This document shows, in pieces, positions 1 through 64,000 of a DNA stretch of 64,000 bases. Under the pieces are notes generated by a model, which saw only the letters and a program-made list of their open reading frames with translations, was not told where the DNA came from and made no database searches. The stretch is taken from contig NZ_BCAG01000006.1 of NCBI RefSeq assembly GCF_001293685.1, positions 620,001 to 684,000 of the forward strand, written 5' to 3'. The stretch comes from Desulfatitalea tepidiphila. GTDB lineage: Bacteria > Desulfobacterota > Desulfobacteria > Desulfobacterales > Desulfosarcinaceae. The stretch's first letter is position 1, and every line of letters starts with the position of its first letter. The translations under genes were made by a program, and so were the position numbers.

Positions 1-2
1 TT

Positions 3-1721
3 TTCTGGCCCATCGCCGACGATATTCAGTCTGCCACATACCGGGTTTACGACGGCGCATGCGGTACCGGTGGAATGCTAACCGTGGCAGAAGATACCCT
101 TCGCGATCTCGCCAACAATAGGGGCAAGGACGTCTCCATCCATCTGTTCGGCCAGGAGGTCAACCCCGAGACCTACGCCATCAGCAAGGCCGACCTGCTG
201 CTCAAAGGCGAAGGCCAGGGTGCTGAGAATATGAAGTTCGGTTCGACGCTCTCCCGTGACGCCTTTCCCTCCGGCGAATTTGACTTTATGCTCTCCAATC
301 CGCCGTACGGTAAGAGCTGGAAGATGGACCTCGACCGCATGGGCGGCAAGAAGGACATGTCTGACCACCGCTTCGTCGTGCAGCACGACGGTGACGAACT
401 GTCACTCATCACCCGCTCCAGCGACGGTCAGCTCCTGTTTCTCGTCAACAAGCTGACAAAGATGGTCGAGGCCAGCGATAAGAGTCCCCTCGGCAGCCGT
501 ATCGCCGAGGTCCATAACGGCTCTTCCCTGTTCACCGGTGATGCAGGTTCGGGCGAGTCCAACATCCGTCGCTGGATCATCGAGAACGACTGGTTGGAAG
601 CCATCATCGCACTACCGTTGAATATGTTTTACAACACCGGCATCGCCACCTACATCTGGGTACTCACCAACTCCAAACCGGACCACCGCCAGGGCAAGGT
701 CCAGCTCATCGATGCCACAGGGATTTATCACCCCCTTCGCAAGAACATGGGCGCGAAGAACTGCGAGCTTTCCGACGACCAGATAAAACAGATCTGCGAG
801 ATGTTTCTCGCTTTCGAGGAGACCGAGCAGTCGAAAATCTTCCCTAACAAGGCCTTCGGATACTGGAAGATTCGCGTCGAACGCCCCCTGCGTCTGCACA
901 GCCAGCTGACCCGCAAGGCGATCCAACGCCTGCGCTACGCTTCTGGTGACGAGGACATCCGCCAGGCCCTACACGAGGAATTCGGCGATGGGCTTTTCGA
1001 GGATTTCTCGTCTTTGCGCGAGCCGGTTGAGCAGACCCTCAGCGACTGGAGCAACAATGGCAACGAGGACTCCGACGGAGACGAAGACAGCGACACGCCC
1101 AGACGAAACACCATCCCGGAGAAGAGGCGTAAGAAGCTGCTCAAGGGCGAAACCTGGAAGCGGGATAAGAAACTCTACGATGCTGCCCGCGCACTGCGGG
1201 AGGAACTTGGCGATGACCTCTTCACCGACCACAACATTTTCCGCGAAGCCGTTAGCGATGGGTTGAACAAACTGGGCATCACCCTGTCCGCCACCGAGCA
1301 AAAGATTATCCTCAATGGTGTGAGTTGGCGAGTGGAGGACGCCCCCCCGGTCATCAAGAGGTCCCACAGACCCGGCAAGACCGAAGTCGACCTCCTGCGA
1401 GGCTTGTATGCCAACCCTGACGGCGGTTCTGGACTGGTGCTGGAATACGAACCCGACAGCCAACTGCGGGACAACGAGCAAGTGCCGCTGCTGGAGGAAG
1501 GGGGTATCGAAGCGTTTTTCCGCCGCGAAGTCCTGCCGTATGTACCGGACGCCTGGATCGACGAGTCAACAACGAAACTTGGCTACGAAATTTCCTTCAC
1601 CCGGCACTTCTACAAGCCGCCAGAGATCCGGCCGTTAGAAGAGATCAAGGCCGATCTGCTCAAATTGCAGGAGGAAGGTGAAGGCCTGTTGGAAACAATC
1701 GTGGGAGGGAAGAAGGCATGA
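3..1721 (+). CDS. hsdM: Type I restriction-modification system, DNA methyltransferase subunit M (5' end missing)
   Basis: Adenine-N6 methyltransferase subunit of a type I restriction-modification complex. It methylates the host target and forms the core to which HsdS and HsdR bind. The frame is open from base 3, so the N-terminal helical domain lies outside the window. About 572 codons are visible. The SAM-binding motif I (DGACGTGGML) is at bases 51-80 and the catalytic NPPY motif at bases 297-308. A highly acidic, Asp/Glu-rich linker around bases 1050-1110 separates the methylase domain from a C-terminal segment with repeated EE(L/F)GD-type pieces. The stop overlaps the hsdS start (ATGA), so the two are translationally coupled. 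An apparent ATG at 75 is internal and is not the start. Confidence 0.95.
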   Translation, partial: FWPIADDIQSATYRVYDGACGTGGMLTVAEDTLRDLANNRGKDVSIHLFGQEVNPETYAISKADLLLKGEGQGAENMKFGSTLSRDAFPSGEFDFMLSNPPYGKSWKMDLDRMGGKKDMSDHRFVVQHDGDELSLITRSSDGQLLFLVNKLTKMVEASDKSPLGSRIAEVHNGSSLFTGDAGSGESNIRRWIIENDWLEAIIALPLNMFYNTGIATYIWVLTNSKPDHRQGKVQLIDATGIYHPLRKNMGAKNCELSDDQIKQICEMFLAFEETEQSKIFPNKAFGYWKIRVERPLRLHSQLTRKAIQRLRYASGDEDIRQALHEEFGDGLFEDFSSLREPVEQTLSDWSNNGNEDSDGDEDSDTPRRNTIPEKRRKKLLKGETWKRDKKLYDAARALREELGDDLFTDHNIFREAVSDGLNKLGITLSATEQKIILNGVSWRVEDAPPVIKRSHRPGKTEVDLLRGLYANPDGGSGLVLEYEPDSQLRDNEQVPLLEEGGIEAFFRREVLPYVPDAWIDESTTKLGYEISFTRHFYKPPEIRPLEEIKADLLKLQEEGEGLLETIVGGKKA

Positions 1722-3139
1722 TTGACACGATGAAGCCTTATCCCGAATACAAGGAAAGCGGGCTACCGTGGATCGGCAGCATTCCAAAGCACTGGGACAG
1801 TTTGCCCCATCGGGCGATTTTTGAGGAGATCAAGGAACAGGGGCATGTTAATGAACCACTTCTCTCTGTGACGATTGGTAGAGGCATTATCCGTCAAGAA
1901 GACCTCTTGGCGAATTCGTCCAAGAAGGACTCGTCCAATCTCGACAAGTCAAAGTACAAACTCGTTGATCCAGGCGACATCGCCTACAACAAGATGCGCG
2001 CTTGGCAGGGATCGGTGGGCGTATCAAAGTATCGTGGGATTGTTAGCCCAGCCTATATCGTACAACGGTTGCGAGGCGATCTCAAACCAGACTATTTCCA
2101 CTACCTTTTCAGAACACCAGGCTTTGCCAAGGAAGCGGAGCGTTGGTCCTACGGCATCACCTCGGATCAATGGAGCCTGCGCCCGCAGCACTTCAAGATG
2201 ATCTATTCGTGTGTGCCACCGCTCTACGAGCAAGAATTGATAGTTGGATTTCTCCGTAAACTTGACCGGCAAGTCCTACGCTTCATCCGCAATCGGTGGC
2301 GGCTGATTAACTTGCTGAACGAGCAGAAGCAGGCCATCATCAACCGGGCCGTGACCCGCGGCCTCAACGCCGACGCCCCGCTGAAACACTCCAAAGTCGA
2401 CTGGCTCGGTGATATACCCGAATCCTGGACGCTAAAACGATTCAAATATGTTGTGAGTATCCGAAGTGGTCAAGTTGACCCGAAGATCGCTCCCTATCGG
2501 GATTGGGTTCTGATCGCACCGGAACACATAGAAAAACACACGGGTGTTATACGCCTTCGTGAAACTGCTCATGAACAAGGCGCAATCAGTGGAAAATATC
2601 AAGTCGAACCAGGCGAAGTCATTTACAGCAAGATTCGGCCAGCGTTACGCAAGGCTGCTATAGCCGAGGAGAAGTGCCTCTGCAGTGCTGACATGTATCC
2701 TCTTGCTCCACGGCGATCCGAAATTTTGCCAGAATACTTGTTGTTGCTCCTGTTATACGGTCCAGCAACCAGATATCTGATCGATTACTCAATGCGTGTC
2801 GCCATGCCAAAGGTGAACAGGGATGCCTTGGGGAATTGCTGGCTTTGGTATCCCGATGTAGATACCCAGCGCGAGATCATGCAAAGTCTGAAGGACAAGC
2901 TGCTGCCTCTCAACACCTCACTCGACCGCGCCCAACGCGAAATCAACCTCATACGTGAATATCGCACCCGCCTTATTTCCGACGTGGTAACTGGCAAGAT
3001 GGATGTACGTCATGTCTCCCCGCCGCCGGTCCGTGAAGACCTGGAAGAAATGGTCGAATCGCTTGAACCACTGAACGACCAGCCTGACGAGACAGATGAA
3101 GAATCTATGGACGGGGAGGTATTCCATGCCGACGACTGA
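1718..3139 (+). CDS. hsdS: Type I restriction-modification system, specificity subunit S
   Basis: DNA-recognition subunit that sets the bipartite target of the type I enzyme. The 473-residue protein has the usual two half-repeats. Target recognition domain 1 begins near residue 15 (PWIGSIPKHW) and domain 2 near residue 225 (DWLGDIPESW). Each is followed by a conserved helical spacer (around INLLNEQKQAIINRAVTRG and IREYRTRLISDVVTG) that fixes the distance between the half-sites. A GGGAGGG ribosome-binding site lies just before the ATG, which overlaps the hsdM stop. The C-terminal tail is acidic. The recognised sequence cannot be read from the protein. Confidence 0.95.
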   Translation: MIDTMKPYPEYKESGLPWIGSIPKHWDSLPHRAIFEEIKEQGHVNEPLLSVTIGRGIIRQEDLLANSSKKDSSNLDKSKYKLVDPGDIAYNKMRAWQGSVGVSKYRGIVSPAYIVQRLRGDLKPDYFHYLFRTPGFAKEAERWSYGITSDQWSLRPQHFKMIYSCVPPLYEQELIVGFLRKLDRQVLRFIRNRWRLINLLNEQKQAIINRAVTRGLNADAPLKHSKVDWLGDIPESWTLKRFKYVVSIRSGQVDPKIAPYRDWVLIAPEHIEKHTGVIRLRETAHEQGAISGKYQVEPGEVIYSKIRPALRKAAIAEEKCLCSADMYPLAPRRSEILPEYLLLLLLYGPATRYLIDYSMRVAMPKVNRDALGNCWLWYPDVDTQREIMQSLKDKLLPLNTSLDRAQREINLIREYRTRLISDVVTGKMDVRHVSPPPVREDLEEMVESLEPLNDQPDETDEESMDGEVFHADD

Positions 3140-6116
3140 TACGAGCGAAAAAGGACTGGAGACACTGATCGTCGAGTCACTCGTAAAAGACGCGGGCTAC
3201 GTCCTGGGCAGTAACGACGACTACAGCCGTGAACACGCGATTGACCTGGCGAAGCTTCAGGCGTTCCTGGAGGCTACTCAACCTGAAACTGCAGAAGCCC
3301 TCGTTCTGGATCAGGACTGCCCAAAGCGCACGCAGTTCCTCCACCGCTTAGACGGGGAGATTGCGAAACGCGGCGTTATCGACGTTCTCCGTAAGGGCGT
3401 TAAGCATGGGCCGGTGCGACTGGATCTGTTTTATGGCACGCCGACACCAGGCAACACCAAAGCGGCGCAGTTGCACGCGGTCAATATCTTCAGCGTGACG
3501 CGGCAACTCCGCTACAGCCGAGACGAAACCCGGCTTGCATTGGATCTGGCCATCTTCATCAACGGTCTTCCAGTCGCGACGTTCGAGTTGAAGAACTCCT
3601 TAACCAAGCAGACGGTTGACGACGCCGTGCGGCAATATAAGCGTGACCGCAGCCCGGATGAACCGTTGTTCAAGTTTGGCCGCTGCGTGGTGCATTTGGC
3701 CGTGGACGACCACGAGGTGCGGATGTGTACCCACCTCAGGGAAAAGGACTCTTGGTTCCTCCCTTTTAACCAGGGGTGGAACAACGGAGCCGGTAACCCG
3801 CCCAACCCACACGGGCTCAAGACCGACTATCTATGGAAACGAATACTAACCAAGCCAGGACTGACCGATATCCTGGAAAACTATGCGGAGATCGTCGAAG
3901 AGAAAGATGAACGAGGTCGAAAGAAACACCCCAAGCAGATATTTCCCCGCTTTCATCAGCTTGATGTTGTGCGTAAGCTTTTGGCAGATGCAGCAGCCAA
4001 GGGCATAGGCGAAAGATACCTCATTCAGCATTCCGCAGGAAGCGGCAAAAGCAACTCTATTGCCTGGCTGGCCCATCAGTTAATCGGCCTCGGGGATAGT
4101 GGGAAACCTACATTTGATTCGGTCGTGGTCATTACCGATAGGCGGGTCCTGGACAAACAGATCCGCAATACGATTCGGCAGTTCGCGCAGGTGTCATCAG
4201 TGGTTGGGGCGGTGACCGGCGACGCGGGTAGCAAAACCCAGCAGCTCAGTGGATTTCTGAGGTCAGGCAAGAAAATTATCATCTCCACAGTCCAGACATT
4301 CCCGTTCATCCTTGACGAGATTGGCGATGAGCATCGCGGGAAGAAGTTCGCCATCATCATCGACGAGGCCCATTCCAGCCAGGGCGGGAAAACCTCAGCG
4401 AAGATGCATATGGCGCTGTCGGACAAAGGTGGCGAGGACGACGAAGAGGAAACCTTCGAGGACAAGGTCAACAAGATTATGCAGTCGCGGAAGATGCTGG
4501 CCAATGCCAGCTACTTTGCTTTTACGGCGACACCCAAGAACAAGACGCTGGAAATCTTCGGCATTCCCTGCGAACCGGTAGACGGGAAGGTGCCCCATCG
4601 CCCGTTCCACAGTTACACCATGAAGCAGGCGATCCAGGAAGGATTTATTCTGGATGTGTTGGCCAATTATACACCAGTGGAGAGCTACTATCGGCTTATG
4701 AAGACCGTGGATGATGACCCTGAGTTTGACACGAAAATGGCCAAAAAGAAGCTGCGGCGGTATGTAGAGTCCCATGACCATGCGATCCGGCAGAAAGCTG
4801 AAATTATGGTGGACCACTTCCACGAGCAGGTGATTTTTCGGCGGAAGATCGGCGGGAAGGCGCGGGCGATGGTGATCTGTAGTGGTATCAAGCGGGCGAT
4901 CCAGTATTTTTATGCGATTTCATCGTACCTCAAGGAACGGAAAAGTCCATACCGCGCGATTGTGGCTTTCTCGGATTTTGAAGAGAACGGCAAAAAGATC
5001 ACCGAGGCCTCACTAAACGGATTCCCCAGTGGCAAGATCGAGGCCTATTTCAAAGCGGATGAAATCAGGGATTTTCCCGGCAAGGCACCGTATCGTTTTC
5101 TCATAGTAGCCGATAAGTTCCAGACCGGTTACGACGAACCTCTATTGCACACAATGTACGTGGACAAGATTTTATCCGGCATTAAAGCTGTTCAGACCCT
5201 GTCCCGACTGAACCGGGCCCATCCACTGAAAACCGATACATTCGTGCTGGACTTCATTAACGATGCAGACACCATCACGATGGCCTTTGCCGACTATTAC
5301 CGCACGACGGTCTTGAGTGAAGAGACCGATCCAAACAAACTCCACGACCTGAAAGCGGTGCTTGATGGGTATCAGGTCTACAGCGACTCGAAGGTCGAAG
5401 AGCTGGTTCGACTTTTCCTCGAAGGAGAGGATCGTGACAAGCTCGACCCAATCCTCGATGCGTGCGTTGCCGAGTACAACGAGAACCTCGACGAGGACGG
5501 TCAGGTGGACTTCAAGGGGAAGGCCAAGGCCTTCATCCGAACATACCAGTTCCTTGCCTCCATCCTTCCCTACACGAACGCCGAATGGGAGAAACTGTCG
5601 ATCTTCCTGAACTTCCTGACCCCTAAGTTGCCAGCGCCCATCGAGCAGGATCTATCTAAAGGCATTCTTGAATCCGTCGACATGGACAGTTATCGTGCCG
5701 AGGTGCGGCAGACAATGAAACTCACGCTGGCAGATGAGGATGCCGAGATTGGACCGGTTCCCGCCAGCGGCGGAGGGCGCAAGCCCGAGGCCGAACTGGA
5801 CGCGCTGAGCAACATCATCAAGGCGTTCAACGACCGCTTTGGAAATATCGATTGGGAGGACGCAGACCGTATCCGTAAAGTGATCATCGAAGAGATTCCT
5901 ACCCGGGTTAAAGCGGATCAGGCCTACCAGAACGCGATAAAGAATAGCAGCAAATCAGCAGCGAGACTTGAGCACGATCGGGCCTTGAAGAAAGTCATAG
6001 TCGGCATGCTATCTGACCATACTGACCTGTTTAAGCATTACAGTGATGATCATAATTTCAGAAAATGGCTATCGGATATGATTTTTGGAGTCACTTATCA
6101 TGAGCAAAGGGTGTAA
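3126..6116 (+). CDS. hsdR: Type I restriction-modification system, restriction/translocase subunit R
   Basis: ATP-dependent translocase and nuclease subunit that cuts unmethylated DNA. I start it at 3126 (MPTTDTSEKG), after a GGGGAGG site and overlapping hsdS by 14 bases; an upstream ATG at 3096 lies within hsdS. At 996 residues it has the normal family length. The PD-(D/E)xK nuclease fold is near residues 138-160 (LDLAIF, then FELKN). Walker A (SAGSGKS) is near 302 and the DEAH box (IIIDEAHSS) near 412. A motif III-like FTATP follows near 465. Helicase domain 2 and a helical C-terminal domain follow. No inactivating change is visible. Confidence 0.95.
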   Translation: MPTTDTSEKGLETLIVESLVKDAGYVLGSNDDYSREHAIDLAKLQAFLEATQPETAEALVLDQDCPKRTQFLHRLDGEIAKRGVIDVLRKGVKHGPVRLDLFYGTPTPGNTKAAQLHAVNIFSVTRQLRYSRDETRLALDLAIFINGLPVATFELKNSLTKQTVDDAVRQYKRDRSPDEPLFKFGRCVVHLAVDDHEVRMCTHLREKDSWFLPFNQGWNNGAGNPPNPHGLKTDYLWKRILTKPGLTDILENYAEIVEEKDERGRKKHPKQIFPRFHQLDVVRKLLADAAAKGIGERYLIQHSAGSGKSNSIAWLAHQLIGLGDSGKPTFDSVVVITDRRVLDKQIRNTIRQFAQVSSVVGAVTGDAGSKTQQLSGFLRSGKKIIISTVQTFPFILDEIGDEHRGKKFAIIIDEAHSSQGGKTSAKMHMALSDKGGEDDEEETFEDKVNKIMQSRKMLANASYFAFTATPKNKTLEIFGIPCEPVDGKVPHRPFHSYTMKQAIQEGFILDVLANYTPVESYYRLMKTVDDDPEFDTKMAKKKLRRYVESHDHAIRQKAEIMVDHFHEQVIFRRKIGGKARAMVICSGIKRAIQYFYAISSYLKERKSPYRAIVAFSDFEENGKKITEASLNGFPSGKIEAYFKADEIRDFPGKAPYRFLIVADKFQTGYDEPLLHTMYVDKILSGIKAVQTLSRLNRAHPLKTDTFVLDFINDADTITMAFADYYRTTVLSEETDPNKLHDLKAVLDGYQVYSDSKVEELVRLFLEGEDRDKLDPILDACVAEYNENLDEDGQVDFKGKAKAFIRTYQFLASILPYTNAEWEKLSIFLNFLTPKLPAPIEQDLSKGILESVDMDSYRAEVRQTMKLTLADEDAEIGPVPASGGGRKPEAELDALSNIIKAFNDRFGNIDWEDADRIRKVIIEEIPTRVKADQAYQNAIKNSSKSAARLEHDRALKKVIVGMLSDHTDLFKHYSDDHNFRKWLSDMIFGVTYHEQRV

Positions 6117-6574
6117 TAAATGGACGCAGAATAGCCTTCCTACCGTTAACAGATTGGCATCGATTCAGATTAGAGGATTTGTTCCAGACACCTTCAAGGG
6201 AAAGGGATTCAACCTACGGATTGAGGATACTGCTGAGATCGAGGCCTTCTATAGCAACGAACAGATCGACACGGGGCTTCAACTCCGAAGGCTATCCGTT
6301 GATTTCGGTGCGCGGTGAGTTGGCGAGTAGGTGCCGACCTGGGGATCGTGTCCTCTTGACCGTCGAAGCGGCGACCAGGTCGAACGGCAAAAGTGGCATT
6401 AAGAACGCGGATCTGCAGGTCCTCCCGGATACACGGGAGCAGGTCCGTACGATCGAGGGAACCGTTGTCGCCCGCAAGTGTGAACACTGCGAGCATCACG
6501 AGATTGGAATAGAGACGAGTGAGGGTGAGTATGTGCCTTTGCAGCCGGGAACTAAGGTACAAATCAAAAAATGA
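6100..6574 (+). pseudogene. Fourth gene of the type I RM operon, interrupted by a +1 frameshift; OB-fold-like
   Basis: A good start (GGAG, nine bases, ATG at 6100) overlaps the 3' end of hsdR by 17 bases, so the gene looks coupled to the RM operon. The first frame runs 72 codons to a stop at 6316-6318. A continuous frame one base along continues to 6574. The frames join well at about 6286 (CTCCGAAGG) by skipping one C, giving LQL then EGYPLISVRGELASRCRPGD. The reconstructed protein has about 157 residues. Alternating hydrophobic strands with GD and GT turns suggest a small OB-fold-like beta barrel, and a CEHCEHH cluster is present. I do not recognise the family. It may be a real mutation, a programmed shift or a base-calling error. 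Confidence 0.55.
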
Positions 6575-6603
6575 CTTCTATGCCGGTACTGTCTTCTCTT
6601 AAT

Positions 6604-8730
6604 TCAAGTCTTCTTGGATGCTGGAGTGCCCGTCTTTTTTTCATCGTATGGGACCTGAAAGACAATGGGTTTTTCGGAACGAACCCATGGGCCGAAGGCC
6701 ACAGCATGCAGCGGCGGAAGGTTAGGTATCAAGGCGACGTGTTCTGGGCCGAATATGTTCCGGAGAAACCCCAAACTTGTATCATCGTAGCAAGTGAAGC
6801 TGATGATTGTGTTGCATTGCGTAAGCACACTCTTACTGACCGTTGCTGTCCTTTGCGCCAGCACCAATAAACCCACTCCATATTTCCTGCCTTGAAGGGC
6901 TATTTGAGCGATCTTACCTACGAGCCCTTTAGAGTCGAAATCGCCCAACCCCATTGTGTTTGCCTCGGGCATTACCGTATGCGCCTCTTCAACAACGATG
7001 AGAATAGGAGGGCACGCTCCGAGATTCTCCCGTGCACACTTTAAAAGGCAAGTCATGTAAAGCTCAGTTATCCAAAGAGTAGCCTTGGTATTGGATATTT
7101 CCTCTAATCGAATCAGACCAAGGTGGGAACTATTGTCTTTAAGGATGAATTTTTTGATCGAAGCAGTGATCTCCTCTCTCAAACTAGTAGCAAACTGGTT
7201 CAGTGCTTTCTTCTCACCTGGAGCTCCGTATGTGCCTGTCTCAACATCAAATAGCTTCTTTGATAGATCCTTGGCGGTATCCTCTTCTACCGACAAATCA
7301 ACGGGGAGTAAGTCTGAGAGCCGCCCTTCATACTGAGCTGTCAGATCGATACATACGACTCGTATTCCGTTTCGAAGAGCGTGGCGAATCATATCGAAGG
7401 CCAGTTCTGTTTTGCCTGATCCTGTAACTCCCAGAAGGGCAGTGTGGACGTTGTAGTGGGAAATGAAGTCGCCACCGACTTTAATACATGATTTTGGGAT
7501 ATCTCCAAGCACAAAATCGCCATCAGCTACAGCTTCAGCCTTCACTTCACACCCTGGGTATGATGTGAAAACTGGAGTATTCATCCCTGGTAGCCAATCA
7601 TACTTCTTGAAGCCTGTTTTTTCGACCAGAGTGCCAAGTTGGGTAGCTGTCGCCACTTGAAAGCCATGCTTGTCAGAGGCAAACGACTCTTCTTGCGTCT
7701 CTCCTTCGATTATTTGATAGTAAACTCGATCCCCATTAACGTTGCACCAAACGAGCATACCATGGTGACAAGATTCCTGCTTAAGAGTTTCAAACTTTAT
7801 AGCTCCAATCGATGATCGTTCAACCACGAATCCGACCAAGATCGCATTTGGGCCGCCACCAAGCGCTTGTGTTATTTCATCTCGATTAGGTTTGGGTATG
7901 TCCTCCTCTGGGCAAAAAACACAATTTTTCAGGTTCTTTGGTACTGGAGCCTTTATGTCCGTTACGAGTCCAGTTGCTAACAATCGTCCATCCTGAAACT
8001 GTGAATAAAGGGGCTGCACCCAATTTGAATCTCCACTTGGGAGAACGCTGATGTAAGGCTGATCTGGACTCCATTTAGTCTCTCCGTTCAGAGCAACTCG
8101 GAGAATATTTGGACTATCAATTCGCGAAATCTCACCGAACGATTTTGACGATGGGCCGCCCGGATCAGTCCATGAGCTGAGCAATTCAGGAACCTTTAAT
8201 GGCCAAATAGCGATAAAGATGCCCCAGAAGATTATTAGGGCAAGAGTTATTGGCTCTTGTATTGAGTAAAAGAACCACAGCCCCGCAATAAACACGACGG
8301 TAAACAATACTCGAGATTTCCCCAGTGTAACGGACGGCCGATAAGTATGTCTGGCGACCCAATCCCTCCACTCCGAAAGTTCGGAACCAGAGCTGACGGC
8401 CACACATGCCAAACTCAGGGAAAAAACCAACAAACAGTAGGCACTGACTATCAGCCAAGGCAGACGAGGCGCTTGGGAGTAAACGGTAAGCAGTGTGATG
8501 AGCCCCATAAGGGAGTTCACAACAGCGTCCGCAGGTTTTGTATAGTGATGTTCCAGAAGTGCTGATCCAAGTACGATTAATAGAAGAGCATTTTGGAACA
8601 TTAGTGCCTGTCTTGGATCCTGGGGAAGAAGGCCCCCTGTGAAGTGCAGAGAGAGAAATAATATTCCAGCGGTCGCTACCAACATGATGGTAATTCGTAC
8701 CCATGGCGCTACTCTTTGGGAATCTGACAT
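6604..8730 (-). CDS. Membrane-anchored HerA/FtsK-type (DUF87) ATPase
   Basis: A 708-residue protein with about six hydrophobic membrane segments in the first 185 residues, a roughly 240-residue soluble middle, and a C-terminal hexameric-translocase ATPase domain. Walker A (GVTGSGKT) is near residue 430. Walker B (ILIVVEEAH) is near 577. The GRKYGVGLLVLAQR stretch typical of HerA lies near 615. The ATG follows GGAGGGAAAAA. It is convergent with the RM operon, with 30 bases between them. HerA-family ATPases pump DNA or power nuclease partners in several defence systems; here no nuclease partner (NurA, SIR2, DUF4297) is adjacent. A DNA-transfer (conjugation-like) or defence role is inferred from position only. 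Confidence 0.85.
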   Translation of the reverse strand: MSDSQRVAPWVRITIMLVATAGILFLSLHFTGGLLPQDPRQALMFQNALLLIVLGSALLEHHYTKPADAVVNSLMGLITLLTVYSQAPRLPWLIVSAYCLLVFSLSLACVAVSSGSELSEWRDWVARHTYRPSVTLGKSRVLFTVVFIAGLWFFYSIQEPITLALIIFWGIFIAIWPLKVPELLSSWTDPGGPSSKSFGEISRIDSPNILRVALNGETKWSPDQPYISVLPSGDSNWVQPLYSQFQDGRLLATGLVTDIKAPVPKNLKNCVFCPEEDIPKPNRDEITQALGGGPNAILVGFVVERSSIGAIKFETLKQESCHHGMLVWCNVNGDRVYYQIIEGETQEESFASDKHGFQVATATQLGTLVEKTGFKKYDWLPGMNTPVFTSYPGCEVKAEAVADGDFVLGDIPKSCIKVGGDFISHYNVHTALLGVTGSGKTELAFDMIRHALRNGIRVVCIDLTAQYEGRLSDLLPVDLSVEEDTAKDLSKKLFDVETGTYGAPGEKKALNQFATSLREEITASIKKFILKDNSSHLGLIRLEEISNTKATLWITELYMTCLLKCARENLGACPPILIVVEEAHTVMPEANTMGLGDFDSKGLVGKIAQIALQGRKYGVGLLVLAQRTATVSKSVLTQCNTIISFTCYDDTSLGFLRNIFGPEHVALIPNLPPLHAVAFGPWVRSEKPIVFQVPYDEKKTGTPASKKT

Positions 8731-9033
8731 TTTTTCCCTCCGTATGGTGTTAATAAGAGCCTGTATTTGTTGAAACAGTCAAAGGTGCAGGACGATATTT
8801 GATAGGGACCCGCGAGCACCATATCAACCCAGAATTTACGCGTCAACTTAGTGGGTTGCAGAGATTATCATCTGATAATCCTGCGGTCATGGTGAGGTCA
8901 TCTTGACTTGTTATGTTGGCCATGAAGCTGATCAAGAAAACCAAGCCGTTCTGCTTCCTCCTACCAGCCGGGGAAAGATCCACACAATGGGTCTTGCCCC
9001 CTTCCCATTCTCACTCCTTATCGAACTCAGTTG
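8731..9033. other. Intergenic region without a supported gene
   Basis: About 300 bases between the HerA-like gene and the 85-residue gene, both on the minus strand. It should contain the promoter of the HerA-like gene. I see no clear -35/-10 pair, RNA gene or strong hairpin. Short frames here lack ribosome-binding sites. Confidence 0.4.
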
Positions 9034-9291
9034 TCAAAAGGTAGACACTGAAAACAAGTCCTTGGCGGTAAGGTTGGCTTTATCTGCGCTCTTGAGTGTG
9101 GGTGAGGTTATTCTGCACTGCAGGATTATCTCCGATTTCTCCCAGTATGCACCTTTGAGCGTGTCTTTCAAGCTCTTTGAAACTATACCAAAGCGATAGT
9201 AACCTGACCAATCCTCAACCTCAAGATGGTAGGTTTCGAACACAGTGGTTTCCCTCCCGCTCTTCCGAACCCCCTTTTTGACTCCGGCCAT
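9034..9291 (-). CDS. Small hypothetical protein (85 aa)
   Basis: I take the start at 9291 because a strong AAAGGAGG site precedes that ATG, although the frame is open further upstream. The product begins MAGVKKGVRKSG, is basic at its N-terminus, then has alternating strands (TYHLEVEDWSGYYRF) and several aromatic residues, consistent with a compact beta-rich domain. I do not recognise the family. The last residues (NLTAKDLFSV) resemble the VLTAKDLCDV stretch of the broken BRO-N gene 450 bases away, and the DNA there shares aagtccttggcggt, so the 3' end could have been copied or fused. No function can be assigned. Confidence 0.6.
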   Translation of the reverse strand: MAGVKKGVRKSGRETTVFETYHLEVEDWSGYYRFGIVSKSLKDTLKGAYWEKSEIILQCRITSPTLKSADKANLTAKDLFSVSTF

Positions 9292-9485
9292 GGTTTGCCT
9301 CCTTTCTGGAAACTGTTCCCGCGTTGAGCCCTCGTTTTCCTGAGTGAGTAGCGTTTTTTTAACGATCTCCCGAAAGCCATACTTTACCCTTGGCCCGCCG
9401 TTTTGTCGAAAAAATCGGGAGCCAGCTCGCTGTTTTTGGCACTGGAGGCGAATTCTGGTGGCAGGGCGCCGGCACATACCAGCGC

Positions 9486-9688
9486 TTACCTTAATATATA
9501 CAGGGTCGACCGGTACATATCCGACTCCGGGATGATGGTGATGAACTGGGCACCACCCCTGTGTGACTGTGCTGTTTCAACACAGTCATTTTTTGTGCGT
9601 GCTTACAGTGCCTTGCAATGGCATCATGGGAATTCAAATACCCCAGCACGTCACACAAGTCCTTGGCGGTGAGCACCTTGGCTGCGAC
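9486..9688 (-). pseudogene. Broken BRO-N / phage antirepressor domain
   Basis: Reading the minus strand from about 9688 gives VAAKVLTAKDLCDVLGY then NSHDAIARHCK, the typical opening of the BRO-N domain in phage antirepressors. Near 9553-9560 (a run of C's) the frame must shift by one base. The other frame then continues with GGAQFITIIPESDMYR, the next conserved block of the same family, and stops at 9486. There is no good start and the C-terminal domain is absent, so this is a truncated, frameshifted relic. It points to phage DNA in the history of the island. Confidence 0.65.
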
Positions 9689-9799
9689 TCATTCTGTGGG
9701 CCTTTGAACCAGGGGGGTTGAATTTTTTCTTGAGTGTGTTGCTGGTTAGGATCTATGGTGACGACAGTGATCCTTCCTCATGTTCAGGGTGAACATACC

Positions 9800-10636
9800 A
9801 TGATACGACTTGATTCATCGCAGGTCGCGGAAGCCAAGCGGCAACTTGAGAGCCGGCGAAGCATTCTGGTGAGGCTGGCAAATGATCCGTCCGTGAAAAT
9901 GGATGATCTTGATCGTGCGGAGATTATAAAGTATCTGGCCAGCGGTCGGCGGCCAGAGCAGCCCAGCGACATCCCCTCACTCATGAGATCCTTCATCAAG
10001 AGCTGCTACACCTACTCGGTCCTGCGAAAGTATGGCACTCGGGTCCTCGGCCAAATCCCTACACCAGGTACTATTGGCCTGCTCCTTGAGATGGTGTTTG
10101 CCGAGAGCTCATTTCTGGATGATGAGACGTGGTATCCCAAAAACTTGTACGCCGTTGCCATGAACATCCAGCGACAAATGCAGTTCGATTTGACGTCCAA
10201 CCAACCTATGCCCCGCATGCTACGAGTGATGTTGGACGGCTCAAAAGAGATGGCAAAGCGCCTTGCGAGTGGGCTGCAGCCTTTCTATGAATTAATCGAG
10301 CAGGTATCGGCCTCCAGCCCTGAGGCAATGTGGAAATTTGTCGTTAACTTTGCCAAGCCCATCTACAATGTGGGTCCGGCGTTGATCTGCGATTTCATAA
10401 AGGAGATCGGATTCGTCCGCTTCGTCAAGGTCGATCACCATTTTCTTGGGCAGTTCAAGGGGCTGTTCGGAGGGTATGAGGACTGCAGGCACCTGAGCAA
10501 CAAGAGGCATTTCCTGCTATCGCAGTGGCTGGCAGATGCCGTCGAGATCGAACCGTACTACCTCGACAGGATTCTATACGAGTGGGGCAGGTACGGTTTT
10601 CAGTTATCAAATTACGGCCGTTCATCCCCCCAATAA
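9800..10636 (+). CDS. Protein with helix-hairpin-helix / DNA-glycosylase-like segment (278 aa)
   Basis: Start chosen at 9800 (MIRLDSSQVAEAKRQ); the frame is open upstream but that part looks non-coding. The first 60 residues are helical and charged. Residues 188-215 (YNVGPALICDFIKEIG then VKVDHHF) resemble the hairpin and the following VD(T)H element of HhH-GPD base-excision glycosylases, in which the Asp (here about D212) is catalytic. The usual LPGVG and four-Cys cluster are absent, so the assignment is to a fold-like segment, not to a known enzyme. The 3' end overlaps the convergent gene by 15 bases. A DNA repair or modified-base role would suit an island but is inference. Confidence 0.65.
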   Translation: MIRLDSSQVAEAKRQLESRRSILVRLANDPSVKMDDLDRAEIIKYLASGRRPEQPSDIPSLMRSFIKSCYTYSVLRKYGTRVLGQIPTPGTIGLLLEMVFAESSFLDDETWYPKNLYAVAMNIQRQMQFDLTSNQPMPRMLRVMLDGSKEMAKRLASGLQPFYELIEQVSASSPEAMWKFVVNFAKPIYNVGPALICDFIKEIGFVRFVKVDHHFLGQFKGLFGGYEDCRHLSNKRHFLLSQWLADAVEIEPYYLDRILYEWGRYGFQLSNYGRSSPQ

Positions 10637-10945
10637 CTCGCACTCACATGTCAACCGGCGGCCGATCTTTTCCTCGATAACATCCTGTGCCTCCATGTCG
10701 TCGTAGCCCCACTTACGACAGTATTGTTCAAGATACTGAAATGGCCGCCAGTTTGGATTTCGAGAGTTGTGTTCCTGACCGCAATAATATCGCATCTCTT
10801 TCAATATGCCATTTTCGTCCATCACCTTATATGATTGGAGATTTTCCCGAAGTAGCTGGAAATATCCCTCTATAAAACGCTTGTAAATTTCTGGCTGGTC
10901 AAGCTCGATGTACGTTTGGCTGGGCAACTTGAATGTGTTACGCAT
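10622..10945 (-). CDS. Small hypothetical protein (107 aa), intact paralogue of the 11898-12071 fragment
   Basis: The ATG at 10945 is preceded by AAAGGAGGACTTCATAT, a strong site. The product begins MRNTFKLPSQ. Its core (IELDQPEIYKRFIEGYFQLL, then SYKVMDENGILKEM) is mostly helical. The C-terminal half contains C, W and Y residues (YYCGQEHN, CRKWGYDD) and a CEC pair near the end. I do not recognise the family. A second copy of its first half lies at 11898-12071, with an AT-rich TPR gene between the copies. Function unknown. Confidence 0.7.
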   Translation of the reverse strand: MRNTFKLPSQTYIELDQPEIYKRFIEGYFQLLRENLQSYKVMDENGILKEMRYYCGQEHNSRNPNWRPFQYLEQYCRKWGYDDMEAQDVIEEKIGRRLTCECELLGG

Positions 10946-11274
10946 ATATGAAGTCCTCCTTTTTTGAAAATTTGGCAGTGCTGCCTGGATTGGCAAACAT
11001 ACAGTGCCAAAAAATTTTTATCTTAAGATAATATTATAGAAAGCCGATAAGAATTTTAATTTTAAAAAAAAGCAAAATTTGATTAACAGATAGGTTCATT
11101 TTTAATGTTTTAAAATACTCCTATTTGTTCATAAAATTTTCAAACAAACACTTTTTTAAATACGAAAATATTTATTGATAGAAACATAAAATTTGCTAAC
11201 TGATCCCAATGATCATTCAGTCGTAAAAAGCTTTAAATAATTTTCACAATAAACATAAAGGAGAAGAATAAAGA
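10946..11274. other. AT-rich intergenic region
   Basis: About 330 bases, far more AT-rich than either flank, between divergent genes. It must hold promoters for the 107-aa gene (minus strand) and the TPR gene (plus strand). AT-tracts such as runs of T and A around 11010-11170 could bind nucleoid proteins. I see no hairpin terminator and no RNA gene. Confidence 0.45.
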
Positions 11275-11901
11275 ATGTCAACTAATACGAGAACTTATGA
11301 AATAGATAACCAAAATGTTAATTTTTATAACTCTGAAAAACATAAGTTGCCATGCTGGAAATGTAAAGTTAGAGGAACTTGTTTTAAGGAAAATATTGCT
11401 ATTGAAAGTGAGGATAAGGATTCTACAGTTACGCTGGATAAGCCTTGTGTCGATGCTATATTAACAATGGACCTTATCGACCTCGCTGACGGACTTGAAG
11501 CACCTATAGAATTTATAGATAAAAAAGACTTAGCAACACTATTTAATGACGCTTTATATGCTTGTGATCTAGACCATCCCTCAACTATTGGTGAAACTTT
11601 TACACAGGTAGGCTATGCGATGTTTATCAGAATTGTTCAAAGAGATCCCAATTATGTCCATAATGGTTATGATACCGCATATTACCGCTTAGGAAATTTA
11701 TTTGTTTCTGTGTTTAAAGATTTCGATAATGCAATAGATTTATACTCTCGGGCCATCAATTTAACCACTCAAAGGGGAGATGCATATATGAAGCGCGGAT
11801 ATTGCTGGCTGGAAAAAAATGATTCAGAAAAAGCACTTGCTGATTTTAGAAAAGCAATACAGATCGATGGAATTTTAACCCATGTCCACTACCAGAGTTA
11901 G
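11275..11901 (+). CDS. Cys-containing TPR-repeat protein (208 aa)
   Basis: The ATG follows aaaggagaagaa. The N-terminal 60 residues contain a CWKCKVRGTC cluster with another Cys near residue 57, possibly a metal site. From about residue 120 to the C-terminus there are tetratricopeptide-type helix pairs (AYYRLGNLFVSVFKDFDNAI, then AYMKRGYCWLEKNDSEKALA), so this is probably a protein-protein interaction adaptor. Base composition is much lower in GC than its neighbours, a sign of separate acquisition. It converges with, and overlaps by four bases, the truncated paralogue on the other strand. No specific function can be assigned. Confidence 0.75.
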   Translation: MSTNTRTYEIDNQNVNFYNSEKHKLPCWKCKVRGTCFKENIAIESEDKDSTVTLDKPCVDAILTMDLIDLADGLEAPIEFIDKKDLATLFNDALYACDLDHPSTIGETFTQVGYAMFIRIVQRDPNYVHNGYDTAYYRLGNLFVSVFKDFDNAIDLYSRAINLTTQRGDAYMKRGYCWLEKNDSEKALADFRKAIQIDGILTHVHYQS

Positions 11902-12071
11902 AGACGGTGGATTGATTGGATCTCTCTCAGGCTGCCATTTTGGTCCATGACCTTGTATTGTTGGAGCTTTGACCGGAGCAGCTGAAGATATCCCTGCATA
12001 AACCCTTGATAAATTTCAGGTTGATCCAGGTCGATGCATGTTTTTCCGGGTGATGTGTTTGCGTTGTGCAT
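11898..12071 (-). pseudogene. Truncated paralogue of the 107-aa gene at 10622-10945
   Basis: A GGAGGACT site precedes the ATG at 12071. The 57-residue product contains IDLDQPEIYQGFMQGYLQLL and QQYKVMDQNGSLREI, closely matching the first half of the protein encoded at 10622-10945. The similarity then ends and a stop follows after IQSIHRL. The loss occurs exactly where the AT-rich TPR gene ends, so insertion of that block probably cut this copy. It keeps a functional-looking start and may still be translated. Confidence 0.65.
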
Positions 12072-12320
12072 TTAGGAGTCCTCCTATAAAAAGTTCCAGG
12101 CGCCTGGTGCTGGTGCTAGCAGAATCGCTTTTCGTTTTCAGCCAGAAAATTTGGAACAATGAGAAGCGCGTCTGTAATCCGCAGATTGTGATCTGGAATC
12201 GTGGTGTTTTTTCAATATCCGAGCGCTTATCCACTTCAATCAATCAACACTCCTGGGATTCTTGATCGAAATCGCCCTGATACTGCCCACGCCTGCCGCA
12301 ATTTACCATAATAGAAACAA

Positions 12321-13415
12321 CTATTTTACATATCCCCAATCGATATCATTGATGTCCGAATAACCAGAATCTACTATAACCATATTACGATTTCTGAGGT
12401 TAGCTAACTTGTATCCCATCCATCGTTTTGATTTCCCAGATTTCACGATAACTGGCATCATGGCGACCATTTTCTGAATCTCACCATCAACCAGATAAGG
12501 TTCGCCACTCTTCACCAATAGATCCTTGAAAACTTCGTCCACTCGACCTTTTGTTCGTTTAGTTTCCCCAGTGAGCAAGGCACTTTCGTCCCAATAATTA
12601 ACGCCCTTATGTTTGAATGCCCGTGCACCATTATCAAAACAGACGTTTCGGATTGCCTCTGCATCTTCCCGCTCTCCGATTAACGGCATGCACATAGCAC
12701 GAACGAAAACACCGCCCGAGGCAAATTTCTCTATCACCTTTAACCTTTTGGAAACGGATGGAGCCCACCCTTCCATTTTACGTCTTCGATTTTCATCAAG
12801 TGTAGTAATTGTGATTTCAAGTTGAACCTGATCCGTCATATCGCGGATAATGTCTAAATGCTTGTAGATCATGTGACTTTTGGTGACCAGGTGCACCATC
12901 CATTTATTATCATTTTCCCAATGCTTTCTGAAAACTTGAAGCACTTCGGCCATGATGTCGCGCTTGAGTTCTTTTTCCACCTTAGCTATTACTAACGGCA
13001 GATATCCCTCCGTAGCAGGGTTCACCTGTACCCTTTTTAAATGCTGAGGCAAATGCTTGTATTTTTCCAGTTCCTTATCCAACTTATCTGCAATCCAGAG
13101 TTTTACTTTTGCTTCAATTGGAAATTCAGCTTGGAGGTTGAAAGGGTATCCTTGAACATAGCAATACTGGCAACCAAAATGACAGCCGATACCGGTATTC
13201 AAGGTGAAAGGAAAATTGTGACTGTCGATTTCTTTTTGCTTGGTGAGGGCCGTGCCAGGTTTATCATGAAAAATAACAGTCTTTTTGGTGTCCGCTTTCT
13301 TTTTTGGTTCGGGGACTTTATGGAAAGCAGGGATGACGATATCATCCACAATCTCTTTTACGTTGTCATCTTCAGATCTTTTTTGCTTTGATTCCACGAT
13401 TGTTTCAGTATCCAT
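12321..13415 (-). CDS. Radical SAM protein, spore photoproduct lyase-like (364 aa)
   Basis: I start it at 13415 (MDTETIVESK) after an AGGAGAG site. The radical SAM [4Fe-4S] motif CxxxCxxC is at residues 78-85 (CHFGCQYC), preceded by NTGIG as in the spore photoproduct lyase (SplB)-like group, and ITITTLDE follows in the TIM barrel. The family uses SAM to create a 5'-deoxyadenosyl radical; the substrate cannot be read here. The C-terminal region lacks further Cys clusters, so no auxiliary cluster is evident. A second, shorter radical SAM gene of similar style lies at 21231-22025 in the same island. DNA-lesion repair or nucleic-acid modification is plausible but unproven. Confidence 0.85.
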   Translation of the reverse strand: MDTETIVESKQKRSEDDNVKEIVDDIVIPAFHKVPEPKKKADTKKTVIFHDKPGTALTKQKEIDSHNFPFTLNTGIGCHFGCQYCYVQGYPFNLQAEFPIEAKVKLWIADKLDKELEKYKHLPQHLKRVQVNPATEGYLPLVIAKVEKELKRDIMAEVLQVFRKHWENDNKWMVHLVTKSHMIYKHLDIIRDMTDQVQLEITITTLDENRRRKMEGWAPSVSKRLKVIEKFASGGVFVRAMCMPLIGEREDAEAIRNVCFDNGARAFKHKGVNYWDESALLTGETKRTKGRVDEVFKDLLVKSGEPYLVDGEIQKMVAMMPVIVKSGKSKRWMGYKLANLRNRNMVIVDSGYSDINDIDWGYVK

Positions 13416-13598
13416 AAACGCTCTCCTGTTGTTTTTATTTTTGGCGGCACCATCAATTCTCTGATAATTAACAGTGCACCGCCATATTTTTCTGCACATT
13501 TGAGGACCTGTTTGATTAGAATCGGCAAATTATCGGAATACTAAAGAATAGCTATCCAAAAAAAGGGAATAAACCTACTGAAACACCCGCAGGGATTT

Positions 13599-14071
13599 GG
13601 TGCGATTTCATCTCAGTACCTTCCTTATGTTTCCTCCTGCCGATCTTTTCGGCCCTTCAGGCTGTGTGTCGGGAGCTACCGGCCATAAAGCGTCTTGACG
13701 CGCAACGCAAGATTCGCCACTGGTATTGGGCGTCAGTTTTCACTAATCGTTATTCGGGCGCTGTGGAATCCACCAGCGCGCGCGATTTCCTCGACTTGAA
13801 AGCCTGGATGGACGATGATGATGTCCGGCCACCGATGCTGCAGGAATTCCATAACAATTTTAGGAACATCGACTTACGCAAAGAAACAAAAAAGGAACAT
13901 CGATTTATAACGGTATTTTCAATTTGCTCGTTTTGCAGGGGGCAAGAGATTGGATGACAGGAAACGTGCCGTCATATGGTGATCTGGACGATCACCATAT
14001 CGTACCTTCATCGCGTGCTGACAATGGCCTCAAAAGCATCAACGTTCACACGATCCTAAATCGAACTGCGG
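13599..14071 (+). pseudogene. Remnant of a DUF262/DUF1524 (GmrSD-like) restriction enzyme
   Basis: Three pieces in different frames read as one protein: YLPYV in frame 3 (near 13617), then PIFSALQAV through RKIRHWYWASVFTNRYSG and ARDFLDLKAWMDDDD in frame 2 (13640-13870), then FNLLVLQGARDWMTG and LDDHHIVPSS, ending at ILNRTA in frame 1 (13906-14070). The RHWYW block and the DHHIVP HNH site are signatures of DUF262/DUF1524 proteins such as GmrSD, which attack modified DNA. At least two frameshifts plus an IS-like end at its 3' side show that it is dead. The N-terminal ParB-like DUF262 domain is not present upstream. Confidence 0.75.
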
Positions 14072-14161
14072 TGGTCCCCAAAAACTGGACAATGTGCTAA
14101 GCTCTGGGCCACACCCTAAAAGGAGCTTTTCATGACCAAGAAACGGAACCAAGATATCCAA
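14072..14161 (+). mobile_element. IS3-family-like terminal fragment
   Basis: Bases 14072-14091 read tggtccccaaaaactggaca, the kind of terminal inverted repeat found on IS3-family elements. About 40 bases on, after aaaggagctttt, an ATG starts MTKKRNQ, like the beginning of IS3 OrfA, but the frame stops after 12 codons. No transposase remains and no matching right end was found nearby. It directly abuts the broken DUF262 gene, which it probably interrupted before internal deletion. Confidence 0.5.
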
Positions 14162-14182
14162 CCACAGTAAAGGATCAAGATA

Positions 14183-14974
14183 ATGCACCCGTTGATTGAT
14201 ACAAAAATGGTCGAAACCATTCGGGCCCTCGGGCACACCTTTGACAATTTGCCCGAGCGCATCGAAACGATGAAAGCGATGAATCTACCGTTTGATCGCC
14301 CGGCGGAAAATGTGGTTATTATGGGCTGTCAAAATCTGAAAATGGTTCCCAATGCAGTTGAAAAATTCGCCCGAATACTGGAACGCGCAGGCGTTGATTT
14401 CACCTTTTTGTCCAAGGAATATTGCTGCGGCAATTATCTGTATCGTCCGGCAATCAAGGCAAAAGACGAAACGGCGATGGAAGAGTGTCACACGCTTTCA
14501 AAAGAATTTGTCGGCAACAACATCGAACAGGCGAAAAAGCTGGGGGCAAACCGAATCATTCTTTTCTGCTCGCCATGCTATCCAATCTATAAGTTTGCGT
14601 TTCCAGAGGAGAACATCATCTATTTTCCCGAGGTCCTGCTTGAGTCCATGGGCACTTTGGAATGCAATCAACAAATCGATTATTATGCCGGATGCTATAA
14701 GTTACACCGACGTTTTGCACCTGTTCCCGTGGATTTGAAATCAACGAATCAGGTCTTCGACAAGATCAAAGGGCTATCCGTAAACAGGATCAGCGCGCCT
14801 TCCTGTTGTTTTACACCTGCTGGCCTGGGGCACATGCTCGATCACGTTCAAGCCGACACCATGGTTCACATCTGCACCGGGTGCTATTCACAGGCCGTTG
14901 TCAATATGCCTGAAGATCGGCACGTGAATATTATGATGCTCCCCGAATTTATTGATATGATTCAGACCGCATAA
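14183..14974 (+). CDS. CCG-domain (HdrB/GlpC-like) iron-sulfur protein
   Basis: A 263-residue protein with cysteine-rich CCG-type motifs as in the B subunit of heterodisulfide reductase and in GlpC/LutA-type oxidoreductase subunits. C49 sits in IMGCQN and an ECC-like pair at residues 81-82 (EYCCGN). Further Cys are in FCSPCYP and YAGCYK, then PSCCF and CTGC near the C-terminus. Such domains bind a (noncubane) [4Fe-4S] cluster and pass electrons or handle thiols/disulfides. Normally a partner (HdrC, flavoprotein or LutB) is adjacent; none is here. It stands alone after an IS remnant, so it may be a passenger or leftover of a larger operon. Start at 14183 after aaaggatcaagata. Confidence 0.85.
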   Translation: MHPLIDTKMVETIRALGHTFDNLPERIETMKAMNLPFDRPAENVVIMGCQNLKMVPNAVEKFARILERAGVDFTFLSKEYCCGNYLYRPAIKAKDETAMEECHTLSKEFVGNNIEQAKKLGANRIILFCSPCYPIYKFAFPEENIIYFPEVLLESMGTLECNQQIDYYAGCYKLHRRFAPVPVDLKSTNQVFDKIKGLSVNRISAPSCCFTPAGLGHMLDHVQADTMVHICTGCYSQAVVNMPEDRHVNIMMLPEFIDMIQTA

Positions 14975-15225
14975 TGAAATTAGGCTTTGGGAGGATGTCC
15001 AAACTGTATTTGCTTTTCAAAACGAAAAATTGAGTCTGCCGAGAAGCGCGCTTCAAATCTGCAGATCACAGAACGGAACCGGGATGTTTTTTACATCTGA
15101 GGGGTTTTGGTGTGACACCGGCCATCTAATCCTGACTGGCCAGTGCCCAAGACAGACAAGGACACCCGCCCCCCTGACCCACTATTTCACGATGCACTTA
15201 TCCTTTTTTTCGCTCAATATTCCCA

Positions 15226-15441
15226 TCATTGCGTACATCCCGTTCCATTTGCGTCCTCATCTGGCAGCATCTCAAATGGCAACTCCACGGTATACCAGGT
15301 GTGACCACAACCGCCATCATCGATCAAATGAATCACTCGGCGCCGTTTAACCATAATGCCCCTCCATGGCACCTGTTCATAATCCGATAAAACCCTTGTC
15401 TTGCCGATCTTGTTACAATATGGACAGTACTTAATTGCCAT
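15226..15441 (-). CDS. Small zinc-ribbon protein (71 aa)
   Basis: The start at 15441 (MAIKYCPYCNK) follows GGAGG at a good distance; an in-frame ATG 15 bases earlier overlaps that site. A CPYC knuckle near the N-terminus and a GGCGHTWYTVELP stretch near residue 50 form a probable zinc ribbon similar in layout to phage Ogr/Delta-type activators and NrdR-like ribbons. Central residues are basic (MVKRRRVI). It lies downstream of the 328-aa gene on the same strand with 58 bases between. A nucleic-acid-binding regulator is plausible. Confidence 0.65.
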   Translation of the reverse strand: MAIKYCPYCNKIGKTRVLSDYEQVPWRGIMVKRRRVIHLIDDGGCGHTWYTVELPFEMLPDEDANGTGCTQ

Positions 15442-15498
15442 CTGCGTTTCCTCCATTTAAAAATATGAACGCCTATAAAAGACGTCGTTCTTGAAAAT

Positions 15499-16485
15499 TT
15501 ATGCAACTTTATCTTCAAATAAACGATCAGCGGTCTCCTCAATAAACCATCGAAGTCCCCATGCATCATCGTAAATTATCTTCGCAAACTCTGATATTTC
15601 AGCTGGCGATGCTGTGGTCAACCAGTCAAGTTGCTTATCAGAATACTTGATATGCAGTTTTGGCAATCTTCCAACCATATTTTCAAATTCCATTGAATCA
15701 TCACCGTATCGGTTTTTAAGTTCAGGCATTTTAAGATCCAAGACTCGTTTCAAATATTCATGGTTATCGTCTTCTTGTTTAATCACATACCGCACCCCCT
15801 GGTTATCCCAATAGAGTTGTATTTCTCCGAAAAAGCAGCAATCAATATAGATGGTGTGACCCCAGTCGTTCGTCGCCATAATCTCGTCATCGAATGTTTT
15901 CCAGGGCTTATAAAACGCTTCATTGAACGAATTGAAGTAAACGGTCCAGAAGGTATGGGCTAAAACGCGCTCTTTGGATGGCAATTGACCAAATGGCAGT
16001 TTTTCATCATCAGATACATCGATGGGCTCAAGATACTCTGGCAAACCAAATGTGAGTGTCTTTTCATCGATTTGGAAGAGACTGAATCCTAATGGATATC
16101 GCTGAAGGTATTGTACCAATGAAGACACTACAAGCTCGTCTGCTGCAGGGTTTTGAAGATCGCTGGTGTTCGTACCAGGTGCATATAGAATGATCCTTCT
16201 ATCACAGTCATTTCCAATCCCGAAGGTGGCATCGATGATCTGATCAACAGCAGGTTCGCCAATTTTGAGGTCAATAAGAACTCTTATTGCCTCAGGGTCA
16301 TTATCTTTCTTAACTTTTAATAGGATGCCTTCACGGTCGCCTTTTCGCTGGTACTTTTTTATGGGTTTAACTTCCGTGATTTTTGAAATACCGCTTTTTT
16401 CCAGCAGATCGTGTAAGGGTTGCGCCTCGGTAATGAGGTCTATTAGATCTCTAACGTTTTCATTTTTATTCTTGAAATTATGCAT
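15499..16485 (-). CDS. Hypothetical protein (328 aa) coupled to an RHH regulator
   Basis: The start at 16485 follows AAAAGGAGGAAAACCTAA and overlaps the RHH gene by eight bases. The protein is soluble and acidic. N-terminal residues are helical (VRDLIDLITEAQPLHDLLEKSG). Residues 50-75 (GILLKVKKDN through VLIDLKIGE) and the following RRIILYAPG look like a beta-alpha core with an acidic residue before K-x-G, somewhat like PD-(D/E)xK nuclease folds. The pattern is weak. The middle has WTVYFNSFNEAFYKPW and HTIYIDCCFFGEIQLYW. I do not recognise the family. With the coupled RHH partner it could be a toxin-antitoxin-like, nuclease or partition pair; this is inference. Confidence 0.75.
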   Translation of the reverse strand: MHNFKNKNENVRDLIDLITEAQPLHDLLEKSGISKITEVKPIKKYQRKGDREGILLKVKKDNDPEAIRVLIDLKIGEPAVDQIIDATFGIGNDCDRRIILYAPGTNTSDLQNPAADELVVSSLVQYLQRYPLGFSLFQIDEKTLTFGLPEYLEPIDVSDDEKLPFGQLPSKERVLAHTFWTVYFNSFNEAFYKPWKTFDDEIMATNDWGHTIYIDCCFFGEIQLYWDNQGVRYVIKQEDDNHEYLKRVLDLKMPELKNRYGDDSMEFENMVGRLPKLHIKYSDKQLDWLTTASPAEISEFAKIIYDDAWGLRWFIEETADRLFEDKVA

Positions 16486-16642
16486 TTAGGTTTTCCTCCT
16501 TTTGGTCGATTTCTTTTTGAAGCAAGTCGCGAATATACGCTGATATTGTGACTTCCAGATTGTCGGTGATGTCGACCAACCGCTGATAACTATCCTCTGT
16601 GAGCAGCACTCCGACATTGCGAGTATAGAATTTTTTCCGCAT
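16478..16642 (-). CDS. Ribbon-helix-helix (CopG/Arc-like) DNA-binding protein (54 aa)
   Basis: A 54-codon gene with ATG at 16642 after AGGAGGATTTAAGC. The product begins MRKKFYTRNVGVLLTEDSYQ. It fits the RHH pattern: a short basic strand (FYTRNVGVLL), helix A (EDSYQRLVDITDNL), a turn (EVTIS) and helix B (AYIRDLLQKEID). RHH dimers usually repress their own operon. The stop overlaps the next gene's start by eight bases and the ribosome-binding site of that gene lies inside this one, so the two are translationally coupled. It resembles the RHH protein at 20896-21063, which is coupled to the primase in the same way. Confidence 0.75.
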   Translation of the reverse strand: MRKKFYTRNVGVLLTEDSYQRLVDITDNLEVTISAYIRDLLQKEIDQKEENLNA

Positions 16643-17071
16643 GCTTAAATCCTCCTATGAATTGAAATTGTATTTGATTTATATTTTGTTCTGAATTTTT
16701 TAGAAGTTAGTGCGAGTCGGTAACTAAAAGATCCGAGCAAGAATCGAAACGAAATGATGAAATGGTAAAAAGCATCTAAGGAAACGCTGTTGGATTCTAA
16801 ATCTGCTGTCGCATTATTCCTTCTTCATTTTTTCATTTAAAAAATTCCATGAACAACAAATTTTTTATTGAATCGAGGAAACCGCTAATTAGTTCTCAGT
16901 CAAATGGTTTTCTATGTAATTTCAAAGGGCTTGACAATTTTTAGATGTTACAGCTCAATTTTTTCTAAAGTTTCAGACAGACTAACCGAAAACACATTCT
17001 ATAGTAGTGTAATTTTTAGATAAGCAAAGCTTTTGAAAACCATTTATAGGAATCGTAAACAGGAGGCAAAA
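16643..17071. other. AT-rich divergent intergenic region
   Basis: About 430 bases separating the minus-strand RHH gene from the plus-strand zinc-motif gene. A TTGACA is present at 16931-16936 but no convincing -10 element sits at the right distance; ctatagtagtgtaat near 16998 is an alternative -10-like sequence. No gene, RNA or strong hairpin is evident. The promoter of the RHH operon and its operator should be near 16645-16720. Confidence 0.4.
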
Positions 17072-18004
17072 ATGATCAAAAAATCACACCGAAAAATACT
17101 TGAATCTGATCAACTCGGTCCATCTAAAAAAGAAATAAGTGAACGTTTTGTAAAATCAATTAAATTTGTTAACGAAGTATTTCAGTATCTATTTGAGGCT
17201 CCGGAAGGGCATTACATATGTTATCGATGCAATGCTAAAGGACCAATTAGTTACCCATATTCGAAGAGAAAAAACGAAGGTAGATTTTCAAGTATAAAAA
17301 TCGGCGAAGGTTTCATGTCTTCGTACTGTGGAGTTTGCAACGGCACTGGTTTTGTGGATTTTGTGACAAACGCAAGAAGACCGACCACACAAACTCACTT
17401 GGATTATGGATTCTATATACCAACTACCGCGATTGATCTTGATGATAAGGAAATTGCCTCTACTATTTTTTATAATTTGTATAATGGCCATAACTATAAG
17501 GGCCTTAACTTAAATTTTAAAAAACCAAATTTCGATAGGATTAAAAATAAAAAAATTAAAAAATTTATCGAATATTTCGCAGAATACAAAAAGGCTCGTG
17601 ATAAAAGAAAGAAATTCATTAACAAAAACTTTACTGATTTACAGAACAATTTATTGGAGTCTACTAAATATAGCAATTTTGAAAGAAATCAATATGAATG
17701 TTCCCATTGCAAATCTCAACCATTCGATATTTTACACAATGAAAATTATGACACAATCGATTTGACAATGTGTGGAAAATGTTATGGCAGAGGATACCAA
17801 AATAAGAATGATACACTTCCTATTTTTGACAAATATGTTTTAGAGCTTGAAAATCCCGATTATTCGAACAAAAAGAAAATGCTTAAGAGCATACTGTCCA
17901 ACGCAGATTTATATTATCTTGCCTTGATGGTTAAACTTGATCAAATGAAAAATTCAGAAAAAAAATTGAAAAATAAAACTACCGCAGCCACAGTACCAGC
18001 TTAA
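17072..18004 (+). CDS. Protein with four DnaJ-type CxxCxxxG-like zinc motifs, no J-domain (310 aa)
   Basis: Start at 17072 after ACAGGAGGCAAAA. Two pairs of zinc-binding motifs are visible: CYRCNAKG (about 50-57) with CGVCNGTG (86-93), and CSHCKSQ (210-216) with CGKCYGRG (234-241). This is the spacing logic of the DnaJ Cys-rich domain, in which motifs 1/4 and 2/3 pair around a metal. Here a long lysine-rich linker (residues 145-205) splits the pairs, and there is no HPD J-domain. The gene is very AT-rich and basic. It precedes the candidate origin region, so a role in replication or as a zinc-dependent nucleic-acid or protein binder is possible. I do not recognise the exact family. Confidence 0.75.
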   Translation: MIKKSHRKILESDQLGPSKKEISERFVKSIKFVNEVFQYLFEAPEGHYICYRCNAKGPISYPYSKRKNEGRFSSIKIGEGFMSSYCGVCNGTGFVDFVTNARRPTTQTHLDYGFYIPTTAIDLDDKEIASTIFYNLYNGHNYKGLNLNFKKPNFDRIKNKKIKKFIEYFAEYKKARDKRKKFINKNFTDLQNNLLESTKYSNFERNQYECSHCKSQPFDILHNENYDTIDLTMCGKCYGRGYQNKNDTLPIFDKYVLELENPDYSNKKKMLKSILSNADLYYLALMVKLDQMKNSEKKLKNKTTAATVPA

Positions 18005-18216
18005 AAATTAGAAAATCGAAAAGCGTTGCTTTTCCCAAAGTCGCTGCTGCTTTAAAAACTTTAATCTTGAGACGATGTAAGAAGATAAATAGATATGTGA
18101 CCAATGATTAGCTGCTGATAAACTGTAAATGCCATCTCGGTGAGATTAAAAAATACGAAGTTATTTTAAAAACCTTTTTAATCTAATATTTAGAATAATA
18201 ACAATATAGTAGTTGA

Positions 18217-18335
18217 AAAATTAAAAGATTAACGAAGATCTGAACTTTTATACTATATATATGCTTTTTTATATATTGTATTATTTTTATACTTTTGAGT
18301 ATTTGGGATATAAAGTGAGTTAATCTTTTAATTTT
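18217..18335. repeat. Perfect 17-base inverted repeat, arms 18217-18233 and 18319-18335
   Basis: The arm aaaattaaaagattaac is repeated exactly in reverse complement 85 bases later. The sequence between the arms is nearly pure A and T, with alternating TATATA. It lies inside the larger inverted repeat at 18018-18466. Confidence 0.7.
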
Positions 18336-18367
18336 CGTTGTAAGATGTTGGAATCAGTTTATTTATG

Positions 18368-18388
18368 GGATTAAAAACATTTTAATCC
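18368..18388. repeat. Small perfect hairpin, 9-base arms
   Basis: ggattaaaa and ttttaatcc are separated by three bases (aca). It lies within the AT-rich control region, 33 bases after the second 17-base arm. Confidence 0.55.
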
Positions 18389-18571
18389 GTTTTAATTTTA
18401 TTAATCTAAATCTGCGGGGATTATTATTTTTAGCAGCAAGCACCTTTGGGAAGAGCAACGCTCTTCATTTTTTTACTTTAATTTTCACACATCAAAATTC
18501 TCATCGGCACAAAATCCACTCAAATAAGCGAGAGATCATCCCAAGAATAATAGCTCAGGACAATCCCTCGT

Positions 18572-20896
18572 TTACTGCTGTAAATTCACGATTTCATTGT
18601 CAGGTGCAAATATCCGAAGTTGATTGGCGTGTCTACTCGAATTTGCAATCAGATATCCTTCAGATTCAAGCGCCTTTCGAAAATCAATTTTCGATGTCAT
18701 TCGTTTTATGCCGGCGGATTCACAAAATTTTTGGTAAAGCTTATAGACCTCTTTTAGTGGAGCTGACCTGTCATCCGAGAAAATGATGTCACAATGGGAT
18801 TCGATAAACTCACAAACGCTGTTGTTTTTTTGCTTGTACTGACTTTTCGATTTTCTCATGGAATCACTGACAGCGAATATAAAATCATGATCCCTTAACC
18901 GTCTGTACCCTTCAAGCGCCCAGTTAAATATCCCGGACAGTTCATTCATCAGCTTTCCGGTCAACTCCACATCCATTTCACTTTCGGTAAATTTTTTCGG
19001 AAATTCGATCACATGAATTCTTCTCCACATGCCATAGGTATTGTCTTCGATTTCAGGCAGTGTGTTCATTCCCAAATAGTGCTTGGCATAGGGTTTGAAT
19101 TTCGATGGTTTCTTGTACACCTCCCGGCCTGTCACCCAATCACCAGCGACGACGGACTTGATCAGGTCGGTATTCATGCACCTGGCATTGGGCGTTTCCC
19201 CCGATACGTTGATCATTTTCCCGAATAGTTCTGGCAGATATTTTTCATCGTTCAAACGATTCAAGCTGATGTTAGCCACATTGTCCTTGCCACAGAGGCA
19301 GCTAATTACATCGATGAACACCGATTTTCCATTGCCACCATCACCGATTAAAAAGAATATGACCGCCTTGGGAATGGCCTTATGGAATGCATAACCGACC
19401 GCCTCCTGTACAAATAGGATTGTCGCTTTATCACCCATAAAAATTTCATTCAAGTATTGGAGCCACCTGGGACATTTGGCGCTGGGAGCATAATCATAGG
19501 GCAGTAGGTTGGTCGTAAATATTTCCGGATTATGCGGGACTAACTTGTACCGGGACAGGTCATACAAGCCATTTTGCATGGTCAGGTAACGGACCTGGTC
19601 TTCAAATGCCGTTTCGATATCGATCAGATCATTTCCAATGGCATAGTGGATAAAGTTCGCTTTCGATGCCGGCGTAAACAGCTCACGGTGCTTACCCAAT
19701 TCGGCCTGACAGATATTATTCAACCGGTCATCGCTGCACTGTTCATAGCATTGGCCATTGTATCTGAAAAAAGCCCGCTCTTTTTCAAGGAATTTGAGCA
19801 TATGCTTTTTATACATGAATTCTTGAAAGTTGACGATTTTAAGGGTGTATTTACTCTTGTCGTCTTTTTGCAGGGCACCTGATATGAATAGGGGATCCTG
19901 GCGCTCTTCTTCTGTTAGATGGGAAAACTCCTTGGCCTTTTCAATGCTGTGTTTCAGGTAGGCCTCTGGCGAGGAGTGTTCCCGATATTTGGCGCCGATG
20001 GCATAGTTTTCAAATATGACCTTGATTTGGCCAGCGTCAAAACCCTTATTTACCAAGGCAATGATAACCGCCTGGTCTGCCTCACTCCGGGACGGGTATG
20101 ATCCATCCTTACCATGCAGGATCAGGTTTTTGATTTTATCCGATACCGGAAGTGAGGATATGTTTTTATCCCAATCCGAAGAGGGTGAATCATAGACGGT
20201 GGCCTGTGGTATCGCATTATCTTTGGGTTTGGGCTGAAAATCCATAAATGATTCGAACGCTTTCAGATCATAGGTCGGCCCCGAGTCATCAATTATAATT
20301 ACAGGACGGGGATTGCCAGGGATCTTGAAGTTAAATGTCCCAGGAACGCGCAATATGCGGTTAATATTGTGCGTCCCACCATCAGCATGGATTTTACTTA
20401 AAATCGCCCTGTTGACGTTCTTAAGGTCATTTAGGCCTATTTTTAAAACCTCTGCCGGAAAGTCCAATATCCAATAGCAATGAAATCCGCCACCGCTGTG
20501 AATGACAAGTGACGCTGGTATTTCAAATGCCTTTATTGCAGTGAGCGCTTCATCATACGTATCGTATTCCGGCTTCTTTTTATGGCCATCATGTCCATAG
20601 TCGATCTCAGCATGAAAGGACGACAGGTAGTGTACATTTTCCTCTTTGCCTGCCTTTCCAACCCGTGGATTAACTCCAAAATAGACATCAAGACCTTGCT
20701 GGCATGCTCGATATGCTGCATCGACGGCGTCAGGTATTGTGTTGTGGTAGGATTGATATTTTGGTCCGTTGTAAAACCCGTCAATTTGGATTTCACCGCA
20801 GTCGTTCTGCATAGATGCTTCAAACAATCTGCTTAAAAAATGTGTTGCCGTGTTATTGAATTGCTCTTTGTCTGTGATCATGTTTTGAGGATTCAT
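18572..20896 (-). CDS. Primase-polymerase / SF3 (D5, P4-type) helicase
   Basis: A 774-residue replication protein. The N-terminal part (about 1-230) is an archaeo-eukaryotic-type primase of the RepB'/prim-pol group: HAEIDYG near residue 95-101 supplies the metal-binding acids, SGGGFHCYW near 137 the sxH motif, and RILRVPGTFN near 187 the nucleotide-binding part. The C-terminal half is a D5-type superfamily 3 helicase with Walker A (GDGGNGKS) near 516 and the typical MNTLPEIEDNTYGMWRR motif C near 630. Such proteins melt an origin, prime and unwind DNA for phages, plasmids and satellites. The ATG at 20896 shares its A with the stop of the RHH gene. Confidence 0.9.
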   Translation of the reverse strand: MNPQNMITDKEQFNNTATHFLSRLFEASMQNDCGEIQIDGFYNGPKYQSYHNTIPDAVDAAYRACQQGLDVYFGVNPRVGKAGKEENVHYLSSFHAEIDYGHDGHKKKPEYDTYDEALTAIKAFEIPASLVIHSGGGFHCYWILDFPAEVLKIGLNDLKNVNRAILSKIHADGGTHNINRILRVPGTFNFKIPGNPRPVIIIDDSGPTYDLKAFESFMDFQPKPKDNAIPQATVYDSPSSDWDKNISSLPVSDKIKNLILHGKDGSYPSRSEADQAVIIALVNKGFDAGQIKVIFENYAIGAKYREHSSPEAYLKHSIEKAKEFSHLTEEERQDPLFISGALQKDDKSKYTLKIVNFQEFMYKKHMLKFLEKERAFFRYNGQCYEQCSDDRLNNICQAELGKHRELFTPASKANFIHYAIGNDLIDIETAFEDQVRYLTMQNGLYDLSRYKLVPHNPEIFTTNLLPYDYAPSAKCPRWLQYLNEIFMGDKATILFVQEAVGYAFHKAIPKAVIFFLIGDGGNGKSVFIDVISCLCGKDNVANISLNRLNDEKYLPELFGKMINVSGETPNARCMNTDLIKSVVAGDWVTGREVYKKPSKFKPYAKHYLGMNTLPEIEDNTYGMWRRIHVIEFPKKFTESEMDVELTGKLMNELSGIFNWALEGYRRLRDHDFIFAVSDSMRKSKSQYKQKNNSVCEFIESHCDIIFSDDRSAPLKEVYKLYQKFCESAGIKRMTSKIDFRKALESEGYLIANSSRHANQLRIFAPDNEIVNLQQ

Positions 20897-21063
20897 TACA
20901 TTTCATCCTCCTCTCGATTGATATTGTTCAGCGCCGATGCCACTGCATCTCTGACCCATTCGGCCATACTGGTCTGTTGCTCGTCTGTAATCCGTTTAAT
21001 CAGATCGAAGTGTTCCTGTGGCAGCGCCACGCTGAGGGATTTTGAAAATTGGCGTGTTCTCAT
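20896..21063 (-). CDS. Ribbon-helix-helix (CopG-like) regulator (55 aa), coupled to the primase
   Basis: The ATG at 21063 follows AGGAGGAAACATC; the frame is open upstream without a better start. The product (MRTRQFSKSLSVALPQEHFD and on) has a short N-terminal strand, a helix LIKRITDEQ and a second helix EWVRDAVASALNN, an RHH fold with similarity to plasmid CopG copy-number repressors. The stop overlaps the primase-helicase start by one base (TAATG). RHH-primase coupling suggests that it represses the replication operon and so limits copy number or excision; this is inferred. Confidence 0.8.
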   Translation of the reverse strand: MRTRQFSKSLSVALPQEHFDLIKRITDEQQTSMAEWVRDAVASALNNINREEDEM

Positions 21064-21230
21064 GATGTTTCCTCCTGTAAATGAAATGAACAGCAATGAT
21101 AATTGCTTTTGTATTGATTTGTTACCGCGAATGAAGCATGAAGTATTCAGTTGCAAACTCGTCCGTGCAAAAAAATGGGGCAACCCCCTGTTGGAGATCG
21201 CCCCGCCATTATTTTTCTTTAATTTTCTGC

Positions 21231-22025
21231 TTAAATATCCAACCCGTTTTGCTTGGGAATTGGAATACCCACGATCTTTTTAATCTCTTTTTTCCACCGG
21301 ATCATCGGGTTGTCCTTGTGGCGCCGATAAATTGCCTTGATGATGGTTTCGGTTTGCCCCTGACGCACGTTATCGATGGCCTGTAGCATAACAGGGTCTG
21401 CATGCTTCTCTAAGCGGACCAGGTGGTTCATCGTACCGATCCATATCGAATGGGTCACATATGGCAACAAATCGCTTACAAGCGCGTCTATGTTGGCAGA
21501 ATCGAGCATGGGCTCGACACTTACCGATGTTTGAAATCCGGCCTGGCAGGCGTAGATTAAACACTGCTTGCGCTCATCATAGCTTGGGGCATTCGGCTCC
21601 CAAAATGAAAGAATGCGATTATCGCGGGCGCCGATGGAAAAGCGAAATAGGATCTGATCTCTGTAGGAGCGAAGAAAAACGCACAGTTGCTCAATGCAGT
21701 TGAAATGAGGTTTGGATACGATCAAGATCTGATTGCCCGCTTGAACAAGCCGCCAAATGACGTTTTCACAAGCATCCAAGTTACTATCGGTAATATCATG
21801 TGTAGATGGGAACATGACCTGGCCAGGATATTTCTTATGAGACTTGTACACGTCCTTTTCCCGCACTCGTTCAAGCGGCCATTGTCCCACCGTCAGTTGT
21901 TTTCGACGAACGGCCATCTCTTTGGCATAACAATACAGACAATCATGGGAACAACCGGTGCAGCAATTTACAGTCTTTACTGACCACTCTTGCGTACCTT
22001 CACATTTTATCGATTTTTTAATCAT
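21231..22025 (-). CDS. Radical SAM protein, SplB-like/phage Gp37-like (264 aa)
   Basis: Start at 22025 after AAAGGA. The CxxxCxxC cluster is at residues 25-32 (CSHDCLYC), followed by YAKEMAVRR. The opening (GTQEWSVKTVNCCTGC) resembles small radical SAM proteins carried by phages and mobile elements. The middle has SKPHF and an IGARDN, then VSVEPMLD strand typical of the barrel. The substrate is unknown. It sits between the primase operon and the 505-aa gene, with a terminator upstream, so it has its own promoter in 22026-22054 or is read through. It pairs in style with the longer radical SAM gene at 12321-13415. Confidence 0.8.
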   Translation of the reverse strand: MIKKSIKCEGTQEWSVKTVNCCTGCSHDCLYCYAKEMAVRRKQLTVGQWPLERVREKDVYKSHKKYPGQVMFPSTHDITDSNLDACENVIWRLVQAGNQILIVSKPHFNCIEQLCVFLRSYRDQILFRFSIGARDNRILSFWEPNAPSYDERKQCLIYACQAGFQTSVSVEPMLDSANIDALVSDLLPYVTHSIWIGTMNHLVRLEKHADPVMLQAIDNVRQGQTETIIKAIYRRHKDNPMIRWKKEIKKIVGIPIPKQNGLDI

Positions 22026-22054
22026 TTTTTTTTCCTTTCAAAGTAAAATTAAAA

Positions 22055-22084
22055 GAGCCAATCCCCTTAAACGAAGATTGGCTC
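22055..22084 (-). terminator. Rho-independent terminator after the 505-aa gene
   Basis: On the minus strand, GAGCCAATC and GATTGGCTC form a perfect nine-base stem with a twelve-base loop, followed by TTTTAATTTT. It lies 81 bases past the stop of the gene at 22166-23683 and 30 bases before the start of the radical SAM gene. Confidence 0.75.
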
Positions 22085-22165
22085 CTTAGCTCTGCCATCA
22101 TGGCAAGGTTTCAAGTTTTAAAAATTTATCCGCTCAAGCTGCCGAATTTTTAAAAGTTTAAATTT

Positions 22166-23683
22166 TTAAATCTTCTCGACTTGAGCGGATAACGGATTGA
22201 CCACCAACACCTCTTTACCCTCATAGATCGGATCCTGGATCGTTTCAGGAGCCGGCAACCCAATTGCATTTTCAAGCGTTGGCGTCGTGATATAGTAGCC
22301 GTAATAGCGGCTCTTGGGGGGCTTGGCACGCTCCAGCATACCCATCGTCACAAGAGCCATAAGATCGTTGCTCATGCTCGATAACGAAAATTGGGCATCG
22401 GATCTGCCTATCTTTTCGAATATCTTTTCTCGTGTGGCCCAATATCCAGAACCTTGTGCGATCGTGGACAGTTTTTCGACATCATCGTCTTTGGTCAACA
22501 AGGCGGTGCTGAGTTTGGCCATATTCAAGGTTTTGACCGCATCGAAAACCATCTTCTGACGGTCAGAAAAACGTGTCGACCCGACCAGTAGCATGCCATC
22601 TAGCAGCAAACGGCTGATGTGATATTCGACTTTTGTGGCAACAAGCGGCCCGTTGGACACCGGTTCCGTACCTTTTGCAATACCTGCATTTATTAGCCAG
22701 TAACGCACCTCATCTTCATCCGTACCGAACATTAAAGCCCCAAGCTCCGCCATCTCGACCGTGGGGGGATTACCGATGATGGCACAGATAGAAATCAGGT
22801 GTTTCAGAATCGTCAATTTTTCAACAGCATGATCACAACCACTTTCAATAAAAGCGGTTTCCAATTGCTGTTCGTAAGGAATAACCACCGGCTGTGGCTT
22901 CAACCTCTGAAAAGATTTTCGAAACTTAAATAGGGGCGAATGAATCAAGCCGTATCGCTCATATAGGTCAGGCATGCTTTGGGAAATTGCTCCCTGATTC
23001 CCAACGACAGGAATTTTCAAAACTGAAGGAAGGCTAAGCTCTTTACCAGGCGTGCCGCCGGTAATACCGAGCACTGACACACGCATCTCGGATCGATGCT
23101 CGGACAGGTCAACCTTGTATTTTCCTTTTGTTACCTCTTGCTGGACACTATATCCGCGGGTGAGAATCAGTTCCAAATCTCGAGATACCTTGCTAAAGCC
23201 ATTTACTGTTGGACTAAGGATGCATTTGCCATCAAGTAGTCTCCCATGATCTATATATAGGTGTTCCTGTTTGAATTCCGGAAACTCGATGACCGCATCT
23301 TTCGGAACGATTCTTAAGCATTGATCCAGTAGTTGGACTGCTTCTTGAGCGTTATCGGGTTCGAGCATTGCAGAGATGGGGTGACCTAATCGGGCAGACA
23401 ACATGCACATTGAAATGAGATTCGCTGCCTGAATATTTTCAGGGGTGATCCCAATGGACTGCAGGTGGCCCGATGCCCTATATTGGATCGGTTGAAGAGC
23501 ACCATCGGGCCGTATAATTGGCCATTCGATGAACTGATGGATCGGATCGGAATGCCCCGCGAACACTGTCGGAAGGATATTCTTATCCGGTATAACGCCT
23601 GTGTTGGTTGCAGGCATATCAATTATAATGTCTTCATTCTGTACTTCATGACCCTTTGGGTCAACTTTTTGTGATTGTTTCAT
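22166..23683 (-). CDS. Hypothetical island protein (505 aa) with possible C-terminal winged helix
   Basis: I start it at 23683 (MKQSQKVDPKG) after AAAGGAA. The protein is soluble. Residues 50-130 include helices NIQAANLISMCMLSARLG and EAVQLLDQCLRI. The middle (about 205-235) has SVLGITGGTPGKEL, a glycine-rich turn that is not a standard P-loop (no GKS/T). The C-terminal 150 residues (YHISRLLLDGMLLVG, DAVKTLNMAKLSTALLTKDD, REKIFEKIGRSDAQFSLSSM) look like winged-helix DNA-binding elements. I do not recognise the family. Neighbours are replication genes, so a replication accessory or primase-partner role is possible. Confidence 0.7.
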   Translation of the reverse strand: MKQSQKVDPKGHEVQNEDIIIDMPATNTGVIPDKNILPTVFAGHSDPIHQFIEWPIIRPDGALQPIQYRASGHLQSIGITPENIQAANLISMCMLSARLGHPISAMLEPDNAQEAVQLLDQCLRIVPKDAVIEFPEFKQEHLYIDHGRLLDGKCILSPTVNGFSKVSRDLELILTRGYSVQQEVTKGKYKVDLSEHRSEMRVSVLGITGGTPGKELSLPSVLKIPVVGNQGAISQSMPDLYERYGLIHSPLFKFRKSFQRLKPQPVVIPYEQQLETAFIESGCDHAVEKLTILKHLISICAIIGNPPTVEMAELGALMFGTDEDEVRYWLINAGIAKGTEPVSNGPLVATKVEYHISRLLLDGMLLVGSTRFSDRQKMVFDAVKTLNMAKLSTALLTKDDDVEKLSTIAQGSGYWATREKIFEKIGRSDAQFSLSSMSNDLMALVTMGMLERAKPPKSRYYGYYITTPTLENAIGLPAPETIQDPIYEGKEVLVVNPLSAQVEKI

Positions 23684-23720
23684 GATTGAAATTCCTTTCG
23701 CAAAAAAATGTAAACAAAAA

Positions 23721-23745
23721 GGCCGACCCGGAAATCGGATCGGCC
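23721..23745 (-). terminator. Terminator-like hairpin just upstream of the 505-aa gene (possible attenuator)
   Basis: On the minus strand, GGCCGATCCG and CGGGTCGGCC pair (one G-U) around a short loop, followed by TTTTTGTTTAC. It sits only 38 bases before the ATG of the 505-aa gene, leaving no room for a normal promoter after it. It either ends transcripts from the gene at 24040-25344 or acts as an attenuator for the gene below. Confidence 0.6.
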
Positions 23746-24039
23746 CATAAACAAACAACTACATGCGGCTTGCCTTTATACCCTCATATGCATCACCTCC
23801 ATTGCACCAAAAAATGCTTTTAAACGATTTATTCGTTTATGTAATTTTGTTGATACAATGCAGGATAGTTGTCGAAAACCATCTACCATTCTGTAATTAT
23901 ATTATAATTCGTATTTTTTTAGGGAGGGCATACAAGAATATTCGGTCACACTGTGATATCAAGTTCATTTCTTGTACGAGGATATTTTCGGTGGAAATGA
24001 AAAATGGGATTCAGCTGGAGTTTCACGATTTGAATGGTG
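23746..24039. other. AT-rich intergenic region
   Basis: About 290 bases between the 434-aa gene (ending at 24040) and the hairpin before the 505-aa gene, both on the minus strand. It probably holds the promoter of the 505-aa gene. A plus-strand frame of about 100 codons (23763-24077) lacks a ribosome-binding site and overlaps the end of the 434-aa gene, so I do not call it. Confidence 0.4.
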
Positions 24040-25344
24040 TCAAATGGCCTCATCATCTTTATTCAAGTCTTTATTAGAATCTATATCCCGCTTTTCATTC
24101 TGCGATTGGTGTTCGTCATATCCGAAACAGCGCGCCCAATCCATTGAAGAAGAATCGTGTTTGTCATTTTCAGGGTTAAAATTTTTGATGGCATCAGCTA
24201 TTGATTTGAATTCTCCGACCGGCGGTGAGTTTTGAGCAGAAAAGCTATCGGTTATTTTTTTCTTCTCATCGTTGATCATTTTATTCAGTTGCTTTTTTAC
24301 ATCATTACTTAGCTGTCGTGCACTCTTTATTTCATTTCTCAAATCCTCAAGGTGTTGCAATATACACTCTAGTTTCTCTTCATCATTTAGTTTTGGTTGC
24401 TCCGCTATTTCACAGTATATTTCTTCGAGATCCAGCAAGTTGGATTCGACAATTTCTTCGCAATTCGACTTTTTCAATTTATTAATCTCAAGATTAACTT
24501 TATTCAAACGTTCTTTAATTGATTCAACCCTTTCTTTGCTGTCAAGTTTTGGCTCCTTATTTAGTTCATTTTTAATTTGATTAAGTTTTGACCATATCGG
24601 ATCTAATGCTTCTTCATAGAATGATTTTTTTTCTTTTGTAGTAATTTCATACATATTCATTTCAAGTTGATCCAAAATCAACTCGACATTTTTTCTACGA
24701 TAATTAGCCGCATACTCAATTTTTTCTAAGTAATATTCAAACTCGCCTGGCTTCGGAGATTTATTTCCAGTGCTCTGAATCTCACCATCAAGCAGATTTT
24801 TTAAATGCCGCATCTCACTTGAATCGTTTTTATCAACTCTTGCAAAATCGGCCGTTTGCTTCAGGCACTCATTGGCAGACATTCCCTGTTTCAATAGTTT
24901 ATAAAAATGATCACGGATGCCCGCTTGTCTGATATTTTCGAGGCGAAAACCCGAGTCTATGTTGTTCAGGCAGTTATCTATGTGATTATTCAATGATTCA
25001 GGAGTGTATCTTGATCCTGACTTCTTCTGTGGGAACAATGGCTTTTTTGGATAGAATCTGTGGCCAGCCTTTTTTAAGTGATTCATGTGATTTTGAACAA
25101 TGGTCTTTACCCAATCTGAAATTGGAATCGGGGTTCCATTAACTGATATGGTGTTGCGAGCAATACCAGACTGGGATACGTCACCTATGTTTAATCCACG
25201 GACTTCATGATTTTTTAATGCGCACTTATGGCAAATTTCCGCCATATTGGCCAATACTTCACCATCGATGGTTGGGGTCTGCACCTGTCTAATCTTTTGA
25301 ATGGCTTTTTGGATTTCAGCTGTTGTTAAACGGGTCCGGGCCAT
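24040..25344 (-). CDS. Degenerate tyrosine-recombinase-like protein with a long coiled coil (434 aa)
   Basis: Start at 25344 (MARTRLTTAE) after AAAGGAGGACAT. Residues 25-170 follow the layout of a tyrosine-recombinase catalytic domain: LANMAEICHKCALKNHEVRGLNIGDV corresponds to the region around the first catalytic Arg, and ENIRQAGIRDHFYKLLKQGM to the HxxR helix. The canonical Arg, His-x-x-Arg and Tyr set is not visible (Lys stands where Arg is expected), so it is probably inactive. Residues 210-390 are a Glu/Lys-rich coiled coil. The C-terminus is acidic. It may be a structural or accessory DNA-binding protein of the island. It is divergent from the DUF927-like ATPase gene. Confidence 0.65.
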   Translation of the reverse strand: MARTRLTTAEIQKAIQKIRQVQTPTIDGEVLANMAEICHKCALKNHEVRGLNIGDVSQSGIARNTISVNGTPIPISDWVKTIVQNHMNHLKKAGHRFYPKKPLFPQKKSGSRYTPESLNNHIDNCLNNIDSGFRLENIRQAGIRDHFYKLLKQGMSANECLKQTADFARVDKNDSSEMRHLKNLLDGEIQSTGNKSPKPGEFEYYLEKIEYAANYRRKNVELILDQLEMNMYEITTKEKKSFYEEALDPIWSKLNQIKNELNKEPKLDSKERVESIKERLNKVNLEINKLKKSNCEEIVESNLLDLEEIYCEIAEQPKLNDEEKLECILQHLEDLRNEIKSARQLSNDVKKQLNKMINDEKKKITDSFSAQNSPPVGEFKSIADAIKNFNPENDKHDSSSMDWARCFGYDEHQSQNEKRDIDSNKDLNKDDEAI

Positions 25345-25695
25345 ATGTCCTCCTTTCATGTATAAGCTTGAAGACGCCATTTTCCTAAATCCTGCGGGCA
25401 AGCAACAGCACCATCCAAATCTTCTATAAATCAGCCACTGTCTATAGCAGCTTACTCTTTTTTGCGACGATTGTCAGTGCCGATGACGGCAATTTTTACA
25501 TAACAACCCAATATCACATTACATTTTTTACAATTTTTCGAAATCCTGCAAACACCAAACATAATCATACAAATACAAGACTCGGAAAATTGTGTCCAAT
25601 GATCTCAATCGATGATGCCTGTGGGACTGCTGACTCTGCTGACTCTGCTGACACACTCTCCAAGCATGCGAAATCAAAACGAAAGGATTTATAAA
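25345..25695. other. Divergent intergenic control region
   Basis: About 350 bases between the divergent 434-aa gene and the 619-aa ATPase gene, so it must hold promoters for both. The part from 25490 to 25590 is AT-rich. A 9-base tandem repeat lies at 25627-25652 just upstream of the ATPase start. I see no RNA gene. Confidence 0.45.
25627..25652 (+). repeat. Tandem repeat, 9-base unit CTGCTGACT, 2.9 copies
   Basis: Three consecutive units, the last lacking its final T. It lies 44 bases before the ATG of the ATPase gene, in the probable 5' leader. It could be an operator with repeated half-sites or a simple slippage tract. Confidence 0.7.
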
Positions 25696-27555
25696 ATGGA
25701 AGAAAATTTGGTTGAACTTATCAAAGGGTATGAAGTCACAGAAAGTTGTAATAGAAGCTCCATCCCGAACTCAACCGGGGCTGATGATACAAGGCCGGTC
25801 GAGGCACCAGCTGCAAAGGGTGCGGATACAGTCGAGACGGAAATTGAAGAACAATCCAGGGATTTGATTTATGAAATCCGAGACGGCCACCTATTTAAAG
25901 TGACAGGGGGCAAGGACACTCGGGTTGCCAATTTTTACCTGACAATTGCCGCACAGTATATCCGAATGGATGAGGGCACTGTCACAGGCCGGGATTTTAA
26001 AATCGAAGTGCATTTAAGGGACGAAATTATCGAGTTGATGATTCCTGTAGAGGAATTTTGCGGCAACCGATTGGCAAATCAAATCATTGCACAGGCCGGA
26101 TCAAGGGCTATCATCTATGGCAATCAAAATGATTTGAGAATTGCTGCCCAGGAGATGTCCACACCACCAACGAAGACCATCACTTCAAGCATGGGTTTTG
26201 ACAATCATGGAATGTATTTAGCGCCCGGCATGGTGATCTCAAAAGCCGGTATTGATCAATTACCAGAGATCGACGTTGACTTGAGTGAGGGCAATTTTTC
26301 CCGTCACATTGGTTTTTTGTCACCTAACCAGGATCGGATCAAGGATTTGGTCGACCATATTCTGGCTGATTTTATGCAGCTCAAGTATCACCAGGTCGTC
26401 TATCCGCTGATCGGTCATATCGTTGCGGCTGCCTTTGCATCACAGATTAGTGAAATTGGCAGACAAAAGCCCGTGATGCATCTTCAAGGAACTTCAGGTT
26501 GTGGCAAGACCTTTCTTGGCAACCTTGCCGCATCCTTTTATTGTGCCTTCAACGATAGGCCCATCCCTTGGACCTCCACTGCGAATTCGATTGAATATGA
26601 GGGGTATTTTTTCCGTGACGCGCTGTTTTTTATCGACGATTTGAAAACATCGATAATTGATCCGAAAAAGGTCATCCGAATCATTCAGAACAGTGCCAAC
26701 TCTCAGGGACGCAGCCGTCTGACTGCCGGTGGCGGTCTCAAGTTGACGCCCATGCGAGGCGTAAGAGGCCTGATCCTGTCAACAGGCGAGGATTTCATAA
26801 ACGATGTCGAATCGGTCTCCGGTCGCACCCTACTTATTCATGTGGAGCCGGACCAGAATCAGCAATCTGGTAACAAGTGCTGGGCTCGCCGGGATGAATA
26901 CAGCATGTTAATGCCCGCCTTGTTGCAGTGGCTTTTGGCTCAGGATGATTGGACTGAGCAATTTGAGAATTGCGTAAATGAAGAGACGGCAAGAATTAGC
27001 GCCACCATAGCCGATTTTTCCAACGGATTTCGCGTAGCCAGCAACTGGGCCTTAAATGCCTGGGGCTTTATGCTATTTGTTAGATACGCTGAGCATTTAC
27101 AGGTTGTCAATGAGGGCCGCGCAGATGCAATCATTCGTGAATACAGACAGATAGTCGAAAACCATATCGCCGCACATGCAAATCGCATAAGGATTCAAAG
27201 TCCGGTCGAGGTTTTTTATCAGATTCTCAGCCAGAGATTTGCCACCGGTTCCATCATGGTACAAGGGTTATCGGATCAAAACAGCGGTCGCCTGATTGGC
27301 AAGGTCCGTGAAAACCAAATTATTTGTCTGTTTCCTGATCCAACCTTCGAAGTCCTGCAACGGCACTTTCGGGCTTCTGGTAGAAAAATGTCCTTTAGCA
27401 AAGAAACATTAAGGGACGCCTTGGACAGGGAAAACCTCATAATAAGGTCAGGCCCAGGCCGCATCACCCATCAAGTCAGAATGGGTGCCAGCCGGCTGCA
27501 GGCATGGCAGTTCGATATCAATGAATTTAAAGCACGCTGCGGTATGATGGATTAA
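25696..27555 (+). CDS. DUF927-like P-loop ATPase/helicase (619 aa)
   Basis: Start at 25696 (MEENLVELIK) after GAAAGGATTTATAAA; an upstream in-frame ATG at 25612 would add a repeat-encoded leader and is unlikely. The N-terminal 180 residues are of unknown fold. The ATPase core has Walker A (GTSGCGKT) near residue 265, a probable Walker B (ALFFIDDLK) near 309, and a sensor-like LILSTGED near 355. The arrangement matches DUF927-type putative helicases found next to primases in phages and plasmids. The C-terminal 100 residues are probably a winged helix. Its partner could be the primase-helicase at 18572-20896, though that protein already has a helicase domain. Confidence 0.8.
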   Translation: MEENLVELIKGYEVTESCNRSSIPNSTGADDTRPVEAPAAKGADTVETEIEEQSRDLIYEIRDGHLFKVTGGKDTRVANFYLTIAAQYIRMDEGTVTGRDFKIEVHLRDEIIELMIPVEEFCGNRLANQIIAQAGSRAIIYGNQNDLRIAAQEMSTPPTKTITSSMGFDNHGMYLAPGMVISKAGIDQLPEIDVDLSEGNFSRHIGFLSPNQDRIKDLVDHILADFMQLKYHQVVYPLIGHIVAAAFASQISEIGRQKPVMHLQGTSGCGKTFLGNLAASFYCAFNDRPIPWTSTANSIEYEGYFFRDALFFIDDLKTSIIDPKKVIRIIQNSANSQGRSRLTAGGGLKLTPMRGVRGLILSTGEDFINDVESVSGRTLLIHVEPDQNQQSGNKCWARRDEYSMLMPALLQWLLAQDDWTEQFENCVNEETARISATIADFSNGFRVASNWALNAWGFMLFVRYAEHLQVVNEGRADAIIREYRQIVENHIAAHANRIRIQSPVEVFYQILSQRFATGSIMVQGLSDQNSGRLIGKVRENQIICLFPDPTFEVLQRHFRASGRKMSFSKETLRDALDRENLIIRSGPGRITHQVRMGASRLQAWQFDINEFKARCGMMD

Positions 27556-27745
27556 TCAATCCCGGCAGTGAATCGTTACAACAACTAAAATCAATTAGGG
27601 TCCCGAACCCCGATCATGTTACGGTCACCGCCATAGTGCACCGGCCAACCTACCGCAATTACCCGCAACACCGATTTAGTTACAGGTCATAACTGACCGA
27701 ATTTATAAGATGTTACCTCTGGACCCGGGAAGGACAGAGGTCATC

Positions 27746-28069
27746 ATGGATCAAATCAAGAGTCAACTCGGCCAGGTCCTCGGCGTCAAGCAGATCGCCG
27801 AATACACAGGGCTTGACCAGAAAACCATTAGAAAATACTATCATCAATTAGGCGGGATACGCGTGGGATCGCGTATCGTGTTCTTTGAAAAGGAGTTTAT
27901 CAATGCCATACAAACGCAATCACAAGTGGTATGCCCAGGTGCGCAAAGAGGGCCAGAAATGCGAACGGGTCTTCCTGACGAAGAAGGAGGCCGTGGATTG
28001 GGAAGTGGAGATGCGGAAAAAGCCCGTAAGCGAGTGGTCAGGCAGGACCGACACGGTCTGTTTGAATGA
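27746..28069 (+). CDS. Excisionase-like HTH protein (107 aa)
   Basis: Start at 27746 (MDQIKSQLGQ). Residues 10-55 (LGVKQIAEYTGLDQKTIRKYY then RVGSRIVFFEKEFINAI) are a MerR/AlpA-like helix-turn-helix with a small wing, as in excisionases and helix_turn_helix_17 proteins. The last 50 residues overlap the integrase gene in another frame (167 bases) and look like read-through sequence with low complexity (Gly, Arg, Glu). The functional part is probably only the first 55 or so residues. It would bias the integrase toward excision. Confidence 0.7.
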   Translation: MDQIKSQLGQVLGVKQIAEYTGLDQKTIRKYYHQLGGIRVGSRIVFFEKEFINAIQTQSQVVCPGAQRGPEMRTGLPDEEGGRGLGSGDAEKARKRVVRQDRHGLFE

Positions 28070-29009
28070 TTGGGCGCAAAAATATCTCGATTTTTCCCGA
28101 CCCAGCTTCTCTCACAACACGTATGTCGAAAAACGCTCGTTATTCAAGCGCTTGTTCAAGATCTTAGATCCTGACATGCCGGTGTCAAAGCTAAAACCAG
28201 CCCTGCTGATGGAATATATTGTTGAACAGAAGGAGCAGCGGTCTGGGAATGCTTCAAACCGGGACCGGAAGAACCTGGTGGCGGCATGGAACTGGGGTAT
28301 GAAATACATGGACCCTCCCCTTCCCGGCCCCAATCCCTGCCTGGTGGAGCGAATGCCTGAGATACGGCAGCCGAGATACGTCCCCCCGGATGAGGACTTC
28401 TGGAAGGTGTATGCGTTAGCAGAAGGCCAGGACAAGGTCATGTTGTTGGCTTTTTTGCACCTGGCGGCCCGTCGAAGTGAAATCTTCCGGCTCACATGGG
28501 AGGATATCGACTTTGCAAACAACCGCGTAAGAATATGGACCAGAAAGAGGCATGGGGGCACTTACGAGTATGACTGGCTACCCATGACCAAAGAGCTTCG
28601 CAAATCGATGCGGTGGTGGTGGGAAAACAGGCCCATCAAGGACAAGCCCCATGTGTTTTTATGCCTGGATAAGACCGAATTTTGTAGAGACTATCTGGGC
28701 GAGCCCTTTCGTTACCGGATCCATTTCATGCGGCGCCTATGTGAACGAGCCGGAGTCAAGGTCTTTGGATTCCACGCTATAAGGCATTTTTCTGCATCCC
28801 TGTTGTTCAAGTTGGGATACGAGGTCGCTGTCATTCAGACGATACTCCGGCACAAAAGCCCCAACACAACCGAGCGCTACTTAAGAAGCATCGGTCTGGA
28901 AAGGGTCCGGGAGGCGTTGGAAGATTTGAAACCGTCACCCGCTCGGGTCATAAAATTGGAGGAAAGGCCAAAAAAGGCCCGGGCAGCAGGAAAGAAAAAA
29001 GCCGTCTGA
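27903..29009 (+). CDS. Tyrosine recombinase / site-specific integrase
   Basis: Start at 27903 (MPYKRNHKWY) after AAAAGGAG. At 368 residues it is a normal phage/island integrase. An N-terminal arm-binding strand region (residues 5-35) precedes a SAM-like core-binding domain (50-140) and the catalytic domain. Catalytic residues are visible: Arg190 (AARRSEI), His291-x-x-Arg294 (FHAIRHF), His317 (LRHKS) and the nucleophile Tyr326 (ERYLRS). The C-terminus is Lys-rich. It lies 55 bases from the 3' end of tRNA-Glu, the expected place for an integrase beside its attachment site. It catalyses integration and, with the HTH protein, excision of the island. Confidence 0.95.
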   Translation: MPYKRNHKWYAQVRKEGQKCERVFLTKKEAVDWEVEMRKKPVSEWSGRTDTVCLNDWAQKYLDFSRPSFSHNTYVEKRSLFKRLFKILDPDMPVSKLKPALLMEYIVEQKEQRSGNASNRDRKNLVAAWNWGMKYMDPPLPGPNPCLVERMPEIRQPRYVPPDEDFWKVYALAEGQDKVMLLAFLHLAARRSEIFRLTWEDIDFANNRVRIWTRKRHGGTYEYDWLPMTKELRKSMRWWWENRPIKDKPHVFLCLDKTEFCRDYLGEPFRYRIHFMRRLCERAGVKVFGFHAIRHFSASLLFKLGYEVAVIQTILRHKSPNTTERYLRSIGLERVREALEDLKPSPARVIKLEERPKKARAAGKKKAV

Positions 29010-29064
29010 GGAGCCGTCAACTCCTCAAGCGGCAGAGGCAAGGTTTGTAACCTATTGATTTTTT

Positions 29065-29139
29065 GGTGATCCCAAGGGGATTCGAACCCCTGTTACTGGC
29101 GTGAGAGGCCAGTGTCCTAACCGCTAGACGATGGGACCA
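29065..29139 (-). tRNA. tRNA-Glu (anticodon CTC), probable attachment site of the island
   Basis: On the minus strand the sequence folds into a complete cloverleaf: acceptor GGTCCCA/TGGGATC, D-arm with TAGCGGTTAGGAC, anticodon stem CTGGC/GCCAG with loop CTCTCAC (anticodon CTC, reading GAG), and T-arm with GGTTCGAATCC. CCA is encoded (29065-29067). Its 3' end faces the integrase gene, as expected when an element inserts into the 3' part of a tRNA gene and restores it. No second copy of the tRNA 3' end was noticed to the left in this window, so the other junction probably lies beyond base 1. Confidence 0.97.
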
Positions 29140-29264
29140 CATCGGTAAAGGTAGTGCGTGGCATATAGAATGGCCGCGTGTTTGTCAACCAAAATTGGCG
29201 GCGTGGCCCGGTCGCCGACAACCGGTGATCTCCTTGAGAAGCCCGGATGGATTGAGCCCAAACC

Positions 29265-29468
29265 TCATGGAGCACTCTTTTTGACCCCCTTGCGGATGCC
29301 GACGCTGAAATAGACGATCGGGCCGATAAAGGGGACCAGGGTGACGAAGGCCCAGGCGGCCTTTTTTTCGATGCCGCCGAAGTCTTTTTTGGAGATGTCG
29401 ATGACGGCCCAGACGGTGAGCAGGTAAAAGGCGATGCCACCCAGGACGATCCATTCCGCTGCGTTCAT
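29265..29468 (-). CDS. Small membrane protein with PLDc_N-type domain (67 aa)
   Basis: Two membrane helices (residues 5-24 and 38-58) joined by a short basic loop (DISKKDFGGIEKKAAW), with WVFVT/PFIGP-like features (FVTLVPFIGPIVYF) typical of the PLDc_N (cardiolipin-synthase N-terminal-like) family of small inner-membrane proteins. It ends with a basic tail. It starts seven bases after the mltB stop, with GGAAGGAT as its ribosome-binding site inside the mltB end, so it is cotranscribed with mltB. Function unknown. Confidence 0.75.
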   Translation of the reverse strand: MNAAEWIVLGGIAFYLLTVWAVIDISKKDFGGIEKKAAWAFVTLVPFIGPIVYFSVGIRKGVKKSAP

Positions 29469-29475
29469 GTTCGTT

Positions 29476-30369
29476 TTATCCTTCCAGCAGACCGGTGATT
29501 TCCAGGATGGTGTTCACATAGTACTTGCTGTGATTATAGTGGTAGACGACCTTGAAGGCCTGGTTGCGGTCGATACCGGGTTTCCAGCCGTAGTTTTGCA
29601 GGTAGCTGGCGATGCTGAAGATGGCGTCGGCATCCACGAAGAGATCGATCCGGCCGTCGCCATCGCCGTCCTGCCCGTAGGCGAGGATGTTGCTGGGCAT
29701 GAACTGGGCGATGCCCAGGGCGCCGGCGTAAGATCCGACCACGGAAACGGGATCGACCCGGTGCAGGTCGGTGTAAGTCAGAAAGGCCTTGAGCTCCTTA
29801 TAGGCCCAGTCGGATTTGCTGTCCGCCTTTTTTTCGTAATCGTCGCGGCGGAATCGGGTCTTTTGATTCAGTTGCTGGTAGAGATACTCCCTGGGGCCGG
29901 GTTCGGTCAGGGCCGCCATGGTCGAAAGGGTGTTGAGGATCGAGCGCTTGCCCAGATAGCGGCCGAACTTGGTCTCCACCAGGATGATGGCCGTGATCAC
30001 TTTGGGGTCCACGCCGAACTTCTGCCGGGCCGTGGTCAGGATGTCGGCGTGCGTGGCCATGTAAAGGCGGGCTTCGTCGATCCAGCTGTGATGGGTCATC
30101 TTGCCGTAGTCCAGTTTGGCCTCGTTGTGCTGGAAATAGGCGGCTACGCTCTGAGCTTCGAACACGACCTCCGCGTTGCTGTAAAGCTGCCGGATGCGCC
30201 CGGCATCGTACCCGTCGGCGACAAGACGCTTTTGCAGAGCGTCAAAAAACGAGGCGGTCCCGTCCTCGGCGTCGGACGACGGTATGGCGGCCAGAAGCCC
30301 CAGAATAATGAAAATTGGGACGATCCAGGCCCTGATCCAGCATTCAAGGAATGAACCTGCTCGATTCAT
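29476..30369 (-). CDS. mltB: Lytic murein transglycosylase B
   Basis: Periplasmic muramidase that cleaves peptidoglycan with formation of 1,6-anhydro-muramic acid. I start it at 30369 (MNRAGSFLEC) after AGGAC; a hydrophobic signal helix follows (about residues 14-32) ending in ASS-like cleavage sequence. No lipobox is clear, so it may be a soluble form. The catalytic Glu is in ILVETKFGRYLG (about residue 130). The MltB signature ALGIAQFMPSN and the DGDGDGRIDLF loop, probably a Ca-binding-like turn, are near residue 220-245. Length 297 is normal for the SLT_2 family. Confidence 0.9.
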   Translation of the reverse strand: MNRAGSFLECWIRAWIVPIFIILGLLAAIPSSDAEDGTASFFDALQKRLVADGYDAGRIRQLYSNAEVVFEAQSVAAYFQHNEAKLDYGKMTHHSWIDEARLYMATHADILTTARQKFGVDPKVITAIILVETKFGRYLGKRSILNTLSTMAALTEPGPREYLYQQLNQKTRFRRDDYEKKADSKSDWAYKELKAFLTYTDLHRVDPVSVVGSYAGALGIAQFMPSNILAYGQDGDGDGRIDLFVDADAIFSIASYLQNYGWKPGIDRNQAFKVVYHYNHSKYYVNTILEITGLLEG

Positions 30370-30552
30370 GAAAAGTCCTGTAGGGCTGACCGGAAGTCTT
30401 GGTTCGCGCGGCTGCGGCCCTGCGGCCGCGCTTGATAGGGCCACAATGACATGCTATGGTGCGGGCTGTCAATTGGTAATGGTTGGATTCCTTGAAGAAA
30501 TCGACGGTCTGAAGACCAGGCGGCGGCCGGAATGGCGACGGTGGTAAAACCC

Positions 30553-31917
30553 ATGGCGAAGACGATTTACAGCTGCCAGGCATGCGGCTATCAGTCGCCC
30601 AAATGGCTGGGCAAATGCCCGGATTGCGGCCAGTGGGATAGCTTTGCCGAGGAAAAGATGGCCGACAAAGCGCGCGGCGGCCCTCTGCGCGGTATTTCGG
30701 CGGCGCTCAAAGCTCCTGCGCCCGTACCCATCGACGAAGTGGATGTCGAAGACCAGGCGCGCCTCTCCACCCGCATCGGCGAATTGGACCGGGTGCTGGG
30801 CGGCGGCCTGGTGCCTGGATCGCTGGTGCTCATCGGCGGGGACCCGGGCATCGGCAAATCCACATTGATGCTCCAGGCCCTGCACGGCATGGCGGCCGGC
30901 ACGAGCAAGGTGCTCTATGTGTCGGGCGAGGAGTCGGTGCAACAGTTGCGCCTGCGCAGCCGCAGGCTGGGGGCCGGCGCGCCGCGCCTGCTTGTGGTGT
31001 CGGAGATCGATCTGGACGCCATTTTGAAGATGGTCGAGACCCATCGGCCCGACGTGCTGGTGATCGATTCCATCCAAACCATGTACAGCAGCGACCTCGC
31101 CTCGGCGCCGGGCAGCGTTAGCCAGGTGCGCGACTCGGCCATGCGTCTGATGCTCAACGCCAAGAAGAGCGGCATCCCCACCCTGCTGGTGGGGCATGTG
31201 ACCAAGGAGGGCGCCATCGCCGGTCCCAAGCTGCTGGAGCACATGGTGGACACGGTGCTCTACTTCGAAGGCGACCGCAACCATGTGTTCCGCATCCTGC
31301 GCGCCGTGAAGAACCGCTTCGGCTCCACCAACGAAATCGGCGTGTTCGAAATGCAGGCCGGGGGATTGATCGAAGTGCCCAATCCGTCCGCCGTATTTCT
31401 CTCCGAACGGCCCGACAATGCCGCCGGGTCGGTGGTGACGGCCACCATGGAAGGCACGCGGCCCATTCTGGTGGAACTTCAGGCCCTGGCCAGCAGCACC
31501 AACCTGGGCACCGCCCGGCGCACGGTGCTGGGCCTGGACCCGCAACGGGTGGCCCTGCTGGTGGCGGTAATGGAAAAAAAGCTGGGCATGCACTTGTTCG
31601 GGCACGACATCTTCATGAATGTGGCCGGCGGTGTGAAGATCGACGAACCGTCCGTTGATCTCGCCGTGCTGGCGGCCATTGCCTCGAGCTTCCTGGACAA
31701 GCCGGTGACCGGCGAGACCCTGGTCCTCGGCGAAGTGGGCCTGGCCGGCGAAGTGCGCGCCATCGGCAACATGGCCGCCCGGCTCTCCGAAGCCCAAAAA
31801 ATGGGATTTCACCGTTGCCTGGCGCCCAAGGGCAGCTTGAAGCGCGTGGCGGTGCCGGACCAGATCGAACTGATCGGGGTGGACACGGTGGAGCGCGCCC
31901 TGGAAGCCCTTTTTTAA
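30553..31917 (+). CDS. radA: DNA repair protein RadA
   Basis: RecA-like ATPase that helps process recombination intermediates (branch migration). The N-terminal zinc finger uses C8, C11, C22 and C25 (CQACG, CPDC). Walker A (GDPGIGKST) is near residue 95, the RadA-specific KNRFG motif near 253, and the C-terminal third is the Lon-like (Sms) domain with no protease Ser-Lys pair. At 454 residues it is the normal length. I prefer the start at 30553 (MAKTIYSCQ), which matches the family; an ATG at 30532 adds seven residues. Confidence 0.95.
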   Translation: MAKTIYSCQACGYQSPKWLGKCPDCGQWDSFAEEKMADKARGGPLRGISAALKAPAPVPIDEVDVEDQARLSTRIGELDRVLGGGLVPGSLVLIGGDPGIGKSTLMLQALHGMAAGTSKVLYVSGEESVQQLRLRSRRLGAGAPRLLVVSEIDLDAILKMVETHRPDVLVIDSIQTMYSSDLASAPGSVSQVRDSAMRLMLNAKKSGIPTLLVGHVTKEGAIAGPKLLEHMVDTVLYFEGDRNHVFRILRAVKNRFGSTNEIGVFEMQAGGLIEVPNPSAVFLSERPDNAAGSVVTATMEGTRPILVELQALASSTNLGTARRTVLGLDPQRVALLVAVMEKKLGMHLFGHDIFMNVAGGVKIDEPSVDLAVLAAIASSFLDKPVTGETLVLGEVGLAGEVRAIGNMAARLSEAQKMGFHRCLAPKGSLKRVAVPDQIELIGVDTVERALEALF

Positions 31918-31984
31918 ACTATGATCCAAACGGCAAGCCCCCTGACACTTTCGATCTCATTGACTTAAGCCAGGCATAAATACT

Positions 31985-32599
31985 ATGAAGCGGAAAATCA
32001 GCGGCCCGGGTGGCCGAAAAGGCCAGTGGCAGGACCACTACACCCGCCGTGCCAAAAAGGAAAACTACCCGGCCCGATCGGTATACAAGCTGGATGAAAT
32101 CCAGAAAAAGCATCGCATCATCGGCAAGGGCGACCGGATCCTGGATCTGGGGTGTGCGCCGGGCTCATGGCTGAAGTTCGCAGCCGAGCAGACCGGCCCG
32201 GGCGGCCGGGTCGTGGGTGTGGACCTGAAGCCGGTGACTGAACAGCTGCCGGGCAACGTCACCACGATTGTGGGCGACATTTGCGAAGTGGCGCGAAACA
32301 CGGAGGAGGCCCTGGGCAATGGGTTCGCGGTGGTGCTCAGCGACATGGCGCCCCAGACCACGGGCCATAAGTTCAGCGACGCGGTGCGCTCCTTTGAATT
32401 GTGCCGAACCGCACTGGCCATGGCCGACGCGTTGCTGAAACCCGGCGGTCATTTTGTGTGCAAAATTTTTCAAGGCGAGGACTTCAAAGCCTTTTGTGAC
32501 GATGTCAAAATGCGGTTCGACCGCATGCAGATCTTCAAACCCCAGAGCAGTCGAAAAGCCAGCCGTGAGATCTTCATCATCGGCCTGCGCAAAAAGTAG
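31985..32599 (+). CDS. rlmE: 23S rRNA 2'-O-ribose methyltransferase (U2552)
   Basis: FtsJ/RrmJ-family enzyme that methylates U2552 in the ribosomal A-loop using SAM. The SAM motif DLGCAPGSW is near residue 58. The K-D-K-E catalytic set is present: Lys in ARSVYKL, Asp in LSDMAPQ, Lys in FVCKIFQG, Glu near SREIFII. N-terminal basic residues (MKRKISGPGGRKGQ) bind rRNA. Length 204 is typical. It sits 67 bases downstream of radA and 12 bases before the yebC-family gene. Confidence 0.93.
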   Translation: MKRKISGPGGRKGQWQDHYTRRAKKENYPARSVYKLDEIQKKHRIIGKGDRILDLGCAPGSWLKFAAEQTGPGGRVVGVDLKPVTEQLPGNVTTIVGDICEVARNTEEALGNGFAVVLSDMAPQTTGHKFSDAVRSFELCRTALAMADALLKPGGHFVCKIFQGEDFKAFCDDVKMRFDRMQIFKPQSSRKASREIFIIGLRKK

Positions 32600-32611
32600 G
32601 AGGAACGACAC

Positions 32612-33352
32612 ATGTCAGGGCACAGTAAGTGGGCCAATATCAAACACCGCAAGGGCGCGGCCGACGCCAAGCGTGGCAAGGTGTTCACCAAACTGATCAA
32701 GGAAATTACCATGGCCGCCCGCCTGGGCGGCGGCGATGCCAACGCCAATCCCCGCTTGCGGGCGGCTATCATCGCGGCCAAGGCCGAGAACATGCCCAAG
32801 GACAACATGGAGCGGGCCATCAAGAAGGGCACCGGCGAGCTGGAGGGCGTCAATTACGAAGAGAACACCTACGAAGGATACGGTCCGGGCGGTGTGGCGA
32901 TCCTGATCGATTCCGTCACCGATAACAAGAACCGGGCGGTTTCCGAAATCCGCCACGCCCTTACCAAACACGGCGGCAACATGGGTGAAAGCGGTTGCGT
33001 CTCCTGGATGTTCGGCAAGAAAGGCTACCTGGTCATCGAAAAGGGCACCGTGGAGGAAGATGCCCTGATGGAGCTGGCCCTCGAGGCGGGTGCCGAAGAT
33101 GTGCGCGACGACGGGGACAATTTCGAGGTGATCACCGCGCCGGATAGTTTCGAGGCGGTCAAGGCGGCCATAGACGCAAAAGCGATCCCCTGCGTGGTGG
33201 CCGAAGTGAGCATGGTGCCCCAGAACCTGACGCCGGTGGAGGGCGAGACGGCCCAGAAGCTGATCCGTCTCATCGACGCCCTGGAGGATTGCGACGATGT
33301 TCAGAAAGTCTACAATAACGCCGACCTGCCCGACGACATCATGGACGAATAA
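32612..33352 (+). CDS. YebC/PmpR family transcriptional or translational regulator
   Basis: A 246-residue member of the TACO1/YebC family. Typical opening [20 protein letters not shown]; further conserved GGG(D)ANPRLR and a central [11 protein letters not shown] block. Members bind DNA or help ribosomes through poly-proline stretches. The ATG follows TAGGAGGAACGACAC. Gene order rlmE then yebC then gltB on the same strand suggests a shared transcript for the first two. Confidence 0.93.
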
Positions 33353-33373
33353 TCCATTGGGGAAGGACCGAAT

Positions 33374-36300
33374 ATGACGAGGTTGTCCGACCTGCCGCCT
33401 GATCCGCCCGCTCGGACGGGTCTGTATGATCCGCGCTGGGAACACGATGCCTGCGGTGTCGGATTCATCTGCCGCCTCGACGGTACCCCCTCCCACGATA
33501 TCGTCGCCAACGGCCTGCAGATTCTGCTCAACCTGGCCCACCGCGGCGCACTGGCCTGCGATGCGGAGACCGGCGACGGGGCCGGCATCATGATCCAGAT
33601 GCCGGACCGCTTCTTCCGGCGGCTGTGCCGAGACGACGGCATCGATCTGCCCCCGGCCGGCCGATATGCCAGCGGTTTGGTCTTTCTCCCCCATGCCGCC
33701 GACCAGCAGATTTTCTGCAAAACTCAGCTTGAAACCTTGACCCGTCAGGAGGGCCAGCGGGTGCTCGGCTGGCGCCCGGTTCCGGTGCGGCCGGACGTTC
33801 TGGGCCCATTGTCGCGCCATGCGGCACCGCACGTCCAGCAGATCTTCATCGGGTGCGGCGACACGGCAGCGGATCAGGCCGACTTCGAGCGCCGGCTCTA
33901 CCTGATCCGACGCCAGGTGGAAAAGACGGTCCTGGCCGCCGACCTGTCGGAAAAGAAGAAATTTCATGTTCCCAGCCTCTCCAGCCGCACCTTTATATAT
34001 AAGGGCATGTTCACGGCCGACCAGGTGGGCGGTTTCTTTGCAGACCTGGCCGAGGCCGAGCTGGAGAGCGCCCTGGCCATGGTGCACCAGCGCTACAGCA
34101 CCAACACCTTTCCCTCCTGGGACCTGGCCCATCCGTTTCGTTTCATCGCCCACAACGGCGAGATCAACACCCTGCGCGGCAACCTGAACTGGCTGCGATC
34201 GCGCGAGGCGCGGATGGCGTCGTCCCTTTTCGGCCGGGACCTGGCCAAGCTGATGCCCGTGGTACGCCCCGGCGCCAGCGATTCGGCCAGCCTGGACAGC
34301 GTGGTGGAGCTGCTCTACCACGCCGGACGCACCCTGCCCCACTGCATCATGATGCTGATTCCCGAGGCGTGGCAGCACCACGCGGCCATGACCGGCGAGC
34401 GCCGCGCCTTTTACGAGTACCATGCCCACCTTTCGGAACCCTGGGACGGACCGGCCACCGTGCCGTTCAGCGACGGCCGCTGCATCGGAGCGGTGCTGGA
34501 CCGCAACGGCCTGCGCCCTTCGCGCTACACTGTGACCCGCGACGGCCTGGTGGTCATGGCCTCGGAGACCGGGGTGCTCGAGATCGCCCCGGAACGGGTG
34601 CTGCACAAAGGCCGCCTGCAACCGGGTCGCATGTTCCTGGCTGATCTGGAGGCCGGCCGCATCGTGCCGGACGAGGAGATCAAGGCCGCGGTCACCGGCC
34701 GCCGGCCCTATGGCCGATGGCTGCGCGACAACCAGTTGACCCTGGAGCGGCTGGCGCCGGCCAAAGCACCGATGGCGCCCGATACCGCCACCCTGCGGCG
34801 CCGGCACCATCTGTTCGGCTACACCCAGGAGGACCTCAAGCTGATTCTGCCGCCCATGCTGATAGACGGCAAGGAGCCCACCGGCTCCATGGGCGACGAC
34901 ATTCCGCCGGCCATCCTGTCGCGCCGTCCGCGACTGCTCTACGACTACTTCCGGCAGCTCTTCGCCCAGGTGACCAACCCGCCCCTGGACGCCATCCGCG
35001 AAGAGCTGGTCACCTCTCTGCACACCTACCTGGGCGGCGAACAGAACCTGCTCGACGAATCCCCGTGGCACTGTCGCCGCATCCGGTTGGACGGACCTGT
35101 TCTGACCAACGCCCAGCTGGCGGCCCTGTGTGCCAGCGATCGACCCGGCATCCATACGGTCCGACTGGACGCTTGTTTTGCGGCCGCCAGGGGTGCCGCA
35201 GGGCTGGACCAGGGCATGACGGCCCTCTGCCGGGCCGCGGCTGAAGCCGTATGCGAAGGCGCCACGGTGCTGGTGCTTTCCGACCGCGCCGCCGACGAGA
35301 AGCGGGCGCCCATTCCCGCTCTTCTCGCCGTGGCCGGCGTGCATCACCATCTGATCCGCGAAGGGCTGCGCACCCGCTGCGGCCTGGTGGTGGAGAGCGC
35401 CGAACCGCGGGAAGTGCATCACTTCTGCTGCCTGCTCGGCTACGGCGCCGGCGCGATCAACCCCTACATGGTTTTCGACACCGCAGCGGCCATGGTCACG
35501 GCCGGCGAGCTCAGGGTGGCCGACCCGGCGACGGCCGTGGAGAAGTACATCCATGCCGTGGAAAAGGGGATTCTCAAGGTGATGTCCAAGGTGGGCATCT
35601 CCACCCTGCAGAGTTACCAGGGGGCCCAGATCTTCGAATGCCTGGGGGTGTCGCCGGCTGTGGTCGAACGCTTCTTTACCGACACGGCCACGCGCATCGA
35701 AGGCGCCGATCTGGAAAGCATCGCTGCGGAAACTCTGTCCCGCCACGCACGCGCCTTCCAACGCTGGGATGCGGCCGCACCGCCGGTGCTGCCATCTGGC
35801 GGAAAATACAAGTGGCGCCGCGACGGGGAAGCGCACCAGTACAACCCGACCATGCTGGCCCGCTTCCGCCAGGCCGTGTTCGACGATGACTGGGACAAAT
35901 GGCAAGCCTACTCGGCGACGGTGGACGCGCAAAACCGCAGCGAAGGGCTGCTGCGCGGCCTGATCGATTTTCACCCCGACCGGCCGCCGGTGCCCCTCGA
36001 AGAGGTGGAGCCGTGGACCGACATCGTCAGGCGCTTCAAGACCGGCGCCATGTCCTATGGCTCGATCAGCAAAGAGGCCCATGAGGCCGTGGCCATCGCC
36101 ATGAACCGCATCGGCGGCCGCAGCAACAGTGGCGAAGGCGGTGAGGATGCGGACCGTTACAAGCCCGATGCCAACGGCGACTGGCGCAACAGCGCCATCA
36201 AGCAGATCGCCTCGGGCCGCTTCGGGGTGACCGGCGACTACCTGATCAGCGCCGCCGAGCTTCAGATCAAGATGGCCCAGGGCGCCAAACCCGGCGAGGG

Positions 36301-37915
36301 CGGCCAGCTGCCCGGCTTCAAAGTCTACCCCTGGATCGCCCGGACGCGCCACAGCACCCCGTATGTGGGCTTGATATCGCCGCCGCCGCACCACGACATC
36401 TACTCCATCGAAGATCTATCCCAGCTGATCTACGATCTGAAACGCGCCAACCGACGGGCCCGCATCAGCGTCAAGCTGGTCTCCACCGTGGGCGTGGGCA
36501 CCATCGCCGCCGGCGTGGTCAAGGGCGGGGCCGACTGCGTCCTGATCAGTGGGGACACGGGCGGCACGGGCGCCTCTCCCCAGGGATCGATCCGTTATGC
36601 CGGCGCCCCCTGGGAGCTGGGCCTGCCCGAAGCTCACCAGACCCTGGTGATCAACGGCTTGCGCGACCGCATGGTGCTCGAATGCGACGGCCAGCTCAAA
36701 ACCGGCCGCGACGTGGCCATCGCCTGCCTGCTGGGGGCCGAGGAATTCGGCTTCGGCACCCTCGCCCTGGTGGCCCTGGGCTGCATCATGATGCGCGTCT
36801 GCCACCTGAACACCTGTCCGGTGGGCATCGCCACCCAGGACCCGGAACTGCGCAAGAAGTTTGCCGGCCGTCCGGAACACCTGATTCACATGATGCGCTT
36901 CATGGCCGAAGAGTTGCGCCATATCATGGCCCGGCTCGGCTTCCGACGGGTGTCGGAGATGGTGGGCCGCACCCAGGTGCTCGATTTTACGCCGGCCATC
37001 GACCACTGGAAAGCCCGGGGCGTGGACCTCACCGACGTGCTGCGCCGGGTCAGGACACCGGTGCATGTCATGGCCCATTGCGGCGATATCAAAGATCAGC
37101 CCTTCGACGAGACCCTGGAGGAGCAGGTGCGCGCCCAGGCCACACCGCTGTTCGACGAGCGCCGGCCGGTGCGCGTCGATGTGATTCTGCGCAACATCCA
37201 CCGAACGTTCGGCACGCGCCTGAGCAGCGAGCTCTGCGAACGCTTCGGCGAGGCGGGCCTGCCCGACGACAGCCTGGTCCTGAATTGCCGGGGATCGGCC
37301 GGCCAGAGCTTCTTCGCCTTTGGCGTCAAGGGCATGACAGCCGTGGTCCACGGCGATGCCAACGACTATTTCGGCAAAGGACTCTCGGGAGCGAAACTGG
37401 TGATCCGACCGCCCGAGGGGGCGACCTTCGCGGCCGAAGAGAATGTGATTATCGGCAACGTGGCCTTTTACGGCGCCACCGGCGGCGAGGCTTATGTTCG
37501 CGGCATCTGCGGCGAGCGCTTCTGCGTGCGCAACAGCGGCGTGCGGGCCGTGGTGGAGGGCACCGGCGACCACGCCTGCGAATACATGACCGGCGGCCTG
37601 GTGGTGATCCTGGGCCCCACCGGACGCAACACCGCAGCCGGCATGAGCGGCGGCATCCTCTACGTTCTGGACGAAGCGGGCGATTTCGGCCGGCTGCGCT
37701 GCAACCGCGAGATGGTGGATCTCGATCCGGTGGCAACGGACGAGGACCGTGACGAGTTGCAGCAGATGATCCAGCGCCACTTCGACCATACCCGGAGCCC
37801 GGTGGCCCGGCGGGTGCTCGATCGATGGGAGGCGGTTCTGCCTCGATTCGTCAAGGTCATTCCCGTCGATTACAAACGGGCCCTGGCCGGCGAGGCCGGA
37901 CCGGGCAAGGAATAG
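33374..37915 (+). CDS. gltB: Glutamate synthase large subunit
   Basis: The 1513-residue protein makes glutamate from glutamine and 2-oxoglutarate. The N-terminal class II amidotransferase domain begins at Cys27 (DACGVGF), which becomes the catalytic N-terminus after cleavage of a short propeptide. The central domain, the FMN-binding synthase barrel (around residues 850-1200, with GGRSNSGEGGEDADR) and the Cys cluster for the 3Fe-4S centre (CHLNTCPVGIATQ, about residue 1140) are present. The C-terminal beta-helix repeats (GxxxGxNxxIxGxV) follow. It lies 12 bases from gltD, and the ATG follows GGGGAAGGA. All key motifs appear intact. Confidence 0.95.
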   Translation: MTRLSDLPPDPPARTGLYDPRWEHDACGVGFICRLDGTPSHDIVANGLQILLNLAHRGALACDAETGDGAGIMIQMPDRFFRRLCRDDGIDLPPAGRYASGLVFLPHAADQQIFCKTQLETLTRQEGQRVLGWRPVPVRPDVLGPLSRHAAPHVQQIFIGCGDTAADQADFERRLYLIRRQVEKTVLAADLSEKKKFHVPSLSSRTFIYKGMFTADQVGGFFADLAEAELESALAMVHQRYSTNTFPSWDLAHPFRFIAHNGEINTLRGNLNWLRSREARMASSLFGRDLAKLMPVVRPGASDSASLDSVVELLYHAGRTLPHCIMMLIPEAWQHHAAMTGERRAFYEYHAHLSEPWDGPATVPFSDGRCIGAVLDRNGLRPSRYTVTRDGLVVMASETGVLEIAPERVLHKGRLQPGRMFLADLEAGRIVPDEEIKAAVTGRRPYGRWLRDNQLTLERLAPAKAPMAPDTATLRRRHHLFGYTQEDLKLILPPMLIDGKEPTGSMGDDIPPAILSRRPRLLYDYFRQLFAQVTNPPLDAIREELVTSLHTYLGGEQNLLDESPWHCRRIRLDGPVLTNAQLAALCASDRPGIHTVRLDACFAAARGAAGLDQGMTALCRAAAEAVCEGATVLVLSDRAADEKRAPIPALLAVAGVHHHLIREGLRTRCGLVVESAEPREVHHFCCLLGYGAGAINPYMVFDTAAAMVTAGELRVADPATAVEKYIHAVEKGILKVMSKVGISTLQSYQGAQIFECLGVSPAVVERFFTDTATRIEGADLESIAAETLSRHARAFQRWDAAAPPVLPSGGKYKWRRDGEAHQYNPTMLARFRQAVFDDDWDKWQAYSATVDAQNRSEGLLRGLIDFHPDRPPVPLEEVEPWTDIVRRFKTGAMSYGSISKEAHEAVAIAMNRIGGRSNSGEGGEDADRYKPDANGDWRNSAIKQIASGRFGVTGDYLISAAELQIKMAQGAKPGEGGQLPGFKVYPWIARTRHSTPYVGLISPPPHHDIYSIEDLSQLIYDLKRANRRARISVKLVSTVGVGTIAAGVVKGGADCVLISGDTGGTGASPQGSIRYAGAPWELGLPEAHQTLVINGLRDRMVLECDGQLKTGRDVAIACLLGAEEFGFGTLALVALGCIMMRVCHLNTCPVGIATQDPELRKKFAGRPEHLIHMMRFMAEELRHIMARLGFRRVSEMVGRTQVLDFTPAIDHWKARGVDLTDVLRRVRTPVHVMAHCGDIKDQPFDETLEEQVRAQATPLFDERRPVRVDVILRNIHRTFGTRLSSELCERFGEAGLPDDSLVLNCRGSAGQSFFAFGVKGMTAVVHGDANDYFGKGLSGAKLVIRPPEGATFAAEENVIIGNVAFYGATGGEAYVRGICGERFCVRNSGVRAVVEGTGDHACEYMTGGLVVILGPTGRNTAAGMSGGILYVLDEAGDFGRLRCNREMVDLDPVATDEDRDELQQMIQRHFDHTRSPVARRVLDRWEAVLPRFVKVIPVDYKRALAGEAGPGKE

Positions 37916-37926
37916 GCGAGGCCCAC

Positions 37927-39387
37927 ATGGGAAAACCGACCGGTTTCAAGGAGTATGACCGCGAGCTGCCCAAACGGCGTCCGGTGGAGGTGCGCATCGG
38001 CGACTATCGGGAGATCTACGAACCGTTTCCCAAAGAGAAGCTCACCGCCCAGGCCGCGCGATGCATGGATTGCGGGGTGCCCACCTGCATCTCGGGCTGC
38101 CCCCTGGGCAACCTGATTCCCGAATGGAACGATGCGGTCTACCGCGGACTCTGGAAAGAGGCCATCGAACGGCTCGGTGCCACCAACAACTTCCCCGAAT
38201 TCACCGGCCGCCTCTGCCCGGCGCCGTGCGAGGAGGCCTGCGTGCTCGCCATCAACGAACCGGCGGTCACCATCGAGCAGATCGAAAAGGAGATCATCGA
38301 GTACGCCTTTGCCCAGGGCTGGATCCAGCCCCGGCCGCCGACAAGACGTAGCGGACGGCGCGTGGCCGTGGTGGGTTCGGGGCCATCGGGCTTGGCCTGC
38401 GCCCAGCAACTCAACCGGGCCGGCCACCGGGTCACCGTTTTCGAGCGCAGCGACCGCATCGGCGGCTTGCTGCGCTACGGCATTCCCGACTTCAAGATGG
38501 AAAAGCATGTGATCGACCGGCGGATCGACATCCTGCAGCAGGAGGGCATCCAATTCCGCGTCAACGCCCATGTGGGCGTCAACCTGGACCCGAAAACACT
38601 CAAAGCGTTCGACGCCGTGGTGCTTTGCCTGGGGGCCACGGTGCCGCGCGACCTGCCCCTGCCCGGCCGCGAGCTGGCAGGCATTCACTTTGCCATGGAG
38701 TTTCTCGCCCAGCAGAATCGCATCAATGCCGGCGACGACCTGGGCATCGAGCGCATCAGCGCCGAGGGGAAGGATGTGATCGTCATCGGCGGCGGGGACA
38801 CGGGCAGCGACTGCGTCGGCACCTGCCTGCGCCAGAACGCCCGTTCGGTGACCAATTTCGAGGCCGCGGCCCAACCCACCCCGGATCGGCCGGCGCACCA
38901 ACCCTGGCCCTACTACCCCATGCGGCTGCGGACCAGCAGCTCCCACGAGGAGGGCGGCGAGCGCCACTGGAACGTGTTGACCAAGGAATTTTCGGGTCAA
39001 GATCGGGTCGAAGCGCTGACCACGGTGGAGGTCCGCATGCATGCCCAACCCGGCGGGCCGCCGCGCATCGAAGAGATAGCCGGCAGCGAACGGGTGTGGC
39101 AAACCGACCTGGTGCTCATCGCCATCGGCTACAGCGGCCCGGAAACCCATCCGCTGGCCGACCGGCTGGGCCTCAGGACCACGGCCGGGGGCGCCATCGC
39201 CACCAGCACCGGCTACATGACCGATACCCCGGGCATCTTCACGGCGGGTGACGCCCATCGCGGCCAATCGCTCATCGTCTGGGCCATCTCCGAAGGCCGC
39301 GAGGCAGCTCGGGAAGTGGATATCTACCTCATGGGCAAGAGCGACCTGCCGGCCAAGGGGTGCTGTGACCTGCCCCTGATCCGCTAA
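37927..39387 (+). CDS. gltD: Glutamate synthase small subunit
   Basis: Electron-input partner of GltB: takes electrons from NAD(P)H through FAD and two 4Fe-4S clusters. Start at 37927 (MGKPTGFKEYDRE), the family start; the frame is open upstream within gltB. Cysteine motifs at about residues 45-56 (CMDCGVPTCISGC) and 98-105 (CPAPCEEAC). The FAD fold (VVGSGPSGLACAQ) is near residue 150 and the NAD(P) fold (VIGGGDTGSDC) near 290. The C-terminal TAGD motif (FTAGDAHRGQS) is present. Length 486 is normal. Confidence 0.95.
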   Translation: MGKPTGFKEYDRELPKRRPVEVRIGDYREIYEPFPKEKLTAQAARCMDCGVPTCISGCPLGNLIPEWNDAVYRGLWKEAIERLGATNNFPEFTGRLCPAPCEEACVLAINEPAVTIEQIEKEIIEYAFAQGWIQPRPPTRRSGRRVAVVGSGPSGLACAQQLNRAGHRVTVFERSDRIGGLLRYGIPDFKMEKHVIDRRIDILQQEGIQFRVNAHVGVNLDPKTLKAFDAVVLCLGATVPRDLPLPGRELAGIHFAMEFLAQQNRINAGDDLGIERISAEGKDVIVIGGGDTGSDCVGTCLRQNARSVTNFEAAAQPTPDRPAHQPWPYYPMRLRTSSSHEEGGERHWNVLTKEFSGQDRVEALTTVEVRMHAQPGGPPRIEEIAGSERVWQTDLVLIAIGYSGPETHPLADRLGLRTTAGGAIATSTGYMTDTPGIFTAGDAHRGQSLIVWAISEGREAAREVDIYLMGKSDLPAKGCCDLPLIR

Positions 39388-39394
39388 ACTGAAA

Positions 39395-39850
39395 TCAGGT
39401 CATTTTGATGGCCACATCGATGGCGAAGGCGCCCTTTTCGGTCTGGCAGGGGATCGAAATGATGGGAACGCCCTTGGGAAAGGCGATGCGGTGCAAGCCG
39501 AGCACCACACTCGGCACCGAGATGGTCGTATTGGTCTGGGGAAAATCCTTCTTGGCGTCGCCGGCCACCATGTTGGCGATCTCGCCGATGGCATCGGTGC
39601 AGTCCGAGTTCACCTTCTCCAGCTTCTCTCCCAGCAGGGCCGACGCCAGCTCGAGGGCGATCTTCTCGGGAAAACTGACCACCACACACCCGGTCACCTC
39701 GCCGCTGATGCCGATGATGCCGCTGATCTCGAAGGTCGAGGTCATATCCTTTTTGATGGTGGGCTTGCCCAGGGTGTAGGGGACCTCGATCATGGTTTCG
39801 AACACGTTCTTCACGGCCGAGAGGAACGGATTGATATACTTGACATCCAT
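39395..39850 (-). CDS. cheX: CheX-like chemotaxis phosphatase
   Basis: A 151-residue protein of the CheC/CheX/FliY family, which dephosphorylates CheY-P. The conserved ExxN pair is in AIGEIANMVAGDAK (about residues 95-100). Neighbouring GEVTGCVVVSFPE and VLGLHRIAFPKG match the CheX fold. I prefer the second ATG (39850) preceded by AAAGGTGA. It converges with gltD with seven bases between stops. No other chemotaxis gene is adjacent, but CheY-like regulators lie elsewhere in the window (50897-51277). Confidence 0.85.
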   Translation of the reverse strand: MDVKYINPFLSAVKNVFETMIEVPYTLGKPTIKKDMTSTFEISGIIGISGEVTGCVVVSFPEKIALELASALLGEKLEKVNSDCTDAIGEIANMVAGDAKKDFPQTNTTISVPSVVLGLHRIAFPKGVPIISIPCQTEKGAFAIDVAIKMT

Positions 39851-39909
39851 CAAACGAATCACCTTTCTTTAAATGTTTACGGCGCCGTCCAGCAACAGCT
39901 GGTGGGCGC

Positions 39910-40398
39910 TCAAGCGCCGCAACACTTTTTGTATTTTTTCCCGCTCCCGCAGGGACACGGATCGTTGCGGCCCACCTTGGGGCCCTGGCGGACAAACTGC
40001 ACCGTCTTGGGCGCCTTGCCGTCCATGAAATACCATTTGCCGTCCTTCTTCACGAACTCGGCGATTTCCTTGTGGTCGATGGGCTTGCCCTTCTGTCGAT
40101 ACCGGGCGTTGAATTCCACCGTACCCGTCGCGTCCTCCGGGCCGCCGGCTTCGGTAGCCACGATCTCCAGCCCCAGCCACTCGGCTGTCTTGGACCACTC
40201 CAACACCTGGTCGCGGTTGACGCCCCCGCGTTTGCGGGGATGGGTGCTTTCCTCAACGAAATCCACGGCCCCTTTGACATGGGCCGTATAGCGTGCGCGC
40301 ATCAAGGCTTCGGCCGTTGGTGCGGGTTGTCCCTCTTCGATCAATGGCCGGCAGCAGGCCGCGTAAGTCTGACCGCTACCGCAAGGGCATGGTTCCAT
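39910..40398 (-). CDS. ychJ: YchJ-like protein with two SEC-C zinc motifs (UPF0225)
   Basis: 162 residues with a SEC-C motif at each end ([13 protein letters not shown] near the N-terminus and [13 protein letters not shown] at the C-terminus), flanking an NTF2-like middle domain (residues 25-130, [15 protein letters not shown] and WYFMDG). This is the arrangement of E. coli YchJ. SEC-C motifs bind zinc and can contact SecB or proteins. Start at 40398 after GAGGAGC; the upstream ATG at 40431 lies within the MITE-like repeat boundary. Confidence 0.85.
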
Positions 40399-40416
40399 AT
40401 AGATGCTCCTCGTTGT

Positions 40417-40556
40417 GTATCCATCCACCAATGGCCAATTCGCCCGATATCTGCGTTCTGCTCAAAATTTTATCCTCGGAATATTCGACATATGCCTGCG
40501 GCAAAATTTTTCGCACGCCTTGATCTCGACCCAATTTGCCTATTTCTGGATGGACA
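40417..40556. mobile_element. MITE-like inverted-repeat element, copy A
   Basis: About 140 bases with imperfect 21-base terminal inverted repeats (atccatccaccaatggccaa and, at the other end, the reverse complement TCCATCCAGAAATAGGCAA). The body is about 85% identical to copy B at 53014-53158 in reverse orientation; both share tctgctcaaaattttatcct and catatgcctgcgg. A left-end fragment is at 49335-49370. It encodes nothing. Such elements move with the help of a transposase elsewhere in the genome. Confidence 0.75.
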
Positions 40557-40629
40557 CGCTTTAAAGTATTTCCGCACTCCCATACCTTAAAAGGTCACAG
40601 CCGGGCAAGTGGCGTTTGACCAAATCCGC

Positions 40630-41346
40630 TCAATCCGAGAGATAGTATTCGATGGTCGAAACGACCCGCACCTTTTTGATGTGCGGATTGTTACGGTCCC
40701 GGTCACCGATGGAAAACTGCCCCTGGCTGGCCCGTTTGATCTTGCCCAGCCGGCTCTTGGAGTCCTTGGCGAATTTTTCCGCCACCTCCCTGGCCTGAGT
40801 GGTGGCCTGTTCGATCATGGACGGTTTGACCTCGTTGAGCCGGGTGAACAGATATTCGGTGGCATGCTCATACGTATTGTCCGCAATGGCGATACCTTGC
40901 TTGCCCAGGTCGCCCATTTTGTTCATGGCCGCTCGCACGGTATCGATCTTGGAACTGTACACGGTCACGGTCTGGGTGGCCATGTATCGGAATTCGATGC
41001 GCGCCTTTTCATAGCCCTGGGCCAGCTTGTCGCTGATGCCGGGCGCCGATACGGTCAACTCCTGCCGTTCGATCCCATTGGCCTCCAGAAAGGCGATCAA
41101 GGTCTGGGTGTGCCTTTCGGTGACGAGATACAGCTCGGTCAAGTCGTTTCCGGCCTCCACGAAGCTGATGGGCCAAATGACAATATCGGCCGGATACTCC
41201 CGTTCCGATAGTCCTTTTACGGTGACCGTGCGCTCGTAGGCCTTGAACTTGAGTGCGCTGGTGCCCAGCAGGTAACCCAGTGCGGTGAGCCCCAACAAGA
41301 GGCACACCCCCAGAATAAGAGCGCTTTTGACATGGTTCTGTTGCAT
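40630..41346 (-). CDS. SIMPL (DUF541) domain protein with N-terminal membrane anchor
   Basis: Start at 41346 (MQQNHVKSAL) after AAAAAGGAGGATTCG. An N-terminal hydrophobic helix (residues 8-31) anchors or exports the 238-residue protein. The rest (TVTVKGLSEREYPADIVIWP and on) is the SIMPL domain, periplasmic and of poorly known function, found in oxidative-stress and outer-membrane proteins such as BP26. It lies 17 bases after the acyltransferase stop on the same strand. Confidence 0.85.
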   Translation of the reverse strand: MQQNHVKSALILGVCLLLGLTALGYLLGTSALKFKAYERTVTVKGLSEREYPADIVIWPISFVEAGNDLTELYLVTERHTQTLIAFLEANGIERQELTVSAPGISDKLAQGYEKARIEFRYMATQTVTVYSSKIDTVRAAMNKMGDLGKQGIAIADNTYEHATEYLFTRLNEVKPSMIEQATTQAREVAEKFAKDSKSRLGKIKRASQGQFSIGDRDRNNPHIKKVRVVSTIEYYLSD

Positions 41347-41363
41347 CGAATCCTCCTTTTTAA

Positions 41364-42092
41364 TCAACCTTCACACAATACCGATATCCGCTCCCGCACC
41401 AGGCCTGAAATCGCCTTCACCGGCATCGCCTGGATCTCCCCATAGGCGATGGGTGCGCCGAAGCGCAGGGTCATACGACCGGGTCGAATCATCAGGCTAC
41501 CCTTGCGCTTGATCTCGAAGGCCCCGACCATGGCCAGGGGCACGATGTCCACGCCCGCTCGTTTGGCCAGCACGAAGGCGCCCGGCTTGAAGGCCTGGAG
41601 CCGCCCGTCCAGGGTGCGACCGCCTTCGGGCAGGATCAAAATCGATGCGCCCGCTTCGATCGCCTGCGCGGCGATCTTTAGGCTCTGAAGCGCCCGGCGG
41701 CCATTGGTCTGGCTGATGGGGATCATGCCGAGCCGGCGGATGATGCGGCCGTAGAAAAACCAGTCGAAATGCTCGTCCAGCTCCACCCCCCGGAAATAGC
41801 GGGGAATAAACCCATAGAGGACGAACACGTCGAAAATGTTCACATGATTGCAGACAAAGAGGCAGATGCGGTTGCGGGGTAAATGGTCGCGGCCCGCCAC
41901 CGTGACCCGGATGCCAAGGGCGCGCACGATGATCCGGCAGCCGAGTTTGGTCCAGTGGTCGAAACGGCGCGGGTGGAGGAATGCGCCGGCCAGGAGCACC
42001 GCCAGGCCGATGGGCACGAAGGCACACAGACCGCTCGTCCAGGCCAGCAGGCAAATGAGTCTCTCCCTGACACGCATCCTTCGATCCATCAT
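41364..42092 (-). CDS. 1-acyl-sn-glycerol-3-phosphate acyltransferase (PlsC family)
   Basis: Membrane-bound acyltransferase of phospholipid synthesis. The catalytic HxxxxD box is NHVNIFD (near residue 85), and the substrate-binding EGGR box (LPEGGRTL) near 160. An N-terminal membrane helix (residues 12-35) is present. The ATG overlaps the stop of the lipid-kinase gene (ATGA at 42089-42092), so the two are coupled. With the kinase it probably forms a lipid-precursor pair. Confidence 0.88.
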   Translation of the reverse strand: MMDRRMRVRERLICLLAWTSGLCAFVPIGLAVLLAGAFLHPRRFDHWTKLGCRIIVRALGIRVTVAGRDHLPRNRICLFVCNHVNIFDVFVLYGFIPRYFRGVELDEHFDWFFYGRIIRRLGMIPISQTNGRRALQSLKIAAQAIEAGASILILPEGGRTLDGRLQAFKPGAFVLAKRAGVDIVPLAMVGAFEIKRKGSLMIRPGRMTLRFGAPIAYGEIQAMPVKAISGLVRERISVLCEG

Positions 42093-42976
42093 GCGTCGAA
42101 CACCTGCACCCGGCCGGGCAAGACCGTTACGGTAATGGGGGTTTGACCGACGATCTCGCCGTCGGGGGTCAACGACTGGGGTCGGGCCGGTCGAAAGCGC
42201 ATCGTGCGGCCGGTGAATGTTTCCACCTCGGGCAGCCGAAGATGGGTGCCGTTGAAAATTCGCGGCAGGGCAGAGAGCAGGCGCGGCCGGCCGATACGAT
42301 TGAGCAGCACCACATCCAGGAGCCCGTCGTCGATGCGGGCGTGGGGTGCCATGATCATGTTGCCGCCGGTTTTTGTGGAATTACAGATCTCGACGAAGAC
42401 ATTGTCGCGTCGAAAACACTGTCCGTCGATTTCAAATTCCAGGGGGCAGGGAGCCAACCGCAGGGTTTCGAAAAACACGCCGATCAGATAGCTGAAGTCT
42501 CCCCAGCGTTTGAACCGGGCGGCCCTCAGGGCCACATCGGCAACGAACCCGAAGCCGAGGATATTGATGAAATAAATCGTCTGGTCGTCGCAGTCGCATC
42601 GGCCCAGATCGACAGGTCGGGTCTTACCGGCGGCGATTTTGCGAATGGCGTCTTCCCGGCGCCGGATGCCCAAGTCGCGGACAAAGGAATTACCCGAGCC
42701 CACCGGAATGATACCCAGGGGAATTTTCGGCCGAGGATTGCCTCGCATCATGCCGTTGACCACCTCAAAAACGGTCCCATCGCCGCCAAGGGCCACGATG
42801 CCGTCCCAGCCGTTGTCGACCTCCATCTCGGCGATGGCCGCCAGGTGTCGCACGTGACGGGAACAGCCGATTTGAACGTCTATGCCCAGGGTTTTGAAAA
42901 TGGCCCGGGTTTCATGGGCAATCTTGATACCATGCCTGCGACCGGCCAATGGATTCACCAGCATGAGAAGCTTCAT
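42089..42976 (-). CDS. Diacylglycerol/lipid kinase family protein (DAGKc)
   Basis: A 295-residue protein with the DAGK catalytic domain: NPLAGRRHG (residues 8-16), the nucleotide-binding GGDGTVFEVVNG (about 63-74) and GSGNSFVRDLG (about 92). The C-terminal beta sandwich (GGNMIMAPHARIDDGLLDVVLL) is typical. It phosphorylates diacylglycerol or a related lipid. It overlaps the acyltransferase gene, fitting a role in phospholipid precursor recycling. Confidence 0.88.
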   Translation of the reverse strand: MKLLMLVNPLAGRRHGIKIAHETRAIFKTLGIDVQIGCSRHVRHLAAIAEMEVDNGWDGIVALGGDGTVFEVVNGMMRGNPRPKIPLGIIPVGSGNSFVRDLGIRRREDAIRKIAAGKTRPVDLGRCDCDDQTIYFINILGFGFVADVALRAARFKRWGDFSYLIGVFFETLRLAPCPLEFEIDGQCFRRDNVFVEICNSTKTGGNMIMAPHARIDDGLLDVVLLNRIGRPRLLSALPRIFNGTHLRLPEVETFTGRTMRFRPARPQSLTPDGEIVGQTPITVTVLPGRVQVFDA

Positions 42977-42980
42977 AGGA

Positions 42981-43223
42981 TCATCGCATCGGCTGGTTGC
43001 ACTTGGGGCAGCGGGTGCCGAATTTGCTCACCTGCCCTTCCCATCCGCAGTGCCGGCAGACGAAGTAAACGGTGTTTTGCAGGTTGGTCTTCTTCTTGAA
43101 AAACAGCCGCTTGAAAATCTTGAGGAAGATGAAGGCGACAACGGCCACGATCGCATATTGCAGCAGCCGGGCCAGGGTCAGGTCTCCCCACACGATCATG
43201 TCCCATCCCAGATCGACACGCAT
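42981..43223 (-). CDS. Small membrane protein with zinc ribbon (80 aa)
   Basis: One membrane helix (residues 17-37, LLQYAIVAVVAFIFLKIF) followed by basic FFKKKT and a C-terminal zinc ribbon with CRHC (about residue 56) and CPKC (about 72). ATG at 43223 follows GGAGGGGTAGCC, overlapping the thiM end. It sits five bases before the lipid-kinase start, between that gene and thiM on the same strand. I do not recognise the family beyond small ribbon-tail proteins. Confidence 0.7.
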   Translation of the reverse strand: MRVDLGWDMIVWGDLTLARLLQYAIVAVVAFIFLKIFKRLFFKKKTNLQNTVYFVCRHCGWEGQVSKFGTRCPKCNQPMR

Positions 43224-43228
43224 CTTGG

Positions 43229-44041
43229 CTACCCCTCCATGCTGATCTTGAGCCCTTGGGTGATTTCGTTTTTCCCCGCCGAATAAAGCCAGTCCAGGAA
43301 GGCTATATAGAAACTGCCCGGCCGGTCGCTCACGCCGATCGCCAGATCCGCGCATCGGCCGTAAAAGGCAAACGCCGCCGTCACCGCTTCTAAAAAGGCG
43401 TCGGGCGCCACGGCACAAAATGCAGCCGCAACCGCCGACAACCCACATCCAATGCCGGTCACCCGGGTCATGAGGGGTTGGCCGTTGCCCACGCGAAATA
43501 CCCTCTTGCCGTCGGTGATGCAATCTCTTTCGCCGGACACGGCGACGATGCAGTTCCGGGAGAGCGCCATGTCCTTGGCCGCCGCGACGATCTCTTCGGA
43601 CAGGGCCAGGGAGGAGTCCACCCCCTTGGTGCGGATATCGGCGGCCCCCACGGCCAGCACTTCCGAGGCGTTGCCGCGCAGCACCGATATGGCACAACCG
43701 GCCATGATGGCGTGGACGGCGCGGGTGCGAAAACGGGTGGCGCCGGCCCCCACGGGGTCGAGAATGACCGGAATGCCCCTGGCATTGGCCGCCCGGCCCG
43801 CGAGGATCATCGTATCCACCCAATCCTGCTGCAAGGTGCCGATATTGAGCACCAGGGCGCCGGCCATGGCGATCATCTCTTCCACTTCGGCCCGGCTGTG
43901 GGCCATGACCGGAGAAGCACCGACGGCCAGCAGGATATTGGCCGTGCTGTTCATGACCACCAGGTTGGTGATGTTGTGAATCAAGGGTGCGCTGGTTCTG
44001 ACACGTTCGAGCGCATCCAGGGTAAACGTATCCATCTGCAT
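43229..44041 (-). CDS. thiM: Hydroxyethylthiazole kinase
   Basis: Phosphorylates 4-methyl-5-(2-hydroxyethyl)thiazole for thiamine salvage. The ribokinase-like sequence has PLIHNITNLVVMN near residue 20, PVGAGATRFR near 110, and ATP-binding GCGLSAVAAAFCA near 205. Length 270 is normal. Start at 44041 or the ATG six bases later; neither has a strong ribosome-binding site. I saw no TPP riboswitch in the 85 bases before it. Confidence 0.9.
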   Translation of the reverse strand: MQMDTFTLDALERVRTSAPLIHNITNLVVMNSTANILLAVGASPVMAHSRAEVEEMIAMAGALVLNIGTLQQDWVDTMILAGRAANARGIPVILDPVGAGATRFRTRAVHAIMAGCAISVLRGNASEVLAVGAADIRTKGVDSSLALSEEIVAAAKDMALSRNCIVAVSGERDCITDGKRVFRVGNGQPLMTRVTGIGCGLSAVAAAFCAVAPDAFLEAVTAAFAFYGRCADLAIGVSDRPGSFYIAFLDWLYSAGKNEITQGLKISMEG

Positions 44042-44126
44042 CTCAAATAATCCCTATACACCTCGTTCGTACGATAAACCCGATGAACCCGACACCCCAG
44101 AAAAACTCTGCCAACCGGACCCGTCT

Positions 44127-45041
44127 TCAACCCAGTGCGATCATCTGCTCGACGGCCTTGAGCGCAGGCCGTCGGATATGCTCTGGCACCTTGACCTCGT
44201 TGTCCATATCTTTGAGGCAGCGATGGACATCCGCCAGCCCGATCTTTTTCATGTCCTTGCAAATCAACTTATTGGAGGCCGAATAGAATCGCTTGTCTGG
44301 GTTGGCTTTTTGAAGGGGATGAATCAACCCCTGCTCCGTGCCGATGATGAAGGCCCGTTCCTTTGCTGCGGCCACATGCCGTAACATGCCCGAGGTGCTG
44401 GCGACGACGTCGGCCATGCGCAGGATTTCCGGACGGCATTCCGGATGGGCGAGAAAGACCGCCTCGGGATGATCGGCCCGGACCCGGTTCACATCTTCCG
44501 TTGTGAGGCTCTCGTGAATGGGGCAGAACCCATCCCAGAGATGGATCTTTTTGGTGCTCTGGGATGCGGCATACATGGCCAGGTTGCGGTCCGGCGTCAA
44601 CAACAGTTCGTCTTCCGGCCGGCTGTTGACCACCTTGACCACGTTGGCCGACGTGCAGCAGACCGTGGAGAGCGCCTTAACCTCGGCGGGAGAATTGACA
44701 TAGGTGATGACCGGCATGGGCGGCAGGCTCGCCATTTTTGCCGTGAGGGCCTCGGCGGTGATCATGTCGGCCATGGGGCAGCCGGCATCGGGCCGGGGCA
44801 GCAGGACCCTCTTTTCCGGCGATAAGATCGACGCGGTTTCGGCCATGAAATGAACGCCGCAAAACACGATCACCTCGGCATCGGTCCGCGCCGCCTGGCG
44901 GCTCAGCTCCAATGAATCGCCGCACAAGTCGGCGATATCCTGAATCTCGGGCGGCTCATAATTATGGGCAAGGATAATGGCCTTGCGCTGCCGGGCCAAC
45001 GTCTTGATCTCGGCGACCCACTCTCTTGAATCGGAATGCAT
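44127..45041 (-). CDS. nadA: Quinolinate synthase A
   Basis: Makes quinolinate from iminoaspartate and dihydroxyacetone phosphate for NAD synthesis. The three cluster-binding cysteines are in FCGVHFMAE (about residue 82), HPEC (about 195) and LICKDMKK (about 275). AHNYEPPEIQDIADLCGDSL is typical near residue 25. A 304-residue length fits. No nadB or nadC is adjacent here; nadD is at 60860-61555. Confidence 0.93.
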   Translation of the reverse strand: MHSDSREWVAEIKTLARQRKAIILAHNYEPPEIQDIADLCGDSLELSRQAARTDAEVIVFCGVHFMAETASILSPEKRVLLPRPDAGCPMADMITAEALTAKMASLPPMPVITYVNSPAEVKALSTVCCTSANVVKVVNSRPEDELLLTPDRNLAMYAASQSTKKIHLWDGFCPIHESLTTEDVNRVRADHPEAVFLAHPECRPEILRMADVVASTSGMLRHVAAAKERAFIIGTEQGLIHPLQKANPDKRFYSASNKLICKDMKKIGLADVHRCLKDMDNEVKVPEHIRRPALKAVEQMIALG

Positions 45042-45070
45042 GGTGTCACCCTTTCTATAGGTAATACAGA

Positions 45071-45748
45071 TTAGAACTGGTCCATCTGCACCACGTCCGC
45101 ACCGGCGGGGATGGTGAAACGGAACAAGTCGTCGGCCGGGTCGATGTCGAAGCTGAAGTCACTGAACACGATGCGGGTCTCGTCGCCATAGGCATTGTGC
45201 GAAACCACCTGGTCGATCTGATAGGTCTGCTTGGCCACCGAAAGAATGATATCGGCCAACTCCTGGGTGGGTTCGCGGGGCAGAAGCTTTAAACGGTAGT
45301 AATCCTCGTTGTCTGCCGGCTGTTGCTCTATGGTGAAGCTTTTGCGAATCAGCCGGATATCGGACAAGAATCCGGCCCCCTTGCCGTGGCCGAAATAGGC
45401 CGGCGCCTTGCCCACCATGACCTGATTGTCGGCCGGCCGGTAAATCCACATGGTTTTGCCGTCGGTGATGATGCTCTGCTGCTCGGGAATGGTATATTCC
45501 CAACGCATGTTGCCCGGTCGCTTGACCGTGAGGTGTCCTTCGGCCGTGTCCGTGATCTGCATGGCCTTGAGCATCGACTCCTGAAAAAAAGAGGCCGAAA
45601 ACCCCTTGCCGGCGTATCGTTTTTCGATGCCTTTGAGAATCTGATCCAATGAGGGGGAACCGGCATCGGCCGGTGATGCGAGGGGAGTAAAAGCGACCAG
45701 GGCCAAGCATGCCGCCAACCTGATCAGTCTGTTTGTGAATGGGCCCAT
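45071..45748 (-). CDS. lolA: Outer membrane lipoprotein carrier protein LolA
   Basis: Periplasmic carrier that moves lipoproteins from the LolCDE release complex to LolB at the outer membrane. A signal peptide (about residues 1-28, hydrophobic LAACLALVAFTPLAS) is followed by the LolA fold, with the typical ILKGIEKRYAGKGFSASFFQ, PGNMRWEYTIPEQQSII and VWIYRPADNQVMVG-like pieces. Length 225 is normal. It indicates a Gram-negative envelope. Confidence 0.85.
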   Translation of the reverse strand: MGPFTNRLIRLAACLALVAFTPLASPADAGSPSLDQILKGIEKRYAGKGFSASFFQESMLKAMQITDTAEGHLTVKRPGNMRWEYTIPEQQSIITDGKTMWIYRPADNQVMVGKAPAYFGHGKGAGFLSDIRLIRKSFTIEQQPADNEDYYRLKLLPREPTQELADIILSVAKQTYQIDQVVSHNAYGDETRIVFSDFSFDIDPADDLFRFTIPAGADVVQMDQF

Positions 45749-45829
45749 CCAAATGCCTCCAAGTCGGATCGTTCCGTAGTAGACGATGAAAAAGCTATTT
45801 TTAAGAAACTCAACGGGATTTGTAAATAG

Positions 45830-46735
45830 CTAGCTTAACCAGCGAACCAGATCGGCCATCTGTCGGTCATCGGCCTGCCGCGGGGCATCGAGGGACTGTT
45901 CGCCGGGCTCATGAAAAAAACGGGTCTGTCCGTAAAGTGATTCACAGAGGCGATCGATTCGGCGCATCTTTTCGCGCCACTCGTCCATACTGCCATGGGC
46001 GGCCCGGGCGCCTTGGAGCATGAGCGTCTCCATGTTGGTGGTCTGTCGCAGGCGTTCGAAACGTTCGGCTTTGCAAAGGGCTTGAAAGAAGCCAAATTTT
46101 TGAGCCACGAGAAAGGCGAACGGCTCCTGTTCCGGCCCGATCTCCGCCAAAAGGGCCGACAGAAAATCAAAAGAGGCGTCAACATCGGGGGCATCCCCAG
46201 GAAACCGTGTCAGGAAGCGTTCGAGCAGTTCAATCTGGGAAAGGTGCCAAATCAGTCGCAGGTGGCGCAGTCGGCAGCGGACCGCGGGCAACTGCTCGCC
46301 GGTGAGGGTGCCCCCCAGCATGTCACCCAAGCCTGCCACCGGTTGCCAGGTGATGTTCAATCTCTCGACGAACGCGGTGACTGCGGATTCTGGGAGCTGC
46401 AACGTGAAAGGTTCGGATTCGGGGGACGAATGAATGGCGACCGTTACGGGCCGATCCATGACGACATACAACAGGGCGTCGAAATCTTGTACTGTATAGC
46501 GGTTGCCGCCCCATCGGCGTTCGAATTCGAGGCGCGTTCGGGCATCCGGAAATAGAAGCAGTTCCAGGAAAGAGGCCGCTTCGCTGCCGGTGGGATCGGA
46601 CAGAACGGCGGCGACATCGCTGGTCCCGAAGGTGGCCTCCAGATGGTCCAGGAGCGACGGGTCCATACGGATACCGTCTTGCAGCCGATCCCGAATCCAA
46701 CGAGCCAGTCCCGCCAGTGATGCGTTGGTGTTCAT
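45830..46735 (-). CDS. Hypothetical protein (301 aa)
   Basis: A soluble, helix-rich protein with no signal peptide or membrane segment. The N-terminal segment (DPSLLDHLEATFGTSDVAAV) precedes LLYVVMDRPVTVAIHSS, and many Leu-rich helices (CRLRHLRLIWHLSQIELLERFL) follow. The end is charged. I do not recognise the family. It lies between lolA and the HPt gene on the same strand, with gaps of about 80 and 190 bases. Confidence 0.65.
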   Translation of the reverse strand: MNTNASLAGLARWIRDRLQDGIRMDPSLLDHLEATFGTSDVAAVLSDPTGSEAASFLELLLFPDARTRLEFERRWGGNRYTVQDFDALLYVVMDRPVTVAIHSSPESEPFTLQLPESAVTAFVERLNITWQPVAGLGDMLGGTLTGEQLPAVRCRLRHLRLIWHLSQIELLERFLTRFPGDAPDVDASFDFLSALLAEIGPEQEPFAFLVAQKFGFFQALCKAERFERLRQTTNMETLMLQGARAAHGSMDEWREKMRRIDRLCESLYGQTRFFHEPGEQSLDAPRQADDRQMADLVRWLS

Positions 46736-46924
46736 GGGGCCAGCATACCAGAAGCGGTTGCGTTTGGCCAGGTGGGCGCTTTTGCCCCAGCGATTCTAAC
46801 TGAATGCCATTCCTTGAACCCGGCCCGGGTGGGACAGGTCGCCGATGCCACGCGAATTTTTTATTAGACTACGCTTGGAAAAACACACCCTTCAGGGTGA
46901 ATCACATTCAGTTGGACCTGCTGC

Positions 46925-47242
46925 TTATGCCCTGACAAAGGCCTGGATGGCTTCGAATTGGCTTTTGAGCTTCTCGACAGCTTGACACACCCGGTCCAAC
47001 TGATGGTTCATGGCGCACACCTCGATGGCAGAAGCCACGTCGCTGACCTCCATCAATCCCAGGTTTCCCGAGGCCCCCTTGATCGTATGGGCGCTGCTGC
47101 GCACCAGGTCGGCATCACCGCTGGCCAGACCATCCAGAACCTTCTGATAATCGCTGCCGCCGGAATCAATGAACAGTTCGATCAACTCCCGATACTCGTC
47201 CTCGTCCAGTCCCAGCTGTTCTCCCAACACCTTAAAGTCCAT
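46925..47242 (-). CDS. Histidine phosphotransfer (HPt) protein
   Basis: A 105-residue HPt domain with the phosphorylated His in SSAHTIKGASGNLG (about residue 49). Start at 47242 ([11 protein letters not shown]) after GAGGGA, overlapping the end of the hybrid kinase gene by 11 bases. It shuttles phosphate from the second receiver domain of that kinase to a response regulator; the final regulator is not in this cluster. Confidence 0.85.
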   Translation of the reverse strand: MDFKVLGEQLGLDEDEYRELIELFIDSGGSDYQKVLDGLASGDADLVRSSAHTIKGASGNLGLMEVSDVASAIEVCAMNHQLDRVCQAVEKLKSQFEAIQAFVRA

Positions 47243-49295
47243 GAGCGCATCCCTCGAACACATATTTGGAAATCACTTCAAACACCTTTTCCCGATTGAT
47301 CGGCTTGGTGATGTAATCGTTCATACCGGCTTCTATGCACATCTCCCGGTCCCCTTTCATGGCATGGGCGGTCATGGCCACGATGGGCACCTGTGCGTAC
47401 CCCATCTGCCGCAGGACCTGGGTGGCTTCCTTGCCATCCATGTCTGGCATCTGCACATCCATGAAAATCATGTCGAACCGCTCGGGCGCCTGGTGAAATT
47501 TCTCCACTGCCTCTTTGCCATTGCCGGCCACCTCCACCTGGTAACCGGCCTTGCCCAGCATCATCACCGCCAATTTCTGGTTGACGGGATTGTCTTCGGC
47601 CAGAAGAATGCTGACCGAATGCTTCATGGCTTCGCGTACCGAATACTGGGTGTGCATCCTGCGCTGAACCTGGGGCGCCGTTCTGTCTTTGGCGCCCTCG
47701 CCCACGAGGCGCCCCACCATCTGCAGCAATCGCTCCCGGCGAACCGGTTTGGCCTGAAATCCGTCGAAGCCGGCCGCCTCGCACCTGGCCGCATCGCGCT
47801 CCAGGGCCGATGAAAGGGCGATCAGGGTCAGCGGCAAACCTGCGCCGCGCACCTGTTCGGCCACGGCATAACCGTTGAGGTCCGGCATGTCCAGATCGAT
47901 CAGCCCCACATCAAAAGGCACGTCGGCCGCCGTCAAAGCGGGCACCACCTGTTGCCCCCCATCCACGCTCACGACACGCATCCCGGCCATGGTCAGCATC
48001 TGCTCGAGAATCTGACGCGTGGCAGGATGGTCATCGGCCACCAGCACCCGCTTGTCCTTCAGCAGGGGCGGCATGACCCTCGCCGCCGGTTGGCGAACGG
48101 CCTTATGCACCCATGCGGTGAAATGAAAGGTGCTGCCGACGCCCACCTCGCTTTGGGCCCAGGTATCGCCGCCCATCATGGTGGCCAGCTGTTTGCAGAT
48201 CGACAGGCCCAACCCGGTGCCGCCGTATTTGCGCGTCGTGGAGCCGTCCGCCTGCTGAAAGGGTTCAAAAATGATGGCCAGCTTGTCTGCGGGGATCCCG
48301 ATGCCCGTATCCCGGATCAGGGTGTGCAGAAAAACCCTGTCATCGGTCTCGGCATCGACCTGCAAGGTGATACAAATTTCACCTTTTTCCGTGAACTTGG
48401 GGGCGTTTCCCAGCAAGTTGGTGATCACCTGGCGAAACCGCAGGGGATCCCCCTTGACCAGGGGAGGAATCGTATCGCCGATGTTGCAGATCAACTCCAC
48501 CGGTCTGTTGCCGATTTTGGGTCGCACCAGTTCGCACACGTCGTAGATGAGCAGCTCGGGGTCGAACTCGATGGCTTCGAACTCCAGTTCGCCGGATTCG
48601 ATCTTGGAAAAGTCGAGGATGTCGTTGATCAATAGCAGCAGGGCTTCCCCACTGCGTTTGATGGTCTGGGTGTAGTCGGCCTGCACCTCGTTGAGCCGCG
48701 TCTCCAGCAGCAGATCCGTGAACCCGATGATGCCGTTCATGGGTGTCCGGATCTCATGGCTCATATTGGCGAGAAACTGGCTCTTGGCCCGGCTGGCCAT
48801 TTCGGCCGCCTCCTTGGCCTGCTCCAGCTCGTGCTCGTTTTCCTTGCGCGCCGTGATATCTTCCACCGTGCCGGTGTAGCGCCCCCCTTCGTCGGAAAAA
48901 ACCGGAGAGGCGTGCACGTGAATCCACCGACGGGTTCCAGCGGCATTGACGATGCGGCAGTCGGTGGAAAAGGTACCCATTTTTTCCGATGCCGATTGCC
49001 ATTTTCGGATGATGTCGCTCTTGTCTTCGTCGGCCACGAAATCATGCCAGTGGGTGGTCAGACTCTGCACCAGGTTAAGCCCGAATATTTCCTGATACCG
49101 GGTGTTGGTGTAGAGGCAGTTGCCACGGTCATCGATCTCGAAAACGCCCACATGGATGGTTTCGGATATCAGGCGAAAGCGCTCCTCGCTCTCCTTGAGC
49201 GCCTCCTGCGCCCTGCGGGTCTTTTCCTGCTCGACCTCAAGCGCCTTGATGCGCTTGACCAGCTCGATGATAGTGGTTTGGTTCGCCGTTGGCAT
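47232..49295 (-). CDS. Hybrid sensor histidine kinase (PAS, HisKA, HATPase, two receivers)
   Basis: 687 residues. An N-terminal coiled segment (residues 8-38) is followed by a PAS domain with PAC tail (about 38-155). The HisKA phosphoacceptor is in [11 protein letters not shown] (about residue 180). HATPase boxes (NLLGNA..FT, DTGIGIP, GTGLGLS) are at about 290-390. The first receiver (LIDLDMPD, about residue 468) and second receiver ([11 protein letters not shown], about 612) both keep the Asp and distal Lys (AKPVR, TKPIN). No membrane helix is visible, so it is cytosolic. It works with the adjacent HPt protein as a phosphorelay. The stimulus is unknown. Confidence 0.93.
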
Positions 49296-49334
49296 GCGAT
49301 ATATATCGGTCCGCTTTGCGGTGCACTTTAGATT

Positions 49335-49370
49335 TGTGCCGATCCATTAATGGCCAATTTGCCCGATATC
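49335..49370 (+). mobile_element. Fragment of the MITE-like element (left end only)
   Basis: About 36 bases, ending aatggccaatttgcccgatatc, match the left end of copy A at 40417-40556 (same orientation). The rest of the element is absent. It lies 40 bases upstream of the histidine-kinase start. Confidence 0.55.
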
Positions 49371-49384
49371 GACGCGGATGCCGT

Positions 49385-49480
49385 GGGCGGGCAAAAAGCC
49401 CGCCCCTACGAGATTGGAGCTGTATTACAGGCAGTTGCCATAACCCTGCAACTTAGGGGCGGGGTTTAGTCCCGCCCGTA
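49385..49480. repeat. Pair of inverted GC-rich palindromic intergenic repeats
   Basis: Unit 1 (49385-49410) has arms GGGCGGGC and GCCCGCCC around AAAAA, then ctacg. Unit 2 (49453-49480) is a diverged copy on the other strand with arms GGGCGGG and CCCGCCC. Such units are scattered in many Desulfobacterota genomes. They could also serve as terminators or attenuators. Confidence 0.65.
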
Positions 49481-49581
49481 TGAAAATCTGAACATCTTAA
49501 GTAAACGGAATTGGCTTTTCAGGGTCATGCGACCGGCGGCGCTTTTGAAACGCGGCGCCCGCAACCGGGTGGGGACCGTTG

Positions 49582-50169
49582 TCAGGCATATATATAGAAA
49601 GCCATCTTGAGCAGCAATTCGTGCCTGGGAACGGCGCCGGGCAGGTGCTGCTTCAATTCGCCGCCGTCGAAAACAAAAAAGGTGGGAACACTCAGGATAT
49701 TGAATTGACCGGCCAACTTGGGATTGGCATCGACATTGAGTTTGCCGATGCGGAATTTTCCTTTGACCTCGTCGGCCAATTGATCCACCATCGCATTGAT
49801 GCCGCTGCAGACACTGCACCACGGCGCCCAGCTGTACAACAGGACGGGCAACGGCGATCGCAGTACGAGGTGCTCGAAATTGGTGTCGCTCACCAGCACC
49901 GGCCGACCGGTCAAGACATCGCCATGGGGCAGCAGCGCACCACAGCGACCACACTTGGCGCCTTCATGGAGTTTGCTCACCGGGACCCGGTTCTTGGTCC
50001 GGCATTGACCGCAGCGCAGCGTGATCTTCGGGCTCTCTGCGCCCTGTTGGGCCGATGGTCCCATCAGCGGCTGGTGGCACCGGCCACAGTTGGCATCCTC
50101 TGGAGGTTTGTCGGGGGGAATACGGTTTTTAGCGCCACAGTGGCGGCAGGTGACAATCGACGAACTCAT
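49582..50169 (-). CDS. Thioredoxin-like protein with two N-terminal zinc ribbons
   Basis: A 195-residue protein. Two CxxC...CxxC zinc ribbons in tandem (C8, C11, C28, C31 and C53, C56, C73, C76) precede a thioredoxin domain with the active-site motif WCSVC (C118 and C121; usual WCGPC), cis-Pro (VPTFFVF) and normal length. It resembles E. coli thioredoxin 2 (TrxC), which has one ribbon. A tandem pair with Ser-Val between the active cysteines is unusual and should change redox potential. Confidence 0.88.
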   Translation of the reverse strand: MSSSIVTCRHCGAKNRIPPDKPPEDANCGRCHQPLMGPSAQQGAESPKITLRCGQCRTKNRVPVSKLHEGAKCGRCGALLPHGDVLTGRPVLVSDTNFEHLVLRSPLPVLLYSWAPWCSVCSGINAMVDQLADEVKGKFRIGKLNVDANPKLAGQFNILSVPTFFVFDGGELKQHLPGAVPRHELLLKMAFYIYA

Positions 50170-50272
50170 GCGGGTACCCCCTGCTTTTTATGACCCCCGG
50201 CACTCGCGCGCCGGGGCTTTAAGGATCCTATCATAATAATGATATCGGCTTTGTAAACGAAGGGTTGCCTCT

Positions 50273-50689
50273 ATGTGTCCCGAAACCAAGACCTTTTTCG
50301 AAACGGGCCTGTCGTTCGAATGCAAGCGCTGCGGCAAGTGCTGCACTGGTGCGCCCGGCACCATTTATGCGGCCTCCGGGGAGATCGGTCCCATAGCCGG
50401 TTACCTGGGCCTGTCTGTCTCCGACCTGATCCAAGGCTATCTGTATCCTTACAAAAACAGCTTCAGCATCAAAGAAGACGACCACGGCAACTGCCTCTTT
50501 TATCGCGAAGGCTGCACGATCTATTCGGTCCGTCCCCATCAGTGCCGCACATTTCCTTTCTGGTTCAGAAACGTACGGTCCGAATCCCGCTGGCGCGAAG
50601 CGGCGCGCCAATGTCCGGGCATCGGCCATGGCAAACGATACAGCAAAGCGCAGATCATGGAAATTGCGCTCAGCACCATGGAGATCTAA
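50273..50689 (+). CDS. YkgJ-like CxxCxxCC zinc/iron-binding protein
   Basis: A 138-residue member of the zinc/iron-chelating family with FECKRCGKCCTG (C17, C20, C23, C24) near the N-terminus, a CTIY near residue 83 and CRTFPFW near 93, and a C in RQCPG. The C-terminal part (TMEI) is helical. Members are small, soluble, and of uncertain role (metal storage or protein modification). Start at 50273 has a weak GGTTG-type site. It is divergent from the thioredoxin gene. Confidence 0.8.
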   Translation: MCPETKTFFETGLSFECKRCGKCCTGAPGTIYAASGEIGPIAGYLGLSVSDLIQGYLYPYKNSFSIKEDDHGNCLFYREGCTIYSVRPHQCRTFPFWFRNVRSESRWREAARQCPGIGHGKRYSKAQIMEIALSTMEI

Positions 50690-50896
50690 CAGGAACGCTG
50701 TCGCCCAAGGTTGCCGTGGACCGGCCATCTCCGGATTTCCGTCGCCAATTTTACATCAGAAAACTCTAAAGAAAATCCCGAAATTGCCGTTAATCAGTAT
50801 GAACGCTTTTGGGACAGGCATATGCCCGCCGGCCAGGCCGACTCACGGGCCAACGCGCGTCGATTTTCAAGATGGTGAATTTTTAGGAGGAACTGT

Positions 50897-51277
50897 ATGG
50901 CCTACAAGATATTGACGGTTGACGATAGTAAAACCATCCGCATGATCGTTAAGAAAGCTTTCTCACCTTACAATTGTGAACTGTTCGAGGGTGAAAACGG
51001 CGTGGAAGGCCTGGCGATCGCCAACAAGGAAAAACCCGACCTGATCATCCTTGACATTACCATGCCCGTGATGACCGGCATCGAGATGCTGGCCAAACTT
51101 AAATCCGAAAAAGACCTCAAGGCAATTCCCGTCATCATGCTCACGGCGGAATCGGGCAAGGAAAACGTCATGAAAATCGTCAAAATGGGCGTTCGCGACT
51201 ATGTGGTCAAACCCTTCAAAGGCGATCAATTGCTCGAACGCGCCATGGCCATTCTCAAACTTAAACCCAAAGATTGA
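50897..51277 (+). CDS. CheY-like single-domain response regulator
   Basis: 126 residues, one receiver domain and no output domain. Asp9 and Asp10 (TVDDSK), phosphoryl-accepting Asp53 (IILDITMP), Thr (MLTAES) and Lys (VKPFKG) are all present. The ATG follows TAGGAGGAACTGT, and the gene is followed by an intrinsic terminator. It may serve as a target of the CheX-like phosphatase or of a hybrid kinase; no link is proven. Confidence 0.92.
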   Translation: MAYKILTVDDSKTIRMIVKKAFSPYNCELFEGENGVEGLAIANKEKPDLIILDITMPVMTGIEMLAKLKSEKDLKAIPVIMLTAESGKENVMKIVKMGVRDYVVKPFKGDQLLERAMAILKLKPKD

Positions 51278-51331
51278 TTGCATATCGGACATCCTCAAAA
51301 ACCCACTCAACAGCTCCTTTTAGACCTATAG

Positions 51332-51366
51332 AAAGGGCAGGGAAATGCAAACTCCCTGCCCTTTTT
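51332..51366 (+). terminator. Rho-independent terminator after the CheY-like gene
   Basis: aaagggcaggga and tccctgcccttttt form a stable stem with a short loop, followed by a T run. It lies 54 bases after the stop. Confidence 0.85.
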
Positions 51367-51420
51367 AATCGCCCTTTAGAGACTTGACAATCTGGTAAAA
51401 AGTCCGAAATTCGCGTTTCC

Positions 51421-51492
51421 CGTCATCCCGGCGAAAGCCGGGATCCGGTTTATTCAAAATGTTCTGGATGCCGGATCAAGTCCGGCATGACG
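51421..51492. repeat. Palindromic intergenic repeat (CGTCATCCCGGC type)
   Basis: Opens cgtcatcccggcgaaagccg and closes gccggatcaagtccggcatg, with outer ends CGTCAT and ATGACG inverted. The inner arms CCCGGC/GCCGGG and GCCGGA/TCCGGC make two hairpins. This composite palindrome is common between genes in many bacteria. It lies after the terminator and before the 370-aa gene's 3' end. Confidence 0.75.
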
Positions 51493-51559
51493 CCTCTGCG
51501 ACTTTTTACTGTATCGTCAAAGCCTTGATAGCCATGAAAAATGCCGTTGCCGTCAAGAC

Positions 51560-52672
51560 TTACAATGCCGCGGCCAGTTCCGCCGATCCAATAAGTCGTT
51601 GAAAGCGGGCCGGCTCGGAGAGATAGAGGTCGATGGCCGACCGCACGCCGAGGTCGGTCACCACCCGGATACCCTGATGCAGATAGCGATATTGTTCATG
51701 GGCATCCCGTTCGGCCAGAGAGTCGGCCATCTCCTTTTCCATGGCACTGGACAGCAGATGCGTAAAAATTTCAGGCATCAACCGGGACACCAGGCCCCCC
51801 ACGATCGCCTCTTCCACGGCCATCCACTCTTGCACCACGGCTTCCACATCCTGGATGTTTTCCGGCTTGTATTGTTCCAGGCGGGTTCGGATCGCCGTTT
51901 CGGTGGCCGGGCGCAAGGCAATGTGCAAGGTTTCTTCGATGGGGACAACCAGTACGTTGATGGGGTTTTTGGCGCTGTTTTGCCACAACGTGTATGGGTC
52001 CCGCACGAATTCGATGCGGCTGTCCTGACCGATGGTCAGCCTCGAGGTATAAGAGCCGATCCGGCCGGTAAAAACACGATTGCTCAGTTTGATCTTTATT
52101 TTGGTTCGGCGGTCTTCCTGCGTATAAAAGAGGTACTCTTCGATATATTCGTCGGCAATGTTGTGAACCAGATAGGCGGTGATTCCCCGGCCGGCATCTT
52201 CGTTTTCCAGCGCAACCGGCGCCTGCAATGTGGCGATCTGCAGATAGGGATTGGCCAACTGCGTACGATTCAGGGTGTAATCGACGGCGCGGCGGCAGTA
52301 CCCCTCAAACAGGCGGGCATATTCCGGACGATGCTCGGGCACCACGAGCAGCCGTTTGCTCGATCCGGAAAGCTCCCATTTCATGGTGTCGGCATTCAGC
52401 CGACCCCGGATGCGTTCCAACAAGCTCTTGTTTTGATTCAAGTAATCCAGATTCTCGCGATTTAGACGCTGATCGAACTCACCCTGGCTGTCGGCCAGGA
52501 GCAGCAGGGGCGCTTCGAGATGATCCCCGTTGATGAAGTGGAGCAGGCGTGAATAGTCATCGACGACGATATCCGATGAAGTGGCCTGGGCATACAAAAG
52601 CCCTATGGACGAAAAATGGATCAACAACCCGATGGTAATGGAGACAATGACCGATTTTATGGCCGGGTACAT
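51560..52672 (-). CDS. Exported hypothetical protein (370 aa)
   Basis: Has an N-terminal signal peptide (residues 1-30, ending LLYAQA). The mature part is mixed alpha/beta: DYSRLLHFINGDHLEAPLLLLADS, then KRLLVVPEHRPEYARL, and VVPIEETLHIALRPATETAI near residue 245, where an EExxH-like segment is visible but the rest of a zinc-peptidase signature is not. The C-terminal third is helical. I do not recognise the family. It is alone, with no operon partner. Confidence 0.65.
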   Translation of the reverse strand: MYPAIKSVIVSITIGLLIHFSSIGLLYAQATSSDIVVDDYSRLLHFINGDHLEAPLLLLADSQGEFDQRLNRENLDYLNQNKSLLERIRGRLNADTMKWELSGSSKRLLVVPEHRPEYARLFEGYCRRAVDYTLNRTQLANPYLQIATLQAPVALENEDAGRGITAYLVHNIADEYIEEYLFYTQEDRRTKIKIKLSNRVFTGRIGSYTSRLTIGQDSRIEFVRDPYTLWQNSAKNPINVLVVPIEETLHIALRPATETAIRTRLEQYKPENIQDVEAVVQEWMAVEEAIVGGLVSRLMPEIFTHLLSSAMEKEMADSLAERDAHEQYRYLHQGIRVVTDLGVRSAIDLYLSEPARFQRLIGSAELAAAL

Positions 52673-53013
52673 GGCAACCTCCGGACACCAGGGCTCGATT
52701 TAGCCGCACATCGGAATGTCGGACGCCCTGGCCTGAAAACAGCAAAAAGCAGGCCAACCCGCACCCTCGGAAAAAACCTCCCAAAATCAAGACATCTAAT
52801 TGTTAATATTAAAACTCTTCAATTGTGCGACATGTCCGATGGGGCCGAATCCTCCTGTCGGTGACCCGGCGCATGGACGCTTTTCCGCTGAAACCTTGAC
52901 GGAAAGCGGCAATTCCGCCTTTTACGGATGGACACTATTTACAACCCTTACCGAAACAGGTAATAACCCGTGCTTGCGGTTGCGCCGTGGGTTGCGGCCC
53001 GCATGAACACAGA
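52673..53013. other. Gene-free region upstream of the MITE-like copy B
   Basis: About 340 bases between the divergent 370-aa gene and the acyl-CoA dehydrogenase gene. A short inverted sequence around 52860-52925 (cttttccgctgaaacc... and a related downstream piece) and the direct oddity gacactatttacaacccttaccg are the only features. No RNA gene is evident. The promoter for the minus-strand gene should be near 52700. Confidence 0.35.
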
Positions 53014-53158
53014 TAGTGCCCGTCCACAAATAGGCAAATTGGCTTGAGATCAAGCCGTGCGAAAAATTTTACCGCAGGCATATGGCTGATATTCCGAGGA
53101 TAAAATTTTGAGCAGAACGCTGATATCGGATCAATTGGCCATTTGTGGAGGGGCACTA
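53014..53158. mobile_element. MITE-like inverted-repeat element, copy B (reverse of copy A)
   Basis: 145 bases with terminal repeats tagtgcccgtccacaaatag and the complement of gtgcccctccacaaatggcc. The inner sequence (ataaaattttgagcagaacg) is the reverse complement of copy A at 40417-40556. It sits 13 bases upstream of the acyl-CoA dehydrogenase ATG, so its insertion may have altered that gene's promoter or leader. Confidence 0.75.
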
Positions 53159-53171
53159 GATAGGTATGGTG

Positions 53172-54314
53172 ATGAGCGAACCCTTCATAACGGCCAAACA
53201 TCGCGTGCTGCGCCGAAGCGTCCGGGCGTTCTGCATAGATGAACTAAGCCCCATTGCCGCCGAAATCGATCAGGAAGCGCGTTTTCCCTGGGAGGTGGTG
53301 GAAAAAATGGGCCCGCTGGGCTATTTCGGCATACAGGCCCCCCAAAAACTGGGAGGGGCCGGTTTGGACGCATTGAGCTATGCGATCATTATCGAAGAGG
53401 TATCACGCGTCAGCGCGGCCATCGGATTGTGCCTGAGCGTTCACAACAGCGTTGCCCTTTACCCCATCCTGGCCTTCGGCAACCCCGAACAGCATGCCCG
53501 CTGGGTCCCGGAAATGGCCAGCGGCCGCAGAATCGGCGCCTTTTGCCTCACCGAACCCAATGTGGGGTCCGATGCCAGTGCCATCAGCGCCACGGCACTA
53601 CCTGCCCAAGATCATTGGCTGGTTAACGCCAACAAGGTCTTTGTCACCAATGGCGGCATTGCCGATGTCTGCCTGATTTTTGCCCGCACCGATCCCCAGG
53701 CGGGCCGCAAAGGCATCAGCGTCATCGTGGTGGAACGGGGCATCAAGGGCTTTGTGGTCGGTGATCTGGAAGATCTGTGCGGCATGCGCGCCAACCCGGT
53801 CTCATCCATCCGCCTCTACGATTGTCAGGTGCCCAGAGAAAACCTGCTCGGACGACTCGGCCAGGGTCTGGCCATCGGACTGGCGGCCCTGGATACCGGC
53901 CGTATCGGTATTGCGGCCCAGGCCCTTGGTATTGCCCAGGCCGCCCTGGACGAAGCGGTGCGGTATGCCAATCAGCGCCAGCAATTCGGCGTTCCGCTGG
54001 CGCGCCACCAGGCCATCCAGATGATGATCGCCGATATGGCGACCGATGTGGATGCGGCCCGCATGATGGTCTATCGAGCGGGCCTGCTCAAGGACCGGGG
54101 CGCGCCGGTGAGCCGGGCGGCCGCCCAGGCCAAGCTGTTCGCGTCGGAGGCCGCCTGTCGGGTCACCGATCTGGCCGTGCAGATCCATGGCGGCTATGGC
54201 TACTCCAAGGCCTATGCCGTGGAGCGTTACTACCGCGATGCGCGGGTGACGCGCATCTACGAAGGCACCTCGGAAGTGCACCGCATGGTCATCGCACGGG
54301 AGGTATTGGGGTAA
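53172..54314 (+). CDS. Acyl-CoA dehydrogenase
   Basis: A 380-residue FAD enzyme that oxidises acyl-CoA to enoyl-CoA. The FAD-binding FCLTEPNVGSDAS (about residue 120) and the C-terminal QIHGGYGYSKAYAVERYYRD (about 335) match the family. The probable catalytic Glu lies in RIYEGTSEVH (about 362), the glutaryl/short-chain type position. The next genes, etfB and an EtfA fusion, supply its electron acceptor. The start at 53172 (MSEPFITAK) is preferred over one six bases upstream. Confidence 0.92.
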   Translation: MSEPFITAKHRVLRRSVRAFCIDELSPIAAEIDQEARFPWEVVEKMGPLGYFGIQAPQKLGGAGLDALSYAIIIEEVSRVSAAIGLCLSVHNSVALYPILAFGNPEQHARWVPEMASGRRIGAFCLTEPNVGSDASAISATALPAQDHWLVNANKVFVTNGGIADVCLIFARTDPQAGRKGISVIVVERGIKGFVVGDLEDLCGMRANPVSSIRLYDCQVPRENLLGRLGQGLAIGLAALDTGRIGIAAQALGIAQAALDEAVRYANQRQQFGVPLARHQAIQMMIADMATDVDAARMMVYRAGLLKDRGAPVSRAAAQAKLFASEAACRVTDLAVQIHGGYGYSKAYAVERYYRDARVTRIYEGTSEVHRMVIAREVLG

Positions 54315-54412
54315 AAGATAGTTTAAAGTTTTAAGTTTAACGTGAAGGTATGTTGTCGATTTAACTTGGGGTTTGCCATTCGAAAATCCAAGAAAACGGT
54401 TCGGGTCCAGTA

Positions 54413-55192
54413 ATGTCGGTACACATGATTGTCTGCATCAAGTCGGTGGTTCGCGAGGCGCCCCAGGGTGTCGGCCGACGTACGCCTGAAAACAGCGAAC
54501 TCAATCCCTATGACCGACCGGCGTTGGAGGCCGCCCTGCGCCTGAAGGATCAAACGGGTGGGCGGATCACGGCGCTCTCCATGGGACCACCGGTGAGCAT
54601 CGAAGCATTGGCCGAAGCCCGAGCCATGGGTGTGGATCAGACGGTCCTGGTCAGCGATGCGGCCCTGGCCGGCTCGGACACCTTGGCCACCGCCAGGGTG
54701 CTGGCGGCTGCCATACGCCACCTGGCACCGTTCGACCTGGTGATGTTCGGCACCCGAACCTCGGACAGCGACACTGGCCAGGTCGGACCCCAGACCGCCA
54801 CGGTGATCGGACTGCCCTTTCTGGGCGGTGTGAAAGCGATCGAACCCGAAACGAATCGGTGGAAGATGAAACGCCAGATGGATGACTGGGAGGAGACGTG
54901 GCAGGTGACCCTTCCGGCCGCCGTCACCATTCACCCGCGCGCATTTACACCTCGGCCGATCCCGCTGGTCGGTATTGCCCAGGCGCACGATGGAATCGAC
55001 GTGCAGACCTGGTGCCTCACCGATATCGGTTTGAAGGCCGAGGATGCGGGACTGGCCGGTTCGCCCACACGGGTGGCCAAACTGGAAAAGATCAAGCACC
55101 AGCGCACCTGCCGGATGCTCGGTGGCGAGCCCCGTGAACAGGTCGAAGCCTTGATCGCGGAATTGACAACCATGGGTAAGATACCGTCATGA
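54413..55192 (+). CDS. etfB: Electron transfer flavoprotein beta subunit
   Basis: A 259-residue EtfB-family protein. KSVVREAPQ near residue 10, NPYDRPALEAALRLKD near 37, and GTRTSDSDTGQVGPQTATVIGLPF near 115 form the AMP/FAD pocket. It takes electrons from acyl-CoA dehydrogenase together with EtfA. The stop overlaps the next gene's start by four bases (ATGA), so the two are translationally coupled. Confidence 0.88.
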   Translation: MSVHMIVCIKSVVREAPQGVGRRTPENSELNPYDRPALEAALRLKDQTGGRITALSMGPPVSIEALAEARAMGVDQTVLVSDAALAGSDTLATARVLAAAIRHLAPFDLVMFGTRTSDSDTGQVGPQTATVIGLPFLGGVKAIEPETNRWKMKRQMDDWEETWQVTLPAAVTIHPRAFTPRPIPLVGIAQAHDGIDVQTWCLTDIGLKAEDAGLAGSPTRVAKLEKIKHQRTCRMLGGEPREQVEALIAELTTMGKIPS

Positions 55193-56821
55193 TAAAGCGA
55201 TCCATCTGGGTATACGGCGATCTGCGTACCGCACGCCATTGGCAGGATTGCCAGAAAGTGCTGGCCAAAGCGTTGCCGCTGGCGCACACGGCAGGCGCCG
55301 ACATCCACTTGCTGCTGCTCGGCACCAGCGCCGGCGATATTGCTGCCGAGCGCTCGACCCTGGATCTTTCGGCCTGCGTACCCATCGAAGGAGCCGCCGA
55401 ACACGCCGCCGCCCTGGGGGTCACGACGGTCATCTGCCTGGAACACCCGCATCTGCGGGTGCCCCGCGCCGATCTGTACGCCCACGTATTGGCCGAATTC
55501 ATTCAAACCCGGCGACCCTGGCTGGTCTTGATGCCGCTCAACGATTTCGGCCGGGAAACGGCCGCCATCTGCGCCCAACGCTGCCAAGCCGGCCTGATCG
55601 CCGACTGTACCGAACTGACCTGCGACAACAACCGCTTCGTCGGCCGCTGCCCGGCTTGGGGCGGTCAGATCCTGGCGCATATCACCATGGCCGACGGGTG
55701 GCCCATGGCCTTCGTGACCGTGCAACCCCATGGCGTCGCCGTTGCGCAACCTCAACCTGACCGGGCCGCCATCGAACGAATCGCACTGGAAAACGTTGAG
55801 TTGCCGGCGGGCCTGCAGATCGTGCGGCGGACCATGGAATCCGGCGAAACCCGACGCATGGAAGATGCCGAAACCGTGGTGGTGGGCGGCGCTGGATTGG
55901 GCGACATGCGCGGCTTCGGGCTGGTCCGGGAGTTGGCCGCCGCCTTGGGCGGAGAGGTCGGCGCCACCCGGCCGCCGGTGCTCTACCACTGGGTGGAATG
56001 AAGCGCGCCTGATCGGCCAGACCGGAAAAACCGTGCGGCCGAAACTGCTCATATCGGCCGGAGCGTCGGGCGCCATTCAATATACGGCGGGCATCATGGA
56101 CGCGGAAACCATCGTGGCCATCAACCGTGACCCGTCGGCGCCCATTTTTCAAATTGCCGACATCGGCATCGTGGCCGACGCCACCGTTTTTCTGCCGCTG
56201 CTGAATCAGCGCGCCCAGCAGGCCGCCATGCGGCAACTGGCCGACGCCACCTGCGGCATCGGCGCTGACGAATCGGCCACCGACGCCAAGGCTGGGTTCG
56301 GCGCCCTGGTCCGCCAACTGCGGGAGGCGCGCGAATGGCGCCAGGAAGACCTGGCCCATGCCACCGGCCAGAGTCCCGAATTCATCGAACAGGTCGAATC
56401 CGGCCAGCTCTCGCCTCCCGTCGGCTTTATCCTGCGCATGGCCCAAGCCATGAAGATCGACCCCTCCACTTTTTTGAACAAAGAGACCCAGGCTGCCATC
56501 CGCGACCGCCGCGCCCAGGCCTACTATCAACGTACCCAGGCCTACAGTTACACCACCCTGACCCCGGAAGCGGCCAACAGCCACCTGCGTGCCTTCATGG
56601 TCACCATCGAAGCCCACCACGACCATAAGCCGGTAGCCTACAAGCATGAAGGCGAAGAGTTTATCTACGTGATGGAGGGCGACCTGGAACTTACCCTGGA
56701 CGCTAAACAGCACGTCCTCAAACCCGGGGAGTCGATCCATTTCAATTCCGACGTGCCCCACAAACTCAAAAGTCTCTCCAGCCTTCCCACCCGCTGTCTG
56801 GTCGTCCTCTATACCGTCTAG
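55189..56821 (+). pseudogene. etfA: EtfA (electron transfer flavoprotein alpha) fused to XRE HTH and cupin, with a +1 frameshift at about 55,995
   Basis: The N-terminal EtfA domain is open in frame 1 to a stop at 55999-56001. The EtfA C-terminal FAD-binding half ([18 protein letters not shown], then SGAIQYTAG) is in the next frame from about 55,995. Removing one G from TGGGTGG restores a continuous protein and matches the family spacing. After about residue 342 the reading continues through an XRE helix-turn-helix (about 370-428, [20 protein letters not shown]) and a cupin domain (about 465-543, [19 protein letters not shown]) to the stop at 56821. The fusion has about 543 residues. No separate start or ribosome-binding site was seen for the HTH-cupin part. 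The single-base gap could be a real mutation, a programmed shift or a sequencing error. Confidence 0.75.
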
Positions 56822-56939
56822 CGCCCTTGCCAATTCCCGGATCAAGCCTATGGTAAGAATCGATGTTCGATGACGACACGCCCATGCAAGGTTCGTGTGC
56901 CCATTCCAATTCACCAATAGATAACGACGGGAAGCGCCT

Positions 56940-57119
56940 ATGAATAAAATCAGACCGCAGCACGACTGGGGGCTTCGCCGGCTCATCCGGCAAGGCCGGG
57001 AGCTGTTCCGCATACGGGAAAACACCCAATATTACTCGGTCGAAGATTATCGGGAAGCCGAAAAAAAATTCATCAAAGTCTGCATCCTGGAAGGCCGCTG
57101 CGGCAGTTTCTCAAGTTGA
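56940..57119 (+). CDS. Small conserved-looking protein (59 aa)
   Basis: ATG at 56940 after GGGAAG. The product opens MNKIRPQHDWGLRRLIRQGR; it is very basic at the N-terminus, with ENTQYYSVEDYREAEKKF and a Cys pair (VCILEGRC) near the end. It lies 118 bases after the EtfA-XRE-cupin gene on the same strand. Codon use is like that of the neighbours. The size, the good start and the composition suggest a genuine gene. I cannot assign a function. Confidence 0.6.
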   Translation: MNKIRPQHDWGLRRLIRQGRELFRIRENTQYYSVEDYREAEKKFIKVCILEGRCGSFSS

Positions 57120-57181
57120 AAACGACCTGCGGCCGTCATCCAGACGGACGCATACCTTCACTTCAAACTTAACACTTAAAA

Positions 57182-58204
57182 CTATCTCAATAAATTCATA
57201 TTGGGGCGCCTGAGCAGGCGAGGGTCGGATTCGAAAAAGGCGATCAACGCCCGGCGGGCAGCCTCCATGTCGACGGCGTTGCGAATCGCGTTGTACAGTG
57301 TATTGCCGAATGCAAAATTGGCAGCCAGATAGGCGCCATAGCGTTTGAAGCGCCGCAAGGCGCGCCGGGCGTCGAAATGGTGTTCGAGGAGCGTGATCAA
57401 TCGCAGGGCCGCATCGATCGGAGTGTGATTCAGCGGCGGCTCGGCACCGGTCCACTGGGCAAAGACCCAGGGCCGGGAGATGGCCAGGCGGCCCAGGGCC
57501 ACGCCGTCGCACCCCGTGGTCTGCAACATCCGCAGGCAGTCGTCGGCGTCAAATACATCACCGTTACCGAACACCGGAATGCGGACGGCCTGTTTGACCC
57601 GGCCGATGTAGTCCCACTTGGCCGGGCGGTTTCGAACGTCGGGGGCCACGCGCGGGTGAAAGGTGAGGGCGTCGGCGCCGGCATCCTCCAGCCGTCGGGC
57701 GAGGTCCACCGGGATGCGCGGATCGTCCTGCCAGCCGGTGCGAAACTTCACCCATAGGGGACACGTCACCTCCCGCCGGATCTGTGCCACCAGAGCGGCC
57801 GCGCCACGCGGATCCTTGAGCAGGGCCGCCCCCTGGTTGTACTTGCAGATTTCGCTCACCGCGCAACCCAGGTTGACGTCCACGCCGAAAAGCCCCTCGG
57901 CATCGATCCTACGCGCCGCAGCGGCCATGCGCGCTGGATCGGAACCCAGGATCTGGACCACCAGCCGATCGGCCTCTTCGTCCCGCCAACGAAAATAGGA
58001 CGAGATGTGCCGATTCTCCTGGGGAATGCGGGCCGCGCTGCACATCTCGGAAAAAAAGAGGCCGCAACCGCCCATCTCGTCCAAAAGTTGCCGGAAGGCC
58101 ACATGCCCGAGACAGGTCATGGGGGCCAGCACCAACCGGCTGGGAAGGGTGCGCCCGCCCACGACGAGGGGCCGGCCGAGCCTATCTGAAAGAAGAGGAT
58201 TCAT
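57182..58204 (-). CDS. tRNA dihydrouridine synthase
   Basis: FMN-dependent enzyme that reduces uridines in tRNA D-loops. The barrel opens with LVLAPMTCLGHVAFRQL. The catalytic Cys is in VNLGCAVSEICKYNQGAAL (about residue 105), FMN-binding FGNGDV near 212, and QTTGCDGVALGRLAISRPW near 230 is typical. Length 340 is normal. The start ATG overlaps the fdhD stop (ATGA). The DusA/DusB/DusC subgroup is not decided. Confidence 0.88.
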   Translation of the reverse strand: MNPLLSDRLGRPLVVGGRTLPSRLVLAPMTCLGHVAFRQLLDEMGGCGLFFSEMCSAARIPQENRHISSYFRWRDEEADRLVVQILGSDPARMAAAARRIDAEGLFGVDVNLGCAVSEICKYNQGAALLKDPRGAAALVAQIRREVTCPLWVKFRTGWQDDPRIPVDLARRLEDAGADALTFHPRVAPDVRNRPAKWDYIGRVKQAVRIPVFGNGDVFDADDCLRMLQTTGCDGVALGRLAISRPWVFAQWTGAEPPLNHTPIDAALRLITLLEHHFDARRALRRFKRYGAYLAANFAFGNTLYNAIRNAVDMEAARRALIAFFESDPRLLRRPNMNLLR

Positions 58205-59019
58205 TGGGAGCGACCATCGGCATCATCCACGAACCGCTGGGTGTTGCAATAGAGGTAAAGACCTTCGGGTCGGCGGGCACCGGCCAATGACATCCCCAAA
58301 CGCGCACCCAATGCCACGGCCAGGGTGGTGGGGCGCGACATGGCGAGCAAAATGGGGATGCGCGCCCGAACGGCTTTTTGGACCAGTTCATAACTGATGC
58401 GGGAAGATAGCACCGCAACTTTAGCCAGGTCCAGGCGCCGGTCGAGGAAAAGCCGGCCGATGGCTTTATCCAGAGCATTGTGGCGGCCGACGTCCTCCAT
58501 GGCCACGAGAGGCCGCAACTGCGCATCGAACAGGGCCACCGCATGGCTGGCCCGCGTGCGGCGCCGCAACGGTTGGAATTCATCGAGACGACGAATGCAC
58601 CCCTCGGCTGCCGGCAAAGATATGGTGGTGCTGTCGTCCAGGGGGCGCAACTGCTGAAACAGCTCGGCAATAAGGGTCTTGCCGCACAACCCGCAGCCGG
58701 TCTGGCTGATATAGCCGCGCCGATCCAGATGACCGGCCATTTGGGTGCTGCGTCGAGGTGTCAGGGTGACGGTCACCACGTTGGTGTCGTCCGTATCGCA
58801 AGAGGCCAGGTTGACGATGTCGTCCGGGTCGTCCACCAGGCCTTCGGTCAGGCAGAACCCGGCCGCCTGGGCCAGTTCGTCGCCCGGCGTACGCATGACC
58901 ACGGCATAAGGATTGCCCTGGACGCGAATCGAAAGGGGCTCCTCTTCGATGAATTCGGTTTCGAGCGGCCGCCGCTCGCCGTTGTGCCATTGGATCATGG
59001 TTGATCGCGTGTCGTTCAC
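58201..59019 (-). CDS. fdhD: Formate dehydrogenase accessory sulfurtransferase FdhD
   Basis: Transfers sulfur from a cysteine desulfurase to the molybdenum or tungsten cofactor of formate dehydrogenase. The conserved CxxC of TGCGLCGK is present near residue 105. The C-terminal part has SRISYELVQKAVRARIP and VALGARLGMSLAGARR. Length 272 fits. It fits an anaerobe that uses formate. It overlaps the dihydrouridine synthase gene. Confidence 0.9.
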   Translation of the reverse strand: MNDTRSTMIQWHNGERRPLETEFIEEEPLSIRVQGNPYAVVMRTPGDELAQAAGFCLTEGLVDDPDDIVNLASCDTDDTNVVTVTLTPRRSTQMAGHLDRRGYISQTGCGLCGKTLIAELFQQLRPLDDSTTISLPAAEGCIRRLDEFQPLRRRTRASHAVALFDAQLRPLVAMEDVGRHNALDKAIGRLFLDRRLDLAKVAVLSSRISYELVQKAVRARIPILLAMSRPTTLAVALGARLGMSLAGARRPEGLYLYCNTQRFVDDADGRSQ

Positions 59020-59191
59020 GATGGGTCGCTTTCCTTGTTTGGGATTGCCAATCGCCTGGCGCCTAAGTTATATTCGCACCCGCGCAGATAGTATATAAGG
59101 ATGTCCTGGCGAGTGTAAAATCCGATACCCGAATATCGGATTTCGGCCCGAATGCCAACGCGGAAAATCGAAAAGTCCCAACACATTTTTC

Positions 59192-59219
59192 TTGACAAAA
59201 AAATTCAATAGCTTAATAT
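59192..59219 (+). promoter_or_regulatory. Sigma70-type promoter of the rplU operon
   Basis: TTGACA at 59192-59197 and TAATAT at 59214-59219, spaced by 16 bases, lie 45 bases before the rplU start. The spacer is AT-rich. It is probably the main promoter for rplU through gpmI. Confidence 0.7.
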
Positions 59220-59264
59220 TCCGCATTTTTCAGGACAGGCATTTGATTTCAGGGAGGTTGACAC

Positions 59265-59576
59265 ATGTACGCAGTCGTTGCCACTGGCGGCAAACAATAT
59301 AGAGTCGAGACCGGGGAGATCCTGCGTGTCGAGAAGTTAACCGGAGATGTCGGCGCCGAGGTCGCTTTCGATCATGTACTGATGCTCGGTGACGGTGAAG
59401 CGGTTCGTATCGGCCAACCGGTGGTGGAAGGCGCCTCGGTCAAAGGCCACATCGTCGAACAGGGCAAAAGCAAGAAAGTGCTCGTTTTCAAGTACAAACG
59501 ACGAAAACGCTATCGTCGCAAACAAGGGCATCGCCAACTCTATACGGCCGTCAAAATCGATAGCATCGATGCCTAG
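59265..59576 (+). CDS. rplU: 50S ribosomal protein L21
   Basis: A 103-residue large-subunit protein. The opening MYAVVATGGKQYRVETGEILRVEKL is typical, with KYKRRKRYRRKQGHRQ near the C-terminus. ATG follows AGGGAGGTTGACAC. It heads the operon rplU-rpmA-obgE-nadD-rsfS-gpmI. Confidence 0.97.
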   Translation: MYAVVATGGKQYRVETGEILRVEKLTGDVGAEVAFDHVLMLGDGEAVRIGQPVVEGASVKGHIVEQGKSKKVLVFKYKRRKRYRRKQGHRQLYTAVKIDSIDA

Positions 59577-59614
59577 CCGCATCCGATTCGTTTGATTTGT
59601 AAGGAGAATTTACC

Positions 59615-59869
59615 ATGGCACATAAAAAAGCGGGCGGAAGCTCGAAAAACGGGCGCGACAGTCAGGGCCAGCGCCGAGGCACCAAGCGCTACGGCGGAGA
59701 AACGGTCAAAGCCGGCAACATCATCGTACGCCAGCTGGGCACGAGAATCCATCCCGGCAACAACGTCGGCATGGGTCGGGATTATACACTTTTTGCCAAG
59801 ATCGACGGCATCGTCACCTTTGAACGCAAGGGCCGCACCGGCAAAAAGGTCAGTGTTTATGCCGCGTGA
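59615..59869 (+). CDS. rpmA: 50S ribosomal protein L27
   Basis: An 84-residue protein. [29 protein letters not shown] and [21 protein letters not shown] are diagnostic. ATG follows AAGGAGAATTTACC. Its last bases overlap the GTG start of obgE. Confidence 0.97.
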
Positions 59870-60873
59870 AATTCATCGACGAAACCACCATCATCGTTCA
59901 ATCCGGCGACGGTGGACGCGGATGCGTCAGCTTCCGGCGTGAACGCTTCGTTCCCAAGGGAGGACCGGACGGCGGTGATGGTGGTAAAGGCGGTGATGTC
60001 CTCCTGAAAGCCGCTCCCAACAAACGCACCCTCTATCATCTTCAATTCAAAAAAGAGTATAAAGCCCCGTCCGGCGGACATGGGCAAGGCAGCCAGCGCA
60101 GCGGCCGGGGCGGCGAAGATTTGATCATCCCGGTGCCGGTAGGCACCGCTATCTTCGATGCCGAAACCGGCGACCTGCTATACGACCTGGTCGATCCCGA
60201 CCGGACCGTCGTAGTGGCCCGGGGCGGACGCGGCGGCCAGGGCAATGCCAAATTCAAATCGGCCACCCACCGTACACCGCGTTTTGCCCAACCGGGGGAG
60301 GCCGGCCAGCGTCTGACCTTGAAGCTGGAGCTCAAATCCATAGCCGATGTGGGCATCATCGGGCTGCCCAATGCCGGCAAATCCACGTTAATCAGTGCCA
60401 TCTCTTCGGCACGGCCCAAAATCGCCGATTACCCGTTTACCACCTTGACCCCCAATCTGGGGGTGGTCGCATCCCACCAGGGCGAACCTTTCGTTGTGGC
60501 CGATATTCCGGGATTGATCGAAGGGGCGCACGAAGGCGCCGGCCTGGGTATCCGATTCCTGCGCCATGTGGAACGCACCAGCATGCTGGTGCACATGATC
60601 GACGCCAGCACCTTGACCCCAGACGACCCGCTGAAATCGTATCGCATGGTCAACCACGAACTGGCCATGTACAGCGACGCCCTTGCGAGAAAGCCCCAGT
60701 TGGTGGTACTGAATAAAATCGATCTGGCCGGAACCGACCAGCTGGCCGATCCTTTCTGCCAAGCCCTGCCGGGCTCCAAGATTCTCAGGATCAGCGCGGC
60801 GACCCACAAGGGACTTGACGCATTGAAACAACACATTCGCCGGCAGTTAGACGCTCTGGATGAAACCCAATGA
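59866..60873 (+). CDS. obgE: GTPase Obg (CgtA)
   Basis: A 335-residue ribosome-assembly GTPase. The N-terminal glycine-rich OBG fold (residues 1-155) contains [13 protein letters not shown] and [15 protein letters not shown]1 (GLPNAGKST) is near residue 166, G3 ([16 protein letters not shown]) near 212, and NKID near 283. The GTG start at 59866 overlaps rpmA by four bases. The last 14 bases overlap nadD. Confidence 0.96.
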
Positions 60874-61555
60874 ACGGCAGCAGGACCGCGCCCAGCGCGT
60901 CGGTCTTTTCGGCGGGACCTTCAATCCCATCCATCGCGGACACCTTCAAGTCGCTCTGGATGTCCGGCGGCAGCTCGACCTGGACGTCGTCTATTTCATC
61001 CCCAGTGCCTTGCCGCCCCACAAAAGCACCGGCAAGCTGGCGAAAGCCGAGCATCGGCTGGAGATGGTCCGCTTAGCCCTCAATCGACAGCCCGGACTCG
61101 ACGTCTGTTCTCTGGAACTCGAACGCACGGGGCCTTCGTTCAGCATCGATACGGTGCGCCTGATCAAAAGCAAATTGTCCCGAACGCAACTGCTTGTATT
61201 CCTTCTGGGCCTGGACGCCTTTATGGAAATTCATACATGGAAAGCGTATGATCGTCTCTTCGAGGAAACGGCGATGGTTGTCATGTCCCGACCAGGATCC
61301 GGGCTCTGGTCGCCAACCACCCGCCAGGAGGTCTTGGCCTATGTTCAAACACACATCTCCCGGGCCTACGCACCCGAATCGGATGGGACCGTCTTGACGC
61401 ATCATCAAAAGCAGCGCATCTATCTGGTATCGGTTACGCCTGTGGACATATCGTCCTCTCAAATTCGCGCCCGCATCCAGGCGGGGGCATCAATCGATGA
61501 GTGGGTTGCGGCTCCGGTCGCACGCTACATTCACCAAAAGGGTCTATATTCATGA
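60860..61555 (+). CDS. nadD: Nicotinate-nucleotide adenylyltransferase
   Basis: Makes deamido-NAD from nicotinate mononucleotide and ATP. The 231-residue protein has GLFGGTFNPIHRGHLQ (about residue 18), PPHKSTGKL near 55, and SSSQIRARIQ near 205. It has an extra N-terminal dozen residues ([12 protein letters not shown]), and the ATG lies inside obgE. Its stop overlaps the rsfS start (ATGA). Confidence 0.94.
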   Translation: MKPNERQQDRAQRVGLFGGTFNPIHRGHLQVALDVRRQLDLDVVYFIPSALPPHKSTGKLAKAEHRLEMVRLALNRQPGLDVCSLELERTGPSFSIDTVRLIKSKLSRTQLLVFLLGLDAFMEIHTWKAYDRLFEETAMVVMSRPGSGLWSPTTRQEVLAYVQTHISRAYAPESDGTVLTHHQKQRIYLVSVTPVDISSSQIRARIQAGASIDEWVAAPVARYIHQKGLYS

Positions 61556-61962
61556 AAGATAAGCGCGAGGCCGACCTGGATCTCTTCGTTCAGTCCGTAC
61601 TGGGTAAACAGGCGCAAGGCGTGGTCGTACTGGACGTGCGACAATTGACGTCCATCGCCGACACCTTCATCATCTGCAGCGGACGCTCCAACCGGCAGGT
61701 CAGCGCCATTGCCGATCATATTCAGCGCTTTTTGAGAAAAAAATCCATCAAGCCCTTGAGTGTCGAAGGCAAAACCGAAGGGTTGTGGGTCTTGATGGAT
61801 TACGGCCACGTGATCATTCACGTCTTTTATGAAACCACCCGTGCCTTCTATGACCTCGAAGGCTTGTGGAGCGATGCCAAACGCATCACCACCAAGAGCA
61901 TGGCCGAGCAGCGGGAGGCCGATGCAAAGGGGTTCGAAGGCGAAGAGGTCTTTATCGAATAG
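61552..61962 (+). CDS. rsfS: Ribosome silencing factor RsfS (Iojap)
   Basis: A 136-residue Iojap-family protein that binds L14 and blocks subunit joining in slow growth. DVRQLTSIADTFIICSGRSNRQVSAIADHI near residue 30 and GLWVLMDYGHVIIHVF near 75 are typical. Start at 61552 overlapping nadD. A longer C-terminal tail (EQREADAKGFEGEEVFIE) is acidic. Confidence 0.94.
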   Translation: MKDKREADLDLFVQSVLGKQAQGVVVLDVRQLTSIADTFIICSGRSNRQVSAIADHIQRFLRKKSIKPLSVEGKTEGLWVLMDYGHVIIHVFYETTRAFYDLEGLWSDAKRITTKSMAEQREADAKGFEGEEVFIE

Positions 61963-61972
61963 GGAGACAATC

Positions 61973-63523
61973 ATGCAACGACCCAAACCCGTCATGCTGG
62001 TCATCCTGGACGGCTGGGGCATCGATGCGCCGGGTGCCGGAAACGCCGTCACCCTGGCCAACACCCCCAACCTGGACAAACTCCTGGCCGAATATCCCCA
62101 CACTAAATTGACAACCTGCGGTCGATCGGTGGGACTGCCCGATGGCATCATGGGCAACTCCGAGGTGGGCCATTTGAATATCGGTGCCGGCCGGGTGGTC
62201 TATCAGGACCTGCTGCGCATCGACAACGCCATCGCGGACGGTTCCTTTTTCAAAAACGACGCGATCAACCGATGCATGCAGCGTGTCATCGAAAAAGACA
62301 GCCGCCTGCATTTGATCGGCCTGATATCGAACGGCGGCGTACACAGCCAGTTGACCCACCTCCTGGCTCTGCTGGATCTCGCCAAGCAAAAGGGTCTGGC
62401 CAAGGTCTATGTGCATGCCATTCTAGATGGCCGTGATACCTCCCCGGATGCGGGCATCGGCTATGTTGAACAGGTCCAACGACACATCGAAACCATCGGC
62501 AACGGGGCCATTGCTTCCATCTGCGGCCGATATTACGCCATGGATCGTGATACCCGTTGGGAACGTACCGAAAAGGCCTATCGTCTCCTCACCCTGGGCG
62601 AAGGGCTGCACCAACGCGATCCCCTGGAAGCCATACGCCAAGCATATGCCCGCGGTGAAACCGATGAATTTGTCAAACCCATCGTGATCGTCGGCCCGGA
62701 CGGTCAGCCGCTCTCTTCCGTGCGCGATGAGGATGCCATTCTCTTTTTCAATTTCAGAGCCGATCGCACCCGCCAGCTCACGCGGGCCTTCACCGACGAC
62801 GGGTTCAAGGGATTCGAGCGAGCAATCCGTCCCCGACTGAGCGACTATGTCTGCATGACCCTGTATGACGAAAGCTTTGATCTGCCGATAGCCTTTCCCC
62901 CCGAGCATCTCGAAGGCATCCTCGGGGCGGTGGTCAGCAAGGCCGGCCTGCGCCAGCTGCGTATTGCCGAAACCGAAAAATACGCCCATGTCACCTATTT
63001 TTTCAATGGGGGTGAAGAGAAGCCGTTTGAGAATGAAGATCGCTGCCTGATCCCCTCGCCCAGGGACGTACCAACCTACGATCACAAACCGGAGATGAGT
63101 GCCGAAGCGGTCACCGCCGAGGTGCTCGACCGCATCGCCTCCGATCGATACGATTTGATCGTGCTCAACTTCGCCAACATGGACATGGTCGGTCACACCG
63201 GCAACATCCCGGCGGCGATCAGGGCCTGTGAAACGGTGGATCGATGTGTGGGACGCATTGTGGCGGCGGTCCAATCCAAAGGGGGGGCCATCCTGATCAC
63301 CGCCGACCACGGCAATGCGGAAACCATGCTCAACAGAGAAGGCAAGATGCACACGGCTCACACCACCAACTTCGTACACATCATCTATATGAACGATCGG
63401 CACAAGCAGGCACCACTCCGGGAAGGGGTTTTGGGTGACATCGCCCCTACCATTCTGAAGCTGCTCAATATCCCGCAGCCAGCCCAAATGACGGGCAAGC
63501 CGTTGATTACCGATACACCTTGA
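61973..63523 (+). CDS. gpmI: 2,3-bisphosphoglycerate-independent phosphoglycerate mutase
   Basis: Manganese-dependent glycolytic enzyme of alkaline-phosphatase fold. Start at 61973 (MQRPKPVMLVILDGWG) after GGGAGA. The catalytic Ser is in MGNSEVGHLNIGAGR (about residue 65), VDG(R)DT near 155, and the C-terminal metal-binding LITADHGNAE (about 440) is intact. Length 516 is normal. It overlaps by one base a downstream ATG (TGATG). Confidence 0.96.
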   Translation: MQRPKPVMLVILDGWGIDAPGAGNAVTLANTPNLDKLLAEYPHTKLTTCGRSVGLPDGIMGNSEVGHLNIGAGRVVYQDLLRIDNAIADGSFFKNDAINRCMQRVIEKDSRLHLIGLISNGGVHSQLTHLLALLDLAKQKGLAKVYVHAILDGRDTSPDAGIGYVEQVQRHIETIGNGAIASICGRYYAMDRDTRWERTEKAYRLLTLGEGLHQRDPLEAIRQAYARGETDEFVKPIVIVGPDGQPLSSVRDEDAILFFNFRADRTRQLTRAFTDDGFKGFERAIRPRLSDYVCMTLYDESFDLPIAFPPEHLEGILGAVVSKAGLRQLRIAETEKYAHVTYFFNGGEEKPFENEDRCLIPSPRDVPTYDHKPEMSAEAVTAEVLDRIASDRYDLIVLNFANMDMVGHTGNIPAAIRACETVDRCVGRIVAAVQSKGGAILITADHGNAETMLNREGKMHTAHTTNFVHIIYMNDRHKQAPLREGVLGDIAPTILKLLNIPQPAQMTGKPLITDTP

Positions 63524-63543
63524 TGGAAAGGCATTTGAGTATC

Positions 63544-64000
63544 ATGGACAGGACGGAAGAGACCCTCATGGAAGAAACCCTGATCGATCATATCACCGGC
63601 CGTGAAATTCCCGATTCGGGTGCGGAGGCCAATCGTCAGGCGGTGGAACGCCTTCTCTTGGAATCAAAGGGGTATGCCAGGGAAGATATCGAAGTCGATG
63701 CACCCATCGTTCTTAATATGGGTAAAGAAGCGTACCGCTCGTTCGTCGATTTGGTGGTCCACATCGACGGATGGCGATACATGGTCATCAAATGCGCACC
63801 CGGTTCGCTGGCTTCACGTGAACGGGAAGTGATCGCAGCGGCCAGGCTGTTGTGTGATTACCAGATTCCGCTGGCCGTGGCATCGGATGGTCGGACGTCC
63901 ATCGTCTGGGATACGGTCAGCGGAAGAAAAATCGGCGAGGGTCCGGGGGCCATTCCATCAAAGCAGCAGGTAAGAGAGTCATTCGATCCAAACCGCTTAC
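63544..64000 (+). CDS. HsdR N-terminal-like domain protein (HSDR_N_2), 3' end missing
   Basis: Start chosen at 63544 (MDRTEETLMEETL), with AAAGG 12 bases before; an in-frame ATG at 63523 overlaps the gpmI stop, and another lies at 63568. The visible 152 codons include a PD-(D/E)xK-like pattern: RSFVDLVVHIDGWRYMVIKCA (about residues 65-86), where D and K line up with restriction-enzyme R subunit N-termini. It is a stand-alone version of this domain, common after gpmI in Desulfobacterota as far as I recall. The start of the next gene is outside the window. Confidence 0.8.
   Translation, partial: MDRTEETLMEETLIDHITGREIPDSGAEANRQAVERLLLESKGYAREDIEVDAPIVLNMGKEAYRSFVDLVVHIDGWRYMVIKCAPGSLASREREVIAAARLLCDYQIPLAVASDGRTSIVWDTVSGRKIGEGPGAIPSKQQVRESFDPNRL

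Follow-up and report, generated by a model that had tools for sequence, protein, structure and literature searches.

In the window, i.e. the whole stretch of 64,000 nucleotides from Desulfatitalea tepidiphila that was analysed, a large primase-helicase gene and a small upstream gene overlap, and a gene-free gap lies directly downstream of them (Table 1). The large protein matches the P4-family profile TIGR01613 at 233 bits (cut-off 109) as well as D5_N and DUF5906, which puts its helicase in the SF3 class of P4/D5 type. The SaPI5 primase-helicase 7ola, its best solved relative, also comes first when the model of the protein is compared with solved structures. In a single pairwise comparison it is 25% identical to ORF904 of pRN1 (E 6e-32). 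For a prim-pol domain in the N-terminal part speak a PHROG DNA-primase match at residues 47-287 (E 5e-10) and the motifs HSGGGFHCYW and RVPGTFN, which we take to resemble those of prim-pol proteins; the domain had no match in Pfam and no meaningful one in the PDB, and pLDDT is below 60 across most of the N-terminus. At the other end, residues 690-744 match Pox_D5, and residues 708-769 give weak profile matches (E 0.008 and 0.09) to RFX chains, which are presumably winged-helix proteins. The stop codon of the small gene overlaps the primase start codon in the sequence TAATG (20894-20898); this overlap and the P4-family match support the coupling of an SF3 helicase gene to a ribbon-helix-helix (RHH) gene that had been proposed in a preliminary description of this DNA. 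The small protein has no match in Pfam; it is 28% identical to ORF56 of pRN1 over 43 residues (E 3e-6 in a single pairwise comparison, E 0.75 in a PDB search), a fold search ranks 3ft7 first, yet at E 1.7, and residues 3-13, which should be a strand in an RHH protein, are helical in the monomer model.

Table 1. Features of the locus and of the island that carries it (positions in the window unless a contig is named).
Feature	Position	Strand	Remarks
ORF upstream of the gap	17033/17072..18004	+	convergent with the primase gene
Nested inverted-repeat region, proposed replication origin	18018..18466		449 bases, two nested stems
Left local palindrome	18018..18034		GAAAAGCGTTGCTTTTC
Right local palindrome	18450..18466		GAAGAGCAACGCTCTTC; then T run on + strand, terminator-like for + transcripts
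Outer stem P1, left arm	18026..18051		24 pairs with right arm
Outer stem P1, right arm	18432..18458
Inner stem P2, left arm	18216..18233		18 pairs with right arm
Inner stem P2, right arm	18319..18336
Centre between inner arms	18234..18318		80% A+T; putative melting site
TTAATCY repeats (n=8)	18061..18407	+ and -	+ at 18061, 18178, 18320, 18382, 18401; - at 18143, 18226, 18368
17-pair hairpin	18529..18570	-	directly 3' of primase stop; terminator-like; tail CTTATTTGAG T-poor
P4-family primase/SF3 helicase	18572..20896	-	774 aa; proposed initiator
Protein read as RHH	20896..21063	-	55 aa; overlaps primase start
Shared block	18018..22649		96.5% identical to C3:604673-600040, second island, same genome
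Radical-SAM-like protein	21231..22025	-	in shared block; below Pfam cut-off
530-aa protein	22166..23758	-	62% overall identity to C3 counterpart; family not assigned
Tyrosine integrase of island	27885..29009	+
att repeat, right end	29061..29111		51 bp, in tRNA-Glu; identical left-end copy at C6:598148, outside the window

The gap (18005-18571) measures 567 bases, is composed of 71% A+T, lies between convergent genes and holds no ORF of at least 80 codons, just as had been described. Its long-range inverted-repeat score is far above that of shuffled sequences (z = 9.1, reached by 0 of 100 shuffles; z = 7.3 and 0 of 40 in a second run of the scan). When the gaps of the window were scanned with a pass mark of z >= 4 and 0 of 40 shuffles, five of 16 passed, with the target at the top (7.3) and the other four between 4.0 and 5.3. 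The perfect 17-base inverted repeat (18217-18233/18319-18335) and the repeated TTAATCT noted earlier both hold up: the longest such repeat in 60 dinucleotide shuffles was 14 bases, and TTAATCT occurs six times on the two strands (0.42 expected; 0 of 2000 shuffles reach six), the degenerate form TTAATCY eight times (0.60 expected; 0 of 2000 reach eight). The claim of 33-base inverted repeats with compensatory base changes has to be divided. An outer inverted repeat does exist, with arms of 41 nucleotides (18005-18045/18439-18479) and 80% complementarity; the changes, AAAAGC/GCTTTT against AAGAGC/GCTCTT, belong to two local palindromes that closely resemble one another; with one mismatch allowed, the genome contains no others like them. 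Within each palindrome the G/A difference is compensated, but the long-range stem is left with an A-C mismatch and a G-T wobble. Taken alone, it is thus evidence for two local dyads, and the argument that it reflects selection for the long stem has to be given up.

The gap and the RHH-primase genes belong to a 50.9-kb integrative element at tRNA-Glu that has a 51-bp att repeat at either end. A search for att sites as 13-mers found none inside the window, as the left end falls beyond it. The region and the two genes recur as one block in a second island at tRNA-Asn, and on its left side this block begins exactly with the outer repeat, or left palindrome (18018). The two copies of the region differ at 20 positions, none of them between 18193 and 18346.

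A third, diverged copy (L060:3343-3776) was found on a metagenome contig whose primase is 69% identical. In the outer stem, all 24 chosen pairs are kept, 11 of them with changes on both sides; in the inner stem 17 of 18 are kept, with one G-C pair replaced by A-T through changes on both sides. Together, two-sided changes affect 12 of 42 pairs, as compared to 4.0 by shuffling and 0-3 if the partners are slid. A consensus fold has z-scores of -11.9 on one strand and -10.2 on the other, with none of 200 column shuffles as good, and 25 of its 105 pairs are absent from at least one sequence. The eight outermost stem pairs, which mostly belong to the palindromes, fall on gaps or do not pair in this copy, and TTAATCY occurs five times (0.52 expected; 0 of 1000 shuffles), i.e. 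less often than in the window. Since only three copies are known and two of them share a genome, the covariation amounts in effect to one comparison. Conserved hairpins in a homologous element had been named beforehand as a check, and the absence of conserved structure in homologues as one half of a refutation; with the main part of the stem kept through compensated changes, this half is answered. By eye, a comparable hairpin is seen 3' of the L060 primase. The ends of the contig do not overlap; its gene order would suit a circle that lacks part of the primase gene.

Searches for further relatives at the DNA level returned the own genome as the only match among 97 relatives, and 12 matching genomes out of 389, the other 11 with short matches only (30-52 nt, E 1e-5 to 1e-3). 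One phage record (36 nt, E 0.05) and one plasmid record (50 nt, E 0.04) were hit; the L060 piece had no match among plasmids, a pattern search for the region in viral sequences was negative, and protein scans gave no confirmed relative. Among 395 genomes of the phylum, no primase was found at E <= 1e-60 except in the own genome. For the upstream ORF (17072-18004), 96 other genomes yielded a single relative (G028, 32% identity), and the 20 kb around that relative contain no match to the region (best E 0.26). It counts against an origin that in L061, where the primase is 48-51% identical, the region is absent. The coverage of this contig (cov_1207) might have pointed to many copies of a replicon; this was discarded, as the contig also carries ORFs read as chromosomal; those beside the element appear MutL-like and MiaA-like by eye.

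A survey of gaps next to related primases, using an inverted-repeat scan that retrieves the published pRN1 stem-loop, placed the locus in a wider context. Of 37 gaps immediately downstream of related primases, 15 had long-range repeats and 22 failed the scan; such repeats were present in 7 of 124 gaps that follow other genes (Fisher 1e-6) and in 12 of 201 other gaps (2e-7). On the 5' side of the primase, 5 of 39 gaps have such repeats. The centre is more A+T-rich than the arms in 13 of the 15 primase-side repeats and in 6 of 19 controls. The same genome has three further loci with D5-type helicases, and their seven gaps all stay below the pass mark (z up to 3.9).

The closest known arrangement is found in pRN1, a plasmid of Sulfolobus, where experiments have defined this layout as a minimal replicon that needs the stem-loop in order to replicate (PMC4234260, PMC3869888). 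Plasmid and element have in common an ORF56-family copy-control gene that overlaps a P4-family primase-helicase gene, a terminator hairpin after the stop codon and then a large stem-loop with a loop richer in A+T; as among the pRN1 relatives, its structure is better conserved than its sequence. There are also differences: the element is bacterial, integrated and 50.9 kb in size, its stem-loop spans 449 bases in two nested stems rather than about 100, and its N-terminal prim-pol domain is a candidate. It also carries TTAATCY repeats, whereas the pRN1 origin is described as being without iteron structure (PMC4234260). In PICI/SaPI elements such as SaPI5, the origin lies directly 3' of the initiator gene, as is proposed here, and the repeats around an A+T-rich part (PMC6092414, PMC7581432); TTAATCY on both sides of the 80% A+T centre is a candidate counterpart. 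In contrast to those elements, the repeats here lie partly inside long-range complementary stems, and both the gene order and the coupling to an RHH gene are different; among the proteins scanned, no phage-helper, capsid, packaging or alpA/stl-type switch genes were recognised. The P4 alpha protein belongs to the same TIGR01613 family as the primase, and is described as having a bacterial-type (Toprim) primase domain and as binding to repeats, the large stem-loop setting pRN1 apart (PMC4234260). For Cch2 of SCCmec, binding is reported to need direct rather than inverted repeats, which counts against a stem-based origin.

Could the stems be RNA helices? A structured noncoding RNA of about 450 nucleotides on the primase strand, e.g. 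one that acts in replication control or regulation, would account for the better fold of this strand (z -8.0 versus -4.2; for the inner part -3.8/-4.9 versus -1.7/-1.9) and for the 20 differences between the window and C3 copies, which keep the primase-strand fold to a degree that 2 of 300 random sets attain, as compared to 20 of 300 on the other strand. Moreover, the hairpin 18529-18570 contains five G-U pairs on the primase strand only, and a strand preference in folding and substitution tests is not predicted from DNA alone. Run in the other direction, from C3 to the window and on the core alone, the test gives a weaker signal, however (11 of 300 versus 54 of 300), the L060 strands fold about alike (z -6.5 and -5.9) with similar consensus z-scores on both, Rfam gives no match at gathering thresholds and no large-RNA family covering the region up to E 10, and promoter-like sites number one versus 3.7 expected by chance. 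Because L060 is strand-neutral and a terminator-like hairpin separates primase and region, we demoted such an RNA from first choice to rival, and consider it unlikely.

The palindromes raise a different question, namely whether a double terminator with a spacer between convergent genes sits at a block edge, the long stem being a by-product of two similar palindromes. Three terminator-like sites in 801 bases (0.3 expected), the near-identity of palindromes unique in the genome and the loss of their ends in L060 would fit. Yet pairing between the outer arms reaches well past the palindromes, the 11 two-sided changes in L060 keep the stem while the arm sequences differ, the C3 copy has no T run after its left palindrome, and such a reading leaves inner stem and TTAATCY repeats unexplained; we regard it as quite improbable. 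Transfer origins are commonly repeat-rich and adjoin RHH accessory proteins, and the sharp block edge at the outer palindrome in two islands might suggest an oriT, or a recombination site of some other kind, at which the RHH protein would serve as a relaxosome accessory factor. This is very improbable: the RHH gene overlaps a primase-helicase gene, and no relaxase turned up among those island proteins that were scanned, which come from part of the ORFs inside the window, to the right of the island's left part at C6:598148-620000.

Thus, the reading as origin plus initiator, already put forward in the preliminary description, is supported by the P4-family primase, the block in two islands, the compensated changes in L060, the pRN1 layout and the enrichment of repeats 3' of primases. 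A pRN1-like rep/ori module, of a layout that has its precedent in an archaeal plasmid, is most likely the best description of the locus: by sequence and analogy, the nested region is probably the replication origin of the island, and the RHH-primase operon its initiator and copy-control pair in the manner of pRN1. In such a scheme, the integrase would excise the island first, the helicase would assemble on the stem-loop and the TTAATCY repeats, probably via its C-terminal part, and melt the A+T-rich centre; the N-terminal domain would then prime, and the host polymerase would complete replication. The RHH protein would repress its own operon and so set the copy number, and the hairpin 3' of the primase gene may end the primase mRNA ahead of the origin.

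More generally, and as a tentative idea that may well prove wrong, origins of P4/D5-family primase-helicase replicons might be recognised by shape, i.e. by a long-range stem (a cruciform or single-stranded DNA hairpin) directly 3' of the initiator gene whose letters are replaceable if pairing is kept, and modules of RHH gene, primase gene and stem might pass among plasmids, phages and large cargo-carrying chromosomal islands of bacteria and archaea. If the reading of the locus as origin plus initiator is right, a 2014 proposal for pRN1 and one phage group would be extended to a measurable rule (15 of 37 versus 7 of 124 gaps), providing a sequence-based route to proposing origins in a large class of mobile elements. 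For D. tepidiphila, a seemingly static cargo island of 50 kb would then contain a replicon in the style of pRN1 that could copy it once excised, and this copying would affect both gene dosage and the spread of the island.

The gap at 18005-18571 is 71% A+T and lies between convergent genes, the + ORF and the - primase-helicase gene, and the repeats that the preliminary description had seen in it are real: the outer arms are 80% complementary, the long-range inverted-repeat score of the region has a z of 9.1 (reached in 0/100 shuffles), the inner repeat is perfect over 17 bases as compared to a longest repeat of 14 in 60 shuffles, and the motif TTAATCY, of which TTAATCT is one form, occurs eight times as compared to 0.60 expected (0/2000 shuffles). 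The RHH-type and primase genes, proposed to be coupled, overlap as TAATG. In a second scan of the window (40 shuffles per gap), z >= 4 was reached in 5 of its 16 gaps of at least 150 bases, with the region at the top (7.3). The four others (z 4.0-5.3) are located at 46736-46924, 49332-49581, 51293-51559 and 59870-60041.

Coordinates of the repeats and genes around the putative origin
Feature	Position	Strand	Remark
+ ORF left of the gap	17033/17072-18004	+	one flank of the gap 18005-18571
Outer arms	18005-18045 / 18439-18479		
Main outer stem	18026-18051 / 18432-18458		
Inner stem	18216-18233 / 18319-18336		
Primase-helicase gene, 774 aa	18572-20896	-	other flank of the gap 18005-18571
Ribbon-helix-helix (RHH) type gene, 55 aa	20896-21063	-	overlaps the primase-helicase gene as TAATG

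The region lies in an att-bounded island. The tRNA-Glu end is repeated exactly, over 51 bp, at 29061-29111 and at C6:598148, on the contig that holds the window, and a tyrosine integrase adjoins the tRNA; from the positions of this repeat, the island spans about 50.9 kb, mostly to the left of the region. Its cargo includes Type I restriction-modification genes and a HerA-like ATPase (75-6116 and 6604-8730), and a DUF927 helicase-like protein is encoded near the integrase (25612-27555), on the same island as the P4-family primase. The sequences on either side of attL repeat each other in inverted orientation (569-1372 / 1702-2509 of locus L048, C6 near 598 kb; 84% identity over 812 bases). A second island lies at tRNA-Asn on contig C3, with 58-bp att repeats spaced 61.6 kb apart and one more att copy 10.6 kb further on; it also encodes a D5-type helicase of 499 aa (C3:597347-598846). 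The two further att copies, C3:654195 and C3:664818 (10.6 kb apart), lack a tRNA gene and suggest a tandem second element behind the 61.6-kb island. Both islands have one block in common, 18018-22649 and C3:604673-600040, with 96.5% identity, as well as 159 bp preceding the integrase. The window and 40 kb of C3, which cover part of each island, gave no other alignment except one 25-base match. The left block edge is the first base of a palindrome, and similarity is absent beyond it; the right edge lies inside the ORF 22166-23758, which goes on as a protein 62% identical overall to its C3 counterpart. Since the common block spans both and begins on the palindrome, the noncoding region belongs with the RHH-primase genes. 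The + ORF on the other flank has a single relative among 96 other genomes searched (G028, 32% identity), and the 20 kb surrounding this relative contain nothing that matches the region. This ORF (17072-18004) is AT-rich; its 310-aa product contains four CxxC pairs and matches neither Pfam nor NCBIfam.

Both ends of the outer arms are local palindromes, GAAAAGCGTTGCTTTTC and GAAGAGCAACGCTCTTC. The differences between the arms, which had been taken as a sign of selection for structure, are compensated within each palindrome, and in the long stem they give one A-C mismatch and one wobble. The argument for a putative selected stem stems instead from a third copy, L060, a metagenome contig of 4317 bases labelled as a Thermoplasmata MAG, which was found by scanning genome contigs with a primase alignment and encodes a primase with 69% identity. 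It carries, in this order, the primase C-terminus, a hairpin, an RsgA-like GTPase gene (Pfam RsgA_GTPase), a near copy of the hairpin, the homologous region, a 54-aa gene, and a TAATG-started frame at the contig end. The 54-aa product looks RHH-like (22% identity to the window protein). This order would fit a circle that lacks part of the primase gene; the contig ends do not overlap. The GTPase gene is cargo flanked by near-copies of the post-primase hairpin, identified by eye at 1649-1690 and 3281-3326, as if it had been inserted at or together with the terminator.

The L060 region aligns with that of the window over 271 bases (68%, E 1e-30). Pairs were counted on a MAFFT alignment built from sequence only, with the two helices taken from a 105-pair consensus fold. 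L060 keeps the main outer stem (24/24 pairs, 11 with two-sided and 2 with one-sided changes) and the inner stem (17/18 pairs, one G-C to A-T), but not the eight outermost pairs, mostly within the palindromes, which are gapped or unpaired there; 25 of the 105 consensus pairs are missing in at least one sequence. Both helices together have 12 two-sided pairs as compared to 4.0 +/- 1.6 after redealing of the 3' letters (0/500), a covariation that in effect rests on one comparison since the three sequences include two near-identical ones, and to 0-3 with slid partners, a control biased because the helices were themselves chosen from a fold of that alignment. L060 also has an excess of TTAATCY (5 versus 0.52 expected, 0/1000). 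Since the inner stem of L060 has lost the motif on both sides and still pairs, pairing seems to outweigh the motif there.

The consensus energy has a z of -11.9 on the primase strand and of -10.2 on the other (0/200 column shuffles for each). A rival reading is a structured RNA from the primase strand. The window sequence folds better on this strand than on the other as compared to its own shuffles (z -8.0 and -4.2), as does the core (-8.1/-9.5 and -6.3/-5.4). Moreover, the 20 differences that separate the two copies in the genome keep the primase-strand energy to an extent seen in 2/300 random substitution sets (20/300 for the other strand), and in the reverse direction, for the core only, in 11/300 (54/300). 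These results favour an RNA. However, the L060 region shows no strand preference (z -6.5 and -5.9), no Rfam family fits the region, and what first follows the primase stop is a terminator-like hairpin of 17 pairs, five of them G-U on the primase strand, although few T lie behind it. We therefore regard an RNA as improbable and a DNA element of replication as the better reading.

The putative initiator is a P4-family primase (TIGR01613, 233 bits with a cut-off of 109) that also matches D5_N and DUF5906. Its closest solved chain by profile, 7ola (E 5e-44), entitled primase-helicase in SaPI5, is also the top structural match of its AlphaFold model (E 1e-21). As this model (mean pLDDT 69.9) is confident in the helicase only, with the N-terminus mostly below 60, a putative prim-pol domain is assigned there on the basis of a PHROG hit and of motifs that we take to be prim-pol-like. 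By itself, the model of the RHH protein is of low significance and has a helix in place of the expected strand; its first fold match is nevertheless 3ft7 (E 1.7), named ORF56 in the PDB search.

Gaps near related primases were surveyed in 160 loci (the best 80 of 369 and the best 80 of 573 relatives), of which 127 were left after removal of near-duplicates, L060, and loci without a recognisable primase frame. The first 700 bases of all noncoding gaps of at least 150 bases, with ORFs of at least 80 aa masked, were scanned for ungapped inverted repeats in which at least 40 bases separate the arms (100 shuffles; pass at z >= 4 and 0/100). Directly 3' of the primase, 15/37 gaps passed, as compared to 7/124 located 3' of another ORF of at least 150 aa (Fisher 1e-6) and 12/201 other gaps (Fisher 2e-7); directly 5' it was 5/39. 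A first version (136 loci with L060, 60 shuffles) gave 16/42 (3'), 7/41 (5') and 22/409 elsewhere. In the remaining 90 loci of the 127, the mask left no gap of at least 150 bases that starts at the primase stop, and in 5/127 the primase ends at the contig end. The pRN1 arms 5084-5104 / 5163-5183, used as a positive control, were recovered by the scan and match the published limits 5084-5183. A+T is higher in the centres than in the arms in 13/15 passing 3' repeats as compared to 6/19 control repeats. Among three loci read, the arms consist of short repeats in L213 and L073, both directly 3', and lack them in L118, which is not directly 3'. The threshold was not reached in 22/37 gaps 3' of related primases, the region is absent from L061 (primase 48-51% identical), and 0/7 gaps passed at the three other D5-type helicase loci of the genome. 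Such an inverted repeat 3' of the primase is thus present in some, not all relatives.

The closest parallel is pRN1: according to PMC4234260 and PMC3869888, its minimal replicon consists of orf56, orf904 and, 3' of the latter, a stem-loop of 100 bp that is required, whereas a terminator hairpin between orf904 and the stem-loop is dispensable. PMC4234260 also proposes such a stem-loop as the assembly site of initiators that combine prim-pol, SF3 and winged-helix parts, and reports one for phage BIP-1. In the pRN1 sequence, orf56 and orf904 overlap just as the window genes do, and single pairwise comparisons relate the window primase to ORF904 (E 6e-32) and the RHH protein to ORF56 (E 3e-6). Other published systems conflict with a role of the stem in recognition: in SCCmec Cch2, binding required the direct repeats and not the inverted ones, and in E. 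coli PICIs, an A+T-rich part 3' of pri-rep is flanked by two iteron sets (PMC6092414). The stem may therefore serve melting rather than recognition. The best-ranked literature matches included no open-access PMC text on this island family. The proposed mechanism is of a known rep/ori kind; new are the size (449 bases, comprising repeats and two nested stems), the integration into a bacterial genome, and a module common to two islands of one genome.
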